A DNA stretch of 64,000 nucleotides from Daphnia carinata (lineage: Eukaryota; Arthropoda; Branchiopoda; Diplostraca; Daphniidae). The notes beneath the pieces were generated by a model. The model saw only the letters and a program-made list of their open reading frames with translations. It did not search any database and was not told where the DNA came from. A program made the position numbers and the translations under genes. Within the stretch, counting starts at the first letter, position 1. Every line of letters starts with the position of its first letter. This document shows, piece by piece, positions 1 to 64,000 of the stretch. The stretch is from positions 9,765,534-9,829,533 of the forward strand of contig NC_081331.1 of assembly GCF_022539665.2 (NCBI RefSeq), given 5' to 3'.

Positions 1-122
1 ACATAAGTGTGACTCGGGGGCGTGCATCGAAGACAACTGCGTCTCAATGTAGGCCGCTGGCGGGATCCTTGGCAACGCAACGCGAAGCGAAGTTCCTCGC
101 CCATCTCTGAACAGAGCGATTG
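1..122 (-). CDS. Gene A exon A18: cytoplasmic tail, cut by window edge
   Basis: After the acceptor ending CATAG the frame reads [20 protein letters not shown], then [10 protein letters not shown], and stays open to base 1. It aligns with gene B QSLCTEMAEEFCFAVRCRGS, and the motif resembles the membrane-proximal tail of vertebrate kainate receptors. The stop codon and 3' UTR lie outside the window. Confidence 0.88.
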
Positions 123-3100
123 CTATGCATAGAGAGAAAAAAAATGGAACGTGGGTATTACACAGATAGAACAAGAAATCACCAATTGAAAGACAAGTGC
201 GCAAAAGACAAGGTCCTCGTTTGAATTTCGCGGAATTTTTGGGGGGCGATGAAAACAAATGAAATGTACGTAGGGGAAAGTGACTGTTGCTGAAAGGATG
301 TGAAAGCGAGACGACCAACTGTTGGTCTGAGCCGTTCATCGCAGTAATTGAAATGGAGCTTAAAATTATAGCTTGGTTTTATACCTTCTCTTGCTGGGCG
401 TTGCGTTTCGAGTTCCAGCAAAACTCCAGTATGGCTACAACGATAGCCATGGCCAGCCCGCACAGCAGGACAACAAATACGCCGCCTGTCATGTGGTTGC
501 GAATTTCCCCAAATGGCAAATCGTTCGCATCGCCAGAGAAATGCGGGGCGTAATCCGGTTGGAAACGGACGAGCGATCGGACGTCCGGAGAAATGCATAG
601 ATAGAGAGCAAGGAACCAGACAATCGATTGTTAGAAAGAGCAAAGGAAAAACGGTCGTTTGCACAAAAAAGAAGTTGAAAGAGAAAGGCTGTTTTTTATT
701 TGATTTTCAAATAGAAGAAGAGACTGACCGATATTTTCAACGCCCAAGGCACTGGCTTTCGACTCTTTATTCTTATCGTCTCGGTTGCAGACGTCGCCCG
801 TGTCCTTCCACCACTATTTGTTGATTTGATTGCAAAAATGTAAACGAATAATTAATTTATTAATTAAGGTAATGGGCGAGGATGTGACTAAACATTGTTG
901 GCACTTATTTGTATCATAAAAAGAAACCGTTTTTATTTTTGGCAACTCATGTGAATAAAAATAAAAACAAATTGAAAAATAAAGAAATCGTGAAGAGCCG
1001 CATCGCTCCTTTAATCATACCTTGTTGTATAGTAGGTGAATGGAGCCTTTCTCTTGCAGTTCCAAAATGGCCAACGAAATTCGATCCCGCCAAGGCGACC
1101 CTGTTAATTGCCAAAACAAGAGAAAACGTAAAAACGATTTGAATGAAAATGGGTTTGGCGACAGGCTAGTGCCAAACCAAGCGAGTCGGCTTATTTTGCT
1201 TTTTTACGTCCATGACAAAAAAACATTGAAAATTAAGATAAAAATTGATGTCGTAGATTAAGGACAGACCTTTCGGTGTTCCAATGCCGTAGCCTTTGGA
1301 GTCGAGGAGACCCCCGATTTGGGTCAAGTTGCAATTGCGCTGGACGACGTAGTCGAGGGTAGTCGACTCCATCAGAAAGGCAAAATTGCCTTCCATTACG
1401 CGCTTCGTGCCTTCCTCGTACGTCGAAACGAAGACGGACGGCTTCTTGCTCTCCATGTAACGCCACATTTTCTGGTATGTCTCGATCCGAGAATCCTGAT
1501 TTCATATACGACATCATCAAAAACATCGATTTATAAAACAATTTTTTTTTTTAATCTTAAAAGCTATACACAAAAAAACATTGACGGACGTTCAAGGTTC
1601 CGCGTTTAGAAGGCCATTGGGGGTGAAAAAATAAAAAGGGAAAACGATTCAAAAGAGCTTCACTCTCGCTGTCGTTTTATTATTATTTTTTTCTTCTGTC
1701 GACTTGCGAAGAAGAAGAAGAAAAATGGAATGACTCGGCAAAGAAGTGACGCGTCAGTAGAAACTGGGTTATCCCTTAAAAGGTCATCATTTTTAACTAA
1801 CATTTTACAGCTTTTGATGTAACAAAAGAGGGAGGAAAGCCAGTTGGACGGGCTTGAGTGCTCATCCGTTCGGATGAGACCGGTCCTGCCCTTGAGATCA
1901 GGTGATATTTACACACACACACAAAGAGAGAAAACAAAAAAAAAAAAGCTATAAAAGTTTCCCATACAGCGTGATGCCCATTTTAATGAAGCTGCCACCA
2001 TAGAAAGACGAGCAAAGTCGTGAAAAAAAAAAAACCCGAAGAGAAAGTGAAAGGGATGGTATAATTAATGGGAATATACTTTTTTTAGAGGAAAAGAAAA
2101 TGGTAATAAAGTAAATATATATATACTCGAAAGAAAGTCATGGTGGATCCTGCGTCGAGCGTGCCGTAAGAAATTTCGCTCTGGTCGGCCAAGTCCTCGA
2201 CCGAGTCGATAGGCGCAATCATTCGTTCTACGGTGAGGAAGGCCGCCAGATTGGCCGTGTACGACGAGATAATGATCAGCGTGAAGAACCACCAAATGCC
2301 GCCGACGATCCTCGTTGATGCCGCCTGTTTAGTCACGCACGACACGCGACCCAGACGCAAAGAAGAATCAAAGTAACACGACTATTAGCGTCATTTCTCT
2401 CAGCTTATGATTATGAGAATTGATTGGGTTTTTTTTTTTTGCGTCAGCATTGTTTGTCCGGTTGTTGCGGGATGGTTAGGTGGGATGATGGATGAAGGAA
2501 ATTCTTCTTTTTTTTTTGCCATTTCTTAGCGCATTAATTGTTGAGTGTTTTAAAAATTCGAAAATTGCGCATAATCGTTTCAAAGCTGCCACCGAGAAAG
2601 ACGTTATTGCACGCACTGCGTTTCATCGCTAAACACAAACATACAGAGAAAATGAAGAAGGAGAGAAGGACTTAGACGGGGAGTGAAAGTTTCAGTTAAA
2701 AAAAAAATAATAATAATGAATAAATACAAAGAAGAAGAGGCTGAAAGAATCCCCACGCTTCCTGACTTTCATGCGTCGCTCCCAGTTTAGGGACCGAAAA
2801 AAGAAACATCACGTAAGCAATACAACGCACGACACAAGACACGAACGCAGACAAACGGGAGAACACGAAAAAATTGTCGATGTATTAAAAAATTCGAAAG
2901 TTAGGAAAAGAAAAAAAAAAATAAAGAAAAAGGAAAAGAAAAATAAAATAAATAATTATTGATTCACAACGATCACCAACAAAGGCCACTATTGATATTC
3001 AACAAGCCAATGGAATTCGTAAAAAAAAAAAATATGCATTATTTTAAGGGAGGTAGTGGGGGCATGAGAAATAGGGGATGGATTCAGCGGGTTTACCAAG

Positions 3101-6100
3101 TCAATCCCGACGGCTCGTATGCAAAATTTTGCGGTCAAAAAAGCGGAACTGCCAGTGTACGAAAATGTTGATGGGAAAAATTAAAGCAAAAATGGGGCAT
3201 AATCTACAGCTGCACATACTCGCCTGGACAGGTGACTTTTTGTTAGGTAATTTTTATGTTACGTGTGTGTGTGGTTTGAAAAAAAAAAGAAATGGCTTTT
3301 TGGTCTTTCTTGGTGACAGATGGAACGACTTCGGACCAATTTGCGTACTGGCCACTAAAGCATACTATTGGCTCGAAAAACAACAGAAGAAGAACGCGAT
3401 AGGGTTCGAACAGCATATTAGGGTCAATTTCGGGATTGAAGGTAGATATCAATTAAGAATAACAGAATATTAAGAAAAGGTAAAAAATATAGCGAGGTAG
3501 GTCGGGGTTGGAATGTGTACGCACTAGCTCAAATGAATTACTTGCCAAGATGGTTTCGCTTGAAACAATCTTGTCTTGGATGAATGAATAAGAACAATGT
3601 CTCATATTCACATTCCAGTTTGTTACAGACTAGCAGTTGATTTCATCTCTTCAAATGCACGAAAATTTTGCTTGACGTGAATCGCATACGAGAACAAGGT
3701 GTAGGTGAGGTTTATCAAATAAAATCAACTTAATGCAAATAAAATGAAATTATTGAACAGAATTTTAAAAAAGAAAGAAAACTAAATCGGAAACGGCCCG
3801 TGAAGAAGAAAAATGAACGGAGCGGCCAATGAGCCAGCGAGAATTCGGTCCTTTTGCAGATCGAAAAGAATACCTTGGGATTGAGATCTGATCCTTGTTG
3901 CATGAGAGTGCCGATGGTGAACCAGAAACTGTTGGCCAGCGAGAAGTCGTTGCTGCTGGCCAGGGTGGCATGCTCGCTATCGAACAATGCGTCTGTATTG
4001 TGCGGCTGTTGCAGAATCCGGTCGATACCGCCAATGCTGCCGGACAGGTAGTGGTGGCAGTGGTGACACCGGCTGCCCACTCCGCTCCCGTTCACATTGT
4101 CGTGCCATTCGTAAGGCGTGAAGCGGGCCACCACCCACATGGAGAGCGAGACTAGGACGTAGGCCAGCAACAAGAAGAGCCAAATCTCCACGGCCAGTGG
4201 ATTCATAAAAGAGAACAACCGCGTCGGAGTCGGCGTCGGAACCTGATCACATTCGCATACAACTTGTTTGTTTTGTGTCTCATTTTAACATTTAAGTTGC
4301 TTTTTTTAATAATCGCTGTAACGTTCCGACACTGTACCGCATGGATTCTGAACTCAATCGCATCTTGCATTTCACCCAATTTAAATAAAATAGGATAAAT
4401 AAAAGTAGATTTTGATGTTTAGCTCTAAAAAAAAAAATAAAGTGAGGCCATCGTCTTGGGGGCAGCTTTTGAAACGTTCCATTTCGGATAGAAAGCAATG
4501 GCAATATTTCTATTATTTGGCAGGCTGATTGTTGCGATGGTCGGACAGAGAGAGATTGGCATTGAAGAGGATAAAAAAGAAAGAGGACAGGAATTGAAGC
4601 GGTAGGCTGCTTGAAGAGGGTTTGTGATTTGTCGTTTATAGACCTTGGGATTGAGTCCTGATCCTTGACGGAGGAAAGTGCCAGTAATGAACCAGAAACT
4701 GTTGGAGATGGAGAACTGATTCTCGACCACGTCGCTGTCAGCGTTGCAAGGGTGAGGGTTGTTCCATTCGTAAGGCGAGAAGCGCGCCATGACAAATAGC
4801 GTGAAACTGACGAGGATGTAGGCCGCCATGACGTACAGCCAAATCTCCACCGCCAGTGGGTTCATAAAGGAAAAGAGACGCGTCGGCTGGCTGGTCGGGA
4901 TCTATTCACGACACCCATTTCATTATGTAAATCGCTCTTCATCATTTTTTTTTTCTCTAAGATTCATGTTCTACTCTTTCTGCTTTGAATGGGGGGGGAC
5001 ATAACAATGGGAGTTGAATAAACACACAGATTCTGATTTATTTTTTGTTTTTTGTTTTTTTTTCAAAAAGAAGTTGGTGTTACGAATGAAAGGACCTTTA
5101 ATCAGCTACATTGAAGACTACCACTGTGGTCCCACTTTGTTCGTCTTTATTCGTTCAACCAACTTTAAAAGAACTTTCACTTTGCGTTTGTTGACTTGTT
5201 TGAAGACGGTCCCGAAAAAAGTGCGGTCAAGGCGAACCGGGAGAAGATATATAATTTTTTTTTTATCATGTTTACTACGAGCTCTATAGTGCGAAGGCCA
5301 TCCTTATATCAGCAATCAAAAGACAGAGCCGAAAAATATTCAAATGTCACTAAGAAAACGTATGACATCAGCGGCAGGTTTTTTATTTTTCCATGTTTCT
5401 CCTCTTTCGCTATTGATTCTCTTAGGTCCGCTCAAAGGACTGGCCTATTCTTTTTTATTTATAGACGTATTTCTCAGACGACCACTAAGATTTGTTGCAT
5501 CGATAGCTAGACGATGAAATGTCGATAGGTTTAGTAAAACCTTTTTCTTTTTTTTATTACTACTGCCAGTAAAAAAAGATTGAGAAATAGAGACGAGTGA
5601 TGGCTCGCAAAACCCTGCGAAACGATGCTACTTTCTTAGTTGTGAAATCGAAAACGATGTCGTCAAACTATCAATTGGAGAGGCTTTTTGGAAAAAATAC
5701 GAAAACAGTATTTTGAATCGTAAAAAAATGAAAGAATGAACCAACCTTGAACAAGATGCTAATGCCGAGGTTCATAAAAGGCTTCGTAAAATCGATGACC
5801 ATTTCACGGGCGTAGTTGATCGTCATCGATCCGACGGCCAGATCAGCTTTCTGTAATTTGAATTGACGTCATGACTTTTTTTTTTTTTCTTTTAACGAAT
5901 TCAAATGTGGCCGCATTATTGACAGCGTCGCAACACTTGAAATGTGAATGCATTAAAAAAGAACAATGAGTAACGGCACCTTTTCGAGAATCTGGCGGAC
6001 GATGCCGTTCCATTCACCCGTGTCGGGATCTAACGCTCCGTATTTCTTGTCGGGTACCAGCTCAATGACGTAATTGAAACCGACCATTCCTGTAAAATAA

Positions 6101-9100
6101 TAATAATAATAATAATAATAAAAAATACAGGAATTTTCCTTGTGGTGAAATCTGTTTGTGGTTGGAATCAAGTCATGCATAAATCATTGCGAATTGGGAT
6201 TGGCAATAAAAATGATGGCGAAATCTCATACCAGCAATGGCTTTGAGTAGGTCGATGCAGAATCCCTCGTAGCGGTCGTTGCCGGTCAGATTACGTTCCG
6301 ATCGAACCATCACGTACGGCATTTCCTGATGCGACGCATCAACCCGGTAAGTACAGAAACATTTAAAGAAAAAAGAAAAGAAGGAAGCATTAGATAAAAC
6401 GAGACGCTATTTTTGCTACCGTAACATCAAGCGGAGCATCATGGAATATATCAATCGTTTACTGATGACGGTTTCAACTCCATCAGAGCGGACGACCATT
6501 AAAAGATTGGCAGCATTGAAACTTTATTTTTTTTTTCTTTGTTAGCTACATGATCGAGCAAAACAAACGAGGGCCTTTCCTTTTTTTTTGTTCCTTATTC
6601 TTGTTTGTTATTTTTGTTGTTGATCGGTTTGAAGCCCAAGGATCTAGCATCCAATTCAAGTTCCCCTTCCATTGCCTATCCAACTATTTTTGAAAAAGGA
6701 GAAACCTACACGAAGTGAGAGTATAAAGGGGAAAAAAAAGGGGGAACGTAAACACGATCTGTAATTAAGATCTCTCTCCGCGTGATTCTTTTTGCTGCTG
6801 ATGCAGCTGAGCTTTCTCCCTTTACTCCCTAAAGGAGAGAAAAGAGGCACGATCCGTTCTTTAAAGCAATCTTGTAAACACAGATCAACATCGTCCCAAT
6901 TCGTTTTCGCTCGGCCGAATCGAGCGCGTCTACAGGTGAGTCCAAAGACATCGGGTTAAATTAGAAAAAGGCCTTTCTTTCTGGATTGAATCCATTCCTC
7001 AATGCTATTAACTTGTTTTTTTTTTTTTAATTTTATAAATAAAACCATCAGCCAATAAGCCTAAACAGCGTCATCCCTTTATGGAAATGCGCGTGAACTG
7101 ATGGGGCCGGGAAAACGAATCAACGCGTTCAAACGACGTGTTTTTACCTCGTTGGTCATGACGATAAGAGTGATGTTGGGCGTACTGCCTTCGTAAAAGG
7201 CCACCGGATCGGTAATGTTGAGTCCCATCTGACCGTTCCACTCGCCAACTTTCGTCAGATTCTCCCGCTTCAGCTTGAGCAAGTCCAGCGTGATATTGGA
7301 GCGTCGCCCTTCCTTGAATCGGACGGGTCCCGTCAGTCCGACAAATTCCACCTATTAAATTTTTTTTTTGTAGGAAAAGCGTGATTGTTGTTCAGTACAT
7401 CAGGATGCGATTAATTTAAAAAAGAATGGGAGGGACAATACTAATGTTGAGCTATTCATCGCCTGCCCAATAGGAACGTATAGCCATAAATAAGAAATGT
7501 TGCACCTTATCAGTAAACACAACACACAGACACGCGCACAGCTGATGTATAGATCAAACGGTATAAATCAAAGGCTACTATAGCAATCTGAGTTGCGATC
7601 CATCTATTTTTCTTTCTAGTTTATATTGTGTGCCAGTGGATGTACGTAGCGATATATATGATTTCATAGCTACCGTGTTGATGTAATTGAAGAGCGACGA
7701 TCCGTCATTCCACGGCTGCTCGATATCGCACGAGAGGTTGGCCAGCCTCAGTGCTGTGCCCCGATCCAGGGCGGCCAGACCGTGAGCCAACGCCATAACG
7801 CTGTCGTAGACTAGAGCTGGCTCTGCCTGTTTATCGACCATAGTGACACAATCAGTTGAATATCAAGCGCTCGCAAAGAAAAACAAAATTGGGGAAAAGC
7901 TGTGAATTGTTTCAATAAATGGCCTACCTGGATGATGTTCGATTTATTGAGAATGCTTTGGCCGATCGGCTGGAACTTCTCCATATCTCTCAGAAGAAGC
8001 CGCGTAAAGTTACTGTCAGCGTCGACGATGCGGAACGCCGAAATGTTGACAAAGTTGTACTTGAAATCTTCCAAGTCAAACGTTTCCAAATCCTTTGAAA
8101 GAGAAAGTCCCCACGAAGAAGAAGAAAATGTAATGAAATTGATGGCAATAGAATAAAAACAATGACGTTCACAGTGTTCCATTACCGGCGAAGCGAAGAG
8201 GTAGTGATACTGATAGTCGTTCATTTGTAGTTGCAGAACCTGGCGTGAACAAGTTGTGCCACAAATTGCGTGTTAGAATGTCCGACCGCACACGTCGTCA
8301 TCATTATGAAAATCGAGAGGAGAAAAGAAGAAACAGAAGAGCAACGATGAATTGCAATATAGCTGTGTCATTAACATATTTATGCAGCATATATCACTGT
8401 CGTGTTCTTTTTATTAACATATTTGGCGAGCGGCAAGGTCTCTTTGTGTCGTGCAAAATGGAGAGTCAAGTCAAGCCGTTACACCAGCTACGCGCAGATT
8501 TATTCATTTATTATGAAGTTGTTGATGGCCGTGTTCCCCTTCTTTCCCCAGTTGAGGTGCAGGGGGGCTGAAAGAACGAAAATGTGTGTATATATACGGT
8601 GCGGAAAAAGAAAAAAAAAGGCCGTACAAATCTACGTTGGGCTATTAGTGCCGTCGTAAAGTCAAGAATGTGCACGTTGGCGGTCCCCAGTCATTTTTCA
8701 TATTTCCCGCTCTCTCTCTCTCTCTTTCTCCTTTCTTTTCTTTTTTCACGCAAGAAGGAAAAAAAAGGAGGGCGTCAAGGAGACACTCGACTCCCCAAAA
8801 ACTTTAGAACACAAAGACAAGAGAACACGTCCTCCCCCCCCCCTTCCTTTGATAATTTGGCCCGCGTTCACGTGATTTGGGTCTCGGCCGAGGGCATCGT
8901 TAAAAACACAGAAAAAAATCGTTGGTGTGGCGGTTCGTGCGGTCGTCACTTGTGTCGGAAACCTCCCCCTCCACCCCCCCCCCAACAAAAAAAAAAAAAA
9001 ATTCGTGGAACAAAGGGCGTTGGGTAACATCCATAACGTTCTAACTAGTGCTGGTGTTCTTCGACCTTCCCTCCCGCACACAGCAAAGATGTGAAAGATG

Positions 9101-12100
9101 CCTCTAGCAAGTCGGGACGAGGGTGGACAAACGTCGTTACAAACAGATTTATGTCGCGGGCGGCTTTTTTGCTTTCTCTGAGGTTCGCTGGAGAGCAGAA
9201 GAATAAAAAGAATTTTTTTTTTTTCCTCCAAGCGCATTGGTATTACAATCATCTCCCCATATAAGTCCCCCACCCCCCCATCTGATGGTGTCGCCACAAC
9301 TCGAAATGGGGAACTTTTACTGATTTGTGGAGGGGGGTCTTCGATCTCCATTGGGCTTGTATAATAGACGAAGATATAGTGTTCCATGAAGAGAGCGGCT
9401 TCTCTTTTTATGTTTAGGCGTATCGATGCGAACGATGGACGTCCGTGAGTAACAAATGAACGGACTTTCGGGGGGGGGGGGGAGCTTGTTGTACTTCTGT
9501 TTTCACGATGTGTATTTTTTTTATTTGTATGGAACTTACGGCTCTGAAGAAGGTGTGGACGTGCTCCGTCCGCGTATCGACGATGATGTTGTTGATGTCT
9601 CGTTGCTTGATCTCGCGCAGCACTTGGCGGTAAGTGCTCACCGTTCCTTGGCGGATGTACACCTCCATTTTGCTGGTGGGCGGCGATCGTACCAAATCCT
9701 GCAGTCGTACCAAACCTGACGTAACACACCAACAAAAGCAAAGATGTTGTAGTTTTAGTTTGTCTGTTGAAACGAGCAATTGGCGAAATAAAAGAAAAAA
9801 AAAAGAAAAGAAAACAACAACTCGTTAAACGTAGAACTTCTTGTGATTTAGAAGCGCGTTGCAATCGACGTAATTGAATTGCACTTTTGAAATGTCGTGA
9901 CACGTTGCAAAAACCGAAAGTCTCGCCGCAAACCCGTCGAGGGAGGAAGCATTTAGGTACAAAACCCATTGAGTTCATTGCAGTCAGTTTCGGGAAAAAA
10001 GAAGTGAAAGGAAACTGTTGATCCCTCGTGAAAAAAAAATGACGCAGTGTGTTCACGCAAGATTTCTTCCCGCTCCTCCTCCCTCCCTTCCGAAAAAATT
10101 GGATCAACCCTATTTTCGTTTCATTTTCGTTCTTCTTCTATTTGCTTGTTGTATGCACACTTCAACATTTGAATGGCGGTGTGATGCCACAAAACTCCCC
10201 CCCCCCCCTCATCTTCGCTCCAGCCCAAAGTAAATAAAAACCTATCGAAAAGAAAAATATATAATAAAATAAACAGATTGAGAAACAAAAGTGAAGCAAC
10301 GTATGTGAAGGATATACTGTTGCCCAGACAGCAAGTAAAATGGGAAAACGGGAGTAAATAGACCTACATGAAAGATGATGATAGGAAAGCCTTTCTATAT
10401 CCAATAAAGGAAACAGAGCTGGATGCTGGGTATAGCAAAAGCACCGCTCACAGAGAAATTCTCATATCGCTTTTTTTTTTTGCTGTTATACATAAATCTA
10501 AATATATACTCTATATAGTAACAGCTAGGAGAAAATGAATTTTCCTTTTATTTATTATTATTATTATTTTTTTTTTTGTCTTCCTTCCCGTTTAGCCGGA
10601 AGCTCGCCAAAGCATGAAAGGATCTCTGGATGAAGAGAGAAAACAGCACAATTCGATCGGTATATACATATATAGAGAGAGATATGCCTATAGTAATATT
10701 ATATCGCCTCCGGCACCGGATATTTCAGGGCTCTCCGACCCTTTTTTTTTTTTTTTTTCATCGGATTTATGCGATATCGGTAGCCACCTCATTCTTTCGT
10801 TTCGATCTATAAGAAAGTCAGGAATAAGAAAAAGTCTAGACGAAGAATAAAAAAAAAAACACGTAATAACGTAACGCAACAAAGTGCATTACGAGTAGAC
10901 GAAGACCCTTTACAAAAAAAAAAAAAAAAAAAAAAAAACCCTGACAAAATAAACATTTAGAAAATAAATAAATAAAAAATTATTAGCTGGAGTTCCGACC
11001 CCTTTTCCTTGGCCACATGCCAGCTGTGTTATTGTATATATATATACAGTAGTCCCTATTATTATTGGTAGGCAATGAATCGAGACTCGAGTTAAGTGCT
11101 GGCCAACATTTGGCAAATTTCACATGGAACTCTCTCACATCATAACGTGCTAGTACTTTTCTTCTTCTTTTTGAAAGGCAATATCTGCAGTGGCCCATTT
11201 TAGTTTGTCTACAGATTTCTTCGGACCGCATTCGTCCGACTTTTTTCTAAAGCATAAAGTCTTTTGACATCAACAAAGAAGCAAAAAATGGTGCAATGTG
11301 GGCCAGTTGTCGCCCATTGCGCTATGGAAACTTGTTCGTCATCTCGGGTTCATCTTTTTTTTCTTTTCCTGTCATCAAAAAGAAACTGAAAGGGCACCTT
11401 GTCGCATGAACAAAAGCGAACAAAAAAACAAATAAAGCGGGGCAAAACAATATGACGCAAGTTGACGTGCTCTTTTTTTTTTTTTTGTTTTTATCGAATT
11501 AAAAATGAAAAGGGAGAGTACACGCCAAATAGGATTTTCTTGAAACTGGCACCGATATGCTTTGGGTCGCAGGGTGTGCGACAAATCAATACTATTTATC
11601 GGCTATGGTTGTCTGGACGTCGTCAGTGTTAAACTTAAAAATATCGAGCCAAAGTTTTGTTCTGTTTTTTTTCTTGGAAATGCTTTGCTTTGCGCTGTCA
11701 GATATGCAAATTTTTTGCGTGTGCATTTTATTGTTACCTCCTTCATCTTCGTAGATGATGGCCACTTTGGTCCAGTTGAGGAAGCGCATCAGGTCCTTGT
11801 AAGCGGCGTTGAGGACCTCTTGCGATGGATGCAAATTGATGGAAAGCTCGTTACGGGCGCCCGTCCGCGACTCCAAATCCAGTCGCGTCTCCAGGTGCGG
11901 AATATCGAGCGCGTCGCAGATGGACTGGACGTGCGGTCCGAGCAGCGGATCCGACGGCCCGAAAATGGCCTGCACTCCAAAGTCGATCTGCTTGCAGGCT
12001 ATCGTCAATTGAATAAAAAAAAAAAGAATGGAAAATTAAACGTTATCATATGAAATTAAATAATTCGTAAGTATAAATATCTGTGGTTTAATAGCCATAT

Positions 12101-15100
12101 TTATTTATCGATGATAAAAATGGAAATTTTTGGTTTCACCTTGATCTAGTGAAACAATTCATTGCCCATCGTCATGAAAACATGCGGGTTATGTAGAGCA
12201 GAACATGTAATCTAAGGTGTATTATCACGAAATCGAGATCTATACTCCGGCGTTCAAGGTTTTCACACCCTTTTTGAACGCATCAATAATCATAGCGTTT
12301 CGATCTTGTTGCATAGACAATTTGGGCCATGCACTCGACCGAAACATACCACAACTATTTCTCAATTTCTTTCTTTTTTTTTTTTTTTTATAAACCAAAT
12401 TTGATGATGCTTGAAAGAAAGAGAAATCAAGTGGTCATCTTCAAGGTTGTCGACGCAATTAAAATGTTTTCTTTTTTTTTTTTTTTTTTATCCCATGTAA
12501 AAAAAAAAAGAGAGAGAGAAAGAAAGAGAGAAAAGAACTTCTGAATGTTATTAGATGTTTTCGGGGGCTAACCGGCCGGCCTTGGTTCGTGAAAGTGACG
12601 AACAGTTGGAGGTCACCGGTTTGAACTAGACACTATGTGATGTGAGTTCTTCTTTAATAATGCGCTCTTAGAAAATTTTACGGGTCCGGTCATTAAAAAC
12701 AAGGCCACCAGCTCTTTTTTGTTCCTCATCTTTTCTTCGTCTCCCTCTTGAACTGTGGCCCTTTAAAAGTAAGAAGAAAAAAAAACGGGCATTGTCAAAG
12801 TTCACGATCATATCCGTTTCCCTTTATGATCGATGACGAGTAAACGCATATCAGATCTTTGTTGCATCCCCCCTCCTTTCCCCTCCTTCGTTACGTACCC
12901 CGGCTTTCTTCTACATTTCCTTCTTTTCGATCCTTATCGTACCGGCTCGCATCCGAAAGGAGTTTCTTGATCCTTATTGACGTTTTATAATGAAACCGAC
13001 CTTTTTCTTCTTCTTCTTGCTAAATCGAGATTTGTCATTTATGTAAGCGAAAATCGAAACGTGTCCAAAGCTAAAGTCGAAAGTTATTATCGCCAAGCCT
13101 TTTGTCTTCATTTATACAACTCGAGGCTTGTGTGGGATATGTTTTCTATATATAGATATATATATCAATGCAGATAGACGTTGAATAAAAGAAAGTTGTC
13201 TGACTCGTATACCGGGAATAACTAGGCGATCTATTGCATTCAAGGTGCTTTGCAGCAATTGTTGTGCCACGCTTCCGTTTGATTCGGTCAGAGAGGAGGG
13301 TCGCATCTTCTATGGAAACAACCGTGACACATCGTTTTCCCCATTATTGCACAAGGATGTGTTCACTTGGCCGCATCCATTCACGCCCTTTTCCTCAATT
13401 GTTACACGGACTGTACACGAGCCATTGCCTGTCAATGGAAATGGATCCCTCCCGGTCGCACAATACGTCAGATCAATCATCTCTTATATACGAATGAGCC
13501 TTTTGCTTTCTTTTTTTTTTTTATTGGCTTTTCGATCTTAGCTCTTTAGTGATACGAAAGAAGAGCCTCTCTACGATATTCTACATCTGTTTCAATCAAT
13601 TTTTGGTTTGGTATTAATGATAAAAAATTTAATAATATGCACGAGCTTATTCATTTTAGTGGCCTGGTGAGATGAATAGCATCAAATATTACGTGAAACA
13701 AAAGCTCTGGTCCCGGTCTGCCCCTCATTCAGCTCCCCCTCTTTTTTTTTTTTTAATTATTAAAATCGCGTATTTATGACATCGCCTGGTGCATATCGCC
13801 GTTAAGTCTGGCTTTATTATAGCTGAGACATCTTCATTAAGAATTCTAAGGAAATAACGGAAATAGACAAAAGGGTGAATGACGTAATAGCTCTCATTAA
13901 AGCGACAGGCTCAAGGCCCGCAAAAACAGGCCGTTAATCAACTTTGTCACTTGGTTCGTCTTTAAAAAAAAAATAATAAAATGTGGGGTTTAATTAATCC
14001 TTTTTCTCATAGTTTGTAGCCTCTCAGCCTTGGAAATAAATGACGAAATGGGGGGGGGGTGTGCTGACTTTATATCTCACCACCTGATTTTATACAACCC
14101 CATCCCTCCCAGAATGAACGAGTTTTGCGTGATGGGTGGCGTGCGTGCTCAAGCGGATACAATTTTCGGGGATCCACTGCGCAGCGATATATTTGATTGT
14201 CTCTGGAACGCAGAGTGGTGCTGCTTTCAAGGATCCAATCTGATCTCTGAGCACACACACACCCATTTTTAGATACTACCGCAAAAAAAAAAATTGCGAA
14301 CGAACAGTTGGAAGTAAAAACAAAAATCAAGTGGTCGCGTAACAGGAAAGAATATCACGTTTAAAAAAAAAAGGAGGGGGGGGGCGAAAAAAAAAACAGA
14401 TCAAAATATCTGAAAAAGAAAAGAGAAAGTTGTTGCCAAATACTTTTTTTTTTTTGATGATATCATGATGTAAGATTTTTTTTTTATTTAAGGTGGCTAC
14501 GTGCGAGCGTGCTCGTGAGAGTCCCTCAATTGGAAAAAAAGGGGGCAAAGGAAAGAAAGAAAAACAGAATTGACTCGGACAATAAAGACTTGTGTCCAGC
14601 TTCCCGATAAGGTCCCACACATCGTCTCTCAGGGCCGATGAATCCGGGACCTGATCTGTTTTCCCTTTCTTTTTATTATTATTATTATTCTAGGATTCTG
14701 TTGGGGAGGAACTATACGTGCGTCTGTGAGGGACCTTTTTCGTTGTGTGACAGGGTAGAAACATTTTGATTTAAAAAAAGCAAAACAAAAAAAAAAAAAG
14801 GTTACTGTCCTCTTTTTTCTGTTTCTTGACACATTAGATATAGGCCGAGAAGAACATCGATACGAAGCGGCCATCGGAGTGGACAAAAGAACATCCAGAC
14901 GACACAAGAAAAAAAAAAGGCGGAAGGGTTTAATACAAAAAAAAAAAAAAAAAAAGAAATGTCTTATTCTGTGTTTGTCGGCACATCTCTTTCTCGTTTG
15001 TTTACAGAGTCTTATATAGCCGATGGACAATTTCGTTTTTTTTTTTCGATTATCCGACATGTCCTGATGCCTAGCACTCGTGTTCGCTACAGAGGACACT

Positions 15101-18100
15101 GGATTTACTTGTTTCCCAATATCATCCGGATCAAAAATACAAACGCACTAAAGAAATATCTTGCGTGACAGCCTTCAGTTATTCTTGGTCAGTAGTTTTA
15201 AACTTATCACAAAAAAAAAAAAAAGGGCTGTTAAGGTTTTTATACTACGATTACGCGCCGTTTACGGCGAGTTATCCTGGAGGCTGTGTACATTTGCATG
15301 CGTCCATGCAAATATGCAATCCCTGCGGGGCGATATATATTTGTTAGGCGTATTAAACATTTCATCTATCGCATAACTGGCTACCGTTTTTGGCCGATAC
15401 CGTCGACATTTTTTTGAGTTAAGTCCGGCTATATAAGAAACGCGTGATAGTGAAAACAAAAAAAAAACAAAAATGCTGCATGAAATATTTGGGTAGATCC
15501 TTTTATCTTGTTGGGTTCTTCCCCTCCCCCCCCCCCCTTTTTTTTTTTCATCCTCACATTGAAGATGCCTATTGATTAATCAAAAGAATGATAAGAAGCC
15601 CAACACGCTGAGAAAATAGATGAAGGAATGACGATTACACGTTATAGAATAAATAAACATTCTTTTTTCTTCTATTCCCCGTTTGATTATTTACTTCTTC
15701 AGAGATCCAAAGAAAATGTGGAGGACAACACAGAACGCTGCGAGCGGAGAGTGTGAGAATGATGGCATACGTGCGTTGTATATGCCTCTCACTTTTTTTT
15801 TTCTTTCTACTTCGTGATGATTGGAGAAAGTGGTGGCTCTCTCGGTAGATGACTTCTTAAACTTCTGTAGTCAAGATACACACACACCATTTGGTATTCG
15901 AGTGAAAGGCCGCAAAAAAAAAAAAATGGAAGAAAAGAAAAAAAAATGTAAAGAAAGAAGGAGAGCTGCAATAATATTAAATTGTATACATAAATGGATA
16001 TTCGTTTTCCGTTTGTCGCTTTGAGGCTGGGCCCTAAAGGTGGAACTCGGCCAGTCGATAAAAACGAAACGATTTTCGTCCCCCTTTTTTAAATCTGGAT
16101 GATTTATTTATTTTTAAAGCAAAGTGATTTGTGGCTTTTTGGCGAGAGAAAGCAAACAAAAAAAAAAACATGGACTTCCACAAACGATTCCGTATAGTGC
16201 GGTCCTTTTCAGCCACAGCCATACGAACTGCACAACAACTTGTGAAAGCGTCTTTCTTTCGTTATTTTTTCCCCGATGCCGTTGAAAATGGTTAACACAA
16301 CGCCTGGCCATGTATATAAACGTGCAGTTTTCCTTGTACTCCCACGGACTGCGAGGCAAAACTGTCAATACAAGCGGGAAAAACCTGAGCTAATATGCAA
16401 ATTCAATTTTAATTTACGGATAGATTTAGCCCGTAGGTTATTTTGAAGAAGAATAGATGACCAAATAAAATGAAGGTAATAAAAAAATATTAGAAAAAAC
16501 GAACGTTTGTAGCATAACAGCCATTTAATATGCAAAACAGGAAAATTTTAACCATCTTTTCTCCGGATGGGCATTCAAAAGAGTATGGATCATCATGACC
16601 TGAAAAAAAAAAATGAAGCCTACAAACTTTGATCCCTTGTGTAGAGACACCCACAGGGTTCTCCGTATAATTCAATAGCGGATGAGGCTTTTGTTGGTTT
16701 ATGGCACACACACCTTTCCCCGTTTTCTCTCCTCGTAGTTGGGATTCTCTTTGCCGTTGGCGTTCCATTATTCACGCTCAATGTACGGAGGAGTTTAAAC
16801 ATTAGTACGGAGAAAGAAGAGAGTGTCCTGGTTCCTCTCTAGACTCTTCTTTGCCCTCCGTTCGGGCAATCATCATTATAATTTCTTGACTGGAATATGG
16901 TAGCTACTTTCACGCTAGGATCGCACTAGTTCTATAAGGATTAACTATTCATTTATTATTAAATTTTTTTCTTTTGGAACTTCCTTGTAATAATGAATTA
17001 GTGCAGTCATTAACCACCTTCACATGACTGGACGAGAAGGTCGTGATATTCGCTGAAAATTAATTATGTACCCCGTCCCAGGGTATTCAGACGTCTGAAT
17101 CTTATAAGAATTTTTACTAATAAATCGTTGGCGAAAAATAACACGTGATGAATTGAATGATGGGAAATCTATGGGAGCTTGTCACGTAGAGGTCTCATTA
17201 ACAAAGTCGGACGATAGTTGACTGTTGATAGTCCATAAATATAAGTAATAGCTATTTGAAGGATTTCAAAGAAAATCAGACGATCCGTGTGGCATAATGT
17301 TGGTTAAAAAAAAATGTGTTAGAACTGGATACGGTGGCGCTCCGTTTCAAGGAGATCAAAAAGGAAATGAAATGTTGTTCATGATTTTTGTGTGTGTTGG
17401 CAGTCACGAGTTTCCGGTCCGACTCAACAGTGCTCTTCTCGATATGCAAATCTCCCTTTAAAAGATTTCTTTTTTTTTTTCGAGGTCCAAAAAAAGGACA
17501 CATTCCTATTTTGATTGATTGTGACGGATACGTTACAGTACTACCTAACGGTATAACTTTGAATAATTTTTGCCCCCCCCCCCAAGAAAAAAAAAAAAGA
17601 AACAAACAAAAAATGCAGTGTCCCGCTTTTGCATTTCTATTGCGGTCCACGTGAACGAATCGCTCGCTTGACCGTAAGAGAAGGGAAACCAAACGTTTCA
17701 CATATCTCTCGTTTTTCAACAGTGCCTCTTTCGTGCTGTGTAGGCCTTGTTTTCCATTGGCCATCTCAATCTGGAGAAGATAAAGCCAAACACGACACAG
17801 ACACGACAGAATTTAAAGAGAGAGAGAGCGGCAATCGACGCATTCATTACTAAAAACCCGAGAAAAAACCCGAAAGACAGATCGTTCATGGCTACACATT
17901 TGCTTTTAACTAATCGGCCGAGTGCTGGTCACGATGGAAAGGGCATTTTATTTCTTTTTTTTTTTTTCGCGGAAAATCCTCGGCTATGTTTATGCCAATA
18001 GAGAAAATAGGTGTGGAGACGAAGACTGAACGTGACTAGTATTTATACAAATTAGTTCTTGGCCACTGGTAACAACAGAAAGACAATTTTCTTTGTCCAA

Positions 18101-21100
18101 CCATTTATTTTCTGGCCTTTCTCTTTCGTGTTAAACGAGCAACAATAGGGCAGTAGAGGAAAGAGTTTTTTTTTTAACATTGCTGCTTTACCTGCATTTG
18201 CCCCTTTTTTTTTAATGGTATACAAAAATTTGAATGAGATGAGCGCGAAGAGAAACTTGGCCGGGCACGCACACGCCATTGGCTTATTTTTATTTTATTT
18301 TTTTTTTATTATTCCTCCTTTTTAACCCACGCGATTTCACCGAGCGCAAAGTGCACTATTTTGTCCAAATGGAACAGCATAAGTTATTATAATAGGCACG
18401 CGGAAAACGAAAGAAAGAGAACTCGGAAAATGTCATTCGTCATGGGATCGGCGAACTGGAGTTTGTGTCTCATGTTTTCCCGCATATCGCCAATAATTGC
18501 GTGCGAGCTACGCTCTCTCTTTGACAAGCGCACTTCATAAGCTGTATCTGATGTCGACATTTGCATATCATGTACCAACTGAGGATCGTGTACGTTTTTT
18601 GATGTTTCGCCTTCGAGTTATTAACGTCACGCTGTTGTTAGCGTTTATTTGTTTATCGCTTTGTGTTTTGTGTAGCAGCGGAGCCGATTGGAATTGAGGG
18701 ATGATATTACGGGAGAAATTGTACCTTTCTTGGACGTGCGAAAGCTGTCGTCCCTCGGCACGTACTGAATGTCGTACACGAGCGTCGTGTTGGGCAAAAT
18801 GGTGCGTTCGCGATTCAGCCGGTAGACGGCGTACTTGAAGGCCAACTCGGCGCTGCCGTCCTTCTGGTCCTCTCTGAAGATACCACCTGTTATTCCGATC
18901 ACGTTTTTTTTTTTTTTTTTCGTTGTTTTGACATTTACACGTGTAAAAAGGGAGGAGAAAAAAGAAAGCACATCATTAGCATTTCTTTGCGAAAGACAAA
19001 AAAACTAAACATAATAAACAAAATAAATGGACAAGAAGAAATGTATGAAAAAAAAAAAAAAAGATGAGAATGATAAGGGCTCGATAACAACCACCCGCTG
19101 CCGATCGTCTTTGTGCTGTGTCTTGTAATGATGCTTCTATTCCGTACATGGAACAAATGAATATTTATGAATCGATTGACTTGAGCAGTTGTATCAATCT
19201 GTGGCGTCCCCTTTTTCTTGCTGCTTTTGAGCCTCGTTTTGTTTTAGTTGGTTTTTCCCTTTTTTTTTTTTTTTTTTTTACATCATGGAAAGTTTTAGCG
19301 GCAGAAGGCCAATGAAGTTTTGAATATCTTATTTTTTTTTTTTACAGTTTATAACCAGTGGGTTTTATACGTCAATCTTTTGGACTTTTATAACATCTTC
19401 TTTCAAGAATGGACGTCCAAACTTGGCCGTTACGAAACGCTAAAGTTACGAAATCGTCAACAACCAGTTTTTTAAAAGGGTTGTATCTAAAAAAATGTTG
19501 AATCTGCTTCGCTCCGTTTAGTTTGTCGACAATGCGGCGTTACTTAAAATGAAAATACGTTCCCAGGGTAACATTGCGCAGTCCGTCCTGAACGGCAGAA
19601 ACGTACCCTACGTCTTTTACGAAATAAAATGGGGATAATAAAAGTAAAAAAAACGGACTGATAAAAGCCTACAGTTGAAGCAGGAACGATTGCGTCATAT
19701 TTCCCAGAGCGAGGGGTTAACCTAAAATTCCAGTTAAAGTCTCGTATAGCCTCGTACCCAATTCGAATTGTCTTTTTTTTTTTTTCTTCTTAAATGACAA
19801 AAGAGGGAAAAGAACTTGTCTCATCGGTCCATATTTTTTTTATCGTAAATACTCGTTTTCCTGTCAAGGTGAAGAATTCGGGTACGTTTTGTTGATCCAA
19901 TTCTGATGGGCATTAACATTTTATCGACGCGTGCCCTACTATCTTAGATTTTTACTTTCATTCATCGCTTTGTGCTGCAGTGAAGAGAGAAGTTAGTTCT
20001 TGTGCCTATACGTGGTTTCGCATAATTCTCGTGGCAAAGTTCCTGCTGATAGAACATCTGTTCCTTTGTTTATGCATGCGGCGTGATAAGTTTTATTTGA
20101 ACGTCTACCTTAAAAAAAAACGGTACTCAATCAGATGGCAAAAATAAAAAGGGCCCGAAAACAGAAAGTTGCTGATTTCTGTCCAAGAAGTTTTGAATAA
20201 ATTCATCGAGGGCTATTGCGTATATAATTTTGTGATTCTTTTGTTTGTTTAAAAAATATTATTTATTGCGACTTCAATACTTTTTTTTCGAAGGGGGGAG
20301 GGAATCATTACATATCGTCTGTTTAACCTGCGCTCACAATTGAAAATTTAGGTGAAGTGGCAAAAGCTTTTTGGTTCTGAGAAAACAAATGCAAAAGCTG
20401 CTCCCAAGTGAAGTGTATAATGAAGTATCACGGTTACACGAATAAGCAAAATCAACTATTCTTCTTCTTCTAAGAAATCCATTTACGGCGGTATAAATTG
20501 ACACGAATATGTTCCCATTCTCGGAATACCTTTATTATAAAGAATCGAAAGCATGTAAAACGCAATGACCTGATCAGCTATTAGCGAGGTCTTTGCTCCT
20601 ACAGAGAAAAAAAAAGGAAAAGAGATTGGATTAAAGTCGAAGGTGTGTCAAGTGAATGTCTGGCTTTCACTCAAAATAGAGCCATTACTACCGTTTCATT
20701 TCTTTTTCTGATGCGGTACTCTGTAATTGCTAAATTTTGCTTTTAACACGACGAGCACATTATCACATGACACCCTTGCGATTCGCAATTCATTCCCTGG
20801 ATTTGCGAAGGTGTCTTTCAAAATGTAGGGACTTTAAATATATAACGATAGTATAAAGTCATTCGGGTCGTATCAGAATTCTCATATAACCAGTTACACT
20901 CAGACAGGTAGCAGACAAGTAGAACTGGGCTGCTAGTACCTGCGTATATGGAATTAAAAGCTTTGCCTTTCCTTAGCGAATTGGATATTGAATTTGACGA
21001 ATAACCAATTCAGGGTCTTATAAAACAAGGAAACTAAACTTTCGAAAAAATGACGAATAGAATCACGATTGGCAAAAAATAATGAAATCGTAAAAAAAAA

Positions 21101-23718
21101 AATTTAGAGAAAGAGAACGACAACCCAAACTACAGTTTACATTCAAGGGAGGAGTGGGAATCCCCAGATTTCTAGTGCTGTTGTACTGCCAACGTAAGTT
21201 GGTTCTTCGATCGGTCGTTGTGGCGCATAGTGCAGTACACACAAAAATCTATTTAAAACAAAAAAAAAAGTTAAACCCATACCCTGCAACTAGCGAGAGA
21301 GTATGTCTCAAAAAAAAAAAATATATAATATGTGTTCTCACAGTTTTCCATGGCTTCTCGCTAATAAGATGATGAATATAACGTAACCTTACAACTGAAC
21401 GTACACAACGTTTCAATGGCTTGGGTCGTCAAAGTAGAGAGGCATATATACATCTAGTTAAACATGTAACTATTGACAGCAAGTTGCCTTGTACAAGCAA
21501 GCCTACGTACATGAACACACCGAAAAATGGGCCAATGAGCCTTTGCTGGGGTGGGGGGGGGGACATCGACGTCCATATCTGCTGACATAGACTTTAAAGT
21601 AATCCTTTTTTGATTTTTGTTTTTTCTTTCTTTTGGGATGGCACACTGCTCCTCATGTATGGTCTCTATATAAATCTATACTCTTTTCCTTTGAAGACTG
21701 TAGCTGTAATAATGTAGCTTTTAGATGCTCGATGAAATTAATGGTTAGCTAACAAAACTGAGGTGATGAATAGATTATTTTCTATCGATCCTCAATTTTT
21801 TCTTTGCGCATATGGAAGGCTCGGAGGGTCGGAGATCGACACGTTTCGATCTCGATGAACCACAACTCTTCTGCCTGTATACACGATGTGAATAGCTCGC
21901 AAATGATGTGCGGCCGACTGCTATCGATGATAGCGTCCGTCTTCCATTGAACATATATGCCTAATAATATTCTATAGCTCCATGCGCTTGTGGTGTTTCG
22001 ACAATCTCCTTGGTTACAACCTTTATCGCCATCTAGCCGCATTTTTCTTATACTTTCTCTCACGAATTTTTTTTTTTTTCACGTTGAATTATCCCCACGA
22101 CAACTACAAACTCCAATTCGATTCGTCGATTTAAAGACATGCAGTCTTATGTACCTAATTAAAAAAGGAGTCCCTTTTATGCGCCGAGGGGTAGTTACAC
22201 TGTGTTCAAGAAATAGCATAATATTATAATAATCCTTAACGATACAGCATAAGAGAACATACACGGTAGCCTGCCAAGCAGCGTTAAGGTTTCCTTCAGC
22301 TGAGGAGGATTGAGTACGGTTCGGAACAACCTACACAGCCTGTGCGTTATAGATCGTACTTGTGTACTCTTAGTGTAGTCTGTAACCAACCCACGCGTTT
22401 TTTTTTTTTTGGTAGTTTTAAGGTAAAAACTACAGCCCAAGTTGATTTTTGATGCCATTGCCGCCTTTCATCTTCTTTCGATTTTGCACGTCCAAAATTC
22501 GTAAATTTTAGATATGAAATCGACAGCTGGGATAGTTCTATCATTCACCTGAACTCTGCATGTACACTCTCTTTATTGGATGAAAAGTCTTTTCTTTTGG
22601 CTATTCTCCGCGTAGCTCTTGATGGTAGTCTTTTGAGGAGGGAGCACTAATCGGATTGGTCGCGTATCCTCCTATATATACAGTCTTTTTTTTTTCTCTT
22701 TATATTCCTTGAAATCCTGAATCTATTTCAATTTATCGTTCGTCCAAGTCGAAATGGACGTAGATTGAAAGTAGTTTCGTTCGTAACGAAACGATCGTTG
22801 TTTGCTGTTGCTTGTTTAATTTTTGGATGGCAGCCTAGCCTTTAACTGGGCAAAAGATTACGTTGTTGCACCATAATACGAAAACGGATAAGAGATGGCT
22901 GTTCTTCAGGCTGCCCTGAGTCGGATGGAAACTTATCTATGTACTAGGATGCCTTACTATATCAAAGGGACGTTGCGCAATACGAACGGCGGATTAAACC
23001 AAAGACACAAAAATGAATGATAGACGTGCAATAAAGAAATAATTAAGGTAAGTAATGGGAAGCAATGCAGAATGGAAATAAAAGATGGAAAACAACAACA
23101 ACAAAAATACCCTTCCTGCCACGAGAGGCTCGCAAAAGAAATGAATAATTCCTTTATGTTTATGCACTTCAATCAATCGTGTACAATAACGAATTGCCCC
23201 CCTGCCCGCCTCAATGCTAATAACGATTTCTATACTGATTGATAGAAAAGCTTCGTTTGCTCTTCTGCTTATATCGATTTTTAAAAGCAAAGTAAACGAA
23301 CGAAAAAAAAAAAAAAGAAGTTGTGCTGCTGTTAAAATTGAATTCCGTTTTTCGTACCTATTCGAATGACGGGCGGAAGCGCTGAGACGCACTGGACGAC
23401 GAAGGCGAGGGCTAAGAGGCAGGTGAACAAGCGGCTGTTCCATCTCGGCGGCCGAACGGAGAACGACGAATAGGGCGACAAGCGGATATCACCTGCCCGG
23501 AAGGTTTCTTTTAGAGTTCCGCTAGTTGTCGTTTGAGCGGACGACGTCGACGGAAGGAGCCATTTCCACTTTTCTCGCTTCCTCACTGCTGCCGCGGCCA
23601 TGGCGCTCAATGCATCGAGCTCGCTCGTCCTGGCCTCGCACTCCGGTCGTTTTTTTACCTGGCTCGTTTTGATCGCCGTGTTCTTACACAGTGCGATAAA
23701 AACTTGTCCTGTTGGCAC
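1..23718 (-). CDS. Gene A: kainate-type ionotropic glutamate receptor (whole span, 3' end beyond window)
   Basis: Eighteen coding exon positions, one of them duplicated, join in frame with GT-AG introns into a glutamate-gated cation channel subunit of about 930 residues inside the window. Order: signal peptide, LIVBP-like amino-terminal domain (exons A1-A8), S1 (A9-A11), M1 and pore loop (A12, two versions), M3 with SYTANLAAF (A13), S2 (A14-A16), M4 (A17), cytoplasmic tail (A18). Expected agonist contacts are visible: the tyrosine of KKYG, the arginine of YAREMVIDF, serine-threonine of AGSTMTFF and the glutamate of AFLMESTT. The tail start [11 protein letters not shown] matches the kainate rather than the AMPA or NMDA class. 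The tail runs off the left edge, so the stop codon is not seen. The start is uncertain: in-frame ATGs lie at 23601 and 23718. Gene B is its head-to-head paralog. Confidence 0.94.
385..485 (-). CDS. Gene A exon A17: M4 transmembrane segment
   Basis: A 101-bp exon encoding [20 protein letters not shown], then [13 protein letters not shown], the fourth membrane segment and the basic cytoplasmic boundary. Same length and phase as exon B17. Confidence 0.93.
729..813 (-). CDS. Gene A exon A16: S2 end to M4 linker
   Basis: Encodes [20 protein letters not shown] and SALGVENIG. It contains the S2 disulfide cysteine (DVCN) and the ALGVENIG lead into M4. The donor is GTCAGTCT. Too short and too interrupted to appear as a long open frame. 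Confidence 0.92.
1021..1100 (-). CDS. Gene A exon A15: S2 end, first part
   Basis: An 80-bp exon encoding [18 protein letters not shown] and SIHLLYNK, the last helices of S2, ending at a GTATGATT donor. Gene B has this and the next segment in one exon. The first codon (GGG) is split with exon A14. Confidence 0.92.
1270..1495 (-). CDS. Gene A exon A14: S2 ligand-binding lobe
   Basis: Encodes [20 protein letters not shown], then [20 protein letters not shown] and [16 protein letters not shown]. The glutamate of MESTT is the conserved contact for the agonist amino group. Length 226 bp as in exon B15. Confidence 0.96.
2127..2324 (-). CDS. Gene A exon A13: M3 gate and start of S2
   Basis: Sixty-six codons, phase 0/0: [17 protein letters not shown], the gate motif [15 protein letters not shown], then [17 protein letters not shown] with the serine-threonine pair that contacts the agonist gamma-carboxylate. 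Same length as exon B14. Confidence 0.96.
2325..3873 (-). other. Gene A intron between the pore exons and M3
   Basis: A 1.5-kb intron following the glutamine pore exon. No third pore copy was seen. Poly-A/T runs occur throughout. A short plus-strand open frame near 3078-3170 is discussed as rejected. Confidence 0.65.
3874..4242 (-). CDS. Gene A exon A12-Q: alternative M1/pore exon, glutamine at the Q/R site, with Cys/His insert
   Basis: One hundred twenty-three codons, phase 0/0. It repeats the [14 protein letters not shown] start, M1 ([20 protein letters not shown]) and pore loop [19 protein letters not shown]. The Q/R-site codon is CAA (3900-3898). Between TPYEWHD and NDFSLANS it has about 37 extra residues relative to the other version, including [12 protein letters not shown], replacing the normal NPHPC segment. 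By family topology this loop is cytoplasmic. Splice sites are intact and the frame is open, so it is not a decayed copy. Confidence 0.93.
4644..4901 (-). CDS. Gene A exon A12-R: alternative M1/pore exon, arginine at the Q/R site
   Basis: Eighty-six codons, phase 0/0, full splice sites. Encodes the pre-M1 segment [15 protein letters not shown]1 ([20 protein letters not shown]), [20 protein letters not shown] and the pore loop [19 protein letters not shown]. The codon at the Q/R site is CGT (4670-4668), arginine fixed in the genome. The acidic residue four positions on in glutamine-type pores (QGSD) is glycine here. It lies upstream of the glutamine version in gene order. Including both would duplicate M1 and the pore loop, so alternative use is inferred. 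Confidence 0.93.
5746..5850 (-). CDS. Gene A exon A11: end of S1 with the agonist-binding arginine
   Basis: Thirty-five codons, phase 0/0: [20 protein letters not shown] and [15 protein letters not shown]. The arginine of YARE is the conserved partner of the agonist alpha-carboxylate. The usual proline of the APLT/APLA motif is serine (GSMT), as in gene B. Confidence 0.95.
5980..6089 (-). CDS. Gene A exon A10: S1 ligand-binding lobe, second part
   Basis: Encodes [18 protein letters not shown], then [17 protein letters not shown]. The tyrosine of KKYG is the position that covers bound agonist. Exons A9 and A10 together give 68 codons, the same as each gene B alternative. The acceptor directly follows a (TAT)n microsatellite read on the minus strand. 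Confidence 0.94.
6097..6122. repeat. (TAA)n microsatellite
   Basis: About nine TAA units in gene A intron 9. On the minus strand it forms (TTA)n directly before the exon A10 acceptor. Confidence 0.9.
6232..6325 (-). CDS. Gene A exon A9: S1 ligand-binding lobe, first part
   Basis: Encodes [20 protein letters not shown] and [11 protein letters not shown]. It starts with the glutamate before PYV that faces the agonist cleft in this family. An intron after AIA splits S1 here, whereas gene B keeps the same 68 codons in one exon and has two versions of it. Confidence 0.94.
7148..7351 (-). CDS. Gene A exon A8: end of amino-terminal domain and linker to S1
   Basis: Sixty-eight codons, phase 0/0: [19 protein letters not shown], then [19 protein letters not shown] and [10 protein letters not shown]. 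Exon B9 has the same length and pattern. Confidence 0.94.
7674..7826 (-). CDS. Gene A exon A7: amino-terminal domain
   Basis: Fifty-one codons, phase 0/0: [20 protein letters not shown] to [11 protein letters not shown]. Length is identical to exon B8. Confidence 0.94.
7928..8092 (-). CDS. Gene A exon A6: amino-terminal domain
   Basis: Fifty-five codons, phase 0/0, beginning [20 protein letters not shown], with sequons NIS and NFT. It matches exon B7 ([20 protein letters not shown]), which is two codons longer. Confidence 0.93.
8186..8239 (-). CDS. Gene A exon A5: 54-bp amino-terminal domain micro-exon
   Basis: Eighteen codons, [18 protein letters not shown], phase 0 on both sides. The counterpart in gene B is also 54 bp ([18 protein letters not shown]). 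Confidence 0.93.
8240..11737 (-). other. Gene A introns 3 and 4, flanking exon A4
   Basis: Intron 3 (9716-11737) and intron 4 (8240-9539) contain homopolymer runs, TA-rich microsatellite at 11036-11046 and C runs near 8826, 8974 and 10199. Nothing beyond exon A4 is supported as coding. Confidence 0.65.
9540..9715 (-). CDS. Gene A exon A4: amino-terminal domain
   Basis: Encodes [16 protein letters not shown] followed by [19 protein letters not shown] and FFRA. It has the same length (176 bp) and phases as exon B5, which reads GLVMLQDMIRAPTAK at the same place. A very long open frame overlaps this exon in another frame and is not coding. Confidence 0.93.
11738..11998 (-). CDS. Gene A exon A3: amino-terminal domain
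   Basis: Encodes [18 protein letters not shown], then [17 protein letters not shown] and [14 protein letters not shown], diagnostic of the kainate-receptor amino-terminal domain. It is one 261-bp exon here, while gene B splits the equivalent region with a 97-bp intron after IPHLE. Confidence 0.93.
11999..18724 (-). other. Gene A intron 2 (6.7 kb)
   Basis: The largest intron. Many A/T homopolymers of 9-17 bp and C or G runs (for example around 14049, 14376 and 15527). Open frames within it are low complexity. No gene is supported on either strand. Confidence 0.65.
18725..18886 (-). CDS. Gene A exon A2: amino-terminal domain, first lobe
   Basis: A 162-bp exon, the same length as exon B2. It encodes [18 protein letters not shown] and then [13 protein letters not shown], the first strand and helix of the LIVBP-like domain, with an N-glycosylation sequon (NTT). 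The acceptor follows a long T run and the donor is GTACAATT. Phases 1 in and 1 out fit its neighbours. Confidence 0.92.
18887..23357 (-). other. Gene A intron 1 (4.5 kb)
   Basis: No exon with both splice sites and frame was recognised. It contains poly-A/T runs and AT-rich unique DNA. First introns of this size often hold enhancers, but no specific site was identified. Confidence 0.7.
23358..23601 (-). CDS. Gene A exon A1: start and signal peptide
   Basis: The reading frame ends with LPPVIRIG and a GTACGAA donor, phase 1, matching LPPVIKIG at the same junction of gene B. A hydrophobic stretch ([17 protein letters not shown]) just before is the expected signal peptide core. From the ATG at 23601 about 55 residues precede it, unusually long for a signal peptide. 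An in-frame ATG at 23718 would lengthen it further. The true start may lie in an unseen upstream exon. Confidence 0.8.
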
Positions 23719-25043
23719 AAAGATTTTTCTTTTTTAAAAAGAAAAAAAGGTCGTCAACGACCGGCTTCCTGAACGTCCCGAACAATAGCGCCTCCCCCCA
23801 CGCACACGGACGTGAAAATCCAGCAAATTGGAGATCAAATAGTAGGCAAACTATTTTTCTTTTAAATGGCTGTCAGCAAATCGATGAATGACAATGAGCA
23901 GGAACATCAATTGTCTTCTTTTTTTTTTTAAGAGTTCAGTGAAGCCAGATGAAACGGCCGCTGTCTGTGCAATTCACACTGCAAACTTGTTCAACTTTTT
24001 TGCGCAAAGGGATAAATATGTACAGTCCAATTTTGACCTAATTTGATGGGGGAGGAAAGAAGAGGGACTACCTTGCAGATCAACACATTTGGAATGTCGA
24101 AGGTAAATGTTAAGAGTTACTACTCCCCTTTAAAAAAAAAGAAAAAAGATCGGGAGTTTGTACAGCACTGCTCCTAACGGCAAGGCAGCCCGTAAGCGAC
24201 TGGCTTCCGATGGCTACGATTCCTAGCGATCCCACCCATCCGGCAGTGGAACGCACACATAAGGGAGGCAAAGACACCCCCTAGACAACCTCGTCCTTGT
24301 GTCTTATGCATTCCGTTCTCTGGTGTAGTACTCCACCAACCACTAGCACACACCCCCCCCCCCCCCCCACGCACATACGAAAACCTATACTCTTAAGTCT
24401 CCTTGTAATATCCCCCTTCCCATTGCTCTCTGATGTAGACACACACGTATAGAGCTCGGTGGGATCCTCTTTTGTTTTCTTCTTTCTCCATTTCGTCCTT
24501 CTCTTTTTTTTCCGGCGTTCGCGGGAGCTCCAGGAGGATGGTGCGGCGACGGCGCATTGCGTTCAGTATTCTTCGTTTTTTTTAGGATTCTCAATTCAAC
24601 GTAGAGAGAGGCCTACGAGAAGGAAATTATTCAAGCCAAAGAAAATGCAGAAGGTGTAACTACGCCATTCCGAATAAACCCTCCCCCCCCCAAAAAAAAA
24701 AACGCTAGTTTCACAGAATCAGGTGAAACACGATCTTTCAATTGATTAGTAAGAGGTGGGTAACACGTTCGCTCCCGCGTGTAACCCTATATTAGTTTTG
24801 GCTAAACGAATTATGAGCATATTTACACGGTCGATTGTACTACAGCATCGGCTCCGATGACAAAGCAAAGTCTATTCGTGTTCTGTTTAATGTCCGCCCC
24901 GGCTGTCAAGCGAAATGTGTTCAACCAGAAAACCAATAGAAAAGATGTTGATGTTAGAACATATATATACCAATATATAGTGGTGATGCTTGCCAAGCTG
25001 GTAATACGATCCGACATGCATTACCTACATATATACCAACAGC

Positions 25044-25176
25044 TTGTGTGTGTGTGTGTGTGTACGTGTGTGGAGAATTTCTTTTGTTTTTAAAACATTT
25101 CTCATCGTAATGTCGTGGAATTACTATAACTATACGCGTGGTGTGTTTGTGTGTGTGTCTGTGTGTGTGTGCGTGG
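25044..25176. repeat. Two interrupted (GT)n microsatellites
   Basis: A GT/TG run at 25044-25071 and a second, interrupted run at about 25138-25172. Confidence 0.85.
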
Positions 25177-26360
25177 GGACGAATTATTTGGAGGATGATT
25201 GATATCCACTGGTTTTCATGCCAGATGCCGGCCACCGGAAGTCCGGAAGTTGAACTTTTTTTTTTTTTTTTGCTTACCGATCCAGTGTTCCATGAACATT
25301 CCCCTAGTAATACAGAAAGAACCAATCGGAAGAATTCGGAGAAGAAAGAAAAAATCTGTTCTCTTTTTTTTTATTTGTCTTTTTTCGTGTTTTTCTTTTT
25401 TGTCTTCAATATTGTACACTTCGCGAGTCCATATCTTACATCGTTGTGCAGCCTAAATCCTACCCACACGGCCGCTCGTCCTTTTCTGTACAGTCTAGTA
25501 CACTTGGCCAATTTTTATCGATTATGGAATCGTAGCTGCAACCCCCTCCCCCCCCAAAAAAGGAATAAACGCCAAAAATCACTACGAGCGTTAAGTTTAA
25601 AAATTCGTTCATGGTCTATAATTTAACTTCTGATTTGTTTCACGTCTTCCCTGAAACGATTGTTTGCGAGGTAAAAAAAAAAAATTCACTTTTGCTTGGT
25701 GCATCGGCAACACGCACACATGTTGAAGTACAAACGAGAGGCTAATGTCCACGTCATCGATTTCCATTTTGTTTTGCGCTCTGCTTGTTTCTGCACTCTC
25801 TAGAAACGAAGCCTCATTTACGGAATGTGCGAACGAAACTATTGATCAATATTGTAAATCCATAACGCAGTACAAAAAAAAAACGTCCCTCAGCAAAGCC
25901 CCAAAGTCGCTTTCCCCCTCATTGAACATTACTCATATTTGACGCACTAGATCATACGATGCAAATAATAGTCACATCGGAAATCAAGCGCATACAGGAA
26001 TGAAGATGCATTAACTGAATGGCTATCGTCTGTGTTAATATCGTTAACAGCCTCGTCAAGTTGGCTATAAAAATTGATCGTGAAGATGGCCCTGCTGGCT
26101 GCGATATATCAAATCAGGAGCTATATGCAACACAACGATAGATGAATGGATACGCTGGCTTCCTCTTCTCGCTTCCCATCGTCGACGATCGTGACCAGTT
26201 AAGAGTTAAAGAGCAGAAAAGTCGGTTAACGACCGGAGCAGTGGGGTTTGTTTGATGGAGGGTGATACGAGCAACACATTAATGGCTCATTCAAACTGCC
26301 CGCCACGTAACAGTTGCTTAAGTAGCTCTTAAATAACATCTAAGTCAGCTTGGATTTCCT

Positions 26361-26388
26361 AAAAAAAAAAAAAAAAAAAAAAAAAAAA
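26361..26388. repeat. A28 homopolymer
   Basis: Longest A run of the window, in the interval between genes A and B. Confidence 0.9.
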
Positions 26389-29300
26389 GAAAGGAGCGTT
26401 TGACTTAATGCTCTGCAATGGCTCTATATAGCCAAGGATAGGGGAAGTTGGTGTTCCGTTTAAAAGAGCATTGATTCTTAATGTTTGAGGAAGGAACGAG
26501 ACCGGAAAGACACCCACGTACATAGCGAATTATTGCCCCCAAATTGGTACCTTCTTTATCTCACTTGTTATTCGTTATTATATACTTTTCTTTTCTATAT
26601 ATATATATTCCCTTTCTATTTTTCCCCTCTCGAAGTGTTACAAACGCCAAGAAAACATGTCCACCCCCGTATCATCCTACGCTGCACCCAGCACGTTCCT
26701 CAGTGCTGCAAATAAAGATAAGTGTTGCTTCCAATGTGGCTATAAGACAGCCAACAAGATCAGTCGCCCTTACACCAAAGGATGATTATAATTTCCTATA
26801 TTACGGAAGCCTTATTTATTCATGCAGCAAATAGGAGGGCAAAAAAAAAAACGCATTAAAAAAGTTAGCGCTCTTGCGTATCATTTCATTTAATAGGAGA
26901 GAGATTGTGAATGCTAGAGCGCTCACAGCTAATCGTTTACTTGCAATATTCAATTATTTGAAAGTCTACTTTTTTCCCTCTGCCTTTGATATCGAAATTG
27001 AATCAGCGATGCCTAGCGCCTCATCATACAAGCAAAGATTGAAATATCCACATCTCAGGTTATTGGTTCCAAATCCGTTTGCCATCATCGTAGTCTAATT
27101 TATAGCTGTTCCATATTGCTTTGTTTATCTACTCCTTTTTATGTAGGCACTTAGCTTATATTTCCTTTATTTAACGTAAGTTACGTTCGGGGTTGCTCTG
27201 CCAAACGGGCAGAGCTTTTTATTTTTTTCTTTTTTACGACGGGATTTCGACCTTTAACGAAAGTGAAATAAACAAAGGGACAGCTACAGTAGCTAAGTGA
27301 AAATGGATCAGAAAATGAGCAAAGGGTTAGGATAAAAGAAGGTGTAAACAACACACAGTATTGCCCATACGCTGTCCTGACTTGAATGTCCTTTCGGGGC
27401 GTATATGGCAAACGGAGGATGGTCCTATAACCATGTGTCGTAAACTGCTAAGATGTCACGGGGAAACACATCGAGCTACTTTACTTTGGTTTGGCTATGT
27501 GAGGCGAACATATTTTTTTTCCCCCGTCCTTACGATATCGCTAGTTTCATCAGCGTTGGATTGATCGTAATAGCACAGCGTGGGTGCGTGTTGTCCTTCT
27601 TGAAATGCCGGTTAGATTGTCAATATAGAAGAATTTGTTGAGCTATTAATTTAGGATGTCGCTTGACTAATTGGAAAGAAAAAAAATGCGGCCTATAAAA
27701 GACGCAGCCCGAACTCATCACTGCGTGGAAATATCTGGTCTCCCAATATAGCAAACATCTTCCAGTAACATGGATTCATTCAATTTGATCGTTTAATGAA
27801 ACGTTGTCGTTGGTGATGCTGGGTGGAATGCATTGGCAAATGTTATATTCTTTTGAAATCTGAATAAACATACGTGAAAATCGAATGTGGCATATTGTAT
27901 TGTGTTCCGTTTAATTTTGTTCAATTCATGTAAGAAGATAAGAGATGAATGAGAATTCAGATGTTCATATCGCATACAATCATCAACCTTACCGTGCCAA
28001 CCATCATCCGTGTGAGGTGACGTCAAGGTAATGACCGATCGATTTTTTATTCTTATTTTTTTTTTTTTCAAACGAACTTTCTGTGCCATGCCTAGCATGT
28101 TTGATAGCTGGAAAACGCCTGCTCCACACTTAATGCTCCATTTGTGTTCTAACTTGCTGCAAGGCGCTGCTGTTTCGTCTATAGTTGAGCATTTCTATTT
28201 ATTCACTCCTTGCCTCCACAATCTTTTAGAATCTTTTATCCAGTAACCTAAGTTTTTTCTTTCTCTATTTATCTGAGCCTATTTTGTGTAGTCAACATTT
28301 TTTTTTTTAAATGACCCAAACGGGTTGGACGAATTCCCGGATTTCTGCATTTGAATCAGCTGCGCTTTTATAAAGCAAAACATTTTTTTTTCTCCCCATC
28401 TAATCATTATGCATAAAGCAATTCGTTTTCTCTCAAAGCAATCTCAGTCGATCAGAGTCGAACTCGCAATATGACAACCAATAGCCGAACGATGGAACCC
28501 CTCCCCACCAAAAAAAATAAAATAAATAGAAAACGAAATTGCAATAAAATAATTGCGTAACGCAAAAGTAACAAAGAGATAAACGTCAGCGTTAAACTCC
28601 AGAATTTTCTAGCATGCATAATCTATTACAGCCTAAATCGACGTGCATTTAAAGACATAAAGAACGGCAAAATGCGCGTATTTTAACAAGATTATACCGT
28701 CATCAGCAGGCACACTATGTCAGTCCGTATGACTCACTTAACTGGCAATTCTATTCCGCTATGAAAATTCGTTTATAACGAAGAAAAAAAAAAGCGGAAT
28801 GTTTACATCCGATAGAAATCTCTACATCACCACAATAGGGAACAACAATAATTACATGCCACACGCACACACGTCCCGCGAGATTGTTGCTTATCGCCGT
28901 AATAGCGAAAGGGGGATGAGGCTTACGAGTTGTCTCCCAACTCGCGGATTTTAAATCAAAATAATGCTGTGGCAGGATTTCGATGGAATTCTCGAGTTCT
29001 TGTGCGTAATCCTGTCTACTTTCTCAGTTGCCGCTTCTTCACCCGACCTACTTCGTTACACTCCCTTGACGGTTTGAAATCCCGAGAAAGACAAACTTCT
29101 CCTCAACGTCCTATTATAAGTGTCTTTGATGCCACGTCGCTGCCATCTGGCAACAAGGAGTTTCCATTCTCTCAGTCAAAAGAAAAAATTTTGTTCCATC
29201 GTCTGTTTGATTATATGAAAGTCGGTGGTATTGTTTATTGTATACGCATCCGACTTTTCCTCTTGGCCGTAAGTATAACGAACGCGGTCCCACTTTTACT

Positions 29301-32300
29301 AGCACTCTGACGTACAAATAATTGCGATTTACGGTACCCATGAAATGCATAACTAAAACATCGCTTATTTATTAGAGACCAACAATTCCGCACATGAATT
29401 GAATGTCGTTGAATCGTATAAGCCAAGCGATGGGAATTTTTAAAATGCGACCAAGTAATCAATGTGTTCCTCGGAGGACTGCTTATCAATCATCGGTTAC
29501 ACGATCGTCGATCTTTAATTGGGTGGAGTGCTCGTCTAGTACGTAGTATAATCCTTGTAGTATCCGAATCAACAACCAAATGATGGAGATGCTTATTATT
29601 GGCTTTGGTCCTTTTATTCATTTCCTTTACATTTGATTCATTTGATCTTCTGCAAGGAAAAAAATAAATAATTTAAAGCTGAAGGGTCTGATGTTTGCGA
29701 CGGAGATGAGGATGCATAGAAAGTCGTGTCATTTATTGGTCTTGATTCGATTGCGTTTCTTTTGTGCCGGCAGATCGAGATTCTTGGAAATATATTAGAA
29801 TATTCATGAGATCTTACATAAGGGCCGCCAAACTTCCCATTTGCAACAATTAACCTTTTATTTTTCTCCACCAGTTTTTTTACATGAAAATGAAAGAACG
29901 ACTTTCACTTCTAAAACTTCTATAATCGGATGACACTTTCTCCCATTTTTCAATTTAATTTTAAATTCGAAAATAAATAATAGCTGATTCTAGCACTTGA
30001 TAACTTTTTCTTTGTTTACGCCATCAAATCGTGCATTTCTACCATGAGCAATTCAATTGAAATTTCACGAAATTCACGAGCTAAAACAAGTGACGCTTTA
30101 TCCACAGTGACTGATGAGATGGCGCTCCCGTTTGGCTTCTGTTTGGTTATCCGGGTGTGAAATCGAAATGCCATCATCCTTTGAGCTTCTAGGCCCATAC
30201 GTCCTGCCGACTCTTGAATAGTCGCAACGACATTTACGCAATTCAATCCCGTTAATCTTCGTCGGGATTTGGTGGCCCACAGGAGAATCGTGTAGAACAA
30301 ACAAAAAATGTGATCCAATCTAAACAGGAAATAAATCTGCCTTTCCTATTTCTTTGTCTTGCTCTTTAGCGAAGGAACTTGGCCGACAGTGAGTATGCGT
30401 TGTCTGTGATTGTTTTCTATCGCATTGGAAACGAGTTCAATATCACAGGCAATTCGTGAAACGTTACCGGATGCGGGAATGAAACGTGAAATGAAAGTGG
30501 ATGCAACAGGAATTGAGATTCAGTGATATAATGAAAAATTGGAGAATAGCGATGGTGAGGTACAAGTGCGAGCAACGACGTGCTTCTTTTTTTTTTCATC
30601 CGATTGACTCTTGATTATCGCGACTATTATATTTGTGTTTTGAGTATGTGTTGAAGAGGGCGGCTTTTATTATTATTATTATTTTTTTTTTGTCTTTGAT
30701 TTGGCGATCGTGCCGAAAGGGCGTGACGTGAAATCCAGATCGGAAGACTGATGAAGGCAGAAGATCAGGGCGGGACTACAAAAAGAGCCACAGCAATTAG
30801 TGGATGAAATTGGCTCCCCCGAGGGTGAAGGGCAGTTTGGTGTGCGAATGGTGAGGAATTCTCTGATTCAATTGCAACAACCGAGCGTGAATAAAAAAAA
30901 GAAACGACCATAAAAGATTGGATAGAAACAGGGGAAAAGCCAAAACAAAAGAGACATAGACAGAACGCCTCACTGCTATAGACGGGAAAAAAACAAGAAC
31001 GAGAACAATAATCGGTTTGCTACAACTGGGAAAAGGTTTTTTTTTTTTTTACTTACCATGTTAGCAGAACGTCAGCTGAAGCTTTTCCCGTTCAGTCAGC
31101 CTCCACCGCAACTATCTATTTTTCTTCAACCTCAATTTTTAGCCACAACCCTTTTACATTGTTACGTCAGAAATTCGATTGGCCGGATTTGGCTTTGACA
31201 AATTTTGGGTACGCAATTATTAAGTTTGCATAATAGATCGTGTGTACTGCGTCAGCTTGATGATACTGGAAAAAGGCAGCCACAAGCCAAACAAGTCCAT
31301 CATCGATAAAGATCCGTTTTTTTTTCTTAAGGGCTATGTAGCTGAAATGGTTATAGACGGTAAACGAATGTTTCACGAAGCAAATAGGCAACTAATAACG
31401 TGAAAACAAGCGATAGATTGATAGATCTCGGAGACCGGCGATTGGAATAAAGGAAAGATGAAGTCTGTTTAGGGCGAGATTTGTGATTTTTGAATGTGAA
31501 AATTTGGGGAATAAACAAAAGGAAATGATGTAGAAGCCATTGAACCACATCTTGTATAAGCCTGTCGACATCATCTCGTCGTTGAGGGATGCCTTTAAAC
31601 AATGGAAGATCGAAGAGCGATCGGTTCATCCATGGCTACGAGGCGAACACAAACAAGAAACGGAACAAAAACGTAAAGGAACAACTCGACCGCGCCAACG
31701 GCCTATTGCTCTTCTCTGAACGTCGTCAAAGAAACCAACAAACCAACAAAACAAATAGAATTGGGAAAAAAAAAAGTTAGATTGAGGAACTCTGATGCCC
31801 ATCCGATGTCTTGCGCAAAAGGGCGGAACCAAGAACCCTTCAGCTTTTTGCCATTGCTTTTATATATTTTTTTTTTTTCGTTGCACTCGGAAGTTGGTCG
31901 TAAAACTCGCGTGTGTTCAAAGAGAACCAACTTGCAGCGCCCCCCTTAACAGTATTATATCGGTGCTGGTCTTGTTTTTCTTCCTGGGAAAGTCAAAACA
32001 CTTTGTCGGACGAAGACGATCTGTTCTTTTTCAAAAGCTCCATCCCTATACTTAAACTGTCGACAGGAAAACGAGGGATAAAGAAAGAAGGGAGGAAAAA
32101 TAAGGAAATGGCATGGCCAGCATTCGATATCGAATGTTTCTAACTTGATGGTAGTTGAAGGGACCGATAGCAATCCGAATGGATTGGCGATGATAAAGAC
32201 AAAAGCAAAGACGATTGAACTAAAGGCGGAAACCTTTCGGCAGACGTGCGTCCGCTCCATTGCGCCAAGTTTGTAAGCCATTCTTCGGCGGCTGTGGTAT

Positions 32301-32914
32301 GGCTACTAGTGGAAGGCGTCTCCCGCTATGGCAGCGGCCAAGTGAAATTCGATTCGTGATTATATGGTGCGGGAAAAAAAAAGAAACGTGACACAAGGCG
32401 TTTCCATTCGTGTAAAGATATGAAGATAGGATGAGCTATAATGTCGATCATAAACGTCTGGATGATCAAGTCCATTCGAATTCTTCTGCTTATCGATGCC
32501 ATCAGAAATTGTCTTGGTTGCAATCGAAATTCTACGTCATGCCGTGTCATGTGGGAAGAGTAGTTTGTCTTGTTTTCCTTTTGACTTGTCCCAAAATTGC
32601 GAAATACAATGATATCTTGTGATCAAGTTTTTAAAAGTTCACTGTCCTTTACAGGGGATGCTGGACAAAGACCGTAGAGTGTTGGAGTTATTTTCCTCTG
32701 TCCGTTCTCTTTCTCTTTTAACACACGCAATAACGTGTGCTGTTTCCTGATCGACTTGTTGCGCCTGTTTGCCATAGATTTTGATTGATTATGTTTCAAA
32801 GAAAACCAGAGGATTGCCTCGAGACTTTTGAAACTTTCGTTTCTTTAACCTTTGATTTCATTTTTTGCTCCGCTTTTCCATCTTGCAAAAGGCTAAATGT
32901 TTTTGCTCGTACGA

Positions 32915-33060
32915 AAAAGTCGGGCTTATGTTTTCGGGCTTAAAATTTGGACTTGGGATTTAACGAAGCTATCTATCATAACGATAATGCATAAATTTTC
33001 CTTCAATTATGTAGCTTCCGAATTAAATGGATTCAAGGATCAAGGCAGAAGTAAACAAAA
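32915..33060 (+). repeat. Solitary fragment of the GTCGGGCTTA repeat family
   Basis: Reads AAAAAGTCGGGCTTATG, a second CGGGCTTA, then AAAATTTGGACTTGGGATT, similar to 49474 onward. It shows the family is dispersed rather than confined to the 48-50 kb cluster. Confidence 0.6.
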
Positions 33061-35508
33061 CAAATAATTGTCGCTGAAATAAGCCAAACGTTTTGATAGG
33101 AAAGTAAATACACTATTTAAATCAAACATGTTTCTAGCTTGTCCTTTTCGTTTTCTTTTTTAAGGCAATGACATCCCACTTCTACTCATAGCCAAAACAC
33201 GAATCCCATGAATGCAAGCGAACTTTCACGGTACAGTTTCAAACGTTACTTTTTGATGGACAGCTTTCTATAGATAACACAAGAGTTGATACTATATTCA
33301 GCACTTTGCTTAACGTTGTCCTCTATTGCAAATATCTACGAATAAAAGAAGGGTATAAGGCCTTTTGGGTAGTGAAATTTAAGGTACTGTGTCAATATTT
33401 CTTCATTCAATGGTCTCGGAAAGAATACCAAACCGACTCTTTTCAACTATTGTCTGTGTCTTTTTTTTTTCTTCCCTGTTTTTCATTTCATTTGATGTCA
33501 GACATATTTGCTCCCACTTGTATGGAATGTGCGTCTCACAGCAAGTATTGCAGCATGCGATGCAAGGACAGTGACTCGGCTTCTCATCATTTTCAGCTTA
33601 ATCATTGTCGCCTACATGATAATAGTGCAAGCGTGAGCCATCGCCCACCACCTGACATTTAGCAAATTTTTTTTTGCACGCCCGCGTGATTTGTTAGCCC
33701 TTCTCGTGATGACATGCGACTAGTGGGCGAACGCTTTCCCTTCACTTTCACCGCCGCCATTTCGTATCCCTTTCATGTGACATTGATCTTAGTTACACAA
33801 CGGTAGCGCAAACAAAGACGCCACGTTTGATAAACCACATGAAAAGCGTGACAATCATGAGAATGAAACGCAGTTTTCTTTCAGCGAATCAACGTGGTCG
33901 TGTTGTCAGCAATCAGATGTCTCACCGCCTCAAATTATGCAAACGTTCGTGTGTGACGCATTAGCGGAAGTCTGTACATCATTTGCATCATTTTGGAATT
34001 CTGAAGAAATGAATGTAACCTTAATTCGACAGTAAATTCAGTAAATCCTCCTCTGCCTGAAGCCTTTGTTAGTAGTTGTTATTTGATTTTCTTCCAGAGT
34101 TGACTCTCTTTGCCATCTAACGAGAAAGAAAAAAAGGAGATTCACGCTTCCCGAAAAGAAGCTAGCGTGAACGAACGATATGGCGAACGAAAGCGTGCTC
34201 ATAGAGCATTGCCGACTGTCCGGTATAAAACTGTAATGATTCTAATAAATTGATGATCGAGTCCTTATCGAAAAAAGAGGTTTTTAAAGTTAATTCCAAC
34301 TGCACGTATGGATCAAATTTTATTACGAATAATGCCCCCCTCCCCCCGAGCAGGCGTGAAAGGGCATCCACATATTGCACTAACGAACCTAATGACAGAG
34401 CTCCTTTCGTGTTAAAACGACCATAAAACGTCGGCATCCATATAAAGCAGAAATGAACTTTTTTGTCACGGAATTATGGCGACAGAAAGACTGAGGAGGA
34501 AAAAAAAACTCAAATGAGACATGGATAAAGCGAGCATATAAGGGTCGCAAAATTATTCTCTTGGCCATTTTGAGTTTAAGGCTCGTTATATCACCCGTTC
34601 TTAACGACGGTGATGAATTTGTCTCTAACTCTCGTGTTTGTCCAGTGACATTAATGTGCATAACGCAATTCGGGTCTAACCCCGTCATGAACGCGCGACA
34701 AAGCCTTTGTTTCTGATAGGCGGATGAATGGAGCAGTTAACTCCATTCTTTGATTAATTATGCTTTTGAATTCAAATGGGAAACGTGTCGAATCTCAACG
34801 TTTAGTGCCATCCTTGCGCTTAGCTTCTACTATTTAAATAAGAACTGAATCAAGTGGGTTAGTTCATAATGTTGCGAGTTGCAAATCCCGTCACGAAGCG
34901 CAAACTTCGTTGTCATTTCTGGATGCAGTAAAGTATGGCGGTAGATAGGAAATCAATCAACTCGTAGGGGTATGTGAAAGAGAGGAAATATTAAACCTGA
35001 CGTACTCGTAGTCAAAAGAGTACAAAGGCGAGAGACGGACAACAACCAAAAATCTGAAAAAAAAAAATGAAACTGTCGTGTCGCCTGATTTTTATCGCAA
35101 TCATCAAACCCGTCGACTAGATCACGTGAACTGACGTGTCCCTTTCGATGAAGCATAGATCCACTGCACGGTTTTGTCAGCGCAAAAAAAAAAAAAAAAC
35201 AGCCATTTTTCACCGTCTCTACTCCCCTATCTGGTGCTGTTGTTTGAAAAATCGAGGCAGGAAAAACCGAAACAAAAACTTTCTAAAAAAAGAAAAAACA
35301 TAAATAAATATAAAGAGTAACCAAATTTTGTGTACCCGCATAGATGATATTGGTATACCGCTATCGCCGTATTTACATTTTTCATGCCGGGAACGCGCTG
35401 GCTTAGAGAGAATTGATATTGTAACCATAATATTATTTTCCATTCTTTCTTGGAGGTGAGCCTAAAACCTTGTTAGGAAGTCAAGTAGATCTATTTGATC
35501 TTTTATTC

Positions 35509-35518
<10 letters not shown>

Positions 35519-35542
<24 letters not shown>
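35519..35542. repeat. (GT)12 microsatellite
   Basis: Uninterrupted GT units after a T run. Confidence 0.9.
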
Positions 35543-37499
35543 CTCATCTAATATACCTACTGGTGCTGTCGTTTTCTATTGACTTTCTTCACCCTTTTAT
35601 GTTTGTTTATCCATTACAACCGCGGACGAGTATTATTTGGCTAGTCGCCCAACTCTTTTTTGCTGATTCTCTTCCGCCCCAACGGGCTACCGTATATTTA
35701 GAACCTTAGAACCAATTGCCACGGAATCAAAAACAATCAGCAAGCATTAAATCTTTTTTATTTACTGGCGAGGCAGCTCACGAGACGAAGACACATTAAT
35801 ACCATTTACTTTCTTTTGCTGACGCGCAAGCGAGGCGTATAACTTTGGGCATCGGAATGGGTGTGGTCTTATGTGACATCAATGAATCCTTATACTTCCA
35901 TTCTTCAAATGCGGACAGAATTGAATTTCGCCATTCAATGCGCATAACTTTTGAAGAGCGATGTCCATTTATCGTAATTTCTTTGGCCAGTTATGTTGAC
36001 GCAAAATTTCCAACTGTGTTTTCTTGTTCGGTCTCACCCACTAAGAATACGCTACTAAGAATATGAAGATCGTATGAGAAGTAGCGATTGGTTCATGACT
36101 GAATTGAAAAACCTAACAATGTCAAGAAAAATGACATAGAATAAAAAGATTAGACATAAGTTCGGAAACGTCAAATTGAAACATTCGATCCTGATTTTTC
36201 GGATTGACTTTAAAACTCATGCCTTGAAATGGAGGTGTAAGATTGGATAGGAAAGTGAATAGGTTCCCGAAGTCCACAGAAAATGACGTTTCAAATCACT
36301 TTGTCAAACTACTCGACTCATTTGTGACGGCAATCGAATCAAACCATGAGTTTCCTTGACTCTTAATAAATCAGTTAACCTTAAACGAAGTCAATCACAA
36401 AATAGATTACGCGTCAAGGCAAGTCTTAATTATCCTACGGCACTGTCCATTATCCTGACGGCTGACGGACTGTCAACGGGAAAATCTTTTTGGGTGAGGA
36501 GGCATCTACTTGTATTTGATTTGCAAATGCGATTGGATGGACGCCAAGGACGGAAAAGTGAAACCTGAAATCATAAATTCGTCTGGGTCATTTCCATTTA
36601 ACGAGGGTGAAGACGTCCAGTACGCTAATAAAGACAAGGCAAATCTAACCTATAAAAAATGAAATGGATCCTTACAGCGAAATGCGGTCGTCAATCCTTT
36701 TAGATGTACCCAGTATATCGTCTCCCCTGGAATTAAATGTACATACAAATGCACAATAAAAGAACTATATTATACCTTGAGGCTAGATATATGAAGGTAA
36801 TTTTCTTTTCAGAATTTTATTACCAACTATTCCCCAACAATTTTTGCCTCGTCTTACTATTAGATAACAAATTCGGCTCACCACAGACCCAGTTTCTATT
36901 TTGCTAGGTGAATCACGCACTGTTACGGTTGTGTGGCTCAGCTAAATCAATTAAAAGACGGTATGTATCCACTCTGCCGAAGGCGTGTACACTATTGTAA
37001 CTGTCCCGACATCTAAAATCCCGGTAAATTCGAAAGACGGGAGTTCGTTTTTGTTATTTGGATGGCTGTGCGACGTGATAGAAAGCAGCGGTTAATAATG
37101 ACAGTCATTCCTTCTCTGACGTATGGGACAAATAATGAAGATTAATGTTCACGGGAAGACATCAGCACTTTGTACGATCGACTTTGCTCATGCGCCACAA
37201 GCCCTTGACTACTCAATGAGAACAGCCGGACTGTCGTGGGCTCAAGCGAGTGTGGGAAATCCACGACTGGGCCAGTTGCACGTGATTGTTGATCCTGTGC
37301 GGAGGTGGTTCCTTTTCGTCTGTGGCCCTGTCTTTGCGCAGGAAGTGAGGCAACATAAAAAACGATACACAAAAAGAGCAAACGCAAACATTTTTTTTTG
37401 AAAAATCTTGTGAAATTTGAAAGAGCAAAGAGGGAGTAATCGTTTGTTAACTTGTTGTTGATCTCTTGTTTCCTTGAATGGTTCAATGCTGAGAGAAAA

Positions 37500-47638
<10,139 letters not shown>

Positions 47639-47683
47639 GCAAAATTCTCAATATTGAATCCCTAAAAATGATCACATGATTTG

Positions 47684-47689
47684 AATAAA
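47684..47689 (+). promoter_or_regulatory. Polyadenylation signal, gene B
   Basis: Perfect AATAAA 46 bp after the gene B stop, in AT-rich sequence. Confidence 0.65.
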
Positions 47690-48424
47690 CTGTTTTCCCT
47701 TATAGTGTAGAGTGTACGCTTTTCGGTGAAGGCTCACAACATCGAGCTAAACATTGGCAAAAACGATAGATTGAATCAGACATGCCGAAATGAACTGACA
47801 CAACAGTTTCTATCATTACAGTATAGATCTTCAGTTCATGACGAACGACTTTTTATGTAAGAATAAAAGATTATATACTGGAGAGGGTAATCTGCATTTC
47901 ATTCAAGCCTCTAGGGTTCTCAGTATCATATTACATTACGAAAAGTTTGACAAAAGAAGCATGCCAAGTGATTGAATGTGACAAAAGCCTCTTATCTTAT
48001 CATGGCTTTGACCGTCTAAGTGGCCTTTTACTTTTGTTACTGTAATAGCGACATTTTGTATCGATTACTTGGGATTGTATGGAAGCCAAGGGTTTCGTAC
48101 GTGACCATCTTGTGCATCTTACTTTTTTTTATTTGGTTGTCAGTAAAAAAAAAAAACATTTCAAAAGTCTGTTTCGAAATTCGATTAGTTTGCGAGGCTA
48201 GGAAAATTTTAAGATCCTGACGGTGAAACATAGTTTTAACACAACAACTTTAAATACAAATCTTATGTTAAAGTTTGAACATGAATCATGTATTTATTTT
48301 AGCAATATCTAGGGTTTTAACAGAGAAAATAAAAATAAAATAAAAAGTCGGGCTTATTTTGTCGGGCTTAGTTTTTTTTTTAATTTTGTTTTAGAATTGG
48401 AACACTTTGTTTTATTTTATTTTA

Positions 48425-48716
48425 AAGGTGGTTCGTTTAACAAAAAAACAAATCAGTTCATCGAACTCAGCGTTCAATTTCGATTACGCCGTGTCATTTT
48501 CATCTAATTCCGAGGGATATCGTTTTTGGTCGATTTTCACAAAAGTGGGAAGGCTATGCCTTCTCACTTTTTCATTTTTGGCTAAATTTCAAATTTTGTT
48601 TAAAATACATCATTTTGATTCGAAATTGAATGGTAATCCCGGAAATCAAGTTTATTTTCCAATAATCCTTATGGTTCTTTAATTAAACGTAAAAAAAAAC
48701 AAAAAAACAAAAAAAA
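48425..48716 (+). repeat. Dispersed repeat unit, copy 1
   Basis: About 290 bp sharing long similar stretches with 49148-49436, for example the block around CCTTCTCACTTTTTCATTTT followed by GGCNAAATTTCAAATT and the end ATTAAACGTAAAAAAA. Preceded by two GTCGGGCTTA boxes at about 48346-48371. Confidence 0.8.
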
Positions 48717-48718
48717 AA

Positions 48719-49103
48719 GTCGGGCTTATTTAGTCGGGCTTAAGAAAAATTTCTGGAGAAACTGACACTCATCAGAATTGGTTGAATATCACAAGATATA
48801 TTCAAAATTGAAAGCTGATTCCGAAAAAATAACTATTTTTTTTCATTAAGTCAATCGTTTTTGAAATACACAGAATTTTAACGCAATGCTAACGCGCCAG
48901 TACGCTATAGCGCTAGCGCTATGCAGCGAAATATTCAGTGTATTTCCAAAATGGTTGACTTGAAGAAAAAGATAAACAAATTTTCGGAATCAGCACTCAA
49001 TTTTGAGTATATTCCGTTATATTCAACCAATTCCGACGAGTGCCGGTTTTTGCAGAAAAAAATTTCAAGCCCGACTGAACAAGCCCGGCTAAATAAGCCC
49101 GAC
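48719..49103. mobile_element. Foldback (MITE-like) element with GTCGGGCTTA ends
   Basis: A 385-bp imperfect inverted repeat. The left end reads GTCGGGCTTATTTAGTCGGG and the right end is its near reverse complement (CCCGGCTAAATAAGCCCGAC). The arms remain alignable through CAGAATTGGTTGAATATC and GCTGATTCCGAAAA to the centre. A perfect 16-bp palindrome ATAGCGCTAGCGCTAT (48907-48922) sits close to the exact midpoint. No open frame. A non-autonomous foldback element is the simplest reading; target-site duplications were not convincingly identified. Confidence 0.75.
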
Positions 49104-49147
49104 TCCTATTTTTTGCAAAATATTTGGTCGAATATTTGGTGTAATTC

Positions 49148-49436
49148 AAAAATAGCTAACTTGACAAGAAAACGAGTGGCTTTTTTCTGAATTAGCGTTA
49201 AATTTTGATTATTCTGTGTGCTTTTCATCGAATTCCAAGAGATGTCATTTTTGGCCGATTTTGACAAAAGTGGTAAGGCAATAGCCTTCTCACTTTTTCA
49301 TTTTTGGCCAAATTTCAAATTCTGCTTAAAATACATGACTTCAACTCAGAATCGAATAATGATTACGGAAATCAAGTATATTTTTCCATTGGACTTATAG
49401 TTTTTGAATTAAACGTAAAAAAACAAAAATTAAGTT
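49148..49436 (+). repeat. Dispersed repeat unit, copy 2
   Basis: Diverged direct repeat of 48425-48716. The right arm of the foldback element is a more distant relative in the same orientation (compare GGAATCAGCACTCAATTTT with GAATTAGCGTTAAATTTT). Confidence 0.78.
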
Positions 49437-49473
49437 GGGCAACTAACAACACTTGAAAAATGCAAAATCGTTG

Positions 49474-49680
49474 AAAAAGTCGGGCTTACTTTTTACGTCC
49501 AATTTTTTTTGTGAAAAAGGTCTGGGTTAAAATTTTGACTTGGAATTCACTGAAAGCTAACCATTGATAACCTAAGTAGAACGTTGATTCTCAATAAAAT
49601 ATTAGTTTTCCGTTAATTATATAGCTTTTCTAATAGCACGGAATCAAAGTGGCTTTTATCGTAACCAATTTGGATTCGAA
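49474..49680 (+). repeat. Repeat fragment starting GTCGGGCTTA
   Basis: Starts AAAAAGTCGGGCTTAC and continues through AAAATTTTGACTTGGAATT. It resembles 32915-33060, including a shared block near TTTTCCNTNAATTATNTAGC. Confidence 0.65.
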
Positions 49681-50315
49681 TAACTCATTAACTATGAATC
49701 CTAAGTGGATGCACTTAGGAGCGCTTTAATTGCTTGAAGGTGGATTGACACGAGTTGGTGGTGCAGGTTTTCCAAAAAAAAAAAAACTACGGAAATAAAC
49801 GGTCACCTTGGGAGCCCGAGTTACCCATTAAAAAATGGGTCAAATGGCGTTTCGTATGAGATGGTTTGACTAACTAACAAACTAAAAATAATTCATGGTT
49901 TTGCCCGGCTGTCTCCAACCAATCGAAACAGCTCGCAACACTTCTCCTGATGGCCCTTGTCTTGCTGGATATAAAAACTAGAGCGATATCTGATGAAATA
50001 AGATCATAAAAGACTATTTCCTAAACTCAAAGACCACATTCATCAACGACAGAACTAGGTGCATTTCACACCAGCTGGGCAGAGCAAAAACGTTAAATGT
50101 TAGCAACCAGAAGCCCAAACGGGGGCAGAATTTAAAGACACAGGAGCAACAGGTATTCCACTCACCTCATCCATCTTCCATTGTTAAAAAAAAACAAATT
50201 CCATTTTTCTATTTCGGAAGATCAAGATAACATAAAGTTTACTATTTATCTGATTTCCATCAGATTCCGCAAAAATCAAATGGGCAGAAAGCTGTATTGG
50301 ACAAATAATAATCAA

Positions 50316-50321
50316 TTTATT
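50316..50321 (-). promoter_or_regulatory. Polyadenylation signal, gene C
   Basis: AATAAA on the minus strand about 110 bp after the gene C stop. Confidence 0.6.
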
Positions 50322-50431
50322 CAAACGTATCGTGTCGAAAAACCTGCATGAGCGACACGGACAAGCGCAAGATGGCAGCGTGCCACGGTAGTTAACGTGG
50401 CCTACTATCGGAAAGGCGATCACGCTATCGA

Positions 50432-50652
50432 TCAGTTTAGTACAAGATTATCGATGACATGGAGAACGCCATTGGTCAAGGTGATATCACGCACGGCAAT
50501 ACACGGCGTGTTGATTCCTGAATGACTGATTCCTACGCAATTCGCGTCGCGGCGGACTGTCAAGACTTGGCCGTCGAAGGTGAACAGGTGATCGCCATCG
50601 ATCAATCCAGACACGAACCATGTACCTCGAACGACATGGCGCCTCAATATTT
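50432..50652 (-). CDS. Gene C exon C9: end of FAS1 domain 3 and stop
   Basis: Encodes ILRRHVVRGTWFVSGLIDGD, then LTVRRDANCVGISHSG and ITLTNGVLHVIDNLVLN before TGA. The RHVV box and the terminal GVLHVIDNLVLN are typical of a complete FAS1 domain. Confidence 0.93.
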
Positions 50653-53600
50653 CTGATAAAGGAAATTTTGATTAAGCAGAACGTATCAAAAAAATATTCT
50701 AGGTCAAAAAAGAAGGGGAAGCTTTATTACCTGTCAATTTAGACGGACTCGAACCGACAAGTAATGCGTCCAGCACTGGGCCATCAGCTGGTAGGAATGC
50801 AGTCAACGATACAGATTCTAAAAAAAAAATCATTAATGGTATGCTAGTTGGCATTTTTTTGGCAAAAGGTTAATGCAAAAACATGATTACTGTTCGTAAA
50901 AGCTGGATCTGCTACACTTTGCAGCATGGAAAAGGCAGTTTGTAAGGCAGGTGTCCATTTGACAACCGAATAAAAATCTCCCAAAGGTGGAAGAAGTACG
51001 GAACGAACGACATGGACCACCCCGTTAGACGCCAGTTCATCCAAATTAGAAATTTGGCTGCCAGATGCGGTGTACCACTATTTAGAAATAGAAATAGAAT
51101 AACTTGTTTATGCATCCGTGGGCTAGTAAACAAATGAATCCACTTACGCTGGCCCATCCGTCCGTGTAAAAATTGATGTGAATAGGACGATTTTCGTACA
51201 GGGATGGCAGTTTCTCGTCGTTGATCAACTGACGTCGGGTCGCGTTAGCCTGGACGATGTGGTACGAAAGGATTTGCCTCAGTAGAACCGGGTCGTCGAT
51301 GATATGGTCGAAGATCTCCTTAGGTAGGGCCTGCCACGCCTGGTTATCAGGTGCAAACACCGTCCACGGGCCTTGAACGAAAATGTGGTCGTTGTGAACG
51401 CGGATAGGGGGACACACAAACGAGAAAAAAAGAGAAACTCGACGCTGTCTAACGTCTAACTCGATCACCTTGGCGAGTAAGAGTGTCCATCAAATGGCTG
51501 CGTTCAAGCAGCGCTAGAAATGTCGACGCTCCCAAACTCTGCAGAATGGCTATTACATTGTCCTCGGTTTGCCACGTCAGCTTCACAGCGTGCGCAAAGT
51601 TGTCGATGTTGACTAACAACTCGAGTGGAATGCTACACACCCAGCGGGAGGTTTCGGTTTAGTCCGCATAGATGAAAAAACAAATAAAAAAAAGACGATT
51701 ATTCCGCCATTATTTTTATGTATGTTACATGGTGAATTGGTGTTGAAGTCTAATAAAAAAAAAAAACGAAAACAGTTTTCTTCCATACTTGGCTTCGGTT
51801 AGCGATTGGTCCGACTCCTCGATGAACGGCACAACCACAACATCGGTGTCGAAAGTGTTTTGGTCAATTTCGTTGGTTCGGATCGATGGGTCGTACTCGA
51901 AACTTGCCAGGAGATCTTCTTCCGAAACTCTTCGAAGGCTAATACTATGATTGGATTTAATATTCTCGACATGCTGGCCTTCACCGGACGACAGCCGTTG
52001 CTTGAGAGTGGGGCAAGAATCCATCAAGTGCGGACGATCCATCAGCCCGTCGATGATATGCACGACTCCGTAATCGGTCTCAATGTTGGCTCGCAACACT
52101 TCCACTCCGTTGGCTGTTTTTATTGCAGATGTTTTTGCGGTTAAGCGTAAAGAAAGAAAAAGCAAAACAATGGCACGTAAAGTACAGAAATTATACAAGG
52201 CTGCGTCATCAATCATGCGAGTATTGCGCAACGAAACAAAAGAAGACGCAGCGAAAGCATGTTGGGCAAAAAATGCTGCTTTAGGCATTATTTTAGAACA
52301 CAACGAAAAATGGTGTCTTTTGTTTGAAGAAACAAGGGGAAACCTTTCTTTTGTGCCCTGGTCTCAAATGGATATGTCCCCACTGAACTGACATCCCACG
52401 GCCCTTTTGTCTCCGCATTCCTCTATTCTAACTGTTTCACATAATTTGATGAGGCTTTTCTGTGAACGTGGAGAAACGGACGCCCGCTAATACTTGTCAC
52501 CTATCAAGCCTGTGCAATCACGAATTATTGAGCAGCTCTACGACAACGTCACCTTGAAGTCTTTCACGAACTGATTAAGGATATAATCACGAGTGTAAAG
52601 AAAACTCTCGGTGGACGTTTCTCTTTGCCCTTTTTTCTTCTCCTCTTTTCTAGAGCCTATCGTAGTAATGTCTGCTTTTTGATGGTCGCCATTACAAATA
52701 GGAAAAGAAGATGCAAAAAGGAGCGCTGCAACAAGGAGGTCGACTCCTTGAAACTTGGAGGGATTATTTATTTATTTTTTTGCGCGTCTGTGTGCGCGCA
52801 TGCCGGGTTCAAACTGGGCACGACGTCGACTTTTTTTTTTTTTTTTTTCTCACATTGAATAATAGACAAACCTTGGAAATCAGCCAGGAAAAAAAAAACT
52901 CTCTTTCACGTCGACTATCTCATCCTACGACTGTCGACGATAAGCGAGGCTACGCGGAGCTATATAAACTGTATGCCATATTTCGGTATAGAATAAAAAA
53001 CGAAGTAGCATTTCACGATATTAAAAGAAAAGGCTGGCTGCACGGAGATTGAAGCTTTTCATGTCTGGGTCAAAGAAGACTTGAGCTTTTTTTTTTTTTT
53101 TTGCTAATTCAGTCCATTGTAGCCCATCATCGTTTTATGGTTAGATGCGTAGAATAGACGTTCAAAATTCCCCACTTTCGCGCGCGCGCACGAGGCTTCG
53201 TTCAAAAAAGAGACTATATAAATGCTATAACGGACTCTATCGATATAGAAAGCATTTTATCACAGCGATAGACCAAAAGATGCTAGGGCCATTTCGGCGC
53301 TGTATAAAGTCATAGCCATAATATTACCTTCTTTGGCGCAGATGAACACTGGCGAGTCCTCGAGTGACATGGCCACATCTTCCATCCTGTCGGAGAGCAT
53401 CAATCGGCCGAGGACAGTGTGAGATCTATTGACATAAACAATTTCATCAAAATATTCACTCTAGGCAAAAATATATATACGGCTGATAGCCATATACAAG
53501 AGGGCCAACTTAACACATGCAAAGAAGAGTTAGCCAAATTTAGCCGGCCCCCACCACTTACCGCACGATTTGCCGGATACATTCAGGGTCTCTGAGAGCT

Positions 53601-55592
53601 GTTGCTGATAGCGAAATGTTGAGACTGTTTAGGTAAGCGTCGGATGGTGCGAACATGCTGTAGATTGAGCGCTGAAGATCCAAACCGATCACAACAGCGG
53701 CTGTTACAAATTGATCGTAGGTAATCGTCCTTTGTTTCATAGCCCGTCCGTCTCTTCCATCCTGTTGTTCTTGTTGCTGTTGCCATTGAGCGTAAGCGGC
53801 GGGAAAATTCTCTGGGCTTTTTTCAAATAATTCCAATAAATGCGGATCTGGCGGAGCTGGTGGTTGCGGTCCCTCTCCGGGTGGCGGCGGAGCAGGCGCT
53901 TTCAGCTGGATGCCTATCGTCGAAGGTGGCCGCGGTTCTGACGTTCTCTTCAAGCTCTGACTGTGTGGTACAGGTGGTCCTTCAGGTTCTTTTAACACAC
54001 GTAATTGAAACGTTAAACCGCGAGCCGTAACGACCGTTTTGCTGAGTATAGAAAAGAAACTAGCAATTATCGATAAATCTGTCTTCCGGACGGTACCACT
54101 TTTGTCGGTTGACGATGAGAAGAGTTTTGTAAAGAATTTCGATGGGACAAAGAACAGAAAAAAAAAATTCATGCGGCAATTTTAACAGCCCACTGAATCG
54201 GCTACTTACCTTGGATATCAAAGTCACGGTATATCCATCTAACGGTTAATGCCAATAAATCAAACGCGCTTAGCTGCAAACGGAGCTGACCTCATTAGAA
54301 CTCTAATCCTTGGATAAGTTATGGTTATGTAGGGTTTCTTTTCTTTTTTTTTTTTCTACAAGAGATCATAAATATTGATCAAGTGGACAAGGCGGCAGAG
54401 AATGTAGCTTCAAATTGTTGTCGATTTTTTTTTCTCTCTCTGTCTGCCAGAAACTTAAAACGGCAATGGGCGGCGAGAAAATAATAAAAAAAAAAAGAAG
54501 AGGGAAACGGATTAGGCGCCAGGCGTCTGCACGAAGCCGCACGCAATCTGCTGCGCCCGTGAAATTGACGAATCCATAATCAAGGACGTGTTGAAAAGCG
54601 AATACAAACCCAACTAAAGGCCGAATAAACACATTTTTTTTTTGTAAAGGAAAGCAAAAGAAACGAAATAAAGTAAATAAATTTGTGAGAAATGATGACT
54701 GAGAAGAGCCATTTGAAACGTGATGTCGTCATTGGCGGCGACGTTTAACTCTTGGCGCTATCAGAATCTGAGGGAATGTTTACGAGAAAACATTCTGACA
54801 ATAAGCGAGAAAAGGAAAGGAGTTGTGTGCGCTTAGATTTCGTGCTAGTCCTCCGGTTGCCCACCCTGACATCGTCGCGTCCTGACGGGTCTGTTAATGC
54901 GCATTTATTCACGCAACACGCGTGCAGCGAGTGAGAAGTGGGGCCCGCTCAAATGGTGGAATGCCAAAGAGGACAGACCAATGAAGAACGTATGGCCACG
55001 ATGCTGGCATTATGCACACGTACGACTCACATTTCGATTGCTTGTTTGCCTCACGGACTCACGTTGCGGAACCGCGACCGTCCCGCGGGCAAGGTCCTTC
55101 ATTTTCGCTGACGTCACGCAAAGACGACCGTCGTTTTTTTTTTTCTACAAACGACAACAGCGAAAAATAAAAGGGAAACCAGAAAACGAAAATGCTTAAG
55201 TCTAGAAGCCCAAGCCGAAATTTCCCTGGAAAAAAAAAAAAAATACCACAACAAAAGTATAGGGAAGAAGGTATTTTCGCTTATCAGTTGGTGGGCATCT
55301 CTAAAAGGGGTGCGGAAGACTCAGGTATTTCGGCTGGGCCTCTCTTTCCGCATGAAAAAAATTGATTTACAAGAAAACTTAAGTGAATTTGCTTTGGCTC
55401 GAATACTTTGAACTGTGCGGGGTCTGGCTAATCGGCAAAGAAACGTTTCGTAACTCCCTCAGCAATTCAACATAAAGTGCAAATGCATGTAATTGATTGT
55501 CGTTTACCTCTAAGTTTTTCACGTAGAATTCCTCCATCGATAGGTTCGTTTAATAACGTAAAGACGAAGCAGCAGAACCAGAAGAGCTTCAT
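50432..55592 (-). CDS. Gene C: secreted fasciclin-domain (FAS1) protein, whole span
   Basis: Nine exons join in frame to about 605 codons. A signal peptide (residues 1-20) is followed by a Pro/Gln-rich region (about 30-120) and three FAS1 domains (about 125-235, 330-455 and 460-605). FAS1 landmarks include IYSMFAPSDAYLN with IVRSHTVLG, WTVFAPDNQAWQALP with QILSYHIV, and the domain ends GVVHIIDGLM, GVVHVVRSVL and GVLHVIDNLVLN. No membrane segment or GPI signal follows, so secretion to the extracellular matrix is inferred. FAS1 proteins act in cell adhesion (periostin, TGFBI, midline fasciclin). It is closer to these than to a four-domain fasciclin I, but a specific ortholog is not claimed. The exon 1 to 2 junction is the least certain. 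Confidence 0.88.
50731..50817 (-). CDS. Gene C exon C8: FAS1 domain 3
   Basis: An 87-bp exon encoding SVSLTAFLPADGPVLDALL and VGSSPSKLT. TAFLPADGPV is a variant of the TVFAPTD box. The acceptor follows a T9 run. Confidence 0.87.
50891..51077 (-). CDS. Gene C exon C7: end of FAS1 domain 2, start of domain 3
   Basis: Encodes WYTASGSQISNLDELASNGV, then VHVVRSVLLPPLGDFYSVVK and FSMLQSVADPAFTN. The VVHVVRSVLLPP end box closes domain 2. Confidence 0.9.
51148..51371 (-). CDS. Gene C exon C6: core of FAS1 domain 2
   Basis: Encodes PWTVFAPDNQAWQALPKEIF, then LLRQILSYHIVQANATRRQL and HINFYTDGWAS. It has both signature boxes of FAS1 and an N-glycosylation sequon (NAT). Confidence 0.93.
51469..51632 (-). 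CDS. Gene C exon C5: start of FAS1 domain 2
   Basis: Encodes IPLELLVNIDNFAHAVKLTW, then NVIAILQSLGASTFLALLER and SHLMDTLTRQ, the first helices of a FAS1 domain. Phases 2 in, 1 out. Confidence 0.87.
51789..52113 (-). CDS. Gene C exon C4: end of FAS1 domain 1 and linker
   Basis: Encodes ANGVEVLRANIETDYGVVHI and IDGLMDRPHLMDS, ending FAS1 domain 1. An acidic, likely disordered linker follows (RVSEEDLLASFEYD, VPFIEESDQSLTEA). The donor is GTATGG in phase 2. Confidence 0.85.
52114..53327 (-). other. Gene C intron 3 (1.2 kb)
   Basis: Contains T runs (52830-52848, 53085-53102) and a plus-strand open frame of 103 codons with no recognised family. Nothing else supported. Confidence 0.6.
53328..53425 (-). 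CDS. Gene C exon C3: FAS1 domain 1, central box
   Basis: Encodes SHTVLGRLMLSDRMEDVAM and DSPVFICAKE, 98 bp. The SHTVLG segment corresponds to the conserved NHV/YH box of FAS1 domains. It is below open-frame listing size but fixed by frame and splice sites. Confidence 0.85.
53562..53988 (-). CDS. Gene C exon C2: Pro/Gln-rich region and start of FAS1 domain 1
   Basis: The frame reads PEGPPVPHSQSLKR, a proline run (APAPPPPGEGPQPPAPPDP), QWQQQQEQQDGRDGR, then YDQFVTAAVVIGLDLQRSIY and MFAPSDAYLN, the first FAS1 box. The 3' donor GTAAGTGG at phase 2 is firm. The 5' acceptor at GTTAAAAG is chosen because it restores frame with C1. The frame stays open to 54172, and a stronger acceptor (CTATACTCAG) lies at about 54046 in a phase C1 does not supply. 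Confidence 0.78.
53989..55507 (-). other. Gene C intron 1 with a possible extra small exon
   Basis: A strong donor-like sequence (CCAAG followed by GTAAGTAG, minus strand) lies at about 54212. The bases above it are open in only one frame (LSAFDLLALTVRWIYRDFD). Its upstream acceptor is weak and its phase does not restore the frame of exon C2 with a good acceptor, so it is left out of the model. Confidence 0.4.
55508..55592 (-). CDS. Gene C exon C1: start and signal peptide
   Basis: ATG at 55592, MKLFWFCCFVFTLLNEPIDG, a textbook hydrophobic signal sequence, then a GTAAACG donor after LREKLR in phase 1. The frame is open further upstream to 55757, but this ATG best fits a secreted protein. Confidence 0.7.
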
Positions 55593-58464
55593 CTTGTTCA
55601 CGTGCCAGATGACGAGGGAAATTTTTGTTTTCCCGTAAAAATACGCGAATGGAATCCGGAATCGAGGAGGAAAACTGTACCGATCGCGTAAACTGGTTGA
55701 TGGTGACTGCGCTGTTTCGCTGTCACTGATTTTGCTGTCGAGGTTGTTATTGACCAAACGAGGAAACGAGCCCAGAGGGGAGATAAAAATCAGTTTGAGG
55801 AGGCCCTTGAAAATAAAAATCTGCGATACGATGCTGTTTCTTTAAAAAAAAAATTTGTAAAAACAAGAAGAAGAAGAAGAAAGAGGGGTGCAGCAATACC
55901 AGAATTTGTGTGTTCGTCGATGACTGTCTTCGTCTGTTCGCGCGAGCTGAGAGAGATGCTGGAGACTAAGCAGAGCCACGAAGTGCACTGACGCGATTTG
56001 TTTGTTTGCCTCTGGTCAAAAACCTGCTGCTGCCGCTGCTGCTCTTGGCGGACGGTGCCAGCTGCAAGGGGAATCAACGGCACATGTATGACTCCGAGGA
56101 GCCGCGTTTACACGGCCAAACTCGTTGCTGGAATCCTCCCAGCAAGAGATGAAGAAGGAACAACAAGGCACTGGTTCCAAAAATACATGGGGTCTGTTCC
56201 AAGAATTATACGCGTGTTTTTGTTGTATAGGTCGGTGATGTTTTTTTTTGTTGTTTTTTTTTCATTTATTCAAATTAGCTACACGCAAATGACTCGATGG
56301 CCCGTGACCCCCCACTGAATCTCTCGTCTCTTGAACTTGTCTCTTTCGGCTATTTCGAAAGTAATTAGAAATGCAGCACGACGGGATAGTGGAGCCTACA
56401 ATCCAACAAATAAAATTCTCCGAGTTGTGGTACATCTGAGAGAAAAAGGTGAGTTGGCACTATTGTTTAATCGTCATTCATTTTGGCTTTGCTCGTAAAG
56501 CGATTATGCATACGTTCGCGAAATGTTTTGTTTCTGTTAATAATCTTGTTACATGCATTTTTTTTTTCAAAGAATGCTGAGGCTCGTCCTTTTGTTTAGT
56601 TAACGTTTTCACGGCCAACTCCGTGACGAGGGAAAGTCAAACGCTTTGTCTTTGGAATTTCACGCCCATGTGGGCAGCGCCGCAACAGCCCTCGAAAAAT
56701 CATGATCTAGCGATTCAAGTTTGTTCCGCTTTTGTTAAGAGTGCACATTTGAAAAATAAACAAAGAAAAAGTGAAAAATCTGTTTTAAAACTAGAAAATA
56801 TTCCGCATGCCTGTCTCTCTCTCTCTCGCTCTTTTTTTTCGTGACGATTCAAAATGACCGCCGGCGCGGAACTATTCTGGTTGGGAATGGTCGATCGTGC
56901 GGTGATCATTTCGACTATGTAATTCTTCTTTTATATTTTTTTATTCGTCTTTCTATTTTTGCCTTCGAGTCTTCATGATTCATAGCTCCTTTTGAAGAGT
57001 CGTGTACGAAGGTCGTAAACCTCTTCGTCGATGTGCAGTTCTAATGTAACCCATCCATCACTTGCATACATTTTTATCGTCTGGAAGTTGAATATAATAT
57101 TACGTTATCAAACTTTACACTGGGATTGATGGAGTTGTCTAGCCATCTACTGAGTAGGTGTTGAAGTTGGTTTCGCTCTTACTCTCTTTGGCTGTTTCAT
57201 TGAACGTTTATGTTTTTTGTTTTTTTTTTCACCTCTTGCCAATCAGCGCAAACAGTTTGAGAGGGGCGTGGTAGACATCGTTTGATAAAAAAGAAACATA
57301 AAAATCGCAAGGCTCGAGTTGATTGGAACGTGATTGGGTCTGGATTTCGAGTTGTAGGAAAGTTGGAGTTAATCAGTTGGAAAACTTCAAAAAGGGAAAA
57401 GTGAATCGGATTATAATGTCTTTTGGAAATTTCAAATCTAATTGTTGAGCGTGATTCACTGAACAGGCGCTAGAATCAGCCTGGCTGACAAGTCAATTTC
57501 TATTCAGGATGTTATAGCCTGATTATCCGTCGGTGGGCGACATGGCCAAAACGGACAATTCTATCCCAACTGGCTGTAAATAAGTGGCTCACCTTACCGA
57601 GATAAACGAAGATTGTTGGGCAGTGTCCAATTGGAGTATGACGAACGAAATTACGACTTCAGCTGTCCGCAGATGAAGTAAAGTGTAACGAAAAGCGCAA
57701 AGAAGTTACCCTGTCCTGCACTTGATAGACCCGTCAATTGACCAACAGCGTCCTGGGTGTTTTTTTGTGTTTTCTTTTTCCTGGAACGAATCTTTTTTCC
57801 TTGAAAGTCTACTGATTAACTACGAGCAATTGAGCGCAGCACTACGATGTTTCCGGTTTTTACACTTTCACTTAGTGAAACAGAGACTTATACCAAAGCT
57901 GAACTGCTCAGCTGCACTGCACGTGTCATTTAGTTCGCTTTTGTAGGTAAGGCTTAAAAGTAGGGACTGGGTGATGAAACAATGTGACTAAAAGAAAAGC
58001 GACCATCATGGATTTTACATCCCCCTCCCACAATTGCAGAATTTTTTTACCCAACAAACTGGAAATTACCGGAATGATGAACAAAATGGGCTGGGGAAAG
58101 AAACACAAAAAAGGGAACAACAATAAAAGAAAAAAAATCAGTGCAGATAGGATAATGGAGAAAACAATCACTTGGGGCAGTAAAATAAGAAAGGCATTAA
58201 CCCAATAACCGCCTGAAATGGGACATTTACCGTGATATTACTTACTTGTCGGTTAAGTAAATTAAATCTAGTTCGGTTAACGGCCACTTCCTTCTACAAC
58301 ATACCCAGATTCACTAAACTCTACAACGTTAATAAGACAAAATAATAAGAAATAATAATTTTAAAAGTCAACTTATTAACAAAGTCTGCGAATCAAGTTA
58401 TTAATTATATTATTGCATGTGTTATAATATACATGGTTGCTAAAAACATACAAATATCGTCTCA

Positions 58465-58545
58465 AATGCGGATCCGAGAAGAGTCGAACCTCGGAAATCT
58501 GGATAGAAGACCACAATCATTATCAATACGCCATGACATAGCTGT
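58465..58545 (-). repeat. tRNA-like sequence (tRNA pseudogene or SINE head)
   Basis: On the minus strand TGGCGTATTGA (58533-58523) resembles a pol III A box. AGGTTCGACTC (58491-58481) matches the B box closely at tRNA-like spacing. CCGAG and CTCGG flank the B box as a stem. No matching acceptor stem was found, so it is not called a functional tRNA. Confidence 0.4.
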
Positions 58546-58881
58546 AAGTCAATTAATAGCGACCCCTATTTTAGCAGGTGTCGATCAAAGACAAATTCGA
58601 TTTGCATGTGCGGTCCTGGTACAGTGTTTATTAACCCTCCACTTGTAATTCATTGTCCCGTGTTTCATTCGCGCTTCCTCAAAATTCCAAAACCCTTCCA
58701 TGTCCTCCCACCCCTCCCACGATACCCCCCCCCCTCTCCATGCCATTACTTCTTTCCAACTATGTACATGCTTCACATCATTTTTCGTGGGAACGGAAAA
58801 CTCTACACGTCGCTCAACAACGCGTTTGACTGTTCTCTACACCTCAACACTCTCCAAACGGGCATGCATCAATTCTCCGTC

Positions 58882-58940
58882 ATTGGATATGCTTCAATAC
58901 TTCGCAATTGGATATGCTTCAATCCTTCAATACTTCGCCT
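58882..58940 (+). repeat. Short tandem duplication
   Basis: ATTGGATATGCTTCAATACT recurs immediately as ATTGGATATGCTTCAATCCT, with TTCAATACTTCGC after both copies. Confidence 0.85.
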
Positions 58941-60996
58941 AATATGAAGGCAAAAGAGCTAAAAACGACACGGAGGCATTACCATATTCAAAAAACAATA
59001 CGACACGTATGGCACCTACACAAGAACTCGATACGTTTACAGACGATCCTCGGTCTAGTAGTACCGTCCACTACAGCATAAAAATAGAGTCCGCTAACTT
59101 GATGGAGAACTGGTAGCTTGTAGGATGTTCGTTAGACTTCTATCTCCAACAAGGTGGGGCAGGCAGCCAATTATCGAGCAACGACCCTCTTCAATACCCG
59201 CAACCCTTTTTTTTTTTTTTTTTTTTTTACATATAATGTATAATAGCAACTTATAATGAAACAGCGAATGTCTGCAGTAGCAGGTTTCTTATTAATGTAT
59301 GTCTATAGCCAGCAAACTTCCCTCCGTCGATATAGGTAATTACCACGAGCGAAGAAGAAGATGGAAATCACAGATGGTTCATCAAAGGCAAATATGTTTA
59401 GCTTGCCAATATTCTTTAAACTTAGCTTGCCAATCTGCATGACTTTAACGTCACAGTCTGATTACTGGTTTTAGCCAGTTTGGTGGTGACCGCATGCAAC
59501 ATCACGACTCGTCCTTGCGGTGGCGTGCATGTCAGCTGATCAATTTACGTTTGTGGTCAGGCAAAATGTGAAGGTTTCTTGGAATTTGCATCAAAACAAA
59601 ATTGGCACGCTTATAATCACCAGGGAGAATTCTAACAGCGTTAGCTTTTTACAACATCGTTTATCACGCAACCTTATATCTTAGATCCATACAGCCCTAT
59701 CAATCGCAACAAATTCTTAATTGTTTACAATAGCCACCACATGATGTTACGTAACGTTCAATACGTAAGATAGCATTAAAAACATATTATATAATGTTAT
59801 TTAACCAGACCAATAGTTTTTTAAAGTTTGATTTTATTAAACTACTTAATTGTTTATTAGAAAATTCCATACTCGTAGTCGTGATTGACATCTTCGTGCT
59901 CCAAGTGGCGAGTTTGTATCTTATCCCGAGGATAATTGGTAATGCCGTTATAAACCTTATTTTTTAAAATGAAAATGGATCTACGCACATTAAAAACTAC
60001 TTAGCAGTTGCTATGTTAATAAGGATACTAATTACCAATTTAAATGCTCAATTAAAACAGTAAATATTGATCAAAATGCAAACAGCACTAGTCCCTTTTC
60101 CACTTGTCGATACCTCGAAGCTGTTTAAAATCTTGCTCAGTCCTCATGCCCTCGGTCTAACGTAACATATGTAGCTCATTTTTATTGGAATGGTTCCCGT
60201 GTCAACTAAGAAAACTAGCAGCTCAGCACAGTAGTAGTGAAGAATGAACCACCAAACGCTATAACCATATTGCATGCGCAGTTTCACGCGAAATAGAAGG
60301 GCTGTATAGCCCGGTGGCCAATTCGCACTTTTCATCGTTTTTCTTTTACTGTCAACCTACAACCAGAAGGCGATTACAAACCTCCTCCGTGATCACGTAA
60401 GAGAAAACGGGACCATGTATTCTTTTTCCGTTGAAAACCATCCAGAAGAAAAAAAAATGGTACACTTAGCCGGTAGATGGCCCTAGTTCCACATTTGGGG
60501 AATTCAATAACAAAGTGAAAATATACCAGCGGCTAGCAAAAAGACGAGACTCTGCGCTCGAGTATCGTGATTGAATTACGAAAGAGAAAGAAAAAAGGGA
60601 AGGCAAACAAAACAAAAAAATGAACTTCCGTTCGACTTATCAATCCAGTTAGACTGCTTGGCGTTATTGGATACAAGCAACCAGTATCCTTATACCTTTG
60701 CTGCTTTTTCCTTGTCCCAATCGCCAAAGTTTTCTCGTTCTTGATTTTTTGTTTGATGTTTCCTTTTGATACTCTCTCTCTTAAAATCTGTTTTCGTCTT
60801 TGATTTCGCTGACGGCGACAGAAGAAACGAAATTACAGATAGCGCCTCGCAGCTATTAAACGATCCTCTCTCTTGTTTTTTTCTTTTCCTAACGGAAATT
60901 TTTCTTCTTCTTTCGCATCGCCCGGAAAAAAATAAAAGAACAACGGCCCAGGTAAATACAACGTTGCCTTTTTAATAATTTTTTTTCTTTTCTCAG

Positions 60997-61041
60997 TTTG
61001 GCAGTTGGCTACCTGCAAAAGAATGGACTTTGCAGCCGCAG
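60997..61041 (+). other. Possible 45-bp exon of an unseen plus-strand gene
   Basis: A strong acceptor (TTTTTTTTCTTTTCTCAG) and a good donor (CCGCAG then GTAGGAAG) bracket 45 bp that is open in all three frames. An internal ATG starts MDFAAA. No partner exon was identified. Confidence 0.2.
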
Positions 61042-64000
61042 GTAGGAAGGAGGTACAAATTGGTTTCTGCGCTGCGTTCCGATGAGGTTCAGTCACCCCT
61101 CAGCATTGGCCAGAAGAAGAAGACGCTTTGAAACGGACCGTTTCTGAGTACGATTTAGCCCGTGTTTCATTTGTTTGTTCTCGCCTTCTTATCATCCGTC
61201 GTCGGTCGTGTTTTCAAGACGTTCCGCGTTCATTCGGTTTCGTGACTTGGTGTAACAGCCGTTCGTTAGTTGCTTTAGTGTCAACCGGAATAACCACAAA
61301 CTTGAGAACAACAACAAAACCTGCCTAGACGTTTATCATTTGTTTTGTTATCCGTTGCCGAACGTTGGGTGTTACCTCGTCAAGTTTCCGTGATATTTCC
61401 ATCGAAAGGTGAGAGTGACCACTTTTTAAACAATCGTGCTTTCGCCCTACCCCCCTGTTTTCGACCTGTCCATGTGGATGGAAAAACCTCGAGTCACGAT
61501 CTGTGTGTAATATGAGAGAGTGCGACCGGTTTAGCGTTTCCATTTGTCTGCAATTTGAATAATGCCAAAGAAGGGCGTATTCCTATTCGATTTATCGGTT
61601 TGCGGAATGTCTTTTCGGATTTCTTTTTCCGTTTTTTTGTTTTGTTTTTTGCAACCATTGCTTTTACTCCTTGTTAGACAAGGAATCGATCACCGGCGTG
61701 AAATTTTGATCACGAACTTCCCGACGTAGAAGGAAAAAAAAATGTCTTTTCCTTTTTTAAAACTTTATCTTGCAATTTTGAGCTCTGCAATTTCACTCTC
61801 TCTACTTAAAAAAATAAAAACGATATCCTTCCGGCTATTCCGGCCAGGTGCCATTTTCTTTCGAGTATGACGAGGCTGTGGAATTGAAACGCTTCGACTA
61901 GCCGCATGTGTTTTTGTTGCCCATTTGATTTCAAAGCCTCGTACACAAGCAAGCTGTTATCTAAAGAGGGTATCTTAACTCCGCCGTAACACCTACATTT
62001 AAAAAATGTCGCTCCAATAGCAAGATGTTACTCTTGCGTGACCAGCATCTCAAGCCAATTCTCAGTGCTCGCTGTTAACAGCCACATGAATAAGATTTCT
62101 CTTTACTTTTCCCCCCTACTGATTAAAACCGTACCTTTTTTTAAATGTTGTACAGCATCTGGTTGCATCCAGCTAGTCGTATACGCAATCATTTGTTTTT
62201 TGTTTTTTTTCCTACTCTCTACATTGGGAATTTTCGACGTGTGAGTTCAACTGCCTCGAGTAGTTTGTTGCTGCCCAGACAATAAAAGGGGGGCGGATCT
62301 GGCGATCTTTTCGCGGAACTGTTAACCTTTTTTGTTCTGTTGAAACGAAAGTTTTTCTCTAAGGCAAACTACTCCTCCTGCGCCAAGCTTACCCAGCCTT
62401 CCATTAGACAGGTATCCATCAAAATCATAGGCACAAACGGTTCAACGTTATCGACCTTGAGATCCAAACTGTCTGGCATGTCAGTTATGTCAAATGGACA
62501 TTTAAAAAATTATCTAAATTTTAAAACCTTAGGCTTAAAAAAAAAATGGAAAAACACAAAACTTGAATCAAATTTTTATGACTTGCGTTCGTCTGTTACC
62601 AACCGCATTTTTTCCGTGCGTTTATTTCCACCTTTTTTTACTGCTATTTTAGCCTTATAAACAACAGATATAACAATAAGAGGAACAAGGCATTGCAACA
62701 ATCGACGGGAAATGGTTTTTATTCTTTCAAACTTTTTTTTTAACGTCTTTCAACAACAAGCGATGAACGAAACTCCGATGATAACGATCAAATTGTCGGT
62801 TTTTGTTCTCTACTTCCTCGTCGTTTATTTTCGAAATGAACGATCGAGAATCGGCAAGATATTTCCAGCCAGTTTGTCCTTGCAGCGATTAAGACAATGT
62901 CGAAACAAAACGACCGTAACGAACGCCGAATTCTTTCTTTTACTATTCTTTAAAGAAATTCGTCATTTCCTTCCTGTTGTAGTACGTGCTGAACGGGTAG
63001 GAAAAAAAAACATAAAGGACACACATAGCGACCGAATGACCTGACCTGCTAACTCTGAACATTATGATTTCTCTGCATGCAAACTGCGACGTCTATTTTT
63101 AAAATTCCGTTTCTTTTGAACGCGTAATGCTCGGCTTTGTTCTTTATTACACGTTAGATAACTCCCTCCATTCGATATCATATAACTTGTATTCTAGAAC
63201 CGCTATGTAGTTAACATTGCTCACCAGACGGTTTTTCTCAAAGCAAGTTGAACTCTAGGCAAAGTTCTTCATGACATTCGTCGACGTCGACGTGTACGTC
63301 AGAGAAAAACATTTCTTTTTTTTTTTTCTTTCCCAAGCAGTAAACATTGTGCGCAATAACAAACGCTGGGATTTTTTTCCTAAATGCTGACGTCTTTGGA
63401 AAAACAAAAAAACATGTAGAAACCAACACATGCCATTTGGTCTTGCGTCTAAAAGGACCGCAGGCAGAGCAGCAGGTCAGGTAGCGGTGGCTTTCACGGG
63501 GGGTAACATGTTTTTTATTTTAAAAATCCACCAAACAAAATTCTCGGGAGTTGGAAGGACAACAAGATGAACCGGTAATATATACATTTTTTTTTTTTTT
63601 TCTGAAGATGAAATCAACAATTACGTACACAGCCAATACGATTGACGAAAAAAACCCCAACTTGATAACCATGAGGGTCTACAGACAAGTTGAGGCACCC
63701 GACAATTTTTTATCTTTCTCTTCTATCTTCTTTTTCTTTTTTGACAAACTTGACGCCCTGAGTAACGGGAGCGTGTTCAGAAGCAATTGCTGGTAGCTAC
63801 ACGTTCTTGAAAGATAGCAGCGAAACCACATGCGGCACAAACTCGCATCGCTGTCTTCTTTTTTTCGCCAATGATTTAGCACGTCGTCTTTCTCCGCTTA
63901 CTAGATCGCACGGTCAGTCTACTGCTTTCAAAGTTCTTTTTTAACGCATGATCGTGTTCTGTACACACTGACCGACCGTTGCACTCGCCAGTTGTTCATG

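Follow-up and report, generated by a model that had tools for sequence, protein, structure and literature searches.

How RNA editing can control the entry of calcium through glutamate receptors is classically illustrated by the Q/R site of the pore loop. Gene A of Daphnia carinata raises the question of whether the same choice could instead be made by splicing, for it contains two neighboring pore exons, one of which encodes glutamine at this site and the other arginine. The gene lies on the minus strand of the window that we analyzed, a stretch of 64,000 nucleotides (C1:9765534-9829533 of the 108 Mb genome). We believe, with a confidence of roughly two in three, that alternative splicing of an exon duplicated in tandem selects the kainate-type pore of gene A and in so doing sets the Q/R residue. 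Here, we describe the exon pair, trace it among the relatives of gene A and weigh the other roles that could be assigned to it.

The pore exons of gene A

To judge from its sequence, gene A encodes a subunit of a kainate-type ionotropic glutamate receptor. Its predicted R isoform (P0111) and the Q isoform of a relative (P0124) match four iGluR Pfam families, and both present the domain order ATD, S1, M1-pore-M3, S2 with Lig_chan; the gate motif SYTANLAAF is encoded by exon 2324-2127 and the pore can be aligned to solved GluK and GluA chains. The layout of the gene within the window is as follows.

8186..23601, minus strand: 5' exons (signal peptide, amino-terminal domain); approximate, from open frames matching predicted P0111
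5980..8092, minus strand: exons for the end of the amino-terminal domain and S1 (8092-7928, 7826-7674, 7351-7148, 6325-6232, 6089-5980)
5746..5850, minus strand: common upstream exon, end of S1, ...GISILFK; donor AAG/gttggt
4644..4901, minus strand: R pore exon, 258 nt, 86 codons; pre-M1, M1, linker and pore loop; Q/R codon CGT
4243..4643, minus strand: intron separating the R and Q exons, 401 nt
3874..4242, minus strand: Q pore exon, 369 nt, 123 codons; longer M1-pore linker; Q/R codon CAA
2127..2324, minus strand: common downstream exon, M3, SYTANLAAF, start of S2
1..1495, minus strand: exons for the remaining S2, M4 and the start of the C-terminus (1495-1270, 1100-1021, 813-729, 485-385 and 122-1, the last of which runs off the window)

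The R and Q exons are tandem and homologous, both in phase 0/0, and both are bounded by GT-AG sites (acceptor ...gtgaatag and donor AAG/gtctat for the R exon; acceptor ...gtgatcag and donor AAG/gtattc for the Q exon). The initial annotation had described two adjacent exons covering pre-M1, M1 and pore, with these phases, intact splice sites and the codons CAA and CGT, and its coordinates and sequence statements were right; the positions 4643 and 5745 that it gave are first intron bases, the exon edges being 4644 and 5746. In the genome, Pfam Lig_chan matched the R exon (window about 4638-4850, E 6.7e-17) as well as the Q exon (window about 3868-4191, E 1.0e-11) and these matches, taken together with those of the whole isoforms to the iGluR families, indicate that the pair is not a product of chance.

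The pore of the R exon reads CTC CGT CAA GGA TCA GGA (LRQGSG), that of the Q exon ATG CAA CAA GGA TCA GAT (MQQGSD). Alignment with the GluK2 chains of solved structures places the arginine of gene A on the Q/R-site column. As the initial annotation had proposed, this arginine is written in the genome, as CGT, and does not arise by changing a glutamine codon at the RNA level; the products of A-to-I editing at the glutamine codons CAA and CAG are CGA and CGG, never CGT. Its statement that the R exon has lost the acidic residue of QGSD likewise holds, since the residue at +4 is glycine in the R exon and aspartate in the Q exon.

Occurrence and conservation of the kainate-type pair

Two protein searches, the first with the R-exon region (best 120 of 5580 matches) and the second yielding the best 120 of 7975, together gave 148 distinct proteins (P0003-P0150). 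The paired pore exons that the initial annotation had suggested looking for in orthologs are there: judged by the pore motif, R and Q copies occur together in 115 of the 148 related predicted proteins among the matches listed, although models with both copies rank at the top of such searches and these fractions are therefore not frequencies. Each of the 115 has one R and one Q motif, and the R copy precedes the Q copy in every one. The other 33 listed proteins comprise 16 with a single Q copy, 11 with a single R copy, four with an R copy and a partial second M1, one (Acanthoscelides) with an R copy and a motif-less second copy, and one (Bombyx) with two R copies. In the last of these, P0005 from Bombyx mandarina, the two R copies are identical and there is no Q copy, which may be real or an artefact of the model; in P0119 from Acanthoscelides obtectus, the second pore copy that follows the R copy reads SFWFGVAPLLSQKSSIYPK.

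Proteins with both copies come, among the matches listed, from insects, decapods, a barnacle, an isopod, Artemia and Daphnia; the species include Penaeus, Cherax, Scylla, Armadillidium, Artemia, Pollicipes, Schistocerca, Tribolium, Diprion and many Drosophila. All 31 Drosophila records among the matches listed (including six isoforms of D. takahashii) contain both, in searches where single-form Drosophila proteins would rank below the best 120. One of these two-copy proteins, P0090 of D. busckii, is named CG11155. The pair is carried by two paralogous kainate-type genes, type 1, which resembles gene A, and type 2, the R exon of which begins with VPTDKES in most of those examined.

For a comparison of the exons themselves, we aligned 27 R and 32 Q exons, taken from 27 genes hand-picked from the 148 for their spread and supplemented by five extra Q exons; Armadillidium and a Cloeon fragment were left uncut for this exon set, and Penaeus and Zootermopsis were left out of the gene tree. 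Under the cut-offs used, five columns tell the 27 R from the 32 Q exons. The arginine of the site and the leucine before it had served in picking the R exons, but the other three columns had not; these read, R versus Q, I/V versus T/A, T/A versus I/V/L and G versus D/E, the last at +4, where glycine is found in 27/27 R exons and an acidic residue (D/E) in 32/32 Q exons of the hand-picked alignment. Two of the separating columns are pore-helix positions.

The two exons have been conserved to different degrees. Over 86 columns, with the linker trimmed, the mean pairwise identity in type 1 (n=15) is 90.8% for the R exon and 66.7% for the Q exon, and in type 2 (n=12) the order is reversed, with 87.4% for the Q exon and 65.4% for the R exon. 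Between Daphnia (P0016) and Drosophila, the R exon is 88% and the Q exon 49% identical. When gene A is compared exon by exon with D. subobscura, the R exon, at 88%, ranks behind only exons f and k (89% each), and the Q exon, with its linker included, stands at 44%. The imbalance within type 1 might suggest that subunits are R by default, serving as partners that conduct poorly or block calcium, and that the Q exon is minor or decaying. The predicted isoform of gene A in D. carinata is indeed R (P0111), with no separate Q-only record seen among the matches listed; the second copy of Acanthoscelides P0119 has no Q motif; and channels with four arginines conduct poorly (PMC12226733). Nevertheless, MQQGSD is retained in all 15 aligned type-1 Q exons and in type 2 it is the Q exon that is the better conserved, so that we hold a default role for the R isoform to be quite improbable.

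That the R exon should be a dead or mis-assembled copy with no function is far less credible still. Although the evidence on D. carinata comes from predicted proteins and genes, this reading is contradicted by the intact frame and splice sites, by the 88% identity to the Drosophila exon and the recurrence of the exon in many species, and by an R-only record of cDNA-like character. This record, P0112, comprises 727 codons (2181 nt) on a contig of 2236 nt, which is too short to accommodate introns, and the R-only splice form that it represents is thus probably RNA; its R exon is 99% identical to that of gene A, and the other common exons differ by 3-22% each. P0147, a type-2-like Q protein of 934 codons on 2963 nt, is probably also RNA-derived. 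The collapse of two separate loci in the assembly, about which the initial annotation had cautioned, is unlikely, since the copies differ widely and proteins on other contigs, P0016 included, carry both.

With respect to the origin of the pair, the R exons of the two paralogs cluster together in the exon tree, albeit weakly (0.69), and in a gene tree built from outside the pore region gene B of Daphnia, the neighbor of gene A in the window, groups with type 2 (0.94). Gene B showed no R exon, either in its own sequence or in a genome search that scored the best candidates, and we read this as loss or non-gain. Although not proven, a single exon duplication that predated the split of the two genes and was followed by loss in gene B fits these phylogenies best; two independent duplications in the kainate paralogs are disfavored by the weak clustering (0.69) of the R exons of both. 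Best-candidate searches of the D. carinata genome for further R exons returned those of gene A and the AMPA-type pair described below alone, and the site is glutamine in gene B and in the genes of C7 and C9.

Gene B has peculiarities of its own. On the plus strand of the window, at 44943-45146 and 45364-45567, it has tandem homologous exons for the S1 part of the ligand-binding region, each of 204 nt and in phase 0, which could possibly provide an alternative choice of ligand-binding lobe. By eye, its intron 46202-46264 lies just 5' of the Q/R codon, and the Q/R site falls on the short exon 46265-46298.

Single and double inclusion, and a second pair in an AMPA-type gene

What might keep the two exons of gene A apart? 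Joining them preserves the reading frame, and the 401-nt intron between them makes steric exclusion unlikely; from the sequence, then, neither frame nor steric crowding appears to enforce exclusion. Competition between RNA pairings of the three introns that flank the R and Q exons was considered as a mechanism and rejected: the longest complementary runs (exact, with at least 4 G/C) are of 9, 8 and 9 nt, within the range of 10 local shuffles per intron pair (6-9, 8-13 and 7-11), though as this is one sequence the result does not amount to evidence of absence. There are 52 inverted repeats, and most of the 25 longest are A/T tracts. The low pyrimidine content of the R acceptor (0.29) is shared by the acceptors of exons c (0.24) and k (0.35) of gene A and is thus not informative.

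If both exons were included, the subunit translated from the mRNA would have its M1-pore unit twice and be unable to form a normal pore, and the pair could function as an on/off switch that leads to fewer receptors or to a dominant action. Such a role would be in keeping with the in-frame junction and with the two-copy proteins, 115 of the 148 and 31 of the 31 Drosophila records among the matches listed; the latter weaken the interpretation as an exclusive choice and strengthen that of a switch. One of the 115, Clastoptera P0057, is without a contig, and records of this type presumably derive from transcriptomes. Against this, the ranking of the searches favors double models, which are a frequent product of gene prediction, and single-R (11) and single-Q (16) forms do exist among the 148. 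On one contig of 7,255,302 nt, R-only (P0116, P0117), Q-only (P0124) and double (P0016) forms are all predicted. A switch would, furthermore, leave the conserved R-and-G signature unexplained, and it is at odds with the AMPA-type gene considered next, which goes out of frame when both exons are present. We therefore consider an on/off role unlikely. The view of the initial annotation that the pair is a splicing-based alternative to editing survives in part; the genomic arginine, the homologous alternatives and the conservation of the pair speak for it, but the occurrence of both copies in frame in 115 of the 148 does not.

This AMPA-type gene of the same genome, on C5 (L009), has tandem exons at 4170-4528 of the locus (359 nt, ...GSLLRAGNVTVPR) and at 4723-5141 (419 nt, ...GAFMQQGSDISPR). 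The pair starts further upstream within S1 than the kainate pair and ends in a different phase, which argues for a separate origin. Both lengths leave a remainder of 2, so that an mRNA with both exons would be out of frame, and by this arithmetic the reading frame does enforce exon choice in the AMPA-type gene. The annotation of the gene in D. carinata lists the R isoform (P0151) separately from the Q isoform (P0254); the start of P0156, another AMPA-type R protein, may be a retained intron.

Among the 120 AMPA-type relatives listed, LLRAGNV occurs in five (D. carinata, D. pulex, D. magna twice and one further contig) and lysine (LLKAGSV) in one, an isoform of Artemia; the rest read Q (104), H (3), L (2), S (1) or, in a leech, R (1), and three did not fit the pore pattern. 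The lysine form of Artemia (P0157) and a glutamine form (P0204) do not differ on either side of the exon, and are consequently alternative forms of one gene. The leech protein (Hirudo, P0169) has its arginine in the motif MRRGCD, the histidines at the site are found in P0160, P0163 and P0164 from decapods and krill, and P0155, a predicted protein of the tick Amblyomma americanum, has two Q pores.

On balance, we favor the broader view that in pancrustaceans the Q/R choice became fixed in duplicated exons on two or more occasions, in an ancestral kainate-type gene before the split of its paralogs and in a branchiopod AMPA-type gene (with lysine in Artemia), and that splicing here does what editing does in vertebrates and is coupled with the change at +4.

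Permeability, precedents and meaning

In the mechanism that we envisage for gene A, use of the Q exon would yield the combination of glutamine (Q/R site) and aspartate (+4), and use of the R exon that of arginine and glycine. If vertebrate and mutated channels are a guide, subunits made with the R exon should have a lower calcium permeability, and the loss of the acid at +4 should weaken polyamine block. The function of the site is dealt with in three sources (PMC8257547, PMC6307864, PMC12226733). There, arginine at the Q/R site of vertebrate receptors abolishes calcium permeability (PMC8257547), and in a placozoan receptor a change of the +4 aspartate gave more linear currents, which the authors ascribe to a loss of polyamine block, and arginine at the Q/R site raised rectification (PMC12226733). 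This last result implies that arginine alone need not decrease polyamine block. Because pure R homomers conduct poorly, R subunits would most likely act in heteromers with Q subunits. For gene A we infer a regulated exclusive choice, heteromers and a change in permeability and, given the conserved pair, a functional Q/R choice seems likely in insects and crustaceans.

Several known systems resemble that of gene A. The editing of vertebrate GluA2, GluK1 and GluK2 shares with it the pore position, the Q-to-R outcome and the class of receptor (PMC8257547), but the arginine of gene A is genomic and lies on a separate exon that also alters M1, the linker, the pore helix and +4. The flip/flop exons of AMPA receptors are likewise a mutually exclusive pair in an ionotropic glutamate receptor (PMC8257547), the exclusivity in gene A being predicted; flip/flop, however, is located where S2 ends and has its effect on gating, whereas the pair of gene A swaps M1 and the pore loop. 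Tandem homologous alternative exons are also known from arthropod Dscam, myosin heavy chain and cac, but unlike gene A these are not glutamate receptors. Drosophila CG11155 and its arthropod orthologs carry the same R and Q copies as gene A. Hatje and Kollmar reportedly treated the mutually exclusive exons of Drosophila in 2013, and CG11155 may be among them. The accessible portions of the literature on CG11155 gave no account of the R/Q pair, and neither “glutamate” nor “CG11155” occurs in the main text of the Kassiopeia paper. Within the open-licence literature, to which the survey was confined (subscription papers and fly databases were outside its scope), no description of arthropod Q/R exon pairs was found and, in the parts of it that were accessible, no case of a mutually exclusive exon switching a Q/R site. 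Mutually exclusive exons are known and so is the Q/R switch; what seems new is their combination.

Editing and exon choice offer a natural contrast. Editing alters one residue, and exon choice alters the site, +4, M1 and the linker together; the coupled change of the site and of the polyamine residue at +4 could not be made by a single editing event. If our reading is correct, this is a splicing counterpart of the editing switch, conserved between Daphnia and Drosophila and rebuilt in an AMPA-type gene, which would mean that selection acts on the Q/R choice as such, by whichever mechanism it is delivered. CG11155 provides a named fly gene in which kainate-type permeability becomes testable, and the many insects and crustaceans that carry the pair may set the calcium permeability of their receptors by splicing.
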